Source: Histomonas meleagridis
Taxonomy: Eukaryota; Parabasalia; Tritrichomonadida; Dientamoebidae
Assembly: GCA_020186115.1 (NCBI GenBank)
Contig: WSYJ01000015.1
Location: 77,501 to 141,500, forward strand
Direction: 5' to 3'
Length of the DNA: 64,000 nt
Shown: one piece after another, positions 1 to 64,000 of the stretch
Layout: each line of letters starts with the position of its first letter
Position numbering within the stretch: position 1 is the first letter of the stretch
Notes under the pieces: generated by a model
Databases searched by the model: none
Told to the model about the DNA's origin: nothing
The model's input: only the letters and a program-made list of their open reading frames with translations
Position numbers and translations under genes: made by a program

Positions 1-1284
1 CTATGGATATTTTTTTAGTTGATTTTATTTTTGTTCAACTAATAATTTTCTATTTCAAAATATTTTTTGGAAATTTTTAAAATTATTTGATACAGCATTA
101 AGAATTGCATCTAAAGGGGGATATATAAAAATAGTTAAATTGCTTCTTGAACAAGAAGGAATTGATGTTAATGCTAAAAATATTTATTTGTTTTATTTAA
201 AATTTATTTAAATAATTTTGGATATCAAAATAATATTTGGAAATTATTCGAAATATTTCAAACAGCACTTATGGGTGCATCTAAAAAAGGTTATACAAAA
301 ATAGTTAAATTACTTCTTGAACAAGAAGGAATTGATATTAATGCTAAAAATATTTATTTGTTTTATTTAAAAATTATTATAATAATTTGATATTTCAAAA
401 TAATATTTGGAAATTATTTAAATTATTTAAAACAGCACTTATTTATGCATCTTGGAATGGTCATACAGAAATAGTTAAATTACTTCTTGAACAAGAAGGA
501 ATTGATACGAATATAAGAGATGAAGTTTGTTTAATTTAATTAAAATTTATTTTAATAATTTGAAATTTTGAAATAATATTTGGAATTTATTGAAATCATT
601 TAGAACAGCACTTATGAATGCAACCATCTTCACTTTTATTAAAATAATTAAATTACTTCTTCAACATGAAGGAATTGATACTAATGTTAAAGATATTTAT
701 TGATTCTATTTTGGATTTATTTAAATAATTTTGGATATAAAAATAATATTTGGAAATTATTCGAAATATTTAAAACAGCACTTATGCGTGCATCTGAAAA
801 AGGTAATTTTGATATCGTTAAATTACTTCTTGAGCAAAAAGGAATTGATATTAATGCTAAAGATATTTATTTGTTTTATTTGAAATTTATTTTGATAATT
901 TAATATTTCAAAATAATATTTGGAAATTATTTAAATTATTTTATACAGCACTTATGTACGCATCTTTAAATGGTTATACAGAAATAGTTAAATTACTTCT
1001 TGAGCAAAAAGGAATTGATATTAATGCTAAAGATATTTATTTGTTTTATTTGAAATTTATTTTGATAATTTAATATTTCAAAATAATATTTGGAAATTAT
1101 TTAAATTATTTTATACAGCACTTATTATTGCATCTTATAATGGTCATACAGAAATAGTTAAAATACTTCTTGAACAAGAAGGAATTGATATTAATGCTAA
1201 AAATATTTATTTGTTTTATTTAATATTTATTTTAATATTTTGAAATTTCAATGTAATATTTGGAAATTATTAAGGTTGTACTCC
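1..1284 (+). repeat. Ankyrin cassette array A1 (about 7 units, 170 bp period)
   Basis: Seven ankyrin-coding cassettes run in the plus direction. The codon for the T of the TAL motif falls at 92, 262, 432, 605, 775, 945 and 1115, so the period is 170, apart from one interval of 173. Each cassette reads as one ankyrin repeat (TAL..AS..G.TEIVKLLLEQ.GIDINAK). An 80 nt AT-rich spacer with in-frame stops follows. Spacers and coding parts are about equally similar between units, and the units at 885-1040 and 1055-1210 are nearly identical, so expansion is recent. The array is cut at the window edge and ends in unrelated sequence near 1275. It is probably the tail of an ankyrin gene that starts to the left. 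Confidence 0.85.
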
Positions 1285-1600
1285 AAACGGTCGCCACCGA
1301 AAAAATATTGTTAATAATAGAGAGGAATGGATTAAGAGATAAAATGAAATAAATAACATCAAAATATTGTAATAAATATTTGAAATAAAGTAATAGAGAG
1401 ATTTTTCAATATTTTAATTCAAAGTGAAATTGATTATCTATCATAAAAAAATTAAAATTAAAATAATTTAGTATTTAACAAAGAGCATTAATAATTATAA
1501 ATATATTTTTATTTACAGATTAAAATTATAAATGTGTATCGATTTATTAACAAAACAATTTTTTTTAGGCGGTAACCATTTACGAATCATGGATTTGATC
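1285..1600. other. Spacer between two ankyrin cassette blocks
   Basis: No recognisable gene. This AT-rich stretch interrupts the 170 bp register, starting in the middle of a spacer, and may be an insertion or a deletion scar. A weak ORF from 1532 leads into the next cassette and carries two ankyrin-like segments (around 1645-1730 and 1800-1835), but it has no recognisable N-terminal domain. Confidence 0.5.
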
Positions 1601-2450
1601 GTTTTTCATTCAATTTACTGGAGTTCAACCTTAAAAATATTTAATACAGCACTTATTTTAGCATATTTAAATGGTCATATAGAAATAGTTAAATTACTTC
1701 TTGAACAAAAAGAAATCAATATCAATGCCAAACATATTTATTTGTTTTATTTGACATTTGTTTTAATAATTCGATATACTAAAATAAAATATGGAACAAT
1801 ACTTCATTTAGCAGTCAAAAATAATGATATCATGAACTAACCGGTTAAATATTTAAAACAGCACTTATGTATGCATCTAAACCAGAAATAGTTAAATTAC
1901 ATCTTGAACAAGAAGAAATTAATATTAATGCAAAAAATATTTATTTGTTTTATTTAAAATTTATTTTGATAATTTTATATTTCAAAATAATATTTGGAAA
2001 TTATTTAAATTATTTGAAACAGCACTAATAATTGCATCTCGATATGGTTATACAAAAATAGTTAAATTACTTCTTGAACAAAAAGGAATTGACATCAATT
2101 CTAAATCAGTTGATAAATTTTTTATTATATATATTTAAGTAATTTTATGTTTCAAAGTAATATGGAAATTATTTAATTCTTTCGAGACAGCACTAATGTA
2201 TGCTACTAAAAATGGGTATTTAGAAATAGGTATTAATGCTAAAAACATTTATATGTTTTGCTTAATGTTTACCTTAATCAAATAATGTTTTTTAATGATG
2301 TTTGGGAGTTATTTGTATTATTTGAAACAGCACTGACATATGCAATCATATGTATGCATACATTTATAATCAAACAGAAATATCCAAATTACTTCTTGAA
2401 CAATAAGGAATTGAAAATGTTATGAAAAATGTTTTTTTGTTGTAATTTGA
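1601..2450 (+). repeat. Ankyrin cassette array A2, decaying
   Basis: Further plus-strand ankyrin cassettes with anchors near 1645, 1858, 2019, 2187 and 2327. The spacing is irregular (213, 161, 168, 140). Two units carry internal deletions that keep the frame: at 1858 three residues are missing, and at 2187 about eleven residues of the second helix are lost. The last unit, 2327-2440, has a frameshift and a TAA stop, so it is dead. Decay increases toward the distal end. The stretch 2460-2760 after it holds nothing I can recognise. Confidence 0.75.
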
Positions 2451-2770
2451 CGTATTTAAATAAATGTAATTATAAATGATGTGGTTAAAGTTTTTGTCTG
2501 AGCTGAAATAGAAATAAAAACAAAATAAAACATTAAATGAGAATTTCATAATATTATTTAATTGATTTTGTTATATAAAATGGATTATTGAGTAAATTGC
2601 TTTCAATAGTACTTAGAGAATTAAAAATATTAATGATGAAAAAAACTCATGAAGCATCATCACAAAATATTTTGAATTTAATCAATAAATTAAATCATTA
2701 TTTTTCTTAAATGATCATGCAAATCTAATAAATAATTCTAATTATTCAAAAATTTATATTTTATATAGAT

Positions 2771-3425
2771 CTAATATTTCAAATCAGAACCACCAATGAA
2801 GTCGCAAATGCATGATACATGCGGCACAATTTCCGTTGGCAATGGATGGATGAAACTAATCAACTTGAGAAGTCTCAACGCGTCGTTATTTGCCTCAATT
2901 GCTTTCATGAACAATCCTTTCCCAATCGTACCAAGCACAGGGACCTCATAAAATAGAGAAGAGTTAAAGAAATATTCAGCTTTTTCTTGATAAGGAAATA
3001 TTTTATTCACTTCACCGAGTCGAACACTTGTCCATCTTTCCAATGTTGCTCGAGGTGGATATGAACCTCTAAACAAATAATCTCGAATCAAGCTTCGAAT
3101 TAGCCTTAAGTCACTACATGGAAATCGATGATTTAATTCAACTCTAAGTGGTGAAAGAGCTTGAACATATATTGGTGTAAATCTTTCTTTCCCAAGAGCA
3201 TTTAATAGTTGTGGATTCAACCTGAATACCTTCAAGGATTAAGAAACTATTAGGTTCTAACCTCATTGTTTCATGTGGATCATCATAACTAATTTCATTG
3301 GTCCAATCGTATTTTCGACGTGAAACAGTTTCGCCGAAAAGCATTCGATTAACTCGTTCGCCAATTAGTTTAACATTAAGACTTCAATAGATTCCCAATC
3401 ACATTCTTCCCCAGGTTCTCAAAGG
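2771..3425 (-). pseudogene. Uridine-kinase-like protein, truncated and frameshifted
   Basis: Two overlapping minus-strand frames (3344 down to about 3230, then 3235 down to 2771) together resemble the C-terminal two thirds of a bacterial-type uridine kinase / phosphoribulokinase-family P-loop kinase. The first frame gives a GETV....YDW segment and then LILEGI. The second gives LNPQLL, a IRDYLFRG motif, the IFP(Y/F)QE..A..FNSSL stretch, and a C-terminus with the family's FIGGS ending. A frameshift lies near 3230. Upstream, residues reading DWESIEVLML are one frame off and blocked by a stop, so there is at least one more frameshift. The N-terminal P-loop region is missing beyond about 3425. This is therefore a broken gene, probably from an ancient bacterial transfer. 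The family call comes from motif memory, not from a search. Confidence 0.7.
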
Positions 3426-3585
3426 TAGTCTTGATAAGATTTCATAATTGTGATATAAAATACACACCCTTCCTTACATTTTTCAACTGTTTATTTATTT
3501 AAGCTTAAACAATTATTTATTCTCCTATGTTGTAGAAAATTTCTATATAATTCATATAAATCATTATATTTTTAATTAAACAACA

Positions 3586-3658
3586 GCCTGCGTAGCATAG
3601 TGGTTATTGCGTTCGCCTTGTAAGCGAAAGGTCGGCGGTTCGACTCCGCTCGCAGGCA
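3586..3658 (+). tRNA. tRNA-Thr (anticodon TGT)
   Basis: A complete cloverleaf is visible. The acceptor arm GCCTGCG (3586-3592) pairs with CGCAGGC (3651-3657), with A as discriminator. The anticodon stem TTCGC/GCGAA encloses the loop CTTGTAA, giving anticodon TGT, which reads ACA (Thr). The T arm has a TTCGACT loop with a five-pair stem including one G-T pair. The CCA end is not encoded and there is no intron. A run of seven T follows directly. Confidence 0.95.
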
Positions 3659-3660
3659 AA

Positions 3661-3667
3661 TTTTTTT
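3661..3667 (+). terminator. RNA polymerase III terminator of the tRNA
   Basis: Seven consecutive T residues start three bases after the discriminator base of the tRNA, the usual Pol III stop signal. Confidence 0.85.
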
Positions 3668-4153
3668 ATATAATTTTGCACCTTCCTTTAAATTGGTTAC
3701 TATGGTTTGGAAAAAACAATATTTTACATAAAATTTTATTCAAACATCTTATAAAATTATTATTTTAGATGTTTTTCATGATTTTAGAAAAGAATTTTAT
3801 AAAACTTAATTGATGGAGAAATGGATTATATTTTTTTTTCAATTTTAAAATGAATGTAAGCCAATATTGTTTTATTTTAATAAAGGAATACCCAAATTTA
3901 CACATGTGTAATTCAATTCATTCTTTTTTCTCTTCTATTAAAGGCTTTTGATTTAAGCACGCATAGCAAAAGAAAAAAACTCTGAGAATATAATCCTAAA
4001 AATTTGAAATTATTTTTTGTTTCATCGTGGCTTCACAAAGGATTGAGAGCACTTTTTGCTCTGCTTCATTTGCCCCATTTGTGTGATATGTGATATGAAA
4101 AAACAAAACAGAAAGTCCCATTTTTAATTCAAAAAGTTCAGCACTTTCCACAA
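3668..4153. other. Intergenic region, upstream of Arp2
   Basis: AT-rich, with no ORF of note. The last 20 bases before the Arp2 ATG read TTCAGCACTTTCCACAA, which loosely resembles a trichomonad initiator placed directly upstream of the start codon. No other element recognised. Confidence 0.5.
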
Positions 4154-5332
4154 ATGTCTGGAAACAAAACTCCTGTTGTTCTCGACCTTGGTACAGGTTT
4201 CCTTAAGGTTGGTATGAGTACATCACAGATCCCTGACTTTGTTCTTCCTAACACCGTTGGTCGTCCAATTCTTCGTTCAGATGAATCATTTTCACGTGCA
4301 AAACTTAAGGACCAAATGATCTGTGATGAAATTAATGATGTTCGTCAATATCTCGATCTCTCTCTCCCAGTTGAACATGGTGTTGTTAAGAACTGGGAAG
4401 ATGAACAATTAGTTCTTGAATACGTCTGGAAGAATAAGCTCAAGATCAACTGCTCAGAACATCCAGTCCTCGTAACTGAAGCACCACTCAATCCACTTGA
4501 AAACAGGAAGAAGATGATGGAAATCTTCTTCGAAAAATATGACTTCCCAGCAATTCAAATCTCACCACAAGCTATCCTTGTTCTTTATGCCCAAGGTTTA
4601 GTTACTGGTGTTGTTGTTGATTCTGGTGATGGTGTTACACACATTATGCCAATCTGTGAAAACTATCTTCTCCCACATCTTGTTGGTCGTATGGATATTG
4701 CAGGCCGTGATATCACAGAACATATGGTTAAGCTTCTTACACTTCGTGGATATACATTCCATAAGACGTCTGATTTTGATGTTGTTCGTGAAATCAAAGA
4801 AAAGATGTGCTTCATCTCCGCCGATATTGAAATGGATCGTCGTATTGCCAAAGAGACCACAACTTATGTTGTTCCATACACATTACCAGATGGCCGTGTA
4901 ATCAAAGTTTCCGGCGAACGTTTCGAAGCACCAGAAGTTCTCTTCCAACCATACCAACTTGGTCTTGAAACACCAGGACTTTCTGATCTCATATTCGAGA
5001 CCATCATGAAAGCTGATATCAATCTTCGTAAGCAATTCTTCCAATCCATTGTTGTCTCTGGAGGTACCACAATGTTCCCAGGCCTCTCAACCCGTATTGA
5101 GAACGATCTTAAGAATTTGGTATTAAAGAATGTTCTCAAGAATGACAGAAAGCAACTTAAGAGCTACAAGATCAAAGTAGAAGATCCACCAAATCGCCGC
5201 TACCTCGTCTATCTCGGTGCTACAGTTCTCGCAAATCTCACTGCCGATAAGTCAAATTCATGGATCAGCAAAGATGAATTCAAACAAATTGGAGCTGACA
5301 GAGCAGCAAAGCATTGGCAAAGCACGAACTAA
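4154..5332 (+). CDS. ARP2: Actin-related protein 2 (Arp2/3 complex)
   Basis: The 392-residue protein is full length for Arp2. It starts with the actin-fold phosphate loop (VVLDLGTGFLKVG) and contains VVVDSGDGVTH (second phosphate loop), LPHLVGRMDIAGRDIT and LPDGRVIKVSGERFEAPEVLF, all close to Arp2 rather than to conventional actin. The C-terminal part has VVSGGTTMFPGL and the IEDPP-like segment VEDPPNRRYLVYLGA. In the Arp2/3 complex this subunit forms, with Arp3, the start of a new branched actin filament. The ATG is preceded by a short leader. Codon use is richer in C than in neighbouring genes, which suggests high expression. Single exon. Confidence 0.95.
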   Translation: MSGNKTPVVLDLGTGFLKVGMSTSQIPDFVLPNTVGRPILRSDESFSRAKLKDQMICDEINDVRQYLDLSLPVEHGVVKNWEDEQLVLEYVWKNKLKINCSEHPVLVTEAPLNPLENRKKMMEIFFEKYDFPAIQISPQAILVLYAQGLVTGVVVDSGDGVTHIMPICENYLLPHLVGRMDIAGRDITEHMVKLLTLRGYTFHKTSDFDVVREIKEKMCFISADIEMDRRIAKETTTYVVPYTLPDGRVIKVSGERFEAPEVLFQPYQLGLETPGLSDLIFETIMKADINLRKQFFQSIVVSGGTTMFPGLSTRIENDLKNLVLKNVLKNDRKQLKSYKIKVEDPPNRRYLVYLGATVLANLTADKSNSWISKDEFKQIGADRAAKHWQSTN

Positions 5333-5668
5333 ACGGTGTCAAATCATTGGCTCATTATTTTGTTTTTTTACAAATTGTGAAATGTGTCAAATTTCTTAAG
5401 TATTAAAACATTAAAATAATTGCACAAGAACATAAAAATCATTTTGATGATTTGTTTTAGACAAATGATCTTTATAAAAGAAAATATTCACTCACGATCA
5501 TTTAGAAATAATGACAGATAAATAGCAGTAAAACATTTTGTAGTCTTTATGTAATTGATAAATTCCAATTATAATACATTACTACTTATAAACAAAAATA
5601 GAAATTATATGTAACATGTTTTATTTTTATGCTTATGGTTTCCGCTTTGATTGAAGTGATCTTTTCCT
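5333..5668. other. Intergenic region after Arp2
   Basis: AT-rich sequence with no gene or RNA recognised. Confidence 0.5.
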
Positions 5669-6029
5669 TCATTGTTCAGTTTTGCGCTTTTTAATTATAA
5701 TAAAGATGTATACGCCTACGTCAAACAACAAAACAACAGTTATAACTACACTGATTACCCAATCATCCGTTCCATTTGCTATTTTAAGTGATTAAAATTT
5801 TAATCTCGTAAACAATAGATCCCATCCATTGGTTCAATGTAATCACCATAAATTGTATATTATCCAGTAGAACCGAAATTAACATAACACTTACGTCATT
5901 ACTAAAAATCGTTTGTTGTACTGTCATATCATCAGTCAAATAAATATGATCAATCATTTCAGCATAACCTGTTAATCTAGAAACAGGTTGAGCTAATTTA
6001 TATGATTTGACAAGCCGAAGGATATGCAT
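5669..6029 (-). pseudogene. Relic of a single-pass membrane protein
   Basis: Minus-strand reading from about 5785 down to 5669 gives a segment starting NGTDDWVISVV, a hydrophobic stretch of about 22 residues, then a basic tail IIKKRKTEQ and a stop. This is a typical C-terminal transmembrane anchor with cytoplasmic tail. Just upstream, another minus-strand frame (6029-5784, 81 residues) has no obvious family and ends one frame away. The likely reading is a type I surface protein that has lost its N-terminal part and carries a frameshift near 5785. The family cannot be named. Confidence 0.4.
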
Positions 6030-6356
6030 AATATGTAATATTTAATTCATCATCTCTTAATTCTAAATCAACTCGAAATTCTTTACATCATCATTGTTGC
6101 TGATGCTTCTAAATGTATATCTATTGAAAGAATTGTTGAGCTGTTTGATCTTGAAATCACTTGAATTAATCCAAAATTTAATTTCAATATTTTAATTAAT
6201 TTAAATATACTATATGCCAAAATGAAGTTTGGTTCCAAATGATTTTTTCAGAATATATAATTATGAAATGCATAAAAATTAATTGAATTTACATTTTATT
6301 TTTAAACACTTAAAAATAGATATTTTATTAAAAATTGATTCGAACAAAGAAGAAAT

Positions 6357-9300
6357 TCAACCGAAATCAGTTACCACAGCTGATGACAGTAGAATATGTT
6401 CGTCAATTTCAGCTCTTAATCTTCTATTCTTTATATTTTTCTTATATAACAGCACAGAAACCACAATAATAATTGCGAGAAAAACAATTGCGCAAATTGT
6501 TACTCCAATAATTATTCCTTTTTGATCTATTTTTGTATCTTTAGTATAAATGCAAACGTCATAATAATTATTTGGTTCAATTGCAAGAATTTGATTCCAT
6601 TCCTTTGTGTTGTTGATATTATAATTATTATAATTCTTAACATAAGGTAAACATAGTGTAATATCATAAACTAAATGCCCATTTTTATTAACTTTGCTTC
6701 GATTCGTATTTTCAAACACTTTGGAATTAAAGTTTGGAGGATGATCTGGAAATGATAAAATTGATAATGATGAACAATTTTCAAAAATATATATTGAATC
6801 TGATTGAACTGTATGTAGCAAAGGTAAGTGTATAAACGAAAGGGAAGAACATCCTTTGAAATTAGAATCTCCTTCGATTTTAAGTAAATCTTCAAACATT
6901 ATCGTTTTGAGTGATTTACAATTTTCGAATGAATTACTTTTGATCGTTTCCAAACTTTTCAATTCGATCGTTTCGAGTGAAACACAATTGAAAAATGTAA
7001 ACTGTTCAATTGTTACAACGTTATTAAGCGAAACATTTTTTATACTAAAGCAATTTGCAAAACAATATGAACCAATTTCTTTAACTTTATTTAAGTTAAC
7101 TATCAATAAACTTGAACAGTTTTCAAATGCTGATGATTCAATAGTTAAAACGTTTGGGAAAGAAATATCAATTAATGAAACGCAATTCCTAAATGAATTT
7201 TCTCGAATTAATTCCAAATTTGGTAAATTAACAATTTGTAAATTAATGCAATTTTCAAATGATGAAATTCCGATTGATGATATTTTATCAAAAGAAATAC
7301 AAATTAATGAAACGCAGTTTTTAAATGAATTTTTATCAATTGTTTCTATATTTGGTAAATAAAGATTTTGTAAATTTATACAATTTTCAAATGATGAAAC
7401 GCCAATGTAAGAAGCATTAGTATAAACATTTATAAGTGAAATACAATTTCTAAATGAACTTTCATCAATTAATTCTAATTTTGGTAAATCAACATTTTGA
7501 AGATTTTCACAACTTTCAAATGTTGAAACATTAATGTTAATAACATTCTGGAAATCAATGAATTCAATTGACGAACAATTTCTAAACGCGTTTTCGCCAA
7601 TTCTTTTTAATTTTGGTACATAAATATCTTCCAAATTAATACAATTTTCAAATGTTTGTTGTTTGATTTCAATTAAATTGCTTAAGGAAATTGATACAAG
7701 ATTTTTACATGATTGAAATACATGATCATTAAGTGATTCGATAATATCATTATTAAAATACTTTATGTTAATACAATGACCAAAACATTTCGATCCAATT
7801 ATTTTTAGCTTCGGAAAATCAATTTCTTGAATTGATGAATTCAGAAAACATTCATTTCCAAGCTTTTCGACATTTGAAATATTTAATTCTTTAAGATTAA
7901 ATTGATTCATAAAACATCTATCTCCAATTTCACGTAAATTATTTGCAATAAAACTTGTTAAAATTGTTCCTTTAAAAACTTCTTTTCCAAGATATTCCAA
8001 ATTTGATGATTCGAAATTCACAAAGTTAAAACAATATTGGAAAGCGAAATCATTACAAGTTTTTAATGATGGAAAATCAGTACCTCTAACATTAGTTCGA
8101 TAAAAAGATGAAATTCCGACATATTCTAAATATGGAAATTTCGCAGCCAAATTTAATGTATTATAAAAACATTTATCACCAACTTTTGTGGCATTAAATT
8201 CTATATATTGTATTGTTCCAAGTGGTGATATAAAACTCGTATTTTCAAAACATGAATTTCCATATTCTTTACAATTTGGAATATAAATTGTATCAATGTT
8301 TTGATTTGAAAATAAATAATTCGATGCAAATTCTAAACTGATCATATAAAAGTTTTGGATTGAATTTTGCCCTTGAAATAAAGAACTTTTACATTTTGTT
8401 AATTTTGGTGCGTCAAATGTTAAAAGTGAAATACATGAAGTAAATACATATTCTCCTGCTTCAATAAGATTAGGAAAAGAACAATTTTTTAAGTAAATAC
8501 ATTTTTCAAATACTTTATCACCGATTATTTGAACATTTTGTAAATTAACTGAAGAAAGTGATAAACAATTAGAAAATGCTAATTCATCAACAAAGATAAC
8601 ATTCGGGAAATTAATTGTTCTTAAATCACAACAAAATGAAAATGCAGAAATTCCAATGTTTTTAAGCACTGGTAATTCGACACTGTTTAAATAAATACAT
8701 TCAGTAAAACAATCTTTTGAGCAATTTTCGATTTTTGGAAAGGAAATATATTTAAGGTTTTCACAATGTGAAAAACAACCTTCTCCAATATTTAATACGC
8801 TTGAACAATGAATATATTGTAAATTGGAACATGATTTAAACGCAAAATTACCAATTTCTTTAACATTTTCTCCAAAATCAATTGTTTCTAAATTAGTACA
8901 TTTAAGAAATACTTCATCTTTAATTGTAATTACTGAATTCGGAATAATAATTTTCGTTAAAGATTTACAATAAGAAAATGCTTTAGTATTAATAGTTTCA
9001 ATAAAGTCACTCATTATAATTGTTTCTAAATTATTACAATTTAAAAATGCAGAATTTCCAATTGAAGTAACTGAGTTTGGAATTGTAATATTTATTAATG
9101 ATGAACAATCCACAAACATTGAATTTGAAATTGAAGTGATTGAATTTGGAATTATTAATGTTTTTAATGAAGGACAACCTTGAAATAATGAAACGCCTAT
9201 TGATGTAACAGAATCTGGAATAATAATCTTTTCTAATGATGAACATTTTAGAAATACTCGATTTCCTATTGAAGTTACTGAATTTGGTATATTAATATTT

Positions 9301-10673
9301 GTTAATGAAACACATGAATAAAAAGCAGATTCTTCAAATGATGTTATTGAATTTGGAATTGTAATATTTTTTAATGAGGTGCAAATAGAAAATGTATTTT
9401 CTTCAATAGTTTCTATTTTTTCGCTTAATATTATATCTTCCAAATTTGAACAAGAATAAAAAGCATAACTTTTGATTGATGTTACAGTGTTTGGGATTTC
9501 AATTTTTATCAATGAAGTACATTCATGAAATGATTGATATTCAATTACTTCTAAATTTTCACTTAAATTTATTATTTCTAAATTAGAACATTTATAAAAT
9601 GCTCTTTCATCAATCAAAGTAATTGAATTAGGAATTGTTACTTTAGTTAATGAAGAACAATAAAAGAAAGAACTTTTTTTAATTGTTGTTATTGAATTTG
9701 AAATTTTAATATTTATTAATGATGAACATTCAGAAAATGCAGAATCACCTATTGATGTAACAGAGTCCGGAATTATAATATTTGTTAATGATGAACACTC
9801 TGAAAATGCATAAGAACCAATTGAAGTAACAGAATTTGGAATGTTAATATTTTCTAAAGAATTACACTTAGTAAACATTTGATATCCAATTATTGTTAAT
9901 GAATTCGAAATTGTAATTTTTCTTAATGAAGTGCAAGAATAAAATAAAAATTCCCCAACTGTTTCTAATTTTTCTCCTAAAATAACACTTTCTAATTTCG
10001 AACACATGAAAAATGAATCAGTACCAATTGAAGTTACAGAGTTTGGTATTGTTATAGTTTTTAATGAAACACAAGAAAGGAATGATAATGCTTTAATTGT
10101 TTCCACATTTTCTCCAATAATAACTTTTTCTAAATTGGAACATCGAGAAAATGATCGTAAGTCAATTAATAAAACAGAATTTGGAATTATGATTTCTTTT
10201 AATGAAGAACATATAGAAAACGAAGAATTAGAAATTGTTGTGATTGAATTTGAAAGTGTTATATCTGTCATTGAGGTACAATGATAAAATGCACCATCTA
10301 AAATTGAAGTAACTGAATCTGGAATTTTTACCTTTTTTAAGGATGTACAATGCTGAAATGCATGTAGTTGGATGGTTTTTAAGTTTTCACTAAATATAAC
10401 AGTTTCGAGGTTTGAACATGAAGAAAATGCAAATTGTTCAATTGATAATACAGAATTGCCAATGTATGCTGATATAAGATTACTCCATAGTGTAAAACTC
10501 TTTTGTGGAATTAATGTTACTTCTCCGTCAATGATAAGATATTTTGTTAAGCCTTGATATTCTCGTGTAAATTCAGACTCTTTGGTAATAACCAACGTAC
10601 TATTGCTTTCAATAAAGAGAGCTTTTACATGATTTGTCAGAATGGAGAAGAAAAAACAAAAAATGGAGCACAT
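6357..10673 (-). CDS. BspA-like leucine-rich-repeat surface protein
   Basis: A single ORF of 1438 residues. The N-terminus (MCSIFCFFFSILTNHVKA) looks like a signal peptide. Most of the protein is dozens of LRR_5 / BspA-type repeats of about 23 residues, with the pattern IPNSVTSIG..AF..CSSL. The central part is more diverged (for example F.NCISL and LPNLELI repeats). Near residues 1381-1405 there is one hydrophobic membrane segment (IIIGVTICAIVFLAIIIVVS), followed by a short basic cytoplasmic tail. BspA-like proteins form a very large family in trichomonads; some are surface-exposed and linked to adhesion. The ATG follows directly on an initiator-like TCACTA. Plus-strand ORFs inside it are shadows of the repeats. 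Confidence 0.93.
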   Translation of the reverse strand: MCSIFCFFFSILTNHVKALFIESNSTLVITKESEFTREYQGLTKYLIIDGEVTLIPQKSFTLWSNLISAYIGNSVLSIEQFAFSSCSNLETVIFSENLKTIQLHAFQHCTSLKKVKIPDSVTSILDGAFYHCTSMTDITLSNSITTISNSSFSICSSLKEIIIPNSVLLIDLRSFSRCSNLEKVIIGENVETIKALSFLSCVSLKTITIPNSVTSIGTDSFFMCSKLESVILGEKLETVGEFLFYSCTSLRKITISNSLTIIGYQMFTKCNSLENINIPNSVTSIGSYAFSECSSLTNIIIPDSVTSIGDSAFSECSSLINIKISNSITTIKKSSFFYCSSLTKVTIPNSITLIDERAFYKCSNLEIINLSENLEVIEYQSFHECTSLIKIEIPNTVTSIKSYAFYSCSNLEDIILSEKIETIEENTFSICTSLKNITIPNSITSFEESAFYSCVSLTNINIPNSVTSIGNRVFLKCSSLEKIIIPDSVTSIGVSLFQGCPSLKTLIIPNSITSISNSMFVDCSSLINITIPNSVTSIGNSAFLNCNNLETIIMSDFIETINTKAFSYCKSLTKIIIPNSVITIKDEVFLKCTNLETIDFGENVKEIGNFAFKSCSNLQYIHCSSVLNIGEGCFSHCENLKYISFPKIENCSKDCFTECIYLNSVELPVLKNIGISAFSFCCDLRTINFPNVIFVDELAFSNCLSLSSVNLQNVQIIGDKVFEKCIYLKNCSFPNLIEAGEYVFTSCISLLTFDAPKLTKCKSSLFQGQNSIQNFYMISLEFASNYLFSNQNIDTIYIPNCKEYGNSCFENTSFISPLGTIQYIEFNATKVGDKCFYNTLNLAAKFPYLEYVGISSFYRTNVRGTDFPSLKTCNDFAFQYCFNFVNFESSNLEYLGKEVFKGTILTSFIANNLREIGDRCFMNQFNLKELNISNVEKLGNECFLNSSIQEIDFPKLKIIGSKCFGHCINIKYFNNDIIESLNDHVFQSCKNLVSISLSNLIEIKQQTFENCINLEDIYVPKLKRIGENAFRNCSSIEFIDFQNVININVSTFESCENLQNVDLPKLELIDESSFRNCISLINVYTNASYIGVSSFENCINLQNLYLPNIETIDKNSFKNCVSLICISFDKISSIGISSFENCINLQIVNLPNLELIRENSFRNCVSLIDISFPNVLTIESSAFENCSSLLIVNLNKVKEIGSYCFANCFSIKNVSLNNVVTIEQFTFFNCVSLETIELKSLETIKSNSFENCKSLKTIMFEDLLKIEGDSNFKGCSSLSFIHLPLLHTVQSDSIYIFENCSSLSILSFPDHPPNFNSKVFENTNRSKVNKNGHLVYDITLCLPYVKNYNNYNINNTKEWNQILAIEPNNYYDVCIYTKDTKIDQKGIIIGVTICAIVFLAIIIVVSVLLYKKNIKNRRLRAEIDEHILLSSAVVTDFG

Positions 10674-10679
10674 TAGTGA
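10674..10679 (-). promoter_or_regulatory. Initiator-like TCACTA directly before the BspA-like ATG
   Basis: On the minus strand the sequence is TTTCACTAATG. TCACTA fits the T. vaginalis initiator consensus TCA(+1)YTW and would leave a leader of only a few bases, which is usual in trichomonads. Inferred by consensus only. Confidence 0.5.
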
Positions 10680-11159
10680 AAGAACGTTTAAAATAAATTT
10701 ATGATGAGACTATTTGCAAGAAAAGATTCCATTAGATGCACATTAAGTTAAAAACATATACAATGACTTCATTTTGGAATTTATAATTAACTTACTAATC
10801 TCCTAACTTTCACTGATTTTTATTATTTGATACTACATGAATTTTTAAATTTAATTTTCCTAGAACAAACCAATAACTTTGGATATGTCTTTACACAAGT
10901 CCTAGGTATAAATTAAGAAATTATCAAGATTCAATTGAATTAAAATTATCTTCAGGATTAACTCACATCCTAAGTTACTGCAAACGTGCTTTTCAAAACA
11001 GCTTCTATATTTTAAAATAGGAAAATACTCTTTTTTTATTGAGCCATAAAAGATCCATGCTTTTAGAAAAATTTAAACATGTATCTTTATTATTGATTGT
11101 CTTTTATTACAATGTGGTCATTTTCCTTTTCACGAAGAAGTAACTTAACGATTTTGGTA
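10680..11159. other. Intergenic region between BspA-like gene and ankyrin array B
   Basis: AT-rich, no ORF or RNA recognised. The part from about 11100 is the degenerate 3' end of the last ankyrin unit of the minus-strand array. Confidence 0.5.
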
Positions 11160-14100
11160 AAACCATTTTCTGAAGCATGAATAAATGCTGTTTTATATAA
11201 TTATACTAAATTCCAAACATCACAAGCAAATATAAAATTATTGAAAAAATATTTAATAAAAATGAATGATCGTCCTTAATTTTTGTGAGTGTTTTTTCAC
11301 TTTTTAGAAGCGCTTTTACAGTTTCAATATCGTTGTTTTTTGCTGCAATTATAAGTGCTGTTTTAAATTTAATAATAAAATTCCAAATACTTTGTTGAAA
11401 CATAAAAAAATTACAAAAAGCTTTCAATCAAACGAATAAACATCTACAGCATTTACATTGATATGTTCTTGCGTAAGAAGTAATTTAACTATTGAAGTAT
11501 GCTGAAATTTTGCTGCCAACATAAGTGCTGTCTTAAATTTTTTGTTGAAATTCCATATGTTTTTGTAAAACAGAAAACATTTACCAAAAACTTTCAATCA
11601 AACAAATAAACATTAGCAATATTTAGATAAAGTTTTTTATGTATAAGAAATGAATTAACAATTTCAACATTGCCAGATTTTATTGCCCACATAAAGGCTG
11701 TTGTAAATAATTTCATTAAATTCCAAATATTTTATTGAATTACTAAATAGCAATAGAAAATATTGATTCAAACAAACGAATATCTTTATCATTAATGTTA
11801 ATCTTATTTTGTTTAAGAAGTAGTTTAGTGGTTTTTATATTATTGAATTTAGATGCTAAAATAAGTGGTGTTTCAAATTAACGAATGGAATTTTAAAAAA
11901 TATTTTGATACATTAAATTTTAATATGAAATTTTAAATGAAATTATTAAATATTTTTTTGATTTATATCACCTTTTTGTATAAGTATTTCAACAACTTCA
12001 CTATAATCATTTTTGGATGCTAACATAAGTGCTGTTTCAAATTAATAAAAGAAAACCCATAAAATAATTTAATACATCAAATAAATATATAAAATATTAT
12101 GAATAATAATAAAACATTTTTTGCATTAATATCAATTTTTAGATTAATAAGGAATTTAATAATTTCAATATGATTATTTTTGGATGCTAACATAAGTGCT
12201 GTTTCAAATTAATAAAAGAAAACCCATAAAATAATTTAATACATCAAATAAATATATAAAATATTATGAATAATAATAAAACATTTTTTTCGTTTATATT
12301 TATACATCTTTGCTTCAGAAGTATTCCAACAACTTCACTATAATCATTTTTGGATGCTAACATAAGTGCTGTTTCAAATTAATAAAAGAAAATCCATAAA
12401 TTATTTTAATACATCAAATAAATATATAAAATATTATGAATAATAATAAAACACTTTTTGCATTAACATCAATATTTAGATGTAAAAGAAGAGACATAAC
12501 AACCTCTTTGTATCCTTTATTTGATGCTATAATAAGTGCTGTTTCGAAAAAATTGTATAATTATCATATTATCATTTGAAATATTAAATAATTAAATTAA
12601 AAATTAAATATCAAAATTAAACATTTTTTGCATTGATATCAATTCCTTTTTGTTTAACAAATGAATAAACAATTTCATCATAATTATTTTTAGATGCTAA
12701 CATAATTGCTGTTTCAAATTATTTAAATTAATTCCAAACATTTATATAATACATCAAATAAGAATGTGAAATTTTATAAATATTAATAAAACATTTTTTG
12801 CGTTAATATCTATTCCTTTTTGCTTGATAAGTTTATGAACAACTTTGATATGACCATTTTTAGATGCTAACATAAGTGATGTTTCAAATCAATCATCAAA
12901 AAATCAAAAACTAATATGAAATATTAAATAAAAATATGAGGTATTATAAATAATAATAAAACATTTTTTTCGTTTATATTTATCCCTTTTTGCTCGATAA
13001 GTATTTCAACAACTTCGATATAACCATTTTTAGATGCTAACATAAGTGCTGTTTCAAATTAATAAAAGAAAATCCATAAATTATTTTAATACATCAAATA
13101 AATATATAAAATATTATGAATAATAATAAAACATTTTTTGCATTAACATCAATATTTAGATGTAAAAGAAGAGACATAACAACCTCTTTGTATCCTTTAT
13201 TTGATGCTATAATAAGTGCTGTTTCGAAAAAATTGTATAATTATCATATTATCATTTGAAATATTAAATAATTAAATTAAAAATTAAATATCAAAATTAA
13301 ACATTTTTTGCATTGATATCAATTCCTTTTTGTTTAACCAATAAATCAACAATTTCATCATAATTATTTTTAGATGCTAATATAAGCAAAGTTTCAAATC
13401 AATTGAATGTATATTATGTAATATGACGGAACATAAAATAAAGGAATTTTAATTTGTAATGAAATAAATAAAAATTCTTAATATTAATCCCAATATTATT
13501 TTGTTTAAGAAGTTTTTTAACAATTTTAGTATGTCCAAATTCTGTTGCTAACATAAGTGCAGTTTCATATCATTTAAATTAATACCAAATATTAATTTTG
13601 TACATCAAGCAAATGAAGTAAATTGCTAATAAAGGAAATCGATATTCATTGCATTTACATCAGTTTTCTGTTGTTTAAGAAGTAATTTAACAACTTCAGT
13701 GTAACCATTTTGTGATGCAATAATTAATGCTGTATCAAATGAAATAAATTACTTTCAAGATATCATATGATATATCAAATTAATGAAATAAATATCAAAT
13801 AAGATAATTTTATATTTTTTTGATTTATATCTACATCTTTTTGCTCAAGAAGTAATTTAACAATTTCACTATTATGATTTTTAGATGCCAATATTAATGC
13901 AGTTTCAAATCAATTTAATAAATATTAAATATTATTTTGTAACATCTTCTTTATGTAATAAATACTAAACAAAATAATTTTATATTTTTTTGATTTATAT
14001 CATATCCTTTTTGTTGAAGAAGGACTTTAGTAATATCAGCATGATCATTTTTAATTGCTAAAAGTAATGCATTTTCAAAATAATTTAATAAATATTGAAT

Positions 14101-16775
14101 ACGAATTTGAAATATTAAATTTTATGTATAAATTTTAATCATAATTAATTAATATTATTAACCTTGAAATCGAGATCTTTTTTTTCAAGAAGTACATTAA
14201 CAATATCGCTATGACCATTTTCAGATGCAATCATTAAAGCAGTTTCAAATTTTTCGAAAAAAAATTAAATACTTATTTAAAACATTACAAAATCGAATAA
14301 GACTTCAAATAAAATATAAATATATTTTGTTCATTAATCTTGATGTTATTTCTGTTAAGAAGTAAAATTACAATTTCTGTTTGATGTTGTATAGTTGCGA
14401 TAATAAGTGCTGTATTAAATTCATTCTTCAAACTCCGAGTAATAGGATGTTATATGAAATAAATGAATGAAATTTTAGATAAATCAAATAAATATTTTTC
14501 AAATTAAGATCAATTTTTTTTTGTCTCACAAGTAATTTCACTAAGTTTCTATAACCATGATCTGATGCTATCATAAGTGCTGTTTCAAATTAATTCTAAT
14601 AATTCCAAATATTAATTCGAAATAATAAAAAAATAATATAAATTTCGATTTAAATAAATATATATTTTGAGTATTTATATCTAAATCTTTTTGTTTGAGA
14701 AGAAATTGGATAATATCCATGTTATTATTTATTGATGACAAAAGAAAAGATAAAGAAAATTTTAAAAATAAACAGTAAAAAATTAATTTATACGTGAAAT
14801 ATATTAAATCTATTTCGAATTAAAAAAGTAAATACCTTTATCATTAAGTTTGATTGTATTTTGTTCAAAGAGTAATTTTATGATATCAGAATGATTATTT
14901 TCAGATGCCATAATAATTGCCATTTTATATAACAGGATTAAATAATAAATATTGATTTAGAATATAAAGCATATTAAATTAACTTCTAATAATGCAATAA
15001 GATATTAATGATAAATGGCTCAATAGTTTTTTGTTGAAGAAGCAATTCTATGATTTTTTTATATCCTTTCTCCGAAGCTAAAATAAATGCTATTTTAAAA
15101 GACACGAATAAGCAACGAATATAAATATCATATAATAAATGAAAGAATAAAATTTCTTATAAATTAGAAAAACATTTCTAATACTTTCGGTTAAATTATT
15201 TTGCTTAAGAAGAAATTTAATCATATTTTTATTCCCTATTTCTGATGCATAAAAAGCAACTATATGAAAAAATATTAATTAATATTCAATAATATTTTGA
15301 TATATTAAGAAATATATTCAAATATAATACAAAACAAAAAAACATACTTATCATATGAATCAAATCTTTTATGTTCAATAAATATTTTTACAACATCTAT
15401 ATAACCGTTTTCAATTGCAAGTTTAAGGGCAAAATCGAATAATCAAAATGAATTCCAATCATAAGTTTAAAACATTAAATTATTATGTTTAATATTAATC
15501 ATAATAAATGAATATTTTTTGTATTAATATTTATATTCTTTTGATCAAGAATTAATTTCACAATTTCACTGTGACCATTTTTAGATGCCAATATAAGTGC
15601 TGTATCAAATTAGTCAGATAAAATCCAGAAATTAATTTAGTACATAAATTATATTTGTAAAACTTCAAATCAAATGATGAAAAATTTATTGTATCGATTT
15701 GTATATTTATTTGTCTAAGAAGCAATTTTATACATTCATTGTGATCCTTTTCATATGAGGAAAGAATTGATGCTTTAAAATTCCATAATAATCCTTAAAT
15801 ATTAAAACAAAGCATGAATTTGAAATTAAACATCCTATACAAATAAAAAAATAATTTTGAAAAATGGACTTTATATTTTTTATAATCTTGTATTAACTTA
15901 CATATTGCTGAAGGTATATAATACGATGCCAACATAAATTGTTTTTCAAATAATAAAAGTTAATATATAATAAAATTATAAAACTTTTTCCTTTTTCCTT
16001 GAATTTTTATATTTTTGTTTGACGTAGAGATCAATATCCTTTCTCGAAGGGAAATTTGATCCGATCATAAGTGCTGTAAGAAACAAATATGATAAATACC
16101 AAATATTGTATTGAAGCTTGATACCATTTGAATTAATTTCAATAAAATCAAAGGAAAATTTTGTATATTAACATCAATGCTTCTATTCTGAAGAAGTGAT
16201 TTGACAATATCATGATTACCTTTTCCCATTGCATACATAAGAGCTGTTTGTAATTATTATAATAAATTCCGATTATTACTTTGAAACATAAAATTATTAT
16301 AAATAATATTATATGAATATAACAAACACTCACTTCATTGATATTGATATTTTTTTTTAGAAATAATTGAACAATATCAGCTTTACCAACATAAGAAGCA
16401 ATCATAAGTGCTGTCTCAAATATTATAATTGATTTCCAAATAATATATCGAAACAAAAAAACATTCAAACATATTTTTTAAAATATAAATAAAAATTTTG
16501 AGAATTAATTTCTATGTTTTCTTGCTTAAGAAGTAATTTAACAATGTTAATATTACCACACCAAGCTGCAAACATAATAGCTGTACAAAACATCTAATAA
16601 AAATTCCAAAAAATAATAATTTTAAATATATAATAAGTAAAATAGACACCAAGATATCAAAAATATCATCTTTTTCATTAACGTTAATCTTTTTTGCAAG
16701 AAGTTTATTAAGAACACGAATATTGCCGTTACAGGTCGATTCAATAAGTGACGCAAAGTCAAATTTTATATTGAA
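11160..16775 (-). repeat. Ankyrin cassette array B (about 34 units, 170 bp period, minus strand)
   Basis: Reading the minus strand, about 34 ankyrin-coding cassettes follow one another. On the plus strand the marker TGCTGT, or its variant, falls at 11186, 11356, 11526, 11696, 11866, 12030, 12197, 12367, 12537, 12707, 12877, 13047 and on to 16749. By hand count about 26 of 33 intervals are exactly 170; the rest are 133, 164, 167, 168, 171 or 173. Each unit has about 28-30 open ankyrin codons and then an 80 nt AT-rich spacer that usually contains stops. The dozen units I translated are all open, even strongly diverged ones such as 14748, 15088, 15258, 15428 and 16749. No N-terminal ankyrin-gene domain is found upstream of 16775. 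No continuous ORF is possible because 170 is not divisible by three. Confidence 0.85.
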
Positions 16776-17381
16776 ATTTTGAAAACATATAAAAATCGTC
16801 TAACAGAACGAAAATACTGTTCCGAAATACTTTTTTCCTTTTTCTTTGATGAACTTGAAAGGATCCTTATCTTTGCATTCGACCAAGCTTATCCCTATAT
16901 ATGTGAAATTCGGTTCCAACTTTTTTTCCATTTGGCCTCGAATATTTTGGCATTTTTTAATTCGAATTAAAAAAACATTTATTTAAACTTCTTTTTCACC
17001 CAGGATATCGGTTTTTACGGTTTTCAAATTCATCTGTACAGATGAGATGGGGGCAAAATGAAATGGATCACCAAAATAAAATGAGTAAAAACCACCTGTG
17101 TTGACTGATTGTTTGAGACATTTGTTGATACCAACCCATAACTAATTTGTTTTCTTTGTGCATCATCTTACAATTTGGGAACGTACGAACTTTATTATCT
17201 GATCCTGAGAAAGCGTTTGCTCAAAGTTCGTACACAACTTTTAACTGTGATAATCCATTTTTACTTCCACGAGAATCGTTGTACGGAAAAAACAAAACGA
17301 AACTGATAAACGCACGAAAAGTCGTCAAATAATAACTTCATCAAAACTCCAAAAAACAAAAGATTTGATTAGACATCATTT
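16776..17381. other. Intergenic region with an 11 bp inverted repeat
   Basis: No convincing gene. A perfect inverted repeat has arms GTACGAACTTT (17183-17193) and AAAGTTCGTAC (17223-17233), separated by 29 bases. It could be a hairpin or a palindromic protein-binding site. The minus strand above 16780 contains a short open stretch beginning MPKYSRPNGK, which I do not trust as a gene. Confidence 0.45.
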
Positions 17382-19379
17382 TTATGGACGTTCAATAAGC
17401 TCTGGGACTGGGTGTGTCTTGTAGAACTCGACGACTTCCTTTGCCTTTTCAGCCACAACCTCCGGCACAAGACCGAAGTGTTTGTACACATGAGCAGCAG
17501 GTGCAGACAATCCGAATGTTTCGACTCCCAAATGCTTATGTGAATATTTGCTCCAACCGAATGAAACGCCAGCTTCAACGGAGACCACAGGCACGTCCTT
17601 TGGGAAACATTCTCTAATGTAATCCAATGGCTGTTCATTGAATATATCCATGCAAGGCATAGACACGACTTGAACTGGGAAGTCGAGTAACTTTGCAGCC
17701 TTCAAAGCTAAGTCTACTTCGGTACCAGTTGCAACCATTACGAGCTTAGGGCTGTCGACTTTCTTGCAAACGTAACCACCTCTTAAGGCGCCGTCGAATG
17801 AAGCGCCTTCGATAGGAGGAGCGTTTTGACGTGATAATGCCATTACTGCGGGTCGACTTGGTCCGGTCATTGCAGCTGTGTAACAAGCTGAGACTTCGAG
17901 CATGTCTGCTGGCCTCATTAAAAGTGCGCCTGGAAGTGCTCTAACAGCAGCGAAGCTTTCTACGTTTTGATGTGTGGCACCATCTTCTCCAACGCCAATT
18001 GAATCATGTGTTAGGACAAGTAATTCACGTAAGTGATCTAATGATGCAACACGTAATGATGGTAATAAGTATTGGACGAAGACAAAGAAAGTGGCAGTAA
18101 ATGGTACAAGTCCTTTGAAGCCATAATACGCAATACCATTTGCAATTGCTTGCATTGCATGCTCACGAATACCAAACTCTAAGTAGCGCCCTTGGTAGTT
18201 TCCTGGCTTGAAAGTGGTTTGGCCATTTAATGCAGTGTTGTTGGATGGCGTTAAGTCTGCTGATCCTCCAACAAGTCCTGGAACATTTTGGGCAAGGACA
18301 TTTAAGACTTGTCCTGATGAAACGCGTGTCGCAATGTTCTTATCATCATTCATTGGCATGAATTTCTTGAAATCTTCGAGTTTAAAGTCGCCATTGATTA
18401 ATTGTTGTAATTCGGCATACTCAGCTGGATACTTCTTGGCATATTCGGCATATGTGGCGTTCCATTTCTCAACAAGTGAATGGGTATTTTCACGAACTTT
18501 GTCATAGTACTCATAAACTTCTTGTGGAACAACAAAGAACTCATCAGGCTTGAAGCCAAAGTGTTCTTTGAGATGTGCAAGTTGGTCTTTGTTGAGTGGT
18601 GTGCCATGAACCTTTGGCGAGTTGGCAAGTTCAGAGCCATAACCAATTGTGGTATGAAGATCAATAAGAACTGGCTTATCTGTAACTTTGAGGGCTTCGT
18701 CAATGGCGGCTTCAATGGCCTTGAGATCAGTATTTGCGTCCTCAACTGTGATTGTATGCCAGCCACATGCACGGAATCTCATTTGAACATCTTCCTTGAA
18801 GGCAATGTCTGTGCTACCACTGATTGTGATTTTATTATCATCCCAGAAGACGATGAGGTTGTTAAGATGGTTATGACCAGCATATGAAACTGCTTCATAC
18901 TGAACGCCTTCCATAAGATCACCATCAGAGGCAATGCAGAAGACTCTGTTATCAAAGATAGTGCAATCTGGCTTGTTGTACCTGTTGGCAACATGAAGTG
19001 AGGCTACTGCAAGACCAACTGCATTTGAGATACCTTGACCAAGTGGACCTGTAGTAACTTCGATTTCAGGAACAAGATGATGTTCTGGGTGACCAGCTGT
19101 TTTGCTTTGATATTGACGGAATTGCTTTAAATCATCAATAGAGAGTATACGGCTGTGAATGTGAAGAAGAGAATAAATGAGAGATGATGCATGACCAGGG
19201 CTAAGAACGAAACGGTCGCGGTTAATCCAGTTTGGTTCAAATTTAAGATACTTGGACCATATTGTATGAGCAACTGGAGCAAGACCAAGTGGAGCACCTG
19301 AGTGACCAGAGTTGGCTTTATGGACTGTGTCCATAGCAAGAACGCGGAGAGCGTTGACGCAACGATTCTCAATTTCCAT
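17382..19379 (-). CDS. Transketolase
   Basis: The 665-residue protein (start MEIENRCVNALRVLAMD) matches full-length transketolase (EC 2.2.1.1), which moves two-carbon units between sugar phosphates in the non-oxidative pentose phosphate pathway. The thiamine-diphosphate/magnesium motif is clear (SDGDLMEGVQYEA ... DDNKITISG). The pyrimidine domain has the catalytic-Glu segment LEFGIREHAM and HDSIGVGEDGATHQ. A bacterial-like C-terminal domain ends in ELIERP. The open frame extends upstream only to a GTG that lies inside the AAAAGTGACA box, so the ATG at 19379 is chosen; it lies nine bases after that box. Codon use is C/G-richer than in most neighbours, which suggests high expression. Divergent to the Rab-like gene at 19971. 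Confidence 0.96.
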   Translation of the reverse strand: MEIENRCVNALRVLAMDTVHKANSGHSGAPLGLAPVAHTIWSKYLKFEPNWINRDRFVLSPGHASSLIYSLLHIHSRILSIDDLKQFRQYQSKTAGHPEHHLVPEIEVTTGPLGQGISNAVGLAVASLHVANRYNKPDCTIFDNRVFCIASDGDLMEGVQYEAVSYAGHNHLNNLIVFWDDNKITISGSTDIAFKEDVQMRFRACGWHTITVEDANTDLKAIEAAIDEALKVTDKPVLIDLHTTIGYGSELANSPKVHGTPLNKDQLAHLKEHFGFKPDEFFVVPQEVYEYYDKVRENTHSLVEKWNATYAEYAKKYPAEYAELQQLINGDFKLEDFKKFMPMNDDKNIATRVSSGQVLNVLAQNVPGLVGGSADLTPSNNTALNGQTTFKPGNYQGRYLEFGIREHAMQAIANGIAYYGFKGLVPFTATFFVFVQYLLPSLRVASLDHLRELLVLTHDSIGVGEDGATHQNVESFAAVRALPGALLMRPADMLEVSACYTAAMTGPSRPAVMALSRQNAPPIEGASFDGALRGGYVCKKVDSPKLVMVATGTEVDLALKAAKLLDFPVQVVSMPCMDIFNEQPLDYIRECFPKDVPVVSVEAGVSFGWSKYSHKHLGVETFGLSAPAAHVYKHFGLVPEVVAEKAKEVVEFYKTHPVPELIERP

Positions 19380-19388
19380 TGGGATAAA

Positions 19389-19398
19389 TGTCACTTTT
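19389..19398 (-). promoter_or_regulatory. AAAAGTGACA box upstream of transketolase
   Basis: The ten-base box AAAAGTGACA lies 9 nt before the ATG. The same box, in the same orientation, lies close before the Argonaute, Sec13 and Vps8-like start codons. It probably overlaps the transcription start. Its reverse complement contains TCACTT, which fits the T. vaginalis initiator. Confidence 0.5.
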
Positions 19399-19936
19399 AG
19401 AAAACGATGAACTTATTTCAGTTTTCGGTTTATTAAACTCAATTTTGATAATTCATCGTTTTTGCGGTTGTAACAGTTCACATCTCCGTAAACTCAAAAA
19501 ACCAAGCGCCTTAACGTGCGATCTTCAACGTTGAAATTTTAAACTTGTTACATAAAACACTTCTTATTTTAGAATAAATCATGGCAATTTAAATTTAACA
19601 AAAGACTTAACAGAATTAACACTAAAACAACTTCAAAAGAACTTAAAAATGTTAACATATCTTTGATTAAAAATCTATTCATATTAATATATAGCAGTTA
19701 AACATGATACTAAATATATTATCGCATAGTTTTTTACTAATAAAGTTTTTGAACGACGTTCAACTCGAATCTATTTAAAGCTGCAACAATTGATAGACGG
19801 AATTTATGGGATTTTTAAAGGTTACATATATTGCCAAAAGAATGTTGCTGTTAATTAATTTGTCATAATTCGGATTTCCATTTTAAAACAAGGATATTGT
19901 ATGGTTCGTGCATGTTAACACCTGGAAAAATTAAGC
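19399..19936. other. Divergent intergenic region, transketolase / Rab-like GTPase
   Basis: About 540 bases of AT-rich sequence between two divergent genes. No ORF or RNA recognised apart from the boxes listed at its ends. Confidence 0.5.
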
Positions 19937-19944
19937 GACCGTTA
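19937..19944 (+). promoter_or_regulatory. M3-like box GACCGTTA before the Rab-like gene
   Basis: GACCGTTA fits the M3 core-promoter consensus described in T. vaginalis (a Myb-like site). It is followed two bases later by CCTTC, one base off the M5 initiator CCTTT. The ATG lies 26 bases downstream. Confidence 0.5.
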
Positions 19945-19970
19945 TCCTTCCGAAATACATTTTGAAAAAA

Positions 19971-20570
19971 ATGGAGAAAAATGTAAAATTAAAACTTATA
20001 CTCCTCGGGGAAAGTGGTTCAGGAAAGACTTCAATTATGAGACAGTATTGTAATGGTACTTTTGATGAAAATCCATTAATAACAATTGGGAATGATTTTG
20101 GTTCCCGTACAATCACAGTAAATGACATAGAAGTAAAAATATCGATTTGGGATACATCTGGAGGAGAGGCTTATAAAAATATATGTTGGTCGTATGCTCG
20201 TCATGCAGATGGAGTAATTTTTGTTTTTGATCTTACTCAACCTTCATCATTTACATCTCTTAATTATATATATAACAAGGTTACCAATGGATGTAGTTTT
20301 AAATTCAATAATCCATATCCATTTTTAATTGTTGGAAACAAAACAGATCTTAACAAAAAAACGGTTTCACAATATACGATTGATAACTACAAAGATTCGA
20401 ATAATATTAATCTTTACTATGATGTTTCAGCAAAGACAGGAGAAAACTTAGATAAAGCGTTTTATGATTTAGTCAAATTAATTTTGGAAAGAACAGAACC
20501 AGAACCTGATGCATCCGTTCCTATAGAACATATAGATAATGAGAATACGCAAACATGGATGCCATGTTAA
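19971..20570 (+). CDS. Atypical Rab-like small GTPase
   Basis: A 199-residue Ras-superfamily GTPase, presumably acting in membrane traffic. It has a P-loop (GESGSGKTS), a switch I region with threonine (LITIG), switch II WDTSGGE in place of the usual WDTAGQE, guanine-specificity NKTD, and SAK. The glutamine normally needed for GTP hydrolysis is replaced by glycine, so intrinsic hydrolysis may be reduced. The C-terminus ends in a lone Cys (WMPC) and not in CC, CXC or CAAX, so prenylation is uncertain. The open frame extends three codons further to a TTG, but the ATG at 19971 is the likely start, just after M3/M5-like boxes. The subfamily cannot be assigned by eye. Confidence 0.85.
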   Translation: MEKNVKLKLILLGESGSGKTSIMRQYCNGTFDENPLITIGNDFGSRTITVNDIEVKISIWDTSGGEAYKNICWSYARHADGVIFVFDLTQPSSFTSLNYIYNKVTNGCSFKFNNPYPFLIVGNKTDLNKKTVSQYTIDNYKDSNNINLYYDVSAKTGENLDKAFYDLVKLILERTEPEPDASVPIEHIDNENTQTWMPC

Positions 20571-20996
20571 AACAAAATAAAAATTTCTTTCTCAACAATT
20601 CTTTGCCACAAAAATAAACGGCTTCTATTGCAATCAATGAGGGGGACCCCCAAATGTCACTTTTCCTTAAGCCCAAAAATTTTCTTGTGAGATCTCACTG
20701 CATTTTATAAAAAAATATTATAATATTTATAACATTTATTAAACTCAATATATATATATATATATTCTTGAACATTTTAATCACTAAATAGTTTTATTAA
20801 TAAATATTTCATTACAAGCTTGTTATCGATTCATTGGAACACTTTCATAAGGTTAAAACCTTGTAGTGCTAAAACTAGAAACACGCATTATACCCAAAAA
20901 GTTTATAAAGTGAATTTGTTTTTTCTTTTGAAAAGTTTAAATAAACTTTAAGAATTAATTCCATAACAAAAAATTTAATCTATTTGAAACCAAAAG
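20571..20996. other. Intergenic region with palindrome and a shared repeat
   Basis: Contains the palindrome GGGGGACCCCC (20641-20651), a TGTCACTTTT box (20656-20665, minus-strand AAAAGTGACA) and a 24 bp segment at 20666-20689 that recurs in inverted orientation at 27585-27608. An M3-like site is present on the minus strand at 20616-20623. There is also a short TA run near 20753-20764. No gene seen; both flanking genes end here. Confidence 0.6.
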
Positions 20997-23255
20997 TCAC
21001 AAATAATGAATGAATGAGCTCAGTGCCTGATTTGGGCTTTCATTATTTAAAGTGTTTTGACAAAAGTCGGCCAATTTTTCAGCATAAATTAAAGGCAATG
21101 GAACTCTTAATGATTTATCACTCCCGAAGTAACAACAAGTTAAATAATATGTTAACATTACTAAGTGATCATCATTCCAAATATGAGGCAATTGATGTAT
21201 TATTGTATACTTTGTCGGATTTATAGTTCCTTCTTTTGATATCAAATAAAATTGAGCATAATCGTTTACAGTTATTTTATCATATACAATTGTTCCTGTT
21301 TCAATATTATCCCCAAACAATCGAACGCTATTTCTTTTTTCTACCAAACAATAAACAAGTGATATTCCAAATTCTGCAATTGCTTTAATTTCATTCTCTT
21401 TTAATATATCTATAGTTAAACTTGATTTCCTATATACAACAATACGATTAAGAGATGATTCCGAATGTTTTCCATAAAAATCAATTGCTTTCTTAAAGAA
21501 ATCTTTTATGTCTTTACTTGATATGATATTTGATTCATCAAGTTTATATGTTTGGGAATAATATCGAGAAAATGTAAAATCATATGAAGCGGTCATTGCG
21601 CAAACATTTGTTGTTGAAGAAATTCCAATAACCATTGTATGTTTAAGAGGAAGTGATTCTGGTGAAATATAATATGGAATTCCTCCTGTTTTAGCAGTAA
21701 TCTGAAACATTAATTTAGTTAAAAATTTTGAATCTGCATCAATAATATTTTCTTTTATACAAAATTGTGATGGAATTCCAAGTTGAATAGTTAAAAGTTG
21801 CTTAAGTGACTCATATAAATTTTTATTATATTCATGAAAAATTATTATAATAAAAGAAGGAGTTCCATTGTGTACGATATATTTAATTATTTCTTGTGAA
21901 TAATTGTTATTATCAATAGATTTCACAGAAATAACATCTGGGTATTGCATATTAACATTTGTTTTATTCGAAGTTTCAATAAAATTGTTTAAAAAAGTTT
22001 GTTTCTTGTCATCTTTAAATGAATCAGGTATTAAAATAAGTGGTTTCGTAATTAAGTATGGTGAAATAGCTACAGCGCAATGATCCATAATTTTATTCTT
22101 TTCATTATATTTTAAAGAAAATTCTTTATGATCAATTTGTTGTGTTCTACATTTTAATAATGGTGATGGAAGAACATTTGCTTTGATTTCAAAACTTTTC
22201 CCGATTATTATTCCCCATTTCTCAAGTGATTTATTTATTTTATCAAGAAATAAATATGGATCACAAGTTTTAAACTCATTAATTTTATTCTTAACTAATT
22301 GGTCTTTATTTTCAGCTTCTGTTAATCCAGAAATCATTAAAGATGATGCAGGATAATAATCCGTTCGATTAAATGATATAGATTCAATAATAATATCATC
22401 TTTACGAACATTAAAATTATAAACATCTAAAAAATAATCAGCAACAGATACTTTCTTCTGTTCATTATTTATGAAATATTTTTGTGATGGATGAATATCC
22501 CAATTAATATTAGAAATAGTAATTTCTCTTTGGAATTTAGAATGAATTGTTAATATATTCATATTTTTTAAAGATGTTAATAAATCTTGTCGTTGTTCAA
22601 GATTAGTAATTCCAGATTTAATGAAATCATAAAGAGTTCCAATGCGATCAATTCGATAAGTTGGTTTAAAGATAAGAGAAACGCCGCCTTTTAATAAAAC
22701 TAAAAGTGAAGTGAATCCGTACGTTAAAATAAACGTCGATATTCGTTTTGAGATGGAAGTATCAAACCATTTAGTTTTAAGGTGTGAAAACTTGTTGGAA
22801 TAATAAGCATTGAGAAGTGCATTATCACAAACACTGAGAAGTGATTTACCACATTTACTTGTGATTTGTTTGATCTGTTTAATTTTAACATTATAAATTT
22901 TGGTCGAATTTTGTGGATATTCAATCGAATTTTCACACTCAAGATCAGGGAGTGATGAAAAAAGTATTGATTTCCCATTATAAAGCATAGTTGCCCACTT
23001 TTGATTTTGTTTTTTCTTACCACCTTCTGGACAAAATGTTAAAAATAAGATATTAATAGCTGTATTTTGATTTGACATTTCTGGATCAATTTCTACTGAA
23101 TATTCAAATAAATTAAAATTATCTTGGAATGTGATTGGATAAACATTTGCATGAATTTCAATTATACTTCCAGCAGCTACATTAAATTCTGGTGGAATTT
23201 CTTCATCAAAAAATTTACGTCGGATTTGATCTTGATTTTCTTCTCCAATCTCCAT
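20997..23255 (-). CDS. Piwi-type Argonaute, apparently slicer-dead
   Basis: A 752-residue protein with Argonaute architecture: N-terminal region, PAZ, MID, PIWI. The PAZ domain (roughly residues 220-340) has the Piwi-clade pattern NINWDIHPS ... VSVADYFLDVYN. MID has GIPSQF. PIWI (roughly 560-752) has LTKLMFQITAKTGG, MVIGIS, RIVVYRKSS, GTIVYDKIT, INPTKYT, and RVPLPLIYAEKLADF. Piwi proteins bind small RNAs and silence transcripts or mobile elements. Three catalytic positions are replaced: Asp of VIG(M)D is Ser, Asp of VVYRD is Lys, and His of PTHY is Lys. Target cleavage is therefore unlikely, while guide binding may be kept. The start at 23255 is preferred because the longer frame begins with TTG and runs through the AAAAGTGACA box seen before other genes; an ATG at 23297 is the alternative. 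Confidence 0.85.
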   Translation of the reverse strand: MEIGEENQDQIRRKFFDEEIPPEFNVAAGSIIEIHANVYPITFQDNFNLFEYSVEIDPEMSNQNTAINILFLTFCPEGGKKKQNQKWATMLYNGKSILFSSLPDLECENSIEYPQNSTKIYNVKIKQIKQITSKCGKSLLSVCDNALLNAYYSNKFSHLKTKWFDTSISKRISTFILTYGFTSLLVLLKGGVSLIFKPTYRIDRIGTLYDFIKSGITNLEQRQDLLTSLKNMNILTIHSKFQREITISNINWDIHPSQKYFINNEQKKVSVADYFLDVYNFNVRKDDIIIESISFNRTDYYPASSLMISGLTEAENKDQLVKNKINEFKTCDPYLFLDKINKSLEKWGIIIGKSFEIKANVLPSPLLKCRTQQIDHKEFSLKYNEKNKIMDHCAVAISPYLITKPLILIPDSFKDDKKQTFLNNFIETSNKTNVNMQYPDVISVKSIDNNNYSQEIIKYIVHNGTPSFIIIIFHEYNKNLYESLKQLLTIQLGIPSQFCIKENIIDADSKFLTKLMFQITAKTGGIPYYISPESLPLKHTMVIGISSTTNVCAMTASYDFTFSRYYSQTYKLDESNIISSKDIKDFFKKAIDFYGKHSESSLNRIVVYRKSSLTIDILKENEIKAIAEFGISLVYCLVEKRNSVRLFGDNIETGTIVYDKITVNDYAQFYLISKEGTINPTKYTIIHQLPHIWNDDHLVMLTYYLTCCYFGSDKSLRVPLPLIYAEKLADFCQNTLNNESPNQALSSFIHYL

Positions 23256-23261
23256 AAGAGT

Positions 23262-23271
23262 TGTCACTTTT
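23262..23271 (-). promoter_or_regulatory. AAAAGTGACA box upstream of the Argonaute gene
   Basis: Identical ten-base box, 6 nt before the preferred ATG. It decides the start choice: the longer reading frame would have to translate through it. Confidence 0.5.
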
Positions 23272-23473
23272 ATATCATAGAATTTTTTGGTGTTCATCAA
23301 AAACAAAATATTGTTTCCAGAAAAGAACAATTTTAAATAATTTTCTCATACAAATAATTCTTGAATTTATGCGGTTACAACATAGCATAAAATATTAAAA
23401 AGTAAATTTTTAATTGATTTATATTCTTTTTCATTTTAACATTTTTATTTTATTATTGAAAAAGTAGACTTTA

Positions 23474-24271
23474 TTAATGTTGTTTTTCCATTTTCCAATT
23501 ACCGTTTTCATCTTCTGTCCACATTGTCACCTCGCCATTAATATTGCTCAAAACAAGAACTTTGTCAACCATTGCCCAGGAAATACCACAAGCTGGGAAG
23601 TCAACAACAATTTTTGAAACATCAAATCCGTTTCCATTTAATTTCGATATTGCAACAATATTATCATCACCACAAGAAGCAACCATTTGTGACCCTGCAA
23701 TAGGTACAAGAGGCGAAGCAAGCTGGCGAATCCAACCATTGTGAACTTGCGCAGCAGCTGATAATTCCCAATTTCCACAAATTAATTTAAATGCGCGAAT
23801 CACGCCATCAATTCCGCCAACAATGATTGTTTGAACAACATCAGAATCAGGGGCCCAAGTGATAGCGCTTAAACCAAGTAAAGATGCAGAAATTATCACA
23901 GAATTCCATTCTGAACCTTTTTTTGTATATACACCAAATGTTCCTGCAAGTGAAGCTGCTGCTACAGTACATTTTGAAGGGTGGAATGCAACTGATAATA
24001 TTGCTCCTTTTTGTGATTCAAATCTTTTGATTTCTTTGTTTCCTTGATATATGCATACTGTTCCGTCTGAAAAACCGCAAGCAAGAAGGTTACCACAATC
24101 AGCAGATGAATAATCAATTGAATATGGTGTTGAATGTAAATTTAATATTTCGGATATTTTTTGGAGGTTTTGCGAACTATGAATAGAAACAGATCTACCA
24201 GCTGTTGCTACAGCAAAATTATGACCATATTCATTCGAATCTATTGAAGTGATTGGTGAGTTCAGTTCCAT
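23474..24271 (-). CDS. SEC13: Sec13-like WD40 protein
   Basis: A 265-residue protein made only of WD40-type blades, as in Sec13, which completes its propeller with a blade from Sec31 or from nucleoporin 145C. Visible blade motifs include SPITSIDSNEYGHNFAVATAGRSVSIH, LLACGFSDGTVCIY, ILSVAFHPSKCTVAAASLAGTFGVY, and a last blade GEVTMWTEDENGNW like the family's GNVTLWKE. Sec13 acts in the COPII coat for ER export and in the nuclear pore outer ring. It is somewhat shorter than animal Sec13. The ATG lies 7 nt after an AAAAGTGACA box and diverges from the ankyrin gene at 24425. A related WD40 protein such as Seh1 is the main alternative. Confidence 0.75.
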   Translation of the reverse strand: MELNSPITSIDSNEYGHNFAVATAGRSVSIHSSQNLQKISEILNLHSTPYSIDYSSADCGNLLACGFSDGTVCIYQGNKEIKRFESQKGAILSVAFHPSKCTVAAASLAGTFGVYTKKGSEWNSVIISASLLGLSAITWAPDSDVVQTIIVGGIDGVIRAFKLICGNWELSAAAQVHNGWIRQLASPLVPIAGSQMVASCGDDNIVAISKLNGNGFDVSKIVVDFPACGISWAMVDKVLVLSNINGEVTMWTEDENGNWKMEKQH

Positions 24272-24278
24272 CCCTGAT

Positions 24279-24288
24279 TGTCACTTTT
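24279..24288 (-). promoter_or_regulatory. AAAAGTGACA box upstream of Sec13
   Basis: Ten-base box 7 nt before the Sec13 ATG. On the plus strand the same bases read TGTCACTTTT, an initiator-like TCACTT that could also serve the divergent ankyrin gene. Confidence 0.5.
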
Positions 24289-24424
24289 AATTCAATTGTA
24301 ATTGAAAAAACAATTCTATGTGATCTGTCAAAACTATCAAAAAGTTTCAAAAAAAATTAATTTGGGGTTGGAATTTCTTGCGCAAACCCAACAAATAATT
24401 TTAGGGTTAAACAAAAGCAATGTT

Positions 24425-25564
24425 ATGCAATCGGCGAATATAATAATAAAAAAATTTAAAGCTGTTTGTCCATTATCTTTTAATATAATTATCAGCAAAA
24501 TGATTTATACTTCATTCGTTATTAGAGTAAATGATACTTCTATTTGCTTCTCTTTTTTGAAAGAAAATGAAGCGTTTGAAGAAAATAATAATATTAGTTC
24601 AAGAATTTTCGATGTATTCTCACTTATTCTTTTCAAAGACAATAAACACCATCTTGAATCAAGCTGTCTTATTGATAATATGATTGAACAAAATTTAATT
24701 AATAACAATTTTGTTAAGAACAAAAAGATTTCATATATTGTCCAAAAACTCACTCTAGGAACTGATTCTTTCATATTTAAAGGTATTACATTCAAATATA
24801 ATGAGTATGTGATATATAGAAATCTCATTGAAAATTTTAACCAACTATCAAAGAACAATTGGGAACTTCATAATAATTTAATTAAAGAAGGAGTTAATCC
24901 AAATGAAATTGCAAAAATAATACGAAATGATGAAATAGGAAAACTTCAAGAAATATCATCACAAGCGAATTTTAATTTTAATCAAACAATTGAACCATCA
25001 TTTTATGAAAGATGTTCATTTATTATTCAAATAAATGTTACATTAATTGATTATGCAGCATTTTTTGGATCAATTAAATGTTTTAAATATTTACTTGTAA
25101 ATGGTGCAACCTTAGAAAATACAGGTAAATATGCAGTTGCAGGTGGAAATGAAGAAATTTTTTATTTATGTTTACAAAATCATTCATCTTTTAAAGATGT
25201 GTATGAAACAGCAATTAAATTCCATAAAAATGATATTTTTAAATATATTTATGAAAACAAAATTATTGAAAATTGTGATTTAGAAGATTTAGGAAAGAAA
25301 TGTATTCATCATCATAATTTTGATCTTTTTTTATATTTGCAAGAAGAAGGAATGAAAATTAACAATGTTATTATAAATGAAGCAGCCAAAGATGGAAATA
25401 TTTTTATTGTTGAATATTTTCTTGAACTCAATCAAATTCCAAGTGATATTTTAGTTTTTTCTTCAGAATCAGAAAACATTGAACTTGTTAGATATATTTT
25501 AGATCAAGGAAAAATTAATGTCAATACAAAAAATATTTATATCTTTTCATTAAAATATATTTAA
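24425..25564 (+). CDS. Ankyrin-repeat protein with trichomonad-type N-terminal domain
   Basis: The ORF gives 379 residues from the first in-frame ATG. The open frame extends upstream only to a TTG at 24302. Residues 1 to about 160 form a diverged N-terminal domain. A conserved block follows: IIRNDEI.KLQEISSQ.NFNFNQ...S.YERCSFI....TLIDYAAFFGSIKCFKYLL. This is the layout of the DUF3447-type ankyrin proteins that are very numerous in trichomonads. Degenerate ankyrin repeats continue to INVNTKNIYIFSLKYI, where the frame ends inside the first spacer. Four ankyrin cassettes follow in array C, so the ORF is probably only the first part of the functional unit. The same family is found at 58416. A partner or function cannot be inferred. 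Confidence 0.8.
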   Translation: MQSANIIIKKFKAVCPLSFNIIISKMIYTSFVIRVNDTSICFSFLKENEAFEENNNISSRIFDVFSLILFKDNKHHLESSCLIDNMIEQNLINNNFVKNKKISYIVQKLTLGTDSFIFKGITFKYNEYVIYRNLIENFNQLSKNNWELHNNLIKEGVNPNEIAKIIRNDEIGKLQEISSQANFNFNQTIEPSFYERCSFIIQINVTLIDYAAFFGSIKCFKYLLVNGATLENTGKYAVAGGNEEIFYLCLQNHSSFKDVYETAIKFHKNDIFKYIYENKIIENCDLEDLGKKCIHHHNFDLFLYLQEEGMKINNVIINEAAKDGNIFIVEYFLELNQIPSDILVFSSESENIELVRYILDQGKINVNTKNIYIFSLKYI

Positions 25565-26215
25565 ATAATTTGAAGTTTCAAAATCATATTTGAAAATATT
25601 TTAAATTATTTAAAACAGCACTTATGAAAGCATCTGAATATGGTCGTACAGAAATCGTTAAATTACTTCTTGAACAAAAAGGAATTGATATTAATGCTAA
25701 AGATATTTATTTGTTTTATTTAATATTTGTTTTAATAATTTAACATTTCAAAATAATATTTAGAAAATTTTTAATTTATTTAGTACAGCACTTATATATG
25801 CAACTGAAAAGAAACATATAGCTGTGGTTAAGTTACTTCTTAATCAAAAAGAAATTGATGTAAATGCCAAAGATGTTTGTTAGTTTTATTCAAAAATTAT
25901 TTTAATAATTTGAAGTTTCAAAAAAAATTATGGAAATTATTTGTGTAATTTAAAACAGCACTTATGACTGCAGCTGAATGTGGATGGACAGAAATAGTTA
26001 AAATGCTTCTTAGACAAAAAGGAATTAATAAAAATGCTAAAGATGATAATATGTATTATTTAATGTTTGATTTATTTTTTTATAATTTCAAAATAATATT
26101 TGGAGATCATTTATAATATTTATAACTGCAGCTCAATATGCAATGCGAGATAATCATTATAAAATTGTTAAAACAATTATTAATCATAAGGTAAATTATG
26201 CTAAAAAATAAACTT
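25565..26215 (+). repeat. Ankyrin cassette array C behind the ankyrin gene
   Basis: Four ankyrin cassettes continue downstream of the ORF, with T codons near 25614, 25784 and 25951 and a last degenerate unit near 26125. The first two spacers are exactly 80 nt and closely match those of array A1. The first three units are open over the ankyrin codons; the last is shortened. Confidence 0.8.
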
Positions 26216-26318
26216 AAATTTGCAAGTAAAATTGTAACTACTAATTTATATTTATATGTTATTCTTTTCAAAAATATTTTTAAACATAAAAAAATATAAA
26301 AAATGTTTATTATATAAT

Positions 26319-27158
26319 TTAAAGATTACCAGTAAAAACAGTAAAGAAAATAGATTTTTGTGGAGTTTCATATATACCAATTCCACATAACTTGTTTTGA
26401 GAAAAAATCACATTTCTGTATTCAGGAATATGTTCAATCATTTGTGAAAATGAGAATAATGGATCTTTAACAAGAAGAACCATACCACAACAAAACTTTG
26501 GTGTTTCAAATTTAATGTTTGGGTGCGAATTAACCCATTTTTCCCAATCATTTGCATCTAGTGATATATAACCATTGGCTAATTCAAACGTATACTCAAA
26601 TGCAACCTTGCTGAGAAAAGCTTCTTCTTGTAATTTGGACCTTCTTTTTTGAAGTCTTGATCGAGAAATAATATTTGCAAATTTATCAGCTAATAACTTA
26701 TCTGTTTCTCTTATTTTAAAATCAGCCACCAATTCAAAAATTTTGGTAAACTGATGATCTGGCTCTTCTCCGAATTTAGCAGGAATATTATCATTTAGTG
26801 GATTCTTTTGTGGGTCATTTTTTGTTTTTTGTTGATTTTTTAATACAGTTCTTGCTTGAGCAAGAGCAAGGGCGTTTTTTGCATTAAGATGACGTGCGGT
26901 TGGTTCAGATGTTTCCAAAAAATGAATAATTACATCAACAGCAGATAATGAAGGATGGTGGTGCAGGTAAGAGCTAATGTTTATTTTTGGGATATTTGGG
27001 AATATTGCTTCTATTTGATCTTGAAGCTCTTGTTTGAGCCTTTTTATTCCTCTCAACGGAAAAATAAACGTACCTCGCACAAAAAGTTTGAAACCGTCAC
27101 TAAAACAAGGAGCATTTTGCCCACAAAACAGATTGACTTTGAAACGAAATTTATTCAC
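26319..27158 (-). CDS. ORF without an ATG start, possible CAP/SCP-like C-terminal domain
   Basis: A minus-strand frame of 279 residues looks like real coding sequence. It has a mixed alpha/beta composition, runs such as KLLADKFANIISRSRLQKRRSKLQEE, and an end YRNVIFSQNKLCGIGIYETP..SIFFTVFTG. That end resembles the last strands of CAP/SCP (PR-1-like) domains, but only weakly. The frame opens upstream at a TGA (near 27199) and contains no ATG before the GTG at 27158. An ATG 37 nt upstream is in another frame and soon meets TAA. Either a frameshift has broken the start, an unrecognised intron joins the ATG, or a non-AUG start is used. I cannot name the protein with confidence. Confidence 0.45.
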   Translation of the reverse strand: MNKFRFKVNLFCGQNAPCFSDGFKLFVRGTFIFPLRGIKRLKQELQDQIEAIFPNIPKINISSYLHHHPSLSAVDVIIHFLETSEPTARHLNAKNALALAQARTVLKNQQKTKNDPQKNPLNDNIPAKFGEEPDHQFTKIFELVADFKIRETDKLLADKFANIISRSRLQKRRSKLQEEAFLSKVAFEYTFELANGYISLDANDWEKWVNSHPNIKFETPKFCCGMVLLVKDPLFSFSQMIEHIPEYRNVIFSQNKLCGIGIYETPQKSIFFTVFTGNL

Positions 27159-27424
27159 TAAATCACTTACACAATTAAGCCTTCCACAAATTCATTTACT
27201 TTTTCAGTTCTGTTAACCAATATATCAAAATTTAAAAATCATTGGTAAAAATCAACCACGTTTAAAGGCACCCAGGTATAGCATAGGGTGTCCATTGGTA
27301 ACAAGCACAGAATCAATTCAGGTAAATGTAATATGTTTAAAAGGAAAAAGAAAATTGATGAGTAAATATGACTTCATATTTGGGGTTAACAAAGAATAAG
27401 AAACACTCTTTTACTACCAAAACA

Positions 27425-27448
27425 TTTTTTTTTTTTTTTTTTTTTTTT
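27425..27448 (+). repeat. Poly(T) tract of 24 bases
   Basis: Uninterrupted run of 24 T. It may be a nucleosome-poor tract, or an old poly(A) insertion site on the other strand. No flanking element is recognised. Confidence 0.9.
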
Positions 27449-27576
27449 AGAATATGATATAAGAACTTTAATAGCAGTAGTTGGGCATAATGAATTTCTT
27501 AGCAGATTTAAAATTTAAAAAAAAATTGAAATCACTAAAAATATCAAAAATTAATCTGTTTAAAGTACAGCTTGTC

Positions 27577-27649
27577 CTTAAGCCCACAAGAAAATTTTTG
27601 GGCTTAAGAAAAGTGATATTTTTAGTGCACCCCAGAGAATATCACTTTT
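27577..27649. repeat. Two nested palindromes, shared with 20666-20689
   Basis: The first inverted repeat is CTTAAGCCC (27577-27585) with GGGCTTAAG (27600-27608). The second starts at the next base: AAAAGTGATATT (27609-27620) with AATATCACTTTT (27638-27649), loop 17 bases. The segment 27585-27608 is the reverse complement of 20666-20689, and in both places an AAAAGTGA box follows. The rest of 27159-27930 shows no gene; a short ORF over 27481-27729 looks fortuitous. Confidence 0.75.
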
Positions 27650-27929
27650 ACGGTTATTTTGGCAGGGATTTAACGGTCGTTTTTCGGGGATTTTGTTTTG
27701 GGGGATATAGCTCATTTACATTGTGTTAAAATGTTAAAAGTTAGGAACGCGAAACAATGTCTTGGCAAATAAAAGATTATTGAATGTGTTTTTTATTATT
27801 CTGAGATCAATGAATCAACGAATTAAGATATCTTTTTTAATTAAAATATGAGCAATTTTTACAATAAAAAGATTCTTTAAAATGATCGTTTCTGCCTTAA
27901 GCCTTAATAATTTTATATATGTTTTCATA

Positions 27930-28425
27930 ATTTAGAATATGTTTTAATAATTTAGAATATGTTTTAATAATCTGGAATATGTTTTAATAATTTGTAATAT
28001 GTTTTAATAATTTAGAATATGTTTTAATAATTTGAAACAGCACTTCATATAGCAGTTAGAAATAATAATATAGAAATAGTAAAATTACTTTTAGATAAAG
28101 GAATTGATGTTAATGCAAAAACTATTCATTTTAATAATTTGGAATATGTTTTAATAATTTAGAATATGTTTTAATAATTTGTAATATGTTTTAATAATTT
28201 AGAATATGTTTTAATAATTTGAAACAGCACTTCATATAGCAGTTAGAAATAATAATATAGAAATAGTAAAATTACTTTTAGATAAAGGAATTGATGTTAA
28301 TGCAAAAAATATTCATTTTAATAATTTAGAACATGTTTTAATAATATTTGACAATTCAAATCGCACAACAAAATGGTTACACAGATTCTATTGAATATTA
28401 TATTATTAGATCACAAAAAAAATAA
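27930..28425 (+). repeat. Ankyrin cassettes embedded in a 20 bp minisatellite (array D)
   Basis: A tandem 20-mer of the type GAATATGTTTTAATAATTTA runs from about 27932 to 28035. Then comes an ankyrin cassette (28037-28125, TALHIAVRNNNIEIVKLLL and on to GIDVNAK), then four more 20-mers, then a near-identical cassette, then a decayed unit to about 28425 (TIQIAQQNGYTDSIEYYI). The spacer between the two good cassettes is 100 nt (18 + 4 x 20 + 2), one 20-mer more than the 80 nt spacers elsewhere. Confidence 0.85.
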
Positions 28426-28734
28426 AACTAAGATCAATGAATTTTAAAATATATTTATTTGATTTTTTTTTGAGAAATCTTTTTCATATGAAATGGTTTG
28501 CATGGAGTTTTAATAAGTGATGCATTATTGAGAAAAAAAAAGTGACTTAGTGTTGCAATAAATCTGTTTTAAAATTTATGTAAAAAGAAAAGAATCATGT
28601 TCCATTGTTAAATTCTAATTTTTGTCCAAGAAAAAACCTTTGTGAAATGTTGTTTGAATGCGGAATAAATAAATAATCCCACAGTGAAATTTTTGTAAAT
28701 AAGTTTGGTTAAATTGAGATAAATGAACATTTTT
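28426..28734. other. Intergenic, nothing recognised
   Basis: AT-rich sequence with no convincing coding or RNA feature. Confidence 0.4.
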
Positions 28735-28880
28735 TTTAATAAACATATGCAAAGATATCAATTCGATGAAATTCAATTGCTGTTTCACAAGAATCTTCAA
28801 GTGTTGAATTATTTTGTTTACATAAACGAATGATTTTTTTTCATTTCCATATTCAACTGCATATTTTAAAGCTGACAAAA
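28735..28880 (-). pseudogene. Fragment of a trichomonad ankyrin gene
   Basis: The minus strand reads ALKYAVEYGNEK and then, in another frame, ETAIEFHRIDIFAYVY. These match consecutive parts of the ankyrin genes at 24425 (AVAGGNEE ... ETAIKFHKNDIFKYIY) and 58416. A frameshift separates them and both flanks are missing. It lies in the opposite orientation to array D. Confidence 0.65.
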
Positions 28881-28974
28881 GAGCATAACATTAATTACAT
28901 AATTTAATATTAAATTTATTTTTGATTTACAATTTCTTTTATTCATTTCATCAATTCCTAAGGGAATCAGAAAT

Positions 28975-31956
28975 TTACAAAGCTTTTTCATTTGTATAGT
29001 TATCATTCACGTTGACCGCTGCCATCAATGACTGAATTGCGTCATCTTCGTTCTTCTTCTTTACCAACAAAATCACCAATAGTACGATCACAGCGACTAC
29101 TGCAATTCCCACCACAACTCCGATTATTACCCATTTCTTGTCTTTGTCGCCACCGCCTCCTTCTTCCTCAGATCCGCTGCTCTCTTCTTCACTTTCACTG
29201 TGTTCTTCTTCAGTTTTACTACTTTCTGATTGTGTTTCACTTGTTTCTTGTTCAGTGGCACTACTTTCTTCATCTTTTCTTCCGATGATTTCGATTCCAG
29301 CTTCAGTTTTCATTATCCGGACACTATTTTTACTTTTTATTACGATATTATTAAATTGTTGATTTTTATTTGTTGAAACTAAAATGAATTTTTTGCCTTC
29401 TTCAAGTTTTTCATTTATTAATACAAATAAATCGATATATGATTCATCACTATGTTTACCATTAATTTTAATTGGTTTATATGAAGTAATTTTATTTATA
29501 ACAATATTAATTTGAGTTATACCATTATTTAATGAACTTAAAGTTACATCTTTATCACCATTATAATTTATAATTGCATTACCAATTCCATTAATTAGAA
29601 TTTGATCATTACCAGTAAAACTTATTGAGTTAATTCTCATATTTATTGGGATATCAATAAAACCTTTTCCATCGATTTGTAATTTATCTAAAACAACTTC
29701 ACCAATACTTAATACATCTAAACCAAATCCAATATTAACATTTTCATTTTGTTTAATATGAATTTTTGGAATTTTAATATATGTGAAATAACGTAACGAT
29801 TTAAATGTAATGAAACAATTCGATGTAATTCCAAATGAAATACTTTGCGTATTTGTTATAAATGTATGTTTACCTTCGAATTCAACATTACATTGATTAT
29901 TACCAATTAATTCAACACTTGAATCAATTAATTCATCATTAATTATAGTAATTTTATCAGTAAATTTATTAGTTTCCATATTAATTCGTAAATATCCCAT
30001 ATTTATAAAACGTGTAATTTTATGATTTTTAATTGTTCCAATATCATTATTTGTAACAACTACAAAGTCATTATCATCAATATTTAATGTGGAATATGAA
30101 CTATCAATAAGATATTCAACTAATTGGAAACTTGATCTTATTTCAGTATTATCAACATAACTTAATGTAGTTGAATCTACAACTAAACTTTTTCCATTTT
30201 CAACTAAAAAATTACCAAATATTTGACTGTTATTTAATACCATTAGTTTATCAATTTGAATTTTGATTTTATCAATTCGTTGAATACTTGTTTCAACTAA
30301 TTCAAGTCTTTGGATTTGATTTTGTTGGAAATTTAGATTTGCTAAATGTTTACTTCCATTAATCATTATGTTAATATTTGGATTTACATCTTTTACTATA
30401 ATTTCAGTGGTTTCTTTAAAGAGTATTATAGCTGTAATTGTATCATTAGTAATAAAATCAGTCCATTTTTGATTATTATTAGTTATTCGATATTGACATA
30501 TTTTTGTATCATTTTGATAACAAATTATTGGATATGTATAATAAGGATTACCTATAAACTTAAATCCAAGTGAATTATCAGTAATAATTTTCTCATATTT
30601 TAATCGATATGAATTTAATATTGCTGATGTTTGATATGGTAAATAATTATTTTCAACATTTAACATTAAGTTAATGTTATCATTTAATATTTTGCCTTTA
30701 AATATTTTAATTCCATTTTTAGTAATTTCATTAAATTGTTCGATTGTTGTTTTATCATTTCCACTTATATCAAGTTGTAATTTCCTTAAATCAATTTCTT
30801 TAAATGTAAAATTAATTGGATCACCAAATTTAAACTCAAGTTCTAACTCATCAGAAACAAGTGGAATATTTAAATAAATATTACTTTCATATGTTAATGG
30901 TGAAAATCCATTAATAGTTATATTATCTCCATCAACTTTAAATTTACCAGTATGTATTAATTGAGGAATTATATTAATTGGACGTAATGAATGAAGATAT
31001 GAATTACCATGAGCATAAATTCGGAATAATTTAGTTTGATCAATATCAGAATCAATTGTAATTGTTCCATTTATATCTAAATATTCAATAGAACTATTCT
31101 TTAGAATTATTTTAGACTTATCTTGGAATATAAATACGTTCTTAAATAAATTTGAATTTTCGATAATTAATGTTCCATAATTTTGACTATTCACTTGTGT
31201 TTCATATGTGTATCCATTATAATACATTGTGGCTCCTTTGGATATAATACATTTAAGATTTATATATGAATTTGATCCTTTTTCAGCACAATATACTTGA
31301 ACATCTTTCGTAAATGTTGTAGTGATACCATATGTACTTGATAGAAATGACGTATCAACATGAAAACGAATTGTGCCTCTATCTAAGAACTCAATTATCA
31401 TTTGCTTCGGACTTTTATAGATAACTTGTGGGACATTAATAGAAAATTGTGCATATTTGATTGAGATGTCACGAAATCCTTCAAATTTATGTCCATCATC
31501 AATAATTTTAATCGTGCCTGTATTGATTTTAGGAAGATATGAAAGTGTGTAAAAGTCTAAAGTAAGATCATCTGATGAAGAAATTAAAAATTGACTCGGA
31601 TTAAATGAAACATGTGATAATGTAGCTGAAGAAAAAATAGCACTGTTTATGTTATCTTTAAAAATAATTTCAATGTTTGAAAATTTTACAGAATTAAATT
31701 CTTTTAACCGTGTAGAAATTGTAAAATGATCTTTGTCAGAATAAGAACTAATACTAAGTGACTTCAAAAAACTAAAGTCATCAAGAACAAATCCATTATA
31801 GAGAATTAGAATATTTGCATCAGTTACTGAAGTATTTGAACGGATATCTTCCATTGATGCAATTTTTTTATATCCAGTTGGACATGTATATCCAGAATAA
31901 CCTTTATAGCAAAAATTTGATATTGAAATACCAGAGAAAAAGAATAAAATCAGCAT
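28975..31956 (-). CDS. Large type I surface protein with acidic Ser/Glu stalk
   Basis: 993 residues from the first ATG (one codon upstream is only a TTG). The N-terminus MLILFFFSGISIS is a probable short signal peptide, followed by a Cys-bearing stretch (FCYKGYSGYTCPTGYKKI). The long middle part is rich in Asn, Ile, Ser and Thr, with strand-like alternation, and looks like a beta-rich or beta-helical ectodomain. No known domain recognised. A low-complexity acidic stalk of Ser, Glu and Thr (about residues 888-935) leads to one strongly hydrophobic segment at about 944-966 and a tail of about 25 residues with KKKNEDD. The same layout (signal, repetitive ectodomain, one TM, short tail) is shared with the BspA-like gene, but there are no leucine-rich repeats. 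Probably at the cell surface; ligand unknown. Divergent to the Vps8-like gene. Confidence 0.75.
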   Translation of the reverse strand: MLILFFFSGISISNFCYKGYSGYTCPTGYKKIASMEDIRSNTSVTDANILILYNGFVLDDFSFLKSLSISSYSDKDHFTISTRLKEFNSVKFSNIEIIFKDNINSAIFSSATLSHVSFNPSQFLISSSDDLTLDFYTLSYLPKINTGTIKIIDDGHKFEGFRDISIKYAQFSINVPQVIYKSPKQMIIEFLDRGTIRFHVDTSFLSSTYGITTTFTKDVQVYCAEKGSNSYINLKCIISKGATMYYNGYTYETQVNSQNYGTLIIENSNLFKNVFIFQDKSKIILKNSSIEYLDINGTITIDSDIDQTKLFRIYAHGNSYLHSLRPINIIPQLIHTGKFKVDGDNITINGFSPLTYESNIYLNIPLVSDELELEFKFGDPINFTFKEIDLRKLQLDISGNDKTTIEQFNEITKNGIKIFKGKILNDNINLMLNVENNYLPYQTSAILNSYRLKYEKIITDNSLGFKFIGNPYYTYPIICYQNDTKICQYRITNNNQKWTDFITNDTITAIILFKETTEIIVKDVNPNINIMINGSKHLANLNFQQNQIQRLELVETSIQRIDKIKIQIDKLMVLNNSQIFGNFLVENGKSLVVDSTTLSYVDNTEIRSSFQLVEYLIDSSYSTLNIDDNDFVVVTNNDIGTIKNHKITRFINMGYLRINMETNKFTDKITIINDELIDSSVELIGNNQCNVEFEGKHTFITNTQSISFGITSNCFITFKSLRYFTYIKIPKIHIKQNENVNIGFGLDVLSIGEVVLDKLQIDGKGFIDIPINMRINSISFTGNDQILINGIGNAIINYNGDKDVTLSSLNNGITQINIVINKITSYKPIKINGKHSDESYIDLFVLINEKLEEGKKFILVSTNKNQQFNNIVIKSKNSVRIMKTEAGIEIIGRKDEESSATEQETSETQSESSKTEEEHSESEEESSGSEEEGGGGDKDKKWVIIGVVVGIAVVAVIVLLVILLVKKKNEDDAIQSLMAAVNVNDNYTNEKAL

Positions 31957-32036
31957 CAAAGTCAGTTGTTTGTGGCAACTTGCCAGTTATCATTCGATTT
32001 TTTGCGTAGTTTATTTAAAATTTTTCATATTGGCTA

Positions 32037-32044
32037 AACCGTTT
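32037..32044 (+). promoter_or_regulatory. M3-like box AACCGTTT
   Basis: Fits the T. vaginalis M3 consensus and lies 45 bases upstream of the AAAAGTGACA box of the Vps8-like gene, in the 164-base gap between divergent genes. Confidence 0.35.
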
Positions 32045-32088
32045 AAAAATTATTCGTATTTGGGACACCCCATTTGACATTTTTGTTA

Positions 32089-32098
32089 AAAAGTGACA
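32089..32098 (+). promoter_or_regulatory. AAAAGTGACA box upstream of the Vps8-like gene
   Basis: Fourth copy of the box in sense orientation before a start codon, here 22 nt from the ATG. Being on the plus strand, it shows that the orientation follows the gene and not the chromosome. Confidence 0.5.
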
Positions 32099-32120
32099 TC
32101 TGGAATTAAAAAAAAAAGAA

Positions 32121-35100
32121 ATGAATCTAAAGGAAGTTTTCATGAGTATCCTTCCAGGAACTAATGGGATTCTGAAGCTAAACAACTCAAGGTCTTTTAA
32201 ATCATTTTCTTTTTCAAATGGACTTTTAGCTATTGGAACTGATCAACCAACTCCGATTCTTTATAATTTTAAGAATGGGATTCTCAAAGCATTTCAACTT
32301 TCACCCGAAGCAAAAGCAACTCCCATTTCAATTTGTATATCTCCAAATAACGAATTAATAGCAACAGGAAATCATGATGGTTCAATTTCAGTTTGGTCTA
32401 TTAGAAACTGCACACTTATGAAGAATATTGTTGGACTTCATAATTATGCAATTACAGCTATATCATTTACACCTAATTCCAGAAAGATAATTGCATCTGA
32501 TTATAGCGGATTAACATCTTATACATCAGTAGCCAAACCCAGCAAGACCTCAGTTTTATCCAAGGATACTGTACCAGTTAAAGTTATTATCAAATCCGAT
32601 GATAAATCACCATTTCCAATTTCTATTTTACTTTATGATTCCAAATTTACAATAATTGATCTTAAGATTTCATCATCACCAAAAGTTGCAACTACTGTCA
32701 CATTAGGCACTAAGCAATTTCCACAAATTCTTCTCCGAAATAATCAATCTAATTTTGATCTCTTTTGTTTTTATCACAATTCTTTTCTTCGTTTTATTGT
32801 TTCTTCACCTGATAAATGTCATCGCATGAATGATGTCGAACTTTTTACAGATAATTTAATCATCAAAAAAGTTTTACCATTTAATCAAGAACTATTTCTA
32901 GCTATAACAACTAATTATCAAATGCGATTTCTTAATGTTAAACCACTTATTATGTCAAGTTTAAGTGGTGATCCAATTGAACGTAAACAATTAGTAAATC
33001 GAAAGCAAACACCATTAACAGAATCCGCGTTAAAGTTATCGAGTTATTTATTCACATATGAAGAACATTTATATATTTTAAATCATAAAAACATTATTGA
33101 CACTAAATTTAGTGCATGGAATTATCGAATTATGAATGAAGTTGAAACAGATGATTTCGATATTGCATTTGATAGTTTAATTAAATCATATAATAAACTT
33201 TCATATGATGTCATTGGCTTTACGCAAAAAGGATCACATTTCTTATTTGACGTAAAGAAGACTGGATCAGAAGTATTAAAGCGTTATATGGACAAAATCA
33301 TAAACGTTGAAGACGAAACAGAATTTAAGTCGAAATTACAATTTGCGATATTAAATTCGGATAAACTTGACTTATTAGATTATTTATGTACTGATATCTT
33401 AATGATGATTGAAGAGAAACATAAAGAACTTGAATTTTTCGAAACATTATTTACTAATACTAAAGCTCAAGTTGCATATTATTTAAAGCCAGAATTATTA
33501 AAGAAGATATTAGACATATATAAACGTGAAAATAAATTAAAAGAAGTTGAAGAATATTTATTAACATTAAATATACCAAGTGAATATCTTATAGAGAATT
33601 CACAAATTTCATATTCATATGAATTATATAAATTATTTGGGAAACTTTTAATGGATAAAGAAGATTTCATTACGCCAGCAAATGTATATTGGGAAAAACA
33701 TCCCGAATATTATGTCGATTATATGGTTAAAGCATTTCAACGTGCATCTACAATCAAACAAAAATATTTATCCATTTGGTTATTAACACCATTACAAAGT
33801 AAAGTGTTTAAACGACTTGTAGATTTAATTAAATTAGATCCAATTAAAACGACTGAAATATTAATGATTATCTTTTCATTATGTCCAATTATGTTTTCAA
33901 CTAAAGCGAATTCTATTATTACACATACAACATTTGTTGATACAATATTTATCTCATTACAAGATTTTTTATTTGAGAAATGTTCACCAATATTAAATTT
34001 CGTTTGTCCATTATTCTCTAATTCATTAGCTGATTTAACACCTCCATGTATTAGGTTAACATTACAATGGGTATTTCAAAGTAATGGATATTCATCACAA
34101 CGTATTAAAGTATTAAATATGATAACAAAAGAATATCCAAATATTATCCCAAAGAATAAATTAGATGAATATTGTTTATCTGCTGGATTTTTGCCGTGGA
34201 TACTTAATAAATATTTAGAAAGTAAATCATATGATAAAATCATTGAAGCGATGTTAATTGATGAAGAATATTCAAATGAATTATTTATATTCATTGAAGA
34301 ACATATTAATGATATTAATGAAATTAAAACAGCAGTCACTAAAAATATAATACCAATGTTATTAATTAATAATCTTAAAACATTACAAATAATTAATGAA
34401 TATATGAAAGATATTCATGAATCATTAATTAGTATATTACCTAATGAAAGAATTATGTATTTATATTTAGATGCATTATATGAAATTGATCCTAATTCCA
34501 TTGTTAACATTGATTTATATTTCAAATTACTTTGTATGTTTGAGCCACAAAACGCATTAAACTTTTTACAAGATCATTTAACTGAAATTAATATAAATGA
34601 AGCGAAAGTTATATGTAAGAAATATAATAATGGCGATTGCTTAATACATATAGCACGTCATTTAGGTGATATCGATTCTGCGATATCAGCAATTGAAAAC
34701 ATTCTCTTAGATTTCATTGAAATGGATAATAATGATTTCGAATGTACTAGTGAAGGAGATTTAACACGTTTCCCACAACTTAAGAACTCGATACAAGCTA
34801 TCGATATTGGTGTAAGTTTCTTAAAAGAAACACATACATTAAAACTGTTTAGAATATTTACATTCCCTTTATATCATTCACGTACGAAACATAAAAACAT
34901 TCATCAAACATTAACTGTATTATATACACATTTCATTATTCAATCATTAAAATTCATCGAAGCAAATGAATTATTACCAATTGTTGTTAGACATATTCGA
35001 ACATTTTCTAACGAAGAAGCTTCGTTAGTAATGAAACAAATATTATTCGAACTCGAATATAAAAAGAATTTGTCTGATAGCGTAAATGAAATGTGTGTCA

Positions 35101-35552
35101 ACGATTGTATAGCATTGATAAACAAAGCATTCGAACATAACTCAACAGGCATTGCGTCAAATGCGACCGATTTATATTGCTCAAGTTGTTATCAACCTAT
35201 AGAGAAGTCAACTGTCGAATTCTTGATTTTCCCTTGCGGACATATGTTCCATCAACAAGTCGAATGCTGTAACTCTGACGACAAATGCCCGATTTGCTTC
35301 AAACAAGGCATGGGCACTGGTTTGGCTCCTTCTGATGAAGCGCCGCCGCAGAAGTTGTCGAAGAGAAGAATACAGCAATTGTTGAGAAGAATAGACTTCT
35401 CCCTGAAGAAGAACTATGGATCGTATACAAAAATGTGTCAGCCATCACTATGCATATCGAGAAATGCATTGGCCGTCGGCGATGAGAAAATAGTTTTCGG
35501 TGAGCCAAATATGCCGGTGAAGATTTTGACGCCAAAAATTGAAAGTGAGTAA
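32121..35552 (+). CDS. Vps8-like CORVET subunit (WD40 + RING)
   Basis: 1143 residues. The first 330 form a WD40-like propeller (ISICISPNNELIATGNHDGSISVW; ITAISFTPNSRKIIASDYSG). A long alpha-solenoid follows, with LLCMFEPQNALNFLQ, typical of Vps8/Vps41 clathrin-heavy-chain-like repeats. From about residue 1019 comes a RING-type zinc site: CSSC, 18 residues, CGHMFHQQVECC, then CPIC. This order and the length fit Vps8, the CORVET-specific subunit that tethers early endosomes with Rab5. Vps41 or another HOPS/CORVET RING protein is possible, though Vps41 is usually shorter. A short basic tail follows the RING. Single exon, in the same direction as the adaptin gene 300 bases downstream. Confidence 0.7.
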   Translation: MNLKEVFMSILPGTNGILKLNNSRSFKSFSFSNGLLAIGTDQPTPILYNFKNGILKAFQLSPEAKATPISICISPNNELIATGNHDGSISVWSIRNCTLMKNIVGLHNYAITAISFTPNSRKIIASDYSGLTSYTSVAKPSKTSVLSKDTVPVKVIIKSDDKSPFPISILLYDSKFTIIDLKISSSPKVATTVTLGTKQFPQILLRNNQSNFDLFCFYHNSFLRFIVSSPDKCHRMNDVELFTDNLIIKKVLPFNQELFLAITTNYQMRFLNVKPLIMSSLSGDPIERKQLVNRKQTPLTESALKLSSYLFTYEEHLYILNHKNIIDTKFSAWNYRIMNEVETDDFDIAFDSLIKSYNKLSYDVIGFTQKGSHFLFDVKKTGSEVLKRYMDKIINVEDETEFKSKLQFAILNSDKLDLLDYLCTDILMMIEEKHKELEFFETLFTNTKAQVAYYLKPELLKKILDIYKRENKLKEVEEYLLTLNIPSEYLIENSQISYSYELYKLFGKLLMDKEDFITPANVYWEKHPEYYVDYMVKAFQRASTIKQKYLSIWLLTPLQSKVFKRLVDLIKLDPIKTTEILMIIFSLCPIMFSTKANSIITHTTFVDTIFISLQDFLFEKCSPILNFVCPLFSNSLADLTPPCIRLTLQWVFQSNGYSSQRIKVLNMITKEYPNIIPKNKLDEYCLSAGFLPWILNKYLESKSYDKIIEAMLIDEEYSNELFIFIEEHINDINEIKTAVTKNIIPMLLINNLKTLQIINEYMKDIHESLISILPNERIMYLYLDALYEIDPNSIVNIDLYFKLLCMFEPQNALNFLQDHLTEININEAKVICKKYNNGDCLIHIARHLGDIDSAISAIENILLDFIEMDNNDFECTSEGDLTRFPQLKNSIQAIDIGVSFLKETHTLKLFRIFTFPLYHSRTKHKNIHQTLTVLYTHFIIQSLKFIEANELLPIVVRHIRTFSNEEASLVMKQILFELEYKKNLSDSVNEMCVNDCIALINKAFEHNSTGIASNATDLYCSSCYQPIEKSTVEFLIFPCGHMFHQQVECCNSDDKCPICFKQGMGTGLAPSDEAPPQKLSKRRIQQLLRRIDFSLKKNYGSYTKMCQPSLCISRNALAVGDEKIVFGEPNMPVKILTPKIESE

Positions 35553-35849
35553 AGAGAAATCTGTAATGGAAATTTTTGTTGTTGCTGAGCAATGAATCAT
35601 TTTTTAAAATCACTTTGTAACGCGTTTTGTTTTCTACAAAAGGTTATGCAAGCACTGATTCGGCGTCAGTTCCATCTTCTACGCAATAAGAACTCCATAT
35701 ATTTGATCTGTATTTTAAACAATTCCTTTTGATCAAAATAACTTTTTTAGATGTTTATTAAAATTTGAATATTGCACGATCGAAAACAATTGTATGAAGA
35801 TGAATGGATTAATGAATGTCAAAATAATTGAGAATAAATTTTTGTGTCA

Positions 35850-37130
35850 ATGTTAAGTGCTATTGCAATTATAGAGAATGGAGAGATTTTATGCATCAGA
35901 AAATTTAGGGATGATATAAGTGATACTTTAATAAGTAATTACATTGTAGATTTTGTTTTATCACAGGAAATTTTGGAACCAGCTATTTTAATCGATGAAA
36001 CATCATTTCTCCATTACATAGAAAATGATGTGTATTATGTCGCAATAACAAAACAAAACGCAAATGCTTGCGCTATTTTTGATTTTTTAGCAAATCTACC
36101 AAAAATATTTTGTCAGGTTCTTGATTTGAAGACTTTTGGTCCAGATGAAATTAAAAAATTCACACCAGAAATTGTAGAGCTCCTTGATGAAATGATTGAT
36201 TGTGGTTATATTCAAAACACAGATCCCGAAACTCTTCGATTTTTAACACAAAGACTTTCAAAATCGACAGCCATAACTGCCACGGAGAAACACCCCACAC
36301 TTCTAGCAACGTCTCCTATTCCATGGCGTGCCACCAACATTGTATACAAAACTAACGAATTATATGTTGATGTCATCGAAAAAGTTTCACTTACTATCTC
36401 TCAAGAAGGTGAAACCCTAAACTCTGAAGTCAGTGGAACTGTTACCATGAAGTGCTTTCTTTCCGGAATGCCAGAAATCAATATTATATTCAATGACAAA
36501 ATTTTTCCAGAGCCCAACGATTCATCAACAAATCGATTCTCCGACATCGATAGTGTAGTTTTTCATCAATGCGTTAAGCTCCTTAACTTTTCCAAAGATC
36601 GATCAATTTCGTTCACACCACCAGATGGCGAATTTGAGCTCATGCGCTACCGCAAGACACGAAACGTTGGCGATCCGTTCAAAGTTTTAAGTTCTGTTCG
36701 GGAACTTCCAGGTAATAAGCTCGAAGTAAAAATTTCGATTCGCTCCATGTACGATGTTAAGTTGAACGCATCGCCGCTTTCATTAACTATACCGCTTCCA
36801 CAGAACACTGCCGAAGTTGACGTTAGCTCTACACATGGAAAAGGTAAATATTCCGCCGAGAAAAATGCTGTCGTTTGGCGAGTTCAACAATTTCCTGGAA
36901 AGGCACAAGCGGAAATTACTGTTAACGTAAGGTACTTAAGTGCTTCTTCACGTGCACAAGAAGCAACACAGTTGAGAGAACCAATTTCTGCAGCATTTAA
37001 TATTCCGATGTTTTCTGCATCAGGTGTTACGTTAAAGAATTTAAAGATTTATGAAAAAAGTGGCTATACACCAGAGAAATATTTAAGATACACAACACAG
37101 GCCGGAAAATACGAGATAAAGATGATGTGA
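35850..37130 (+). CDS. Adaptor protein complex mu (medium) subunit
   Basis: The 426-residue protein is full length for a mu adaptin. The N-terminal longin-like domain has YYVAITKQNANACAIFDFL and VELLDEMIDCGYIQNTDPE. The mu-homology domain starts near residue 150 (IPWRATNIVYKTNELYVDV) and has GTVTMKCFLSGMPE, VVFHQCVKLLNF, ISFTPPDGEFELMRYR and VVWRVQQFPGKA, all diagnostic. The C-terminus TTQAGKYEIKMM matches the family's SG.YE.R end. Mu subunits bind YxxPhi sorting signals on cargo in clathrin-adaptor coats. The pattern is closest to AP-1/AP-2; I cannot separate these by eye. The frame opens with a GTG two codons upstream; the ATG at 35850 is the likely start. Confidence 0.93.
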   Translation: MLSAIAIIENGEILCIRKFRDDISDTLISNYIVDFVLSQEILEPAILIDETSFLHYIENDVYYVAITKQNANACAIFDFLANLPKIFCQVLDLKTFGPDEIKKFTPEIVELLDEMIDCGYIQNTDPETLRFLTQRLSKSTAITATEKHPTLLATSPIPWRATNIVYKTNELYVDVIEKVSLTISQEGETLNSEVSGTVTMKCFLSGMPEINIIFNDKIFPEPNDSSTNRFSDIDSVVFHQCVKLLNFSKDRSISFTPPDGEFELMRYRKTRNVGDPFKVLSSVRELPGNKLEVKISIRSMYDVKLNASPLSLTIPLPQNTAEVDVSSTHGKGKYSAEKNAVVWRVQQFPGKAQAEITVNVRYLSASSRAQEATQLREPISAAFNIPMFSASGVTLKNLKIYEKSGYTPEKYLRYTTQAGKYEIKMM

Positions 37131-37511
37131 AAATGATTTCTGTTTGTAAATATCGATTTTTTTAGTTAATATTTTTTTTTAAAAAGTATACAAATTGTAA
37201 ATTATCAAATGTGTATTTTTTAAGCAAATTAATCTCTAGTTTTCTAAATTACAATGAAATGCTCATCATTGTTAACAATTAGTTATTTTTTTCAATTCAA
37301 ATTCTCAATTTATTTTTTAACATCGAGCCAACAAAATTGATACACCTAAAATTGAAATTACTTGTGATGATATGCGAGCTGTTTTACCAATTTTTTTTGA
37401 TTTTGTAAGAATAATTTACAAATGAAAATTTAAATCAGATTGAATTATATCCAAAAATGAAAGAAAATAGTTATCAGTGCATTTAGTGAGAACAAAATAT
37501 AAGTGAATTCT
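37131..37511. other. Intergenic region between convergent genes
   Basis: AT-rich. A short open stretch near 37350-37410 reads IEITCDDMRAVLPIFFDFV and could be a gene relic, but this is too short to support. Nothing else seen. Confidence 0.4.
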
Positions 37512-37651
37512 GCGATGTTTTGGGTTAGGAAATTTTCCCATTTGCAGCGAACGTTAAAAAAACGAAAGATTTTAAAAGTTTTCGTTTTTTTGGTTCTAAA
37601 TCAAATTATTTCCTAAATCAAAACCAATAAAAAACATTTTTTTAACATCGC
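37512..37651. repeat. Nested imperfect palindrome, MITE-like
   Basis: Terminal arms GCGATGTT (37512-37519) and AACATCGC (37644-37651) are perfect inverted repeats. Inside, TTTTGGGTTAGGAAA on the left pairs imperfectly with TTTCCTAAATCAAAA on the right. In the centre the perfect 12 bp arms AAAAAAACGAAA (37556-37567) and TTTCGTTTTTTT (37580-37591) form a hairpin. The 140 bp could fold as one long stem. It resembles a small non-autonomous DNA element or a structured RNA. Confidence 0.55.
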
Positions 37652-37720
37652 CACCACACATTCCGATACCAAACGACATTAATTCCGAATTACACACAAC
37701 TCGATTTTTATCATATCAAT

Positions 37721-38758
37721 CTAATCGAATGTGAATTCGAATCCTCTTGTGTTCTCGAAGAAGCTTACTGGGTCAAATTCGTCATCTTCTGGTGGTATTT
37801 CCTGTGGCTGAAACACGTTCTCAGGGATCGGGAACACCGATGGCTGTCTAATGTTCGGTATTGGGAACGGATCGACTCTCTGCCTCTGCGGCGTCTGCTG
37901 CAACTGGAACGGGCCGAGGTATGTGTAGGGGTGCTCGATTAGAGGGCATTGGTTGGGCGGCAACTTGTTTTGAACGAGGATTGGAACTTCGAATGCGGAC
38001 GGATCTTGGAATGAATTCGGGACTTTGAAGCCGGTAGGAAGCGAATGAGGTCGCTGTCGATTGATATGTTGGGAAGCAAGCGTATAACGAGCACGTGAAA
38101 GGTGTTCAAAGAGATCAGTTCGACGAGATAATTCGCGTGACACATTTCGGCGTGAAATCTTTTTGGTGCCACCAACGGTAGAAAGACAAAGATACCAATG
38201 AAGTTCTTCAACGGAGGCACCAAGTGGAAAGCTAGAAAAGGCATCTACTAAAGCAGATGATATATTATCATAGTTTTTGGGAACTGGTGGCGTTTGTCCT
38301 GTGAACCAATAAGTTCCATTGTCAAGAAGACTAAATTCTTTCTTGTGTTCGTCAAGAAATTTTTCGAATAATTTAATATCAGCGCCATTTAATTCTGTAA
38401 ATTCAACAAATTGTTCAAGTGTCATAGGTCCGTTAGTGGTAAGCATTTGTTCTATTGAGGCTGAAATTGATCCATTGCTTAAAAATAAAGGATTATGTGG
38501 ACGGATTGCCCAAAAACATGTTCTTGGTGGTCCTGCCCTTACAAAAAAATCAGAACTAGATAAAACGCTTGAAATTCGCCTTCTGGATATTGTTGAACAT
38601 TGAACTGAACCTAATGTTTTTGAATTTAGATATAAATTTGGTTGCTGGAGAACTTCGCAGATTCTGTCAAGACTCAACATTGATGTTTGTTCTTGCCGAA
38701 ATACATAAGAAATTGCATCAGTCAGTGAATCCAAGGTGATTATTTGGTCGGAATTCAT
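37721..38758 (-). CDS. Protein with winged-helix-like segments, unknown
   Basis: 345 residues, ATG start. I do not recognise the family. The N-terminal half has three helical segments that each look like a winged-helix or HARE/forkhead-like unit: about 10-110 (ISRRRISSVLSSSDFFVRAGPPRTCFWAIRP), about 110-170 (MTLEQFVEFTELNGADIKLFEKFLDEH...YWF) and about 180-250 (GASVEELHWYLC...RRNVSRELSRRTDLFEHL.RARYTL). The C-terminal 100 residues are low-complexity, rich in Pro, Gln and Phe (FQLQQTPQRQRVDPFPIPN), and end in an acidic and aromatic tail. This looks like a nuclear DNA-binding or chromatin protein with an activation-like tail. That is inference from composition. Confidence 0.6.
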   Translation of the reverse strand: MNSDQIITLDSLTDAISYVFRQEQTSMLSLDRICEVLQQPNLYLNSKTLGSVQCSTISRRRISSVLSSSDFFVRAGPPRTCFWAIRPHNPLFLSNGSISASIEQMLTTNGPMTLEQFVEFTELNGADIKLFEKFLDEHKKEFSLLDNGTYWFTGQTPPVPKNYDNISSALVDAFSSFPLGASVEELHWYLCLSTVGGTKKISRRNVSRELSRRTDLFEHLSRARYTLASQHINRQRPHSLPTGFKVPNSFQDPSAFEVPILVQNKLPPNQCPLIEHPYTYLGPFQLQQTPQRQRVDPFPIPNIRQPSVFPIPENVFQPQEIPPEDDEFDPVSFFENTRGFEFTFD

Positions 38759-39338
38759 TATTTCCTTTTGCTATTCAAATGGATTTTGTGTGTGCTTTTA
38801 AATGGATTCAATTTAATCAGAAATTTTGGTTATTTCACTTTTTGCATAAGGAACAAGCAAGAATAAATATTCAAAAGTTGTCTCCTTTGGGGTACCTTGG
38901 GGCACTGTATTGCAAAAATCTCATTATCTAATCTAATGAATTCTTAAAATTTATTTACTTATACTTGATTAAATGCAACGTTTTTGTATTCATGCTTAAA
39001 AAAATTTAAAAACTTTTAAAAATTTTATGTTTACATTAAATCAGGGTATCATTTTTTACTTATGTATCTTTTGATAATTTATAATTATTTTTTATTTTTT
39101 AACTTAGAGATGTTAAACAAAATAAAAGTAGTTAGGTTGATTTTGTGATAAGATATTTGCATTTTAAAGAAAAATTTACGTAAATTGTTTCATGATCGGT
39201 ATATATACAAAAAGCTGATCTTTGAAATTTTGGGAGTATTTCAATGCTGTAAAAAGTAAACTAATTAAAAGGTGTATATTTTATTTTATGAAGCAAGTAA
39301 AAGGATGGGAACAATCTCAAATTTTGGTTTACATAAAT
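38759..39338. other. Intergenic region
   Basis: Upstream of the winged-helix-like gene. Contains a TTTCACTTTTT stretch near 38835 (minus strand AAAAAGTGAAA, about 75 bases before that ATG) and a GGGGTACCTTGGGGC segment near 38888. No gene recognised. Confidence 0.4.
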
Positions 39339-40694
39339 TTATTCTTTTTTAACTTTTTCTTTTGCCTTTTCTTCTTTGCCTACAAAGTTAAAGAGCAAAG
39401 AAGCAATAAGCAAAGCCACTGTTATCCACATATCGAATTTCACAAGTTGTTGTTGCGAGTTATACTTTCTCATGATCATTAAGAAAAATGATGCCAAAAC
39501 AGATGTAGTAAGTTGAGTTGTGCCCATAATCGCAGCTCTAATTTCAGGTTCATAATATTGTTTTTGGTAGTTCAGGAGAAGAGATGTTATTCCGCCATCT
39601 ATTGCTCCTGAAACTATCACTAAAACCAACAATGTAACTTTATCATTAAACCAAATAGCCATCAAATAATCAATTAACACAAGAAGAGCACAATATAAAG
39701 AAACAATGTATTTTGTTGGTATAAATTTGCTGATAATTGGCAAAACAAAAATTCCAATTAATTTGGAAATATTGAATATTCCAGAAATGGCACCATTTGG
39801 TAGTTTCTTTCCTGCGAAGAAAGCTACAAAAGAGCCATGTAATATTATTGGAAGAACTTCGTAGACCGTTACCATGAAGACCGTTAATGGAAGTCTTATG
39901 TCTTTTGGCTTAACAATCGAGAACAAAACTTTTGTAAAAGAGGTATTGGAATCTTTCTTGGTTTGTTGAGCTGTAGTGTAGAAACAGATATAAATTGGAA
40001 TCAAAACAAAGACAAATATTACGCATGCAATTAAAAATAGAGATTCGGTTCCATGATTTTCATTAATATAATCGCCAGCTGGTGAAACTAAAATGGAGAT
40101 AAGAAAACTGAAGAAAGATTTGTTCTCACTAAAGATAACATTTGAATTTGGTTGATTAGTTGATGGCTCTTCCAACAAAAAGAAGTCATTAAAAACAACT
40201 TTGTTCAAAGCAGCTCCTATTCCAGTGAAAACAGAAGCTAAATAATAGTTGGTTATACCACCAAGATATCTGAATAAGTTTCCTAATGAGGATACTATAG
40301 ATGCAAGTGCAAGAGACTTTTGATGTCCAATTTTACTTATAAATGCTCCAGTAAATATACTGAAAATTGCATTTGAAATAGTGAAAACAATTCTAATTTG
40401 AGCTGCCTGTTCTCTTGGTACTCCATGACTTGTGTAAAGGAGGCCGCAGAATGGGCCAACTAAGAAAATAGGAAAGTTAAAACAAATAAAAGTTACAAAG
40501 AATCTAATTTGAAGTAAATTAAATTTTTTGGACGTATTTTGTTTAACTCTCATCCATTTTATGAGCTTAATTGTTAAAGAAAAAATAGCAAACGACCAAA
40601 AAATATTCCTAGCTAGAGAAGGAGTCAGTTCCATGGTCGGGTGGAATGGAATAAAATTGAAAACAAAATGATCGTATATAACGCCAATGCGCAT
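39339..40694 (-). CDS. Major facilitator superfamily transporter, MFSD5-like
   Basis: 451 residues from the first ATG; a shorter start at 40634 (MELTPSLARNIFW) is equally possible. About eleven or twelve hydrophobic helices are visible. The first loop has a degenerate MFS signature (FISKIGHQKSLALASIVSS), and GYLL-type loops occur throughout. The C-terminal half has GAIDGGITSLLLNYQKQYYEPEIRAAIMGTTQ, which recalls the MFSD5 (molybdate-anion transporter) family's PE..RA motif after the helix 10 region. The C-terminus is Lys/Glu-rich. Substrate unknown; the molybdate link is only family inference. It is located in a membrane, with no visible targeting signal. Confidence 0.7.
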   Translation of the reverse strand: MRIGVIYDHFVFNFIPFHPTMELTPSLARNIFWSFAIFSLTIKLIKWMRVKQNTSKKFNLLQIRFFVTFICFNFPIFLVGPFCGLLYTSHGVPREQAAQIRIVFTISNAIFSIFTGAFISKIGHQKSLALASIVSSLGNLFRYLGGITNYYLASVFTGIGAALNKVVFNDFFLLEEPSTNQPNSNVIFSENKSFFSFLISILVSPAGDYINENHGTESLFLIACVIFVFVLIPIYICFYTTAQQTKKDSNTSFTKVLFSIVKPKDIRLPLTVFMVTVYEVLPIILHGSFVAFFAGKKLPNGAISGIFNISKLIGIFVLPIISKFIPTKYIVSLYCALLVLIDYLMAIWFNDKVTLLVLVIVSGAIDGGITSLLLNYQKQYYEPEIRAAIMGTTQLTTSVLASFFLMIMRKYNSQQQLVKFDMWITVALLIASLLFNFVGKEEKAKEKVKKE

Positions 40695-40931
40695 TGCAGT
40701 GTGATAGCGGATCAACTTTTGTGTGTGTCAAGGCAAAATTTTACCAATTTTGAATGTAAAATTATCATATTATATTTGAATATATGATCATTTTATGTTA
40801 CATTCAAATGGATAAAAAAACATAAAATTATTTGAATAAAAATGTTTAAATGTAAATTTTAATCAAAATTATGCTTGCAAGCATTGGATTAACCCAAAAA
40901 CAGAGGTCTCGGATACAATTGGTTTCGCGGC

Positions 40932-41748
40932 ATGCCTAGTGGAAAGAATTCATATCTTTGCGATGAAGATGAAAGACTGCTCGCAGATTGGGCATATGAA
41001 CAATTAAATTCAGTGTGGACGATTGAAGTTTTGTATTATGCTTATATGCTTAAATATAATAGAATGGAAATTGTAATAAAACTTTTAGATTTGCATCCTG
41101 GAATTGCAAATAATATTGGGGAAGTTAATGCTCACTCTCAAAACACCTACAAAATCATGGGCTAATGGATGGACACATAGATTTGGATATGAAGGAGTAA
41201 ATTGTCGTGATTTAGCACTTGAAAGATTGCCATCCGCAGATCCTCAAATTATTCAATCATGGATTTTCGGTGTTTTTCCTCTCTTATGCAGCCTTTTGAT
41301 GTAGGCATTGATGCACCTTTACAAAATTCACTTTAGAGAACACATGATTTTAACAAAGCAACAGGTCATGAATATTCAGAATATAACTGAAGCAGCACGA
41401 ATACAGATTTGGCATATTAATTGCTTTTTGACCGCGATATATCAAACCTTTACATATACAAATTGCAGAAATGCATGAAAAAAATCTGGTCAAAATGTTC
41501 AAAACGAACAATACAATCGTTTGAATATATCAGGACTTTTATTGACTTCTGATCAAGGATACGATATGATTAATTGTTATTTTGCTACAAAGTCAAATCT
41601 CCCTCTTCAAGAATTTAACACAGATTTCGGAAATATTTTGGTTCATTATGAAATGTGGAAGACATCATCCCTGGCCAAGGGAAGATTATTGAGCCCACTT
41701 CCACCATTCATTTTATATACACAAACACCAATTTTAGAATTTAATTAA
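40932..41748 (+). pseudogene. Relic of an HTH / transposase-like gene
   Basis: Three consecutive plus-strand frames give related-looking protein. 40932-41165 has LCDEDERLLADWAYEQLN...INNIGEVNAHSQN. After a frameshift near 41145 comes PTKSWANGWTHRFGYEGVNCRDLALERL (to 41304). A further open piece at 41350-41480 and one at 41521-41748 (LNISGLLLTSDQGYDMINCYF) follow. The segment S.WA.GW..RFGY after an acidic helical start resembles the CENP-B/pogo-type double helix-turn-helix of transposases and related host proteins. Several frame breaks make it a pseudogene. The match is by impression, not by search. Confidence 0.4.
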
Positions 41749-42810
41749 ATAAATATTTTGATTTTTTTTAAGTTTGATTTTTTCATTATTCAAGTTTAAA
41801 AACCTGAATAATTAACTTTTTCTGTCTTAATCAATAATTTTCGTTTTTAAGATAGTTTACACCTAAGCAAAAAATTTAAAATGATATGAACGTTAACTAA
41901 GGACCAAAGATTTCGAGTGAAATTTTCAAATTTTCACAAATTTGTTAAGCGTAAAATCTTTGCTATCACATTAATTGATGGTCTATCACACTACTGAAAT
42001 TACGTTAATCGGCGCCATGAATGTAACCGAGTAAACCATTAAATTTACCCTGAACGATGTGTAGGTTTTGATCGTCTTGTATTGAAAAAGTGTAATTTGG
42101 AGCTATTCAAATATCCATTGATATAGAAAACACAGTTTTTTTTCTAATGCATCTCATCAACTACTAGAAACTTCAGTGCCATTTGAGTACATATATTGAA
42201 GATAATTTGTTTTTATGATTCATGTAAACAAATAATGAGTTTTTTTTTATGATTTTTTGTGAAATTTTATAACTTGAAATTGAATTTAATTTCTAAAATT
42301 TCACATTCATACAAAAATGTTAAAATATTTAAATATTAATATAAATTAAAATTAAATTAATTGATTACTTGGATATTAAAAAACAAGCAAAACAGAATAT
42401 AATTACCAAAATGGAATTTGAATCATCATTGTTCAATATTTCAAATAGCAAAAGTAATGATTGAAAAAAATTCCATATTTAAAATAAACATCACTGATAA
42501 ATCAACTGAAGAATTTTCATTGTTATATATATGTCCCATTTTGATTGTTCATGAAGAAACACGAATAAATAAAGTGTGTTCCTCTTGTAACAATTGAAAT
42601 CCTCAACCGCTTATATCGGTACAGAATCTGTAGAGAGATACATCTCGGAATCAAAATAACTTTTATCATGTTTTGATATAGGATAATTGAAGTACTGTTG
42701 ACATTGCATTGATTAAAATATGATAGGAGAAACATAAAAACTATTCATAAATTAAAACAAAAATCAAGTAAAACGTGCTTTACATTATGTACATAAGGGA
42801 ATTCATTGTG
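41749..42810. other. Intergenic region of about 1 kb
   Basis: AT-rich. A 70-residue minus-strand ORF (42735-42523) has no family resemblance and looks fortuitous. The two AAAGATTT/AAATCTTT segments near 41905 and 41955 could pair. No RNA gene recognised. Confidence 0.4.
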
Positions 42811-43101
42811 CTAGGTATATCCTTGCTTTTTAATCCTTTCTTCTAGCTCTTCAATTTGCAATTTTAATTCTTCAATTCTTTTTCTTCTATCTTGATTTTC
42901 TTGTAGTAACTTCTCAATATCTTCTTGCTCTGTCACACCAATAGTATTTAAGAAACTAGCATAAGCTTCTGATTTTTGCTTTGGATTAGTATATATAGAA
43001 ATAATTGCGTCAGCTATCATATCAAGAGCTCCACTTTCTGTCATTTCATCTGAAAACGATTTTTGTTTCTGATTTATTTTTGGATTTGGGTTTTCAGACA
43101 T
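42811..43101 (-). CDS. Small coiled-coil protein
   Basis: A 96-residue protein with an ATG start. The first 20 residues are polar (MSENPNPKINQKQKSF). The middle (SGALDMIADAIISIYTNPKQKSEAYASFLNTIGVTEQEDIEKLL) looks like two or three amphipathic helices. The last 35 residues form a clear heptad coiled coil (RRKRIEELKLQIEELEERIKK). No known family recognised. It could be a small cytoskeletal or basal-body protein. Acidic and basic balance and clean boundaries support a real gene despite its size. Confidence 0.65.
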   Translation of the reverse strand: MSENPNPKINQKQKSFSDEMTESGALDMIADAIISIYTNPKQKSEAYASFLNTIGVTEQEDIEKLLQENQDRRKRIEELKLQIEELEERIKKQGYT

Positions 43102-43839
43102 TTTAAAGTTGATATTTTGTAGCCGTTTATATTTGTACGTTATTTACCAATGTTTCCGAATTTATCAATAAAAAAATATGGTTTTTCCCAATGTTGAAAA
43201 AAAATTATCTATTGTGCAATATATACTTTATTGTTATCTTAAAAATGTTGAATTTAGTATGTCTGATTATCTTATAAAAAAATAATCTAAACAGTACCAT
43301 TTGCAAAATGGATGATATTTTTAAGTTTTGTTTCAATACTGGACATCCCTTGCAATGCATAAATATATTTATAATTTATTTTTCTTAAACTGTTAAAAAA
43401 AACATAAAACTTTTCATGATTTATAATTGCATAAATAATTATGAAGATCACTTATCATTCCAACTTTCCTTTATTTCAAGAATCCATTCATCAGCATCTG
43501 GATAAATATGATCACACTGTTTTATAGATTTCAAATTTTGCAAAATATATAGTTAGTGATAAGATTTGAAGTTTAGCATGAAATAGCATCAATAAATGGA
43601 ACAAAATCGTTAAAAAGCATTTTAAAACATAGGTATCTTATCCATGATCATTATTATGAATATTTAATTATTTTAATTTCTTGTTCGAAAAATGATTGAA
43701 ATTTTTTAAAAAATTAGATTTATACTCGAAACATTTAAAAGCTTATTGACTTTTTTGAAAATTTAAGCTTTAAAGCTTTTCCAATTATTCTTGTTAAGTT
43801 CGATACAAGAATTGAATGTTTTACATATTATAATTCTGT
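43102..43839. other. Intergenic region with a short coding relic
   Basis: On the minus strand, 43552-43448 reads LQNLKSIKQCDHIYPDADEW and on to ILEIKESWNDK before a stop. This is a protein-like C-terminus without an upstream frame and so probably a gene relic or an unrecognised last exon. The rest is AT-rich and shows nothing. Confidence 0.35.
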
Positions 43840-43847
43840 GACGGTTT
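43840..43847 (+). promoter_or_regulatory. M3-like box GACGGTTT before the kinase gene
   Basis: Matches the M3 consensus and lies 18 bases before the ATG, within a leader otherwise made of A and T. Confidence 0.5.
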
Positions 43848-43865
43848 TATACCAAAAAAAAATTT

Positions 43866-46800
43866 ATGGAAGATCCAATCGAAGTTATCAACGGAGTAAT
43901 AGAATCAATCAACAAAGTTATATCGGCGGTTGAAAATGTTGTTGTTTATCAAGAGGAAGTTGTTCTTATCCGAAAATTAATTTCTTCATATGCCAGAACT
44001 CTCCGCAAATCAAATTATGCAAAAGCTGCTACTCTTACCATCGAACAGCATAGTAAATTCAACCAAATAAATTCCAAACTATCTGATCTCTGTGATACAC
44101 TTCAAATGATTTCAGAAGGTTTTTGGATCCAAATTGCACTTGATTGGTCTACCCAAAAACCGATGAATGATCTTATCTCCATCATGACAGCCATATCCTC
44201 ATTATTTAATCAATTAGATATCAAAGTCAAACCATATATTCCTTCTGATGACAAGATAGCCAAAGACTTTATAGTAATTTACAATGTTTTTGCCAAAGGA
44301 GCCAAAGACAATCCCAAAGTTCAAGAACGACTTAATTCAGTTACCGAATTTATGAATCTTCGAAACATTCCCATACCCGACAGCCAAGCCAGCATCTTGC
44401 CCGCCGATATTTTTGATGGCATCCAAGAATATATTGTGAAACATGAAGATTATAAGATTGAAAAACAAATTGGTTTTGGAGCGAGTGGCCAAGTATTTTT
44501 AGCCACCAGCTTAAAAGACGGCCAAAAAGTTGCAATTAAGCAACTTAATTCCACTAATCTTAATGATGTTGAAATTGAATCTTTCACACGTGAAATAGTG
44601 ATTTTGTCGACACTTCATCATCCATATTTAGTACGTTTCATTGGAGCGACAAATGTAGCTCCACATTGGATATTAACCGAATTTATGACTGGCAAATCAT
44701 TATATCATCGACTTCGAGATCGAAAAGGACTTACTCCTATGCAAAACACAGTCATTGCATATGAAGTAGCGCAAGGGATGGCCTTTTTACATTCGAAGCG
44801 AATTATTCATCGTGATCTTAAGACGTTAAATGTTTTACTTGATTCCAATTGCGAGCCCAAAATATGCGATTTTGGAATATCGCGTAAAATCACTGAATCG
44901 GATATCCCTATGACAGGTTTAATTGGCACATTTAATTATATGGCACCTGAAGTCATACGGAAAAGCCAATACAACTTAAAGGCGGACGTTTTTTCTTACG
45001 GATTAATGTTATGGGAAATGTTAAAGCGTGAAACCCCATATGATAATAAAGAAAAGGATCAAATGGGTATAGCTATAGCTATAGTTAATGGCGTTCGACC
45101 TGTTATTCCGAAAGGAACTCCGAAACCTTTAGAAAGACTTATTAAAGATTGCTGGACACAAGAAGCTGATAAAAGGCCATCATTTAATCAAATATTACGA
45201 CGAATGGAACGGGAAAACATCTGTTTTAAAGGCGCTAATGAGAAAAGTGTTAAAACATTTTACCAAAATAAAATATCGCAAAACTCAAAGAATAGAAATA
45301 ATGAAACGACAACAAATATACAAGAAACGGAATTCGAGAAGTTGATTCGATTAATTAAACAGCCGCCATCAGAAGAAACAAATAAATACATCGGAAACAT
45401 ATTAAACTCAAAAGAATCATTATATACAATTAAAGAAAATGGTTTCATCGAATTCGCTGTTCCCGAATTAAACACAACACAAAACATTGAACTGTTAACA
45501 GAGTTATTACTTAAGATCATTGATTCTTCAGCTTCTGTTGTTTCGTTTTTACATTCGAATGGTGCTAATTCAGTAATTAATATGTTACAATCGAAAGATA
45601 AAACTAAAATTGAATGCGCAACTAAATTAATTAAACATTGTAGTGATTCGATTGATGAAGAAAACGCAATTTTAATACTTCAACAATTGTTACAATTACA
45701 AAAGTATTGTTTAGCTGCAAAACTTTTAAAGAGAATTCATGGAAATGTATCAAATATTTTAAAGCCATTTTTGTCTGAAATACTTTCCGAAAGTGATAAG
45801 AAACAAGAAAGTAGAGCTTTTTTATTATCACGTTATTTCGCTAACGAAGGCTTAAATGAAGAATTATCTTCTAAAATTACTACAAAATTCGCTATCGCTA
45901 TGGGCTCTATCGAACTTATTGATAAACTATTGAAAATCGAAACGTTCACTAAACGGTTTTCGAATAACGATATCATTGAAATATTGAAAACGCTATCGGC
46001 GCCCACAAAAAATCCGAAATGTAAAGAATGCGCTTTATTAATAGCTAATGCATTACCGAATAAAATAATAGAAGAATTATCGAAATATCCCGAGTTTGTT
46101 AATAACATTGTCACAGTTCAAAACACAGAATTAGTTGCAATGTTTTTATATAAAATTTGTATGTCACCTGAAGGGTCACAAAATGTATTAAATAATGAGA
46201 AATATCTAACAGAGAACATACGTAATCCATTAATATTAAGTTTATTCATATTAATTGGCTCTTTTTATTCTGATAAAGTCATTGAGTTAAAATGGTTAAT
46301 GAATCGAATTTGTACATGTTTAAAGAAACGAAAATATATCGAAACATCATTACGAGTAATTGGTGTTATATCTCTTAATCCGAAATTCATAAAACAAAAC
46401 GAAATTAAACAAGAAATTATTAACATATTAAAAGATTCCGATTATACCGAATTAGAAATAACACTTTTGTTAGGAATTTTATATAATTTAACAACTATAA
46501 GAAATATAAAACTTAAAGATGATGTAATTTTTAATGCTTATCCATACATTTTATATTTGGCTGAAGCAAATTGCACTTACAGTGGTTTAGCTTTTAGAGT
46601 AATTTCGCGATTTCCTTTAATCGAAATCACTTCACATTGCTCTAAACGGATTTTTGACTTAATTCCAAAGTTTATCGAGAAAAGTGACATGCACGGTAAA
46701 TTGGCGGTTGGCGACTTTTTGTTAAAGTTCGCTAACGATCAAAATTACCTTGAAATCATTAAGTCCGATAAATTGGAAAAGTTAATTAATATGGAGTTAG

Positions 46801-46994
46801 TGAAGAATTCAAACCCAAGGATTTTTATAGCATTTTGTAGCGCACTAAAAGAATTGGGATATAAGATGACACAAGATGCATTTAACGCATTAAATACTTT
46901 GGCAATGCAGCCAACAATTCAACCGGACGAATTATCAAAGCTAAACGCTTTGGCGAAGTTTTACGCAACAGAAATGAGCAGCGTGAGCTGGTGA
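43866..46994 (+). CDS. TKL-type protein kinase with ARM/HEAT-like C-terminus
   Basis: 1042 residues. Residues 1-190 form a helical N-terminal domain of the kind seen in many trichomonad TKL kinases. The kinase domain spans about 196-460: glycine loop IGFGASGQVF (about 202), VAIKQL, HRDLKTLNVLLD (about 314), DFGISR (about 334), GTFNYMAPEV, and ADVFSYGLMLWEML. All catalytic residues are present, so it should be active, presumably on Ser/Thr. The HRDLK..N form and the WE(M/L) segment place it near the TKL group. A linker of about 40 polar residues follows, then about 550 residues of helical repeats resembling ARM/HEAT (for example LLLKIIDSSASVVSFLHSNGANSVINMLQSKDKTKIECATKLI). The role is probably signalling on a scaffold; the pathway is unknown. 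Confidence 0.9.
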   Translation: MEDPIEVINGVIESINKVISAVENVVVYQEEVVLIRKLISSYARTLRKSNYAKAATLTIEQHSKFNQINSKLSDLCDTLQMISEGFWIQIALDWSTQKPMNDLISIMTAISSLFNQLDIKVKPYIPSDDKIAKDFIVIYNVFAKGAKDNPKVQERLNSVTEFMNLRNIPIPDSQASILPADIFDGIQEYIVKHEDYKIEKQIGFGASGQVFLATSLKDGQKVAIKQLNSTNLNDVEIESFTREIVILSTLHHPYLVRFIGATNVAPHWILTEFMTGKSLYHRLRDRKGLTPMQNTVIAYEVAQGMAFLHSKRIIHRDLKTLNVLLDSNCEPKICDFGISRKITESDIPMTGLIGTFNYMAPEVIRKSQYNLKADVFSYGLMLWEMLKRETPYDNKEKDQMGIAIAIVNGVRPVIPKGTPKPLERLIKDCWTQEADKRPSFNQILRRMERENICFKGANEKSVKTFYQNKISQNSKNRNNETTTNIQETEFEKLIRLIKQPPSEETNKYIGNILNSKESLYTIKENGFIEFAVPELNTTQNIELLTELLLKIIDSSASVVSFLHSNGANSVINMLQSKDKTKIECATKLIKHCSDSIDEENAILILQQLLQLQKYCLAAKLLKRIHGNVSNILKPFLSEILSESDKKQESRAFLLSRYFANEGLNEELSSKITTKFAIAMGSIELIDKLLKIETFTKRFSNNDIIEILKTLSAPTKNPKCKECALLIANALPNKIIEELSKYPEFVNNIVTVQNTELVAMFLYKICMSPEGSQNVLNNEKYLTENIRNPLILSLFILIGSFYSDKVIELKWLMNRICTCLKKRKYIETSLRVIGVISLNPKFIKQNEIKQEIINILKDSDYTELEITLLLGILYNLTTIRNIKLKDDVIFNAYPYILYLAEANCTYSGLAFRVISRFPLIEITSHCSKRIFDLIPKFIEKSDMHGKLAVGDFLLKFANDQNYLEIIKSDKLEKLINMELVKNSNPRIFIAFCSALKELGYKMTQDAFNALNTLAMQPTIQPDELSKLNALAKFYATEMSSVSW

Positions 46995-48135
46995 TGTAAA
47001 TGTCTTTGTTAAAAATTTGAGGTTCGAAATTATATTTTTTTTTGTTGTAACATGAAACGTTTCCCAAAAATAAACGGTTTCCAATTGAATACTTTACGCT
47101 CAGAAAAAATTGTTGCAAAGGTGATTGAAAAGCAGTCAAAAACATATAAGTCGACCGTTATGATAGTTGGAAGGCTATCGTTTGACAATTTTGTGTAATA
47201 TTCTCAAATTCTACATGTAGAAAATTTTTGGTTTGTGCTGTTTGACACCAAGCTTTATTTGATTAGTGGTTGATGTTGGTAATCGATCAATTGATCGAAC
47301 ATCCACCTCAACAATATTGCTTGAAAATTTGTTCTTATGAGTGAACTCCTTTGCATTAATTGTTGCTTTGGTGGTTCAACCATAACTGTTGATCATTACC
47401 CGCAACACATCTATTTTTTGCGACGGCAAAAAATTTTTCTTCTCAGAGAGAACATGTTCAAAAAGTTCTATCGTATCTCTATCGTAAAAGTGACATTGGT
47501 GTAACATAATGAAACAGCGAAATAGCAATTCTCAAAAAAAATTAAAAACCCAAAACCACAATTTTCAAAATAAAAAAAAATTAGACATTTTTACTTCTAA
47601 ATATATGAATTAAAAATGGACTCAATCAATTTGATCTTTTTAATAATAAAAAGAATTTTAAAAAGAATTTTCTTGATTTTTTCACTTGTTGATTATTTTA
47701 ATCAAGGAAGTTTGTTCGAATGGGGCCTGTGAATTGATATTTCATAGAAAAAAATCAAATTTCACAAAATTCAGTGATAGATTTTTATTGGCCCCTAATG
47801 CATTCATTCGAGCTTGTATTTTATCTATTTGATTTCACTATTAATCGAATCCTCTAGGCCATTTTTGAAAAAAATGCAAAAACAAAGTTGGCCAATAAAT
47901 ATATTTGACTAAGTTTGGTCGACAAAAAACACGATGCGAAATAACCTGACGAAAGAGTTGGATGTAACAAAAAGTAATGAAGGGCAAAGAATGTAAAATT
48001 TGATGATTTTAAATAATAAAATTTTCATGAAAAATTGAAAAGTTGAACAATATTATAAATGTTTTTAAAATCAATGTATTATATTGAAGATGAACAGAAA
48101 TATCCATTTAAATTCGATACTAAGCAAACAATAAT
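46995..48135. other. Intergenic region of 1.1 kb with promoter-like boxes
   Basis: No ORF of note. An M3-like GACCGTTA (47153-47160) is followed at once by a small hairpin, GATAG...CTATC (47162-47179). At 47486-47495 there is a sense AAAAGTGACA box without a gene behind it. The stretch 47160-47480 is less AT-rich than its surroundings and could encode a non-coding RNA. I could not match it to U1, U2, U4, U5, U6 or other known RNAs. Confidence 0.35.
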
Positions 48136-50574
48136 TTATTTAAACAAAGTCTTCATAATGTCAATTGATCTATTTAGTTCACTCTGAAACATTTCATTTC
48201 TGTACAGTGGCTCTACGTTATCATCTCTCAGCACTTCCATATATACATTATATTGCTCCTTGAACTCGTTCAGCATTAAACTTTTTTCGTTTTCGTTTAA
48301 CTCATTACCAAATGCCTCCAAACAATTTGCGATTGCGCACATCGCCAACAAGCTATAAGACTTATGTATTAACATATTCATTTGTCCATTTCTATTAAAT
48401 TGCGGACAACATATTACAATTGCAGCGTATACATCCTCCACGTCGCAAACCATATCATTTAACTCCTTATTGAGAAGTTGCAACAAATTATTTGCGAATT
48501 CGATGCATTCGTTTTCATTTTTATATTTAAAGAATATAGTAACCAAAAAATTGGGATCAATTTCATCATATTCTTTTTTGATAAGGATTTGGAGCATTTT
48601 GTTGATAATTGTAATCAGATTAGGGAACAATGGCTTTATAATGATTATATAATTAATGATTATTTTTAAAGCAGGTCCAATTGCAGCCATTCCACTTTCG
48701 ACATGATCTAAAATTTGGAATGATATCGAAAATATAATTTGGAAATAATTTTCGTCCGAATATTCCGACGTGTCAAGTAATATTTGGAGGAATTCATCAG
48801 AAAAATATTCGATAATCTTTGGCTTGTTTTGTATTATGTCGAGAAGCCATTGAAAGATGAGCTCGATTAATGGCATCTTATTTTCGGCTAATTCTAAAAA
48901 GTTCGGAACACACGCAAGAAAATCGCTTCCGTATGCATATAAGGAACTATTGTCCGGATCATTTTCTTCGAAAAAATCATTGAAGAGTAAAAGAACTTGT
49001 TTAAGTGACTCAAAAACATATTGTTTAATAGAATCACCAGAGTTTGTTATTATTAAATTTAATGTTCTCGGAAGTGTATCTGTTTTAAACTTATTATTAT
49101 ATTCAAATGCAAGTGGAATTAATACTTGAAAATCAGGTGGACTTAAAGTAGGTGATAAGGTACCTAATATAATAATCGAAAAATATGTAATAAGTTCACA
49201 TTGAAGAGTTTTTATCCACTCGCACAATTTTGGAAGTAAATTCAATTCATTTGAAAATTGAAAGAGATAACCCTCGTTCAAAAAACTGATAAAATTCAAT
49301 GCGCCGGCAAGCGAAACAATGTCTGGCGGGTTCTGAATTATCGGTACAATATAATTTTGAATGAATCCGTGAAAAATTGAAAGGCCCTCCACAGATTTCA
49401 GGTTTCTTAAAAATTGAGCAAGGAAATTGAAAACGGAATAAACGGTCAAGCTGTTTGGATTCTGAAGGTCTGCTTGAGCTAATTCCAATGCGCAAACATA
49501 TATAAGAAATGTCTTTTCTCCGAAATTCATCGAATTGATAAACCTTTCCGCCGATGCAACAATCGTCGGAGATGTTAAATCAGGATGATAACTATCCAAA
49601 AACATTTGTAAATCCAGATTCTTAGGATCAAAATTTTGTGAAATGTTAAACCAAACAAAAATAAAGCCTTTAAGTATAAGAGGAAGACATGGAAGAAGTT
49701 GATTATCTTGTGAAAAGTTTTTCTCTTTCATTGCAAATCCTAAAATTTCTAATAAATATTGAAATGCTTTAGTTGTAAAGTGAGGGCTATTCTTATACAC
49801 ATTCATTGTTTGAACTAATCGATGAAAATCAATGTTTTTATCATAACCGTTCGGAATGCAATAATATAAAATTCGAGCGATTCGAAATACAAGATCAAAC
49901 CCGGGAGTGTTTGGGTCATTGAGTAAGAAATAATATAAAATCTCGAAAATAGCATTAAGAATTTCAAATGGTATTTCAGGAAAGATCTTGTTGCAACAAA
50001 TAAATAAATAATAAATATACAAGTGAATAAAGTAAACATCTGAGGCCGGAGGTTCATTTTCACTTCGTTTTTGAATATATATGATAACTTGTTGAATGTT
50101 ATTTATTAGAAGACCAAGAAATTGTTGACATAAAAATTCTCTCTTGTCTTCATGAATTACACTTATGGATGCTATTAAAAGAAAAACTATTTTTAGATTA
50201 ATATAAGACATATTTGTTAATAAATGAGAAATGTATTGGAATAATATTTCAAATGACCCATGCAATGCTAAGGATTCCGATATTATTTCCATACATCGTT
50301 GGATTTCTCCATTTTGAATTTGATTTAAAGATTCAAATGAATTAAGAACAAAATGAAACCCATCTTCAGAGCTTTCTGCTATTTTCTTGAGTTGTATTAT
50401 GGATGCTTTACGAATTGGAAGCGGAGTTTCTGGATTATGTACAATATTTAATATATTGACTCGATACGATTCTAATGGACACAATGAAGTCAAAATTGCT
50501 TCACACTCTCTCGTTGTGCTTGTAAAAGATTGATAAAGGAGTTCTTGAATTTGTTCAATGCTTGGAGCTGACAT
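48136..50574 (-). CDS. Importin-beta-family transport receptor (importin-7/8-like)
   Basis: 812 residues, all helical repeats of HEAT type. The N-terminus has an importin-beta-N pattern: tandem helices then a segment NPETPLPIRKASIIQLKKIAE, like the PLPIRQAAAIQLKNL of importin-7/8 and Cse1. The rest is diverged (FQILDHVESGMAAIGPALKIIINYIIIIKPLFPNLITIINKML). Such receptors carry cargo through nuclear pores under Ran control. It is shorter than the usual 950-1040 residues. The ATG is immediately preceded by CCTTT, the M5 initiator known from T. vaginalis. The karyopherin call is good; the subfamily is a guess. Confidence 0.7.
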   Translation of the reverse strand: MSAPSIEQIQELLYQSFTSTTRECEAILTSLCPLESYRVNILNIVHNPETPLPIRKASIIQLKKIAESSEDGFHFVLNSFESLNQIQNGEIQRCMEIISESLALHGSFEILFQYISHLLTNMSYINLKIVFLLIASISVIHEDKREFLCQQFLGLLINNIQQVIIYIQKRSENEPPASDVYFIHLYIYYLFICCNKIFPEIPFEILNAIFEILYYFLLNDPNTPGFDLVFRIARILYYCIPNGYDKNIDFHRLVQTMNVYKNSPHFTTKAFQYLLEILGFAMKEKNFSQDNQLLPCLPLILKGFIFVWFNISQNFDPKNLDLQMFLDSYHPDLTSPTIVASAERFINSMNFGEKTFLIYVCALELAQADLQNPNSLTVYSVFNFLAQFLRNLKSVEGLSIFHGFIQNYIVPIIQNPPDIVSLAGALNFISFLNEGYLFQFSNELNLLPKLCEWIKTLQCELITYFSIIILGTLSPTLSPPDFQVLIPLAFEYNNKFKTDTLPRTLNLIITNSGDSIKQYVFESLKQVLLLFNDFFEENDPDNSSLYAYGSDFLACVPNFLELAENKMPLIELIFQWLLDIIQNKPKIIEYFSDEFLQILLDTSEYSDENYFQIIFSISFQILDHVESGMAAIGPALKIIINYIIIIKPLFPNLITIINKMLQILIKKEYDEIDPNFLVTIFFKYKNENECIEFANNLLQLLNKELNDMVCDVEDVYAAIVICCPQFNRNGQMNMLIHKSYSLLAMCAIANCLEAFGNELNENEKSLMLNEFKEQYNVYMEVLRDDNVEPLYRNEMFQSELNRSIDIMKTLFK

Positions 50575-50579
50575 AAAGG
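50575..50579 (-). promoter_or_regulatory. M5-like initiator CCTTT at the importin-like start
   Basis: Minus-strand CCTTT abuts the ATG. In T. vaginalis M5 overlaps the transcription start, which would give an almost leaderless mRNA here. Confidence 0.45.
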
Positions 50580-51045
50580 AAAGAGCTGCGATAAATATAT
50601 GCCAGCTTTGTGCCTAACCACAAATAAAACCGCTAACATCTCATGAAAAAGTTTACTGTAAACAAAAATGATGATCCATTCAGGCTCTTTGTTTCAAAAT
50701 TTACAAGCATTTAAGTCTGACACAATGCATATGAACATAATGTTGATCTGATAAGCTAATATAATATTATGAAAATTGATATGGATTTGAGAATTATAAA
50801 TAGATTGATTTTTAAAATAAATATAAATACTTCAATTTTGATTAAGTTGTTCCCATTTTTACCCAAACCTATCAAGATCTAGTGGAATCTGAGTATTGAC
50901 TATGCATACTTCAAAAGAGTGTCATTATCGTTTTTCCCACAAAAATTAAGTCACTATTTAGCCAAAGCTGTGCTGAAATTCAATTCGATTTGATCGTCCG
51001 AAAGTTGCCAAAAACCGATTAATTGATTTATAAACATTTTTATTA
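50580..51045. other. Divergent intergenic region
   Basis: AT-rich stretch between the importin-like and Rab genes; no gene recognised. A TCGTCCGAAAG segment near 50993 and AAAACCGATTAA near 51012 may be promoter parts of the Rab gene. Confidence 0.4.
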
Positions 51046-51639
51046 ATGAATGATCCATCATTACAGAAACGTTTCAAGATTATATTTTTAGGCGACGCTG
51101 GCGTTGGAAAAACATCAATAATTAAAAGTCGCCTTGAAGAGCCATTTAATTACAAAATGGCACCAACAGTTGGTTCAAATTTTGAAATTACTGATGTTAA
51201 CATCAATGGTCAAACAGTGAGTTTGCGTATTTGGGATACTGCTGGACAAGAACAATATCAATCAATAATGCCTGTTTATCTAAAGGGATCTCAAGTTGCT
51301 GTCATCGTTGCTTCAATTGTTGATCACCTTTCAATTGCAAATATTGATAAATGGATAGATCTATTAAATAAGACAGAAATGTGTAAATTTATAGTTGTAA
51401 TTAACAAAATAGATCTTCAAGATAACATAAATATTGTTGACGAAATCAGAGGAGAACTAACAGATAAATATCAAGATGTTATGTTTGTTTCAGCAAAAAC
51501 AGGAAGCGGAATCAAAGATTTATTTTATACAATTGCAAAAACAGCACTAATAGAGAGTGAAACAGAGGGTGATGTAGAGCATAAAAATGGTGTTAATATT
51601 GCCAATTCCAATGAAAACCAAACAAGATTTTGTTGTTAA
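51046..51639 (+). CDS. Rab-family small GTPase
   Basis: A 197-residue canonical Rab. P-loop GDAGVGKTS, switch I with APTVGSNF, switch II WDTAGQEQY with the catalytic Gln, NKID, and SAKTGSGI are all in place. The C-terminus is a variable linker and a terminal CC (TRFCC), the usual double geranylgeranyl site, so it should attach to membranes and switch a vesicle-traffic step. Unusually, the switch I segment reads FNYKMAPTVGS rather than YxxTIGxDF. The subfamily cannot be settled by eye. It stands 210 bases before profilin in the same direction. Confidence 0.93.
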   Translation: MNDPSLQKRFKIIFLGDAGVGKTSIIKSRLEEPFNYKMAPTVGSNFEITDVNINGQTVSLRIWDTAGQEQYQSIMPVYLKGSQVAVIVASIVDHLSIANIDKWIDLLNKTEMCKFIVVINKIDLQDNINIVDEIRGELTDKYQDVMFVSAKTGSGIKDLFYTIAKTALIESETEGDVEHKNGVNIANSNENQTRFCC

Positions 51640-51847
51640 TTTAATTAAATCCCCTACAAAAATTGTTTTCACCAGAAAGATTTGTTGGGCGATGTGACTT
51701 AATATTTGCATTAAAAAGCTAAAAGATTATGGATATCTCCAAATATGCTTTTGTAAATATTTTGTATGATGTAAACTAATTAAAATTTTATTTGTCACTT
51801 TTTGTATTTAACATTGAAATTTCTAACGTATTTTGCCATGAAAGAAA

Positions 51848-52252
51848 ATGATGCAAAAAATGAATTTTTCCATAACTTATAGAGATTACATCGATCTACT
51901 ACAACCACACTGTACACATGGAGCAATTTTTACTTCAGAAGGTGAAATATATTCAGCTTCTGATGGATGGACAATTACATCCGAAGATTGTCAAAAATTT
52001 TCTGGTTTTTTTAATAACAATCCTTCAGAAACAATGAAGATGAAATTTAGATTTGGTCAGCATAGGTATTTAGTTGTATATGCAGATGAAACTCAGATAG
52101 TCGGAAGAAATTTTGAATTTGGGATAATTATTCTAAAATGCAAAACATGCTTTCTTTTAGGTTATTTTGATGGAAGTGTTGAACCAAAAAAATGTCTTCA
52201 AAGTCTCCATCGTGTTTCAAAATTTATGATGAACAACATCGGTGAAACATAA
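51848..52252 (+). CDS. Profilin
   Basis: 134 residues from the first ATG; in-frame ATGs at 51851 and 51860 are alternatives, and the last gives the usual profilin length of about 130. It shows the profilin layout: YRDYIDLLQ, HGAIFTSEGEIYSASDGWTI (first strands), the central IVGRNFEFGIIILKCKTCFLLGYFDG (like the family's G.KG..G....KT...+++G.YD), and a C-terminal helix LHRVSKFMMN. Profilin binds actin monomers and feeds filament growth; with Arp2 it makes a second actin regulator in this window. The C-terminal helix is shorter than usual. A TGTCACTTTT initiator-like sequence lies about 50 bases upstream. Confidence 0.8.
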   Translation: MMQKMNFSITYRDYIDLLQPHCTHGAIFTSEGEIYSASDGWTITSEDCQKFSGFFNNNPSETMKMKFRFGQHRYLVVYADETQIVGRNFEFGIIILKCKTCFLLGYFDGSVEPKKCLQSLHRVSKFMMNNIGET

Positions 52253-52529
52253 TTTTTCACAAGCAGGCACATGTTTTTTTATTTAGTTCAGGAATAAATT
52301 TCAAAAAAAAAATAATGAATGTCATGTATTTCATAATTCATTTTTGTGATATATATTTACATGAATTTTTTTTAAATATTAATTTTGGTAAACATCAAAT
52401 ATTTTTATTTTATATCCTTAATTTTAATTTTATGAATTTTTCATCAGGAAATATTTGGGGTGGCCCAATTTTTATTTGCCAATTCCAACCGTCGCAAATT
52501 GAGAGGCCCATGGCCGTCCTTATCTGGTT

Positions 52530-53477
52530 ATGCACCACGAAAAGAAGATCCCACAAAAGAAGCTTGACTTTTGCGCCAAGTTCAAGGAAATGTTCCACAA
52601 GTACAATAAGTTAGCCCTTGTTTCAGCTGAGAATGTTACAGCATCACAACTTCTTGGCATTCGTCACGATCTCCAAGGTCTTGCTGAAATTGTTTTCGGT
52701 AAGAACTCACTCATGAGAAGAGTTGTTGAAGAACTTAAGAGCGAACTTAAAAACATCGAAGTTCTTGAACCACTTATCTATCACGGTGTTGGCTTCTGCT
52801 TCACAAACGGATCATTCTCAAAGATCAAAGATGTTATTGACAACCACTGTAAGGGTTCACCAGCTAAAGTTGGTGCTATCTCACCATGTGATGTTGTTGT
52901 TCCACCAATGCGTACAACCCTTCCACCAACACAAGTTTCCGTTCTTCACGCCTTAAACATCCAATCCAAGATCTTCAAGGGTACCATCGAAATCACATCA
53001 GAAAAACTTCTTATCAAAGAAGGTGAAAAGGTTGGTGCCTCAGAAGCTAACTTACTCGGTCTCCTTAACATCATGCCATTCAAGTACACACTTAAGCTCG
53101 TCAAGCTTTACGATAACGGAAATCTTTATGAACCAAGCATCCTTGAAATTTCCGATGAAGTTCTTTCTGGAAAGTTCGCTACAGCCCTCAAAAACGTTGC
53201 TGGCCTTTCCATCGGTATTGGCTATGTCAATGCTGCATCTGCTCCACATATGGTTGGCTCAGCATTCAAGGACATTGCTTCAATTGCAGTTGCTATTGAC
53301 TACCAAATGAAACAAATCGCAGATATCCAAGCACTTCTTTCCGATCCAGAAGCACTTGCTAAGATGCAAGCTGCAGCTGCTGCATCTGCTCCAGCTGGAG
53401 AAGAAAAGAAGGAAGAGAAGAAAGAAGAGGAAGAAGTTGTCGAATTAGCTGGTGGTTTCGATGATCTTTTCGATTAA
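52530..53477 (+). CDS. RPLP0: 60S acidic ribosomal protein P0 (uL10)
   Basis: 315 residues, standard for P0. The N-terminal L10 domain has LVSAENVTASQLLGIRHDL and VFGKNSLMRRVVEE, the rRNA- and uL11-contacting part. The middle has the eukaryote-specific insertion (GTIEITSEKLLIKEGEKVGASEANLLGLLNI). The end has an Ala-rich hinge, a run of Lys/Glu, and a P-protein tail with LAGGFDDLFD, which stands for the usual DDMGFGLFD. P0 anchors the P1/P2 stalk that recruits elongation factors to the ribosome. Codon use is C-rich (like Arp2), fitting high expression. The upstream 270 bases hold no gene; AACCGTCG near 52487 is one base off M3. Confidence 0.97.
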   Translation: MHHEKKIPQKKLDFCAKFKEMFHKYNKLALVSAENVTASQLLGIRHDLQGLAEIVFGKNSLMRRVVEELKSELKNIEVLEPLIYHGVGFCFTNGSFSKIKDVIDNHCKGSPAKVGAISPCDVVVPPMRTTLPPTQVSVLHALNIQSKIFKGTIEITSEKLLIKEGEKVGASEANLLGLLNIMPFKYTLKLVKLYDNGNLYEPSILEISDEVLSGKFATALKNVAGLSIGIGYVNAASAPHMVGSAFKDIASIAVAIDYQMKQIADIQALLSDPEALAKMQAAAAASAPAGEEKKEEKKEEEEVVELAGGFDDLFD

Positions 53478-54032
53478 ATAGTTTTTTCTTCTGAATGAAG
53501 GTAAACATCACCTTAAAACTAATTTTTTTTCGCAAAATGATTTGTAAATAATTCGGCATGAGAATAGTTTAGTTTTGTTGTACAATTTGCTGTTCAAGCA
53601 ATTCCAAACAAAAATTATCATAACACAATCAATAAAAGAATTATTGGATTTTTTCTTTTATTTTTTCTTCATATTTAAAAATACACTGTTATCACATTAC
53701 TTGGAATTGAAATCGATTTGACGTTGTACATATGTAAGGCAATAAAATTAAAGAATTAAGCTTCTATAAATTTTTTAACAAAGCCAAAGATAATGTTATC
53801 GAATAAAGAAAGAACAAAATATCTTTTTAAAAACGCACAGCCGGCTCAAAGCAAACACAAGTAAAACAGTCACTTTTTAATTCATCTGTCAAATTTATCT
53901 ATCGGCTACATCAAATCTTCTATCGGCCGACGGCATCAAATTTGATGTTTCAATCAAATAATTTTTTGTTGTATTTCTTTCCTTAAAACGCATTCGATTC
54001 ACATAAGAAATTTTAGCCTTTATTCACAAAAC
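53478..54032. other. Intergenic region between convergent genes
   Basis: AT-rich 3' regions of P0 and the PDE gene. Contains a GTCACTTTTT stretch near 53869 and two copies of ATCGGC (near 53902 and 53922) in a region with TCAAAT repeats. No gene recognised. Confidence 0.4.
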
Positions 54033-57000
54033 TCAATTTTTCTGCTGATTTTGAACATTATTCTTTTCGTCTTCCTCAGCCTGTAACTTTTTCCATACCT
54101 CCAAATTTGACTTTACGGAATCCACGTTACATTCCAATTCAGGGAATATCCTTGCCATTGCCTGATACAAAGGAATACATACGAATGTATAGAAACCAAT
54201 TTGACCCTTTGCCTTTTGCTTATTATTTCTATCATTTAAATTTGAAGAAATTTCTAATCCATGTGCTAATTCGCAATCACCTTGTCTCCAAAATTCTTCT
54301 GATAAGACGTCGCACCATTTATCAGCTATTGGGAAAGGTCTTGAAACGTTTGATATATCTGCGACTTTCATTAACATTGTCATAGCCATAATACGATGTG
54401 ATTCATTAGCCAAGTTTATAGGTCCTTGATCCATAATATCATTTGCATTTTTCAATAACTTAAAGTGATGAGCCATATCAGTTGCCAATATCATTGTAAT
54501 TATCCATTTCCATAATTTAGTTTTATCATTTTCAGATATTGAATAGAATATATTACAAGTATCTTTTGATATAATATGTATTGCCATATCACAATGATGC
54601 ATTTCCATAACACTTTGATCTTTATATAAGATACCTAATGGTGTTTCAGCGTTAATATTATATGCATTATTAAATCCCATATGACCTACATCATGACATA
54701 TAGAAGCAACACATATTGCTAATAATTCCAATGAATTTAATATGTTATTAAGTTTCGTAATTTTAATTTGATATGCAAAATATTGTAATACATCAATTGC
54801 ATGAATCCAATTATGATATGGTGGTTCATTATAAGTTTCACGTAATTTATATAAGAAGTTAAAGAATAATTCATTGGTGATTTTGAACTTTTCTAATAAT
54901 GAAAATTCATCAAAAACTGTATACGCAACTTTAAATAACCCAATGCCATTATAATCAATACAAAAGAAATTAAGCTTAAAGATATCCTCACGTTTATCTT
55001 CTGGAAATGTAAGTTTCTGTGGCTGTTGATAAGATTTCTTCTCTGCTTCGCCAATCCATTTATTCATTTCGACTATAACTGATCCATATTCAGAGATCTC
55101 TAATAGACGACTTTTCTCCATGATAACTGATGCGAATATTCCAAATGTTTTTAATAACTTAAAGTCATCTTGTGTAAAGTCGCCATTATTCTTATTAACT
55201 AATTCAATTGCTCCATAGACTGTACCTGTTGTAGATGTTAATGGTACTGTAAGTAATGATTTAGTCTTATAACCAGTTGTATAATCAATGAATTTATTAA
55301 ATCGTGGATCATGATATGCATCATTAATCATTAGCGCTTCTTTAGTTTTAACTGTTGTAGCTGCAATTCCATTTGATATTGGTATTGTTGGTGGTAAATT
55401 AGCGCCGTCAACAATATATGATGTTAATGAACTAAGTGCATCATCAACTAAAAAGATTGAGCCACAATCAGAGTCAATAACTTGTTTGATGATTTGTAAT
55501 AAGTTAGTTAATAATGTCTTAATGTTATCACTCGATGTTAACATAGTCGATGTTTGTAATAATGAATCATATTGTTGTGTTTTCTTTGCGGACTTTTCAT
55601 ACGTAGTTTGATTATCAATATATAATCCACAGAAATACATCAATAAGTTAACGTAATTAATATCAGTCGATGAAAACGGTTTCCCGTCATGTTTGTTATG
55701 GAATTCAACAACGCCAATGACTTCTTTACGTGCGTTTTTGATGGGAATTGATAATAACGATTTTGTCTTGAAGCCATTCTCGATTTCACTTGACTTGTCA
55801 AAGTGAAGTTCCTCGTATACGTCAGAAACGTTTGTAACTTCGCCACTTTTATATGTTTGAGTAATAGTATTATTTGTAGTAATTGGAAATGGTTCAACAT
55901 TACGTAAGTTCGGTGCAACGATTGGTGTAAGAACTTGTTTTTGTTTGTCAAGAATATACATATATGAACGTTCTGAATTTGTGATTCGACGAGAACTTTC
56001 AACTGATTTCTGAACAATGTCATCAATAGTTGACTCGTCATTAAGCATTTCGATGATATCAGTCAGATCTTTAACGCATTGATGTTCATTTTCATTTCGT
56101 TGATCACCTGATCCAGATTGTGAATATCTTTCGTTGTTATCAAGCGCAAGGATTATATATGGCGCAAGGTCCTTAAGGCTAACTTCATCATCCATGGTAA
56201 ACATTGGAAGATCTTTTCTTCCACGAACACATACGACGTACCGTGTGTTTTGTTTTGGGTCTACGACTGGGACTGCAAGCACTGATTCTGCTTCAGATCC
56301 ATCCACTTCTTCGCAATATGAACTTTGTAATTTATTGACCATACAATTGATCTGTATCTCATTTAAAATCGCTTCGCCGACAATCCCAGAATGGTTAATA
56401 TCGATTGATATCTTCGATCTTTTGTATTGTTGGAGTTCTCCATTCGTTTTATCATATTTCCAAATTTCACATACTCTGCAGTTGTAAAGTTCTGAAATTT
56501 TTCTTTGGAGTAAAATTAAGAATTGTTCAACTTCCATAAGTTGCATTAACTCAAGACATTGTTGATGAGGATGAGGTTGTTTCCTAAGCCATGTACAATA
56601 AAACTTATATTTTCTAATGAAATATTCTATGAATTCTTCGTCGTCGTTATCGAAAAATGGATTCTTTGAATCACGAATAACTTCAACAACAGCACACACA
56701 TTGTTATTGAGGTCCCACAGCGGGAAGATGATGACTGAGCTGTTGTTTGGAACGATTTCGCCGTCGATCTCCGGGCTGTACGCTTGATGTTCTGTGACAT
56801 TTGGAATCTTCACAATCTCGCGACGAAAGAAGGTGTACCCGACAAGGCCGACTGAATGGTCAATGGACTTCTTGATTTTCTCGGAATATAACGCATGTAA
56901 TGATGGGACATCTTGCCACATTATTACATTTTGCGCTTTTAATGAAATGGTCATGATCTCTTCGACAGCTGAGTGTAGAGGCATTGTGGTAGCATTGGTG

Positions 57001-57287
57001 AGAAAGGCTTCTAAGACAGATTCACGTTGATTATACTTATCAACAATTGGTGCTTTGGTTGAATGAGTAGTTTGCTTTTTGATTTCAACACCGGGATGAA
57101 CATCTTTGGGTAGCCGCTTTTGTGGTGTTACTTGGTTTGTATATTTTTTGGTGACCATGCTATGATAATTTGATGAGAACGTGGTGTATTTTGAATATGG
57201 ATTTTGTGTGCTTGGTATGTTTCCGCGCCAGCTGTTATAGGGATGGGAAGGTTGATAATTGTTCCGACCCGATTTTTTTGGCTGCAT
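54033..57287 (-). CDS. GAF-domain cyclic-nucleotide phosphodiesterase (PDE class I)
   Basis: 1084 residues. A polar, probably disordered N-terminus (1-90) is followed by about four GAF-like domains at roughly 90-235, 248-390, 405-565 and 575-730. The last two are clearest (SLLSIPIKNARKEVIGVVEFHNKHDGKPF; SLLTVPLTSTTGTVYGAIELVNKNNGDF) and the fourth has an NKF-type motif (DPRFNKFID). The catalytic domain (about 800-1060) has the PDEase I signature YHNWIHAIDV (about 822), HDVGH (about 863) and MKVADISNVSRPF (about 974), with all metal-binding His and Asp present, so it should hydrolyse cAMP and/or cGMP. The GAF modules suggest allosteric control by cyclic nucleotide. The architecture recalls PDE2/5/6/10/11 but with more GAF units. 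C-terminus is Glu/Lys/Asn-rich. Confidence 0.93.
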   Translation of the reverse strand: MQPKKSGRNNYQPSHPYNSWRGNIPSTQNPYSKYTTFSSNYHSMVTKKYTNQVTPQKRLPKDVHPGVEIKKQTTHSTKAPIVDKYNQRESVLEAFLTNATTMPLHSAVEEIMTISLKAQNVIMWQDVPSLHALYSEKIKKSIDHSVGLVGYTFFRREIVKIPNVTEHQAYSPEIDGEIVPNNSSVIIFPLWDLNNNVCAVVEVIRDSKNPFFDNDDEEFIEYFIRKYKFYCTWLRKQPHPHQQCLELMQLMEVEQFLILLQRKISELYNCRVCEIWKYDKTNGELQQYKRSKISIDINHSGIVGEAILNEIQINCMVNKLQSSYCEEVDGSEAESVLAVPVVDPKQNTRYVVCVRGRKDLPMFTMDDEVSLKDLAPYIILALDNNERYSQSGSGDQRNENEHQCVKDLTDIIEMLNDESTIDDIVQKSVESSRRITNSERSYMYILDKQKQVLTPIVAPNLRNVEPFPITTNNTITQTYKSGEVTNVSDVYEELHFDKSSEIENGFKTKSLLSIPIKNARKEVIGVVEFHNKHDGKPFSSTDINYVNLLMYFCGLYIDNQTTYEKSAKKTQQYDSLLQTSTMLTSSDNIKTLLTNLLQIIKQVIDSDCGSIFLVDDALSSLTSYIVDGANLPPTIPISNGIAATTVKTKEALMINDAYHDPRFNKFIDYTTGYKTKSLLTVPLTSTTGTVYGAIELVNKNNGDFTQDDFKLLKTFGIFASVIMEKSRLLEISEYGSVIVEMNKWIGEAEKKSYQQPQKLTFPEDKREDIFKLNFFCIDYNGIGLFKVAYTVFDEFSLLEKFKITNELFFNFLYKLRETYNEPPYHNWIHAIDVLQYFAYQIKITKLNNILNSLELLAICVASICHDVGHMGFNNAYNINAETPLGILYKDQSVMEMHHCDMAIHIISKDTCNIFYSISENDKTKLWKWIITMILATDMAHHFKLLKNANDIMDQGPINLANESHRIMAMTMLMKVADISNVSRPFPIADKWCDVLSEEFWRQGDCELAHGLEISSNLNDRNNKQKAKGQIGFYTFVCIPLYQAMARIFPELECNVDSVKSNLEVWKKLQAEEDEKNNVQNQQKN

Positions 57288-58349
57288 ATTTTTAGCTAAC
57301 GTATTTCACTCAAAACCTCTTTTTTTGACAATTTTTGAGTGGAAACGGAAGTTATAGCGCAGAGAATAAACAAAAGAAACAGTGTTTCTGGTTAAATAAA
57401 AGTTCTGTTTAATCATTATAACTAATAAACATTACATTAGTACACATGTATATGATATATCTACATATTTTACCATAATAATTAATATGTATATAGAGAT
57501 ATTTCTATTTTATATGCGATATATATTCAATGAAAAATGGCAGTTTGATTATGTAATTGAATGCAATGAAATTGTACTTTTCAATACTAACCGTGATCAA
57601 AATGTGAGGCAATCAATTTTTTATATAAACCGTATATTTTCAATTTTGAACACATTTAACCGCTCATTGATCATCGTTGATGGAAACAATGGTATCGTCA
57701 ATTCAAACCGCAACGCTAAAAATAAACGTATTTAAACGTTTTTAATCGAGCTGCACAATGAACAATATCTAATGTTATTTTAAATTGTGAAATATGTTTC
57801 ATATTGTATATTCATCTTGAAATTGATTTATCATGAAAATGTATCATTAAAAATTGATAATTTTTATTCCTTAATATAAATGCTTATAAACAAATTGGAA
57901 TCAACAAGCTATATAGCAGCGAGTGCTAGCTTCTAGTGGCTGTGATTGGTGATGATAAAAAAATTTGGGCATTTTTAAAGCAAATATTTGTTAATTAACT
58001 GAATTGCCTTTACTAAAATTTTTGATGAACTCAGAAAATGAAGTAGCCACTAACATTATGTTTAATTAAGAGAATGTCATAAATGATGTTAACACGCCAA
58101 TAGCTGCTTATTGGAGCTCAGTTAGATTTTTGTGGATAAGCTTATCCATACTATTTAGATTTTTATAACATGACTTGAATCTTCATTCGCTTCCCAATGA
58201 ACATTTTTTAAGATAATTGAAGCAAGGCATGGAAACTCAGGTTGGAGTTTTCTTATTTGTGGCCAAACTCTTCCATTCCATCTTTTCTAAAACTTTCATT
58301 AAAAAAAATTAACCTGCATTTTATTCGTTGAATTTTTCAGTTGAAATAA
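57288..58349. other. Intergenic region of about 1 kb
   Basis: AT-rich. The short plus-strand ORF at 57487-57735 has no family resemblance. Small hairpins are visible, such as CCAATA...TATTGG near 58094-58111 and AGTGGCT (57935) with AGCCACT (58043). They hint at RNA structure but fit no known RNA. Confidence 0.4.
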
Positions 58350-58415
58350 ATGTTTTTGTGTGCTGATTTTTGTGTGATATCTCAAAAAGTGCATTTTGGT
58401 TCATCGTTTGAAATT

Positions 58416-59549
58416 ATGGGAAATAGTTCCAGTAAAGAGGTCATGCAAAAAAGTGTTGACCAATCATTTACTTATGTACTTCCGAAATTTATGCAAAATT
58501 TGGAATATCTTGAAGAAATTATTTTTAATTTGAACGAAATTAACATTTATGAATCTATCAGTGCAACCATGAATGTAATAATAGATGATGGTATACATAA
58601 TTTCTCAAACTTGATTTTAAGTCAATTAATATATTCAGCAATTGTTTTGCAAATGAATAATTTTAAATTATATATTAATTTCATGAAACAAATTGAAAAT
58701 AAAGAAAAAGAATTTAACATAAGTAATAATGAATTGATCAATAGATTTAAAAATTTTCTTCTTAACATAGACTCACAAGAATCATATTTTATTCTCGAAA
58801 GGATGATTGAATTGGGAATGGTTTCCTCAAAAACAGTTGATAATAAAAATAATTTTTATTTTGCACATCATTTTCCGAATAAACCAACAAATGTTTTGAA
58901 GGTGCAATATGAATCTTATAATTATCATGATGAAAGTTATGAAGAACTTTCAAAGAATGATTTTGAACGACATAAGAAATATGTTAAAGAAGGAGTTAAT
59001 TCAAGTAAAATATCAAAAATAATTCGAAATGATGAAATCGAAAAACTTCAAGAAATATCATCACAAAGTAATTTTAATTTTAATCAATCAATTAAACTAT
59101 CACTTTATGAAAGATATTCTTTTATTAATCAAGATGATATTGCATTAATTGATTAGGCATCATTTTTTTCTGCAGAAAAATGTTTTAAATATTTACTTAT
59201 GAATGGTGATAAAATGGAAAATACAGGTAAATATGCAGTTGCAAGTGGAAACGAAGAAATTGTTCATTTATGTGGGCAAAATCATTCATCATTTGAAGGT
59301 GCATATGAAGCAGCAATTGAATTTCATAGAAATGATATCTTTCATTATATCTATGAAAATAATTTAGAAAAAATCGAAAGTTTGCGTCAAAAGTTTGGAT
59401 GTATGCTCATGTATTATGGTATCGATCAATTAGGAAACTATTGTATTTTCTATGATAATTATGTATTTCTCTTTATATATATTTATGAAAATATTATTGA
59501 AGAAATTCGAGTGAGTTTATTGAAAGGCTTTCAACTAATAAATTTATGA
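58416..59549 (+). pseudogene. Ankyrin protein gene with one premature stop, probable N-myristoylation site
   Basis: Paralogue of the gene at 24425. The frame is open from an ATG at 58350, but the downstream ATG at 58416 gives MGNSSSKEVMQK, a textbook N-myristoylation start, so it is preferred. The conserved block IIRNDEIEKLQEISSQSNFNFNQSIKLSLYERYSF reaches ...ALID and then a TAG at 59154-59156, where the paralogue has Tyr (LIDYAAFF). The same frame goes on at once: ASFFSAEKCFKYLLMNG...KYAVASGNEEIVHLCGQNHSSF...AAIEFHRNDIFHYIYENN. After about 59400 the similarity decays to a stop at 59549. A single nonsense change, readthrough or a sequencing error would explain the TAG. The gene is followed by degraded cassettes. 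Confidence 0.7.
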
Positions 59550-59559
59550 ATATTAAGAT

Positions 59560-60035
59560 ATTTAACTATTTACTTGAACAAAAAGGAATTGATATTAATG
59601 AGAGAGATTTTTATTTGTTTTATTTGATATTTATTTTAGTAATTTATGATTACAAAATAATATCTGGAAATTATTAAAATTATTTAATACAATACTTTTT
59701 AAAATAATTCATAATGAACATGCAGAAATAGCGAAATTACTTTTTGAACAAAAAGGGATTGATATTAATGCTAAAAATATTAATTTGTTTTATTAAATAT
59801 TTATGCTCATCATTTTATGTTTCAAAATATTATTTGGAAATTATGAAAATTATTTCAAACAGCACTTATGATGGCATCCAAATGTGGTTATACAGAAATA
59901 ATTAAATTACTTCTTGAACGAAAATGAATTGATATTAAAGCTAAAGATATTTATTTGTTTTATTTAATACCCATTTTAACAACCTTATATCCCAAAATAA
60001 CATTTGGGATTTATTTTAATTATTTTAATCGCTAA
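59560..60035 (+). repeat. Degraded ankyrin cassettes (array E)
   Basis: Three plus-strand cassettes with T codons near 59520, 59690 and 59860 (period 170). The spacer after the first (59607-59687) is again 80 nt. The third has a TGA in place of a GGA-type codon at about 59925, so it is dead. From 60036 to 60421 no gene is seen; a small GGCATGG...CCATGCC hairpin is present near 60300-60320. Confidence 0.75.
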
Positions 60036-60421
60036 ACTTTAAGGGTTTTGGTGATGAGAAAAATTGATATAAATGATTTTTATTTATGCATTTTAAGTTT
60101 TTTAATATCTATAAAAAATAAATTGTAAATTTCATTCCTTTGAAATTTTGGAAGTTTAAATTTCTATAATGTAAAAAATAGGGATTTGAAGTATAAATTT
60201 CTTGATTTATTTCAATAAAGTTATTTTCAAAAAATTTCTTTCAAATATTTTAAACATCATGTTTAGAAGTAAAAAATATATATAATACCTTTTAGAAAGG
60301 CATGGCTCCATGCCTCTCTTTATAAAGAGTTGTTGTTGGGAAAATTCTCTTCTTTTACAAAAAAATGTTTGTTCTCACTTCATCTGGACCACTCCGAAGA
60401 CGATCATTTTTATCTTAATTT

Positions 60422-60429
60422 AGCCGTTA
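60422..60429 (+). promoter_or_regulatory. M3-like box AGCCGTTA before the coiled-coil gene
   Basis: Matches the M3 consensus and lies only 9 bases before the ATG, so transcription starts at or very near it. Confidence 0.45.
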
Positions 60430-60438
60430 AATTTCGGG

Positions 60439-61011
60439 ATGGAAAAAAAACAAATGAACGAAATAAATAATATGATATTAGCCCTCAAAGAAAAAGAAAA
60501 GCAGGTAAATATGGAAAATTCCAGGCTAAAACAGCTTTCTCAAATTCAGGATGCACTGATTGATAAACAAAGGGAAATTCTTTTGGAAGTGGTAAAAACA
60601 AGTAAAGAACTGATTGAAGTTGAACAAAGAAGAAAGGAGATAAAGGAAATGATTGAGAAACAAAAGCATGATTTATTAATTTCATCTGCAAAAGCTAAAA
60701 ACATAAATTCAATCATTGATAAAGCAATAGGTGATGCAGATCATCAAGCGCAAGTTGCCGATGGACCAACAGGAATAGCTACTTTGAAAATTATTGAACA
60801 AATACAAAATAGTTTATTTACATTAACAGAATCATGCTTAGATTCGCAGGACCTTTCTGTCCCTGAGGATAAAATGAAGAATTTAGTAAGTAGTGTGAAT
60901 GAAATTATTCAAAATGCGATTGATTCTGGTTTTGCCAAAGAATCACCAGATGACACAATACGCCGCCAAAGCTTTATCATTTCTTCGATGGTTCCCCAAA
61001 TAGATGAGTAA
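60439..61011 (+). CDS. Coiled-coil protein, unknown
   Basis: 190 residues, ATG start. Residues 5 to about 85 form a continuous heptad coiled coil (MNEINNMILALKEKEKQVNMENSRL... LIEVEQRRKEIKEMIEKQ). The second half is helical and contains TGIATLKIIEQIQNSLFTLTESCLDSQDLSVPEDKMKNLVSSVNEIIQNAID, without coiled-coil periodicity. No family recognised. Probably a structural or cytoskeletal component. The promoter context and clean frame support a real gene. Confidence 0.7.
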   Translation: MEKKQMNEINNMILALKEKEKQVNMENSRLKQLSQIQDALIDKQREILLEVVKTSKELIEVEQRRKEIKEMIEKQKHDLLISSAKAKNINSIIDKAIGDADHQAQVADGPTGIATLKIIEQIQNSLFTLTESCLDSQDLSVPEDKMKNLVSSVNEIIQNAIDSGFAKESPDDTIRRQSFIISSMVPQIDE

Positions 61012-61147
61012 ACGTCAGATTTTTTCAAAATAATCATTAAATTTTTAATATACAAATCCACAAAAACTAATTTTGTTTTGCTTTTGCAAGTTGTCAAAAC
61101 AATTTTTTGATTAATATATTAAAACAAAATATTTTATTCACAATATA

Positions 61148-61684
61148 TTACTTTGATGAAATTTGTAGAACAAGGATTATAATCCATAAAACTTGAAGCA
61201 CAAACAAAATTATTGAAGAAGATGAACTGTGACTGATGATATAATCATATTGAAGAAATGAATATGAATAAATAGCATTATATCCATTAGATACAGGATC
61301 ATCAGGATGTTCAGAATTATATGTTAAAATCATTTGTTCAATATCTGGATATCTTGAAGCTCGATTCAAATAACAAATAATCAATCCAGGTATCAATGAA
61401 ATAACTGAGAAAAAATTTGAAGCAAATGTTGAGTTATTGAGCCTAAGTAAAATTGATATAAAACAGAACAAAGCAAAGAATAACAAAAAGATTAAATTTT
61501 GAACACCAACTGCTTTTCTCCAATGTTCACCACAACAAATATACATCCAATAAATAGCGTAACCAAATAAGCAAAAGCTAATTACGTAATTAAAAAACTC
61601 TTTCCATTTCTGTTTCTGCATTCTTAAACGTATCGTTATTTGACCTTCCCCATTTTCCAAATCGCGCCGATAAAAAATTTTCAT
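61148..61684 (-). CDS. Four-TM membrane protein, unknown
   Basis: 178 residues, ATG start. A basic cytosolic N-terminus (MKIFYRRDLENGEGQITIRLRMQKQKWKE) is followed by four hydrophobic helices at about 30-50, 62-80, 88-105 and 155-176. Between helix 3 and 4 lies a loop with NRASRYPDIEQMILTYNSEHPDDPVSNGYNAIYSYSF, which suggests an extracytosolic domain. No known family recognised. Divergent to the raptor-like gene, with only 39 bases between the start codons, so the two probably share a promoter. Confidence 0.7.
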   Translation of the reverse strand: MKIFYRRDLENGEGQITIRLRMQKQKWKEFFNYVISFCLFGYAIYWMYICCGEHWRKAVGVQNLIFLLFFALFCFISILLRLNNSTFASNFFSVISLIPGLIICYLNRASRYPDIEQMILTYNSEHPDDPVSNGYNAIYSYSFLQYDYIISHSSSSSIILFVLQVLWIIILVLQISSK

Positions 61685-61723
61685 TTAATTTGAATATATG
61701 GAAATCTGGGCATTCAATAATCA

Positions 61724-63607
61724 ATGAATGCAAACCCTTTAACGAGATGTTTCCAACAAAATCCTCCAATTAGGCGTTCTGTACGAGCTTCTCAGGTAAC
61801 GCATTCACGTGCTAATCCACAAACTCAAGCAGGAATGAGTCAAAAAACCAAATATGCCATATGTTTTCTTTGTTTGTTTGATGGTCTAAGAACTCCTTCT
61901 ATTCGTCGACTTGTTCGTAAGCCACGCACTATATGCGGTCATCCATTACTTACCTTTGATCCATCTTTTTATTCACCATCATCAAAACAAGCTTTAAAAA
62001 ATCAATATTCCCGTTATGTTTATTGCCCTTGTGAAATTACTGTTGATCCATCTGTTGAAACAGTCATAGAACTACTTAAAAAACATGCTTCATCATTACC
62101 ACCACAAAATGTTATTCTTCATTATTATGGACATGGTTGTCATCCACCCACATCCGATGGCTATTTATTTTTCTTTTCAGAGAATCGTTCGCGTTATAAG
62201 CCGATCAAAATCCAAAACATAATTAATACATGTTCATGTCCATTATGTTTTATCTTAGATTGTCCATTTGCAGCAGTCTTAGCTCCACATTTATCTACGC
62301 GCCCAAACATTTTTGCATTCATGGCATGTTCATCGTCAGAATATTTACCACTTTCCACCGATTGTCCAATGGATTTATTTTCGTCATGTTTATTATCTCC
62401 ATTTGAGACTGCTCTTTCCTTTCATATGCGCCAACATAACTCGATCTATAATGAGCCACGTGCGCCTGACAAATCTCTTATGACATTATTAGAAAAAATG
62501 TTTGCTTCTATACTTGAGTCGATATTATTTGATACACAAACACAAACCAATGTTGAATTATTTGTTAAAGATCCAAGTATTGCATTATTAACACGCGGAT
62601 TCATCTTAGCGCAACGTGTAATGTTATCCTTTAACTTACATCCGGTGTCAATACCCGCATTAAAACCAATGGCGTCACATCCATTATGGGACTTCTGGGA
62701 CATTGCTGTTGATTTTGCTATCACGCTACCAGAAGAAGAAGCAGGCGAAATGATCTTTAAGTTATTTATTGAATCATTTCGTAAGTTTCCTAATTCCGGA
62801 TATTTTCCATTGTTTTCATTTTTGTTAAAAATGCAAAAGTTTAGTCAAGAAGCAGCTAAAGTATTATTTGATTATTTAGATTCAGATGAAAACATATTAA
62901 TATCAGCATCACGAAGTGGTATAGCTATGACAATCATCGAGATGTCGAAGCCGTCGAATTATTCATTATTAATCTTAGCGAAAATTGTTGCGAAAGGAAT
63001 GTCGCAACAATTTAATCAACAAACTTCATTGAACTTTATCAACTCGGATAATTCGGAGATTATTAAATGTGGAATATTAGCGTTATGTTGTGCTATCACT
63101 AATCAATTCATACCATCGACAAATCGATTAATTACTTTATGTATCGAACATGCAATAGATTGCGCACCTTATTCGGCAATGTTATTAGGACAAATATTAA
63201 TGAAAGCTGGAAGGCTTTTAGGAGTTCCTTCATTCTATAAAAGGTTTTTGCCTTTGCTAAATGATGAAAGATCAGACATTAGAGCTGCAGCTGTTTACGT
63301 GCTCGGGTTCTCTAAGGATAAAACAGTGATAAATTACTTAACGAAATTGATGGATGATAATGAGCCAATAGTGAGAATGACTTTGATCGACGCGTTTAAT
63401 CAATTGGCTATGGACTTCGATGACGGAACAATTAGAGGATGTCTGAATAAGCTGAAAGATGATAAGGATGAAACTGTTAGAGAGAACTATAGAAACGTAG
63501 CAAACGACCCACAGAATAACGTGCCAATGATACTGTCAATGCTGATAAAATCTGTGTCGAAATCGGGATTCGGAGAAAGAATGAAAGTGAACGCATTGAT
63601 CATTTGA
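61724..63607 (+). CDS. Raptor-like TORC1 subunit, short form
   Basis: 627 residues. The N-terminal region (about 40-200) matches the raptor caspase-like domain: KYAICFLCLFDGLRTPSI, VILHYYGHGCHPPTSDGYLFFF (about 128-150, the raptor HYNGHG motif with Tyr for Asn), and FILDCPFAAVLAP (about 176), the YDCS position with Pro for Ser. The conserved FAFMACSSSEYLPLS follows. The rest is HEAT/ARM-like (LPLLNDERSDIRAAAVYVLGF; LTKLMDDNEPIVRMTLIDAF). Raptor presents substrates to TOR kinase in TORC1. Typical raptors are 1200-1500 residues with C-terminal WD40 repeats; here the frame ends after the HEAT part and no WD40 is seen downstream. Confidence 0.75.
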   Translation: MNANPLTRCFQQNPPIRRSVRASQVTHSRANPQTQAGMSQKTKYAICFLCLFDGLRTPSIRRLVRKPRTICGHPLLTFDPSFYSPSSKQALKNQYSRYVYCPCEITVDPSVETVIELLKKHASSLPPQNVILHYYGHGCHPPTSDGYLFFFSENRSRYKPIKIQNIINTCSCPLCFILDCPFAAVLAPHLSTRPNIFAFMACSSSEYLPLSTDCPMDLFSSCLLSPFETALSFHMRQHNSIYNEPRAPDKSLMTLLEKMFASILESILFDTQTQTNVELFVKDPSIALLTRGFILAQRVMLSFNLHPVSIPALKPMASHPLWDFWDIAVDFAITLPEEEAGEMIFKLFIESFRKFPNSGYFPLFSFLLKMQKFSQEAAKVLFDYLDSDENILISASRSGIAMTIIEMSKPSNYSLLILAKIVAKGMSQQFNQQTSLNFINSDNSEIIKCGILALCCAITNQFIPSTNRLITLCIEHAIDCAPYSAMLLGQILMKAGRLLGVPSFYKRFLPLLNDERSDIRAAAVYVLGFSKDKTVINYLTKLMDDNEPIVRMTLIDAFNQLAMDFDDGTIRGCLNKLKDDKDETVRENYRNVANDPQNNVPMILSMLIKSVSKSGFGERMKVNALII

Positions 63608-64000
63608 TGATATTTATTTTGATGAGAAAATAAAATTTATATTTGAACATTTTTATAAAATTTTTTGTTTCATTATTTGATAATTATTTCAATATTAAAA
63701 TTCGCGTTCATTATTTATATGAAAGTAAAGAAATTTGTAATTTGATTATTTTTATTGAATAATTCGCTATTAAAGTACTTTTTGTAACTAATTGAATAAC
63801 AATATCAAGTGAAATTTATATTAACTAAGCCAAATATTATTGATTTTTTTTTGTAGAAATAAAATTAAAGAAATAACTTTGTATTTTAATATCCTATTTT
63901 TTATTTGCATTCTGCATCACAAGAGGAAAATAAAATATATTAAAAACAATTTTCATAAAGAATGAATGAGATAAGGATCAAAACAAATGCCAAAAGATAT
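63608..64000. other. Intergenic, right window edge
   Basis: AT-rich sequence after the raptor-like gene; no WD40-coding frame and no other gene seen. Confidence 0.5.

Follow-up and report, generated by a model that had tools for sequence, protein, structure and literature searches.

The window analysed here, 64,000 nucleotides of a Histomonas meleagridis contig (WSYJ01000015.1), contains an array of ankyrin units whose period of 170 bp is not a multiple of three, which raises the question of how these units could be joined into a continuous protein. The initial annotation described 34 units on this rhythm, and our analysis confirmed both, reading the array on the minus strand (16775 to 11160): a 29-residue profile, which scored nothing higher than 8 bits when run on the reversed window as a control, detected 29 of the 34 units, and the remaining five (16754, 16077, ~15944, 15773 and 15263) were read by eye. 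The 33 intervals comprise 27 of exactly 170 bp, three of 167 bp and one each of 137, 171 and 164 bp; setting the first unit at 16749 instead leaves 26 of 170 bp. These counts took 15940 as one start, which lies outside the readable frame (this opens at 15944), so the two adjacent intervals are approximate. The claim that the ankyrin codons stay open in diverged units also held, as no in-frame stop occurs in 28 codons of 33 cores (the unit near 15944 omitted).

What did not hold is the rigid single spacer of 80 nt. Instead, the loop between two cores carries five codons, the canonical ankyrin glycine among them, with a 17-nt insert separating each from the next (Table 1), and 170 equals 34 codons plus 4 × 17. 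In the 27 loops of this array at exactly 170 bp, read in a fixed register without fitting as five codons spaced 20 nt apart, none of the 135 micro-codons is a stop, codon 1 is N or D in 24 and codon 4 is Gly in 16. The same register applied to 152 distinct 170-bp units gave D/N at codon 1 in 136, Gly at codon 4 in 110 and no stop in 760 micro-codons. The loop codons spell the ankyrin D-x-x-G-x ahead of T-A-L, and the joined cores and micro-codons match the consensus D-x-x-G-x-T-A/P-L. The register cannot be set from the lack of stops alone, since register 3 of the 20-nt period is likewise stop-free in the 152 units and registers 1, 4 and 16-18 contain few stops; the satellite loops can be read without a stop in many registers. 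All 28 micro-codons starting with TA encode Tyr, which shows that their third base belongs to the codon and that the adjoining insert measures exactly 17 nt. A single 80-nt intron is ruled out by the codons inside the spacer, which the micro-ORF option also leaves unexplained. The length predicted for removal, 2 mod 3 and giving 30-34 residues per repeat, agrees with this parse, in which a total of 68 nt would have to be removed and the repeat would have 34 residues.

Table 1 Positions of the ankyrin array, of one worked loop and of related arrays in the window.
Feature	Position	Strand	Remark
Array of 34 ankyrin units	11160..16775	-	cores of ~29 codons (T-A-L ... N-A-K); joining loops alternate single codons with 17-nt inserts
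Example core, 29 codons, TALIIAAKNNDIETVKALLKSEKTLTKIK	11275..11361	-	profile
Example loop, micro-codon 1, GAC, Asp, ankyrin position 1	11272..11274	-	loop D-K-Y-G-K
Example loop, insert 1, 17 nt	11255..11271	-	
Example loop, micro-codon 2, Lys	11252..11254	-	
Example loop, insert 2, 17 nt	11235..11251	-	
Example loop, micro-codon 3, Tyr	11232..11234	-	
Example loop, insert 3, 17 nt	11215..11231	-	
Example loop, micro-codon 4, GGA, ankyrin glycine	11212..11214	-	
Example loop, insert 4, 17 nt	11195..11211	-	
Example loop, micro-codon 5, Lys	11192..11194	-	next core starts at 11191
Last array unit, TAFIHASENGFTKIVKLLLREKENDHIVIKDNQ + stop; probable terminal exon	11090..11191	-	
DUF3447/ankyrin long first exon, sister gene	24302..25531	+	last repeat (25445) enters codon-17 loop N-K-E-E-K
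Same DUF3447 sister gene, cores 25615, 25785 and 25955 and four loops	25532..26124	+	four 17-nt inserts in each loop
DUF3447 sister gene, probable terminal exon, TAAQYAMRDNHYKIVKTIINHKVNYAKK + stop	26125..26211	+	
Sister array, four 17-nt inserts per loop	40..1271	+	loops NKWGQ, NKDGK, EKEGR, DWWGK, DENGY, DENGY
Two cores in satellite	~27900..28400	+	near-identical 17-nt inserts split by variable codons; loop between the two cores has five inserts (T-G-R-V-R-E)
Sister array	59519..59945	+	loops DDMGN and NNYGQ; core at 59859 with in-frame stop

The inserts keep their length and can be lost while the codons stay. Aligning 219 spacers without presupposing inserts left 179 unchanged in length, 10 shorter by 17, seven shorter by 20, nine longer by 1 and one longer by 20. 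When the same spacers were parsed with insert lengths of 16, 17 and 18 nt only, 819 inserts were of 17 nt, 12 of 18 nt and 18 of 16 nt; this narrow peak (819 of 849, within the permitted 16-18) places them in the length class of ultra-short introns, a matter of length and not of identity. After 14 of the 219 parses with scores of 10 or below were dropped (including two of those at 153 bp and the one at 137 bp), the 205 retained loops contained no stop in 1,029 micro-codons, and 188 of them had five codons. Other loops hold five, three, two or no inserts with the codons mostly kept. Ten spacers at 153 bp, three of them mutual copies, retain five codons with three inserts, and one at 137 bp reads N-S-Y-G-D with two inserts, at a low score and with one insert of 18 nt. 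In sequence L041 insert-bearing loops flank one read unbroken (QNNRGKCAL), with insert counts of 4, 3, 0 and 4 by our own reading, and sequence L040 has loops without inserts (DDIDRSAL, DFFNRTPL). At the level of sequence, we regard the codon/insert parse, its constant length and the disappearance of inserts from loops that keep their codons as established.

Nor is the array an isolated one. Further ankyrin arrays lie on the plus strand of the window (40-2197, 25445-26211, ~27900-28400 and 59519-59945), and the layout is gene-like, with a long first exon running into the array and the arrays at 26125 and 11191 closing with a core and a stop. A 33-nt loop-end pattern gave 3,852 matches genome-wide and none in the control; scaled by its recovery of 76 of 247 known units, this suggests, as a rough figure, about ten thousand loops. 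In the subset of DNA checked, nine of 86 pattern matches fell off recognised units, and scanning the window and sequences L009-L036 for DNA resembling the spacers gave 280 matches, 13 of them off recognised units (E 4e-8 to 0.84). The exact loop-end and satellite patterns had no match in viral_contigs (viruses), nor the exact loop-end pattern in genome_contigs, the collections covering viruses and prokaryotes. No account of such inserts was found in the literature consulted.

GT-AG ends and the trichomonad branch motif are missing, as the initial annotation had stated: GT..AG ends occur in none of the 608 inserts of the 152 units in register and in none of the 108 of the window array, and their 3′ ends, mostly ATTT, show no fused ACTAAC branch site. 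An intron-like GTATGT...CTAACACACAG element exists in the H. meleagridis genome, and canonical trichomonad introns (GTATGT...ACTAACACACAG) have here a 71-nt example with both signals in a frame of sequence L031, kinase-like by our motif reading, whereas neither whole signal was seen in the ankyrin inserts. The ACAG noted earlier in the coding part is indeed coding; across the 152 units its A is replaced by T in ~21% and its G by C in ~14% (weighted counts), giving ACT (Thr) or CCA (Pro), and a 3′ splice at this site is ruled out because the A or G is substituted in some units. Candidate machinery includes a frame of 2,333 aa with a Prp8-type domain, and two RtcB genes.

Among 368 close unit pairs, residues differ in 78%, 84% and 84% at x2, x3 and x5, as against 0-3% at T6, L8, L22, L24, N31 and K33. 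Apart from D and G, the three remaining loop codons rank among the fastest-changing residues, often two or three bases apart between close units, and the inserts around them vary little. Hypermutation aimed at the micro-codons is unsupported, with synonymous differences per site of 0.188 in micro-codons and 0.200 in cores; the non-synonymous values are 0.394 and 0.168, respectively, all from non-independent pairs and by a method that ignores base composition. Judged from these comparisons, cores and micro-codons show protein-like constraint and variation. The initial reading was right to take the open frames of diverged units as a sign of selection for a joined product; this argument, the 68 nt and the missing GT-AG ends stood, and its single intron-like spacer fell.

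On balance, we think it reasonably probable that these are ankyrin-repeat protein genes of H. meleagridis whose inter-repeat loop is broken codon by codon, each repeat having an unbroken core of ~29 codons followed by five codons, D-x-x-G-x, parted by 17-nt AT-rich inserts. From sequence we infer that the inserts would be removed prior to translation, most likely from RNA, as ultra-short intron-like elements outside the GT-AG class, by a process that may recognise them by how long and AT-rich they are and by their weak ends (R...ATTT). Joined in this way, the 34-residue repeats would build a solenoid whose variable loop codons face a ligand. Against this explanation stand the absence of splice signals and the steric difficulty that a spliceosome would have with 3-nt exons between introns of 17 nt. 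More tentatively, single codons might be separate exons in some ten thousand loops with tens of thousands of 17-nt non-GT-AG intron-like elements, and serve as exchangeable, ligand-facing one-codon cassettes of an antibody-like protist repertoire.

Programmed ribosomal bypassing, in which mRNA would retain the inserts and each repeat would require roughly four ribosomal hops of 17 nt, agrees with the nearly fixed insert length and has a precedent in the mitochondria of Magnusiomyces capitatus, where translation skips 81 short inserts, several of which lack a perfect codon match (PMC5009743). Like these and T4 gene 60, the ankyrin genes have many short inserts in otherwise continuous protein genes; unlike them, the inserts are nuclear, fixed at 17 nt and tandem, with one codon between them and no matched codons. 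The bypass option raised in the initial annotation is weakened by the take-off codon equalling the last triplet of the insert in only eight of 608 cases (shuffled mean 10.3), which disfavours codon-matched bypass, and by the lack of extra RNA structure (mean z -0.13 against shuffles, 60 of 152 spacers sampled), on which structured bypass was rejected. This array alone would need more than 100 hops per protein, and we regard bypassing as unlikely.

Alternatively, the interrupted arrays could be silent cassettes, unexpressed as such, from which recombination would transfer cores or single codons into ankyrin genes that are expressed and free of inserts. Insert-free ankyrin stretches are present in the genome, the near-identical inserts of the satellite subfamily would supply homology, and the differences of two or three bases between micro-codons of close units would fit such exchange. 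Against this, matches of insert-free length are 41-66% identical to the consensus, compared with up to 86% for two-repeat matches with extra length; no close insert-free recipient was found among the matches listed (150 of 8,932 candidates scored), and an array follows directly on a long first exon. We consider this model rather improbable. Removal at the DNA level, as for ciliate internal eliminated sequences, would suit short, AT-rich, length-constrained inserts within coding sequence, but the inserts are present in the sequenced DNA and parabasalids are not known to possess a separate somatic genome, making it very improbable.

That the array is a dead repeat with leftover open frames is hardly credible. 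Its AT-rich, satellite-like look speaks for it, as do two points that also count against our preferred explanation, the core dN/dS of 0.82 between paralogous repeats and damaged copies: core stops, a stop within a first exon (59154-59156) and one window array with no first exon seen upstream indicate that some copies may be damaged. However, 241 cores contain six in-frame stops against 661 in shuffles, an undercount biased by the unit-picking profile, which penalises stops; the stop-free micro-codons and the variation and constraint at expected ankyrin positions are likewise contrary to it. Joining of overlapping open frames in the spacers by -1 ribosomal frameshifting can be given virtually no weight. 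Among the 164 spacers whose length is 2 mod 3, 88 have such frames, in its favour; the other 76 lack them, which excludes it for nearly half, and 21 of 25 no-shift spacers contain a stop, which also rules out read-through of in-frame spacers.

Returning to the intron-like inserts, two kinds of intron are likewise very short, sharply peaked in length and in nuclear protein genes: the ultra-short spliceosomal ones of 15-16 nt in Stentor coeruleus, and type B in Trichomonas, with 23-28 nt. They are mostly or always GT/GU-AG (PMC9505925, PMC12316389), in contrast to the ankyrin inserts, which lack GT..AG ends, flank single-codon exons and recur at four loop positions along the array. Trichomonad ankyrin-repeat/DUF3447 proteins share the loop D-x-x-G-x-T-A-L, the 34-residue repeats and the DUF3447 first exon, whereas here inserts separate the loop codons. 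In designed ankyrin binders (DARPins), the variable positions are numbered 2, 3, 5, 13, 14 and 33. It is surface positions that vary in each DARPin repeat (PMC8683736), a trait which the repeats described here would share; by contrast, the variation in H. meleagridis is natural, position 33 is constant and the variable loop codons are fenced by inserts.

The inserts imply an unrecognised way to remove or skip very short non-coding pieces, either GT-AG-free splicing of 17-nt introns around 3-nt exons or another nuclear removal or skipping system. The published H. meleagridis annotation has 573 introns in the virulent strain and no more than one per gene (PMC8529796), so that it may have missed or cut short a large family of genes. 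Judging by its variable loop codons, this poultry parasite may possess an extensive set of binding proteins.

Screening of the window with a 29-residue ankyrin profile gave 45 positions above 12 bits, and nothing above 8 bits was found with the same profile in the reversed window sequence. The array under study contains 34 units (29 from the profile and five by eye), which are spaced exactly 170 bp apart in 27 of the 33 intervals and, over 28 codons in each of 33 units, are free of in-frame stops, in agreement with the initial annotation of open ankyrin units about 170 bp apart. In the window together with 20 further 10-kb loci, a non-random sample picked via DUF3447 matches, frame 0 of the cores in 241 units contains 6 stops versus 661 expected from shuffles, the former being an undercount because the profile penalises stops and units below 35 bits were left out. 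The two other frames of these units contain 500 and 1,226 stops. All 20 DUF3447-picked loci carry at least one ankyrin unit; four 10-kb loci taken at round coordinates gave one unit each in two cases and none in the other two.

The DNA between the cores had been read as a single non-coding 80-nt spacer. This reading is not upheld, as the spacer codes at single codons. The spacer consensus of 152 distinct 170-bp units displays a 20-nt period, which was read in a fixed register as one codon (micro-codon) plus a 17-nt insert. The first codon is Asp/Asn in 136 of the 152 units, the fourth is Gly in 110 (GGA 86, GGT 16, GGG 7 and GGC 1), the fifth is predominantly E, N, D, K, W or Y, and no stop occurs in 760 micro-codons. 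The spacer codons are thus the ankyrin loop D-x-x-G-x preceding T-A-L of the next core. All 28 micro-codons starting with TA encode Tyr, indicating that the third base is part of the codon. Register 3 is also stop-free and a few further registers have few stops, so the case is made by residues and length classes and does not depend solely on the lack of stops. In the array under study, 27 loops read in the fixed register (for example DKYGK, DNSGT, NEYGD and NADGE) have no stop in 135 codons, N or D first in 24 and Gly fourth in 16; a fitted parse of its 33 intervals gave four inserts in 31, with three loops to be disregarded (starts 16749 and 15940 are misplaced).

The codon/insert reading was confirmed by the length classes. 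Aligned to the 170-bp profile with inserts not assumed, 179 of 219 spacers are unchanged in length, and the most frequent changes are −17 (10), +1 (9), −20 (7), −14 (3) and +3 (3); a change of +20 occurs once. The ten 153-bp units, three being mutual copies, have one insert fewer and keep five codons (e.g. D-S-S-G-N, H-E-Y-G-K and I-R-N-G-D); the seven of 150 bp lack one insert and one codon, the three of 173 bp have one codon more, the eight of 171 bp have one insert of 18 nt, the one of 190 bp has one insert and one codon more, and the one of 137 bp has two inserts and the loop N-S-Y-G-D. In a parse permitting 16, 17 or 18 nt, 819 of 849 inserts are 17 nt long. Fourteen of the 219 parses are weak (≤10 bits), including two 153-bp cases and the 137-bp case; the core contains an indel in six of the fourteen, and one parse holds the only two stops. 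Without these, no stop is present in 1,029 micro-codons and 188 of 205 loops have five codons. Hand reading of consecutive loops in one array at another locus (L041) gave 4, 3, 0 and 4 inserts, the loop without inserts being an unbroken QNNRGKCAL, and loops without inserts are also present at L040, adjoining a DUF3447 match.

A satellite subfamily, at window 28 kb and in loci L037-L039, has a near-invariant insert, ATATGTTTTAATAATTT, in 150 of 168 inner elements. A search demanding exact 20-nt spacing, which therefore missed further loops, yielded 38 loops of this subfamily with 3 to 15 inserts each. Differences from consensus per site amount to 34% at codon positions versus 0.7% at insert positions. 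Its 244 codons contain no stop, although with so constant an insert many other registers are stop-free as well. In the first 1,100 bases of L037, a DUF3447-like first exon seems to be shortened and to run into a row of 20-nt satellite elements.

Among 368 non-independent unit pairs of 84-97% identity, residues differ in 78-84% at x2, x3 and x5 of the loop, in 81% and 74% at positions 10 and 13, respectively, in an intermediate 44% and 47% at D1 and G4, and in 0-3% at T6, L8, L22, L24, N31 and K33. Comparison of 1,127 paralogous pairs (78-97% identity) gave dN/dS ratios, which ignore base composition, of 0.82 for cores and 2.6 for micro-codons, with similar synonymous differences in both. By that ratio, the cores as a whole are thus not strongly conserved, unlike the framework residues. 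Selection looks to be diversifying the loop codons. Inserts seem to be under constraint, differing by 0.133 versus 0.200 at synonymous sites; about 9% of insert sites differ in 337 pairs of the 84-90% identity bin.

The long DUF3447 first exon of the sister gene passes into its array via the same codon/17-nt loop, and two arrays end in a last core followed by a stop, a layout of genes. No DUF3447 first exon was seen in translations upstream of the array under study, which may be a truncated member. The surrounding genes (actin, BspA-type LRR, transketolase, Argonaute, DUF3447/ankyrin, kinase, ribosomal L10 and Raptor_N) fit a trichomonad. The BspA-type frame is open throughout and is thus a repeat gene without such frame-breaking inserts.

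Coordinates of features in the window and, in the last row, at locus L015
Feature	Position	Strand	Remark
BspA-type leucine-rich repeat frame	6357-10673	-	1,438 residues
Array under study	16775-11160	-	last core at 11191
Argonaute gene	20997-23330	-	PAZ + Piwi domains
DUF3447/ankyrin first exon	24302-25531	+	last core of array at 26125
DUF3447-type first exon	58350-59549		one in-frame stop, 59154-59156
Core in array beside the 58350-59549 exon	59859		one in-frame stop
Ankyrin gene (L015)	5550-6500	+	spacings 269, 122, 272 nt; looks interrupted differently

A 33-nt pattern from the end of the common loop gave 3,852 matches genome-wide (at most three mismatches) and none in the control; of 247 known units, 76 are picked up by the pattern, and of its 86 matches in examined DNA, 77 lie at a recognised unit. 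By rough inference from this non-random sample, the genome may contain about 12,000 loops, with inserts several times more numerous. A two-element pattern of the satellite type gave 1,495 matches in the genome and none in the reversed control. The genome comprises 43.28 Mb; the virulent H. meleagridis assembly is reported to have 43.4 Mb, 28.66% GC and 573 introns, with no gene having more than one (PMC8529796).

Production of protein from these arrays requires that the 17-nt inserts be either taken out or passed over. GT..AG ends occur in 0 of 608 inserts, bearing out the reported lack of canonical splice sites, whereas both trichomonad intron signals are present in a 71-nt intron-like element, GTATGT...TCTAACACACAG, in a kinase-like frame (L031, - strand). 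CTAACACACAG occurs 11 times genome-wide versus 4 in the control, and a Prp8-type domain is present within a 2,333-aa frame. Two RtcB genes were also seen (contigs C118 and C40), for which no role is claimed. Translational bypassing, in which ribosomes would skip the inserts, lacks both matched codons and RNA structure, and ribosomal frameshifting does not work as an explanation for almost half of the spacers. Removal from RNA is thus preferred as the putative step: the 17-nt inserts would be taken out before translation, by a route other than GT..AG ends.
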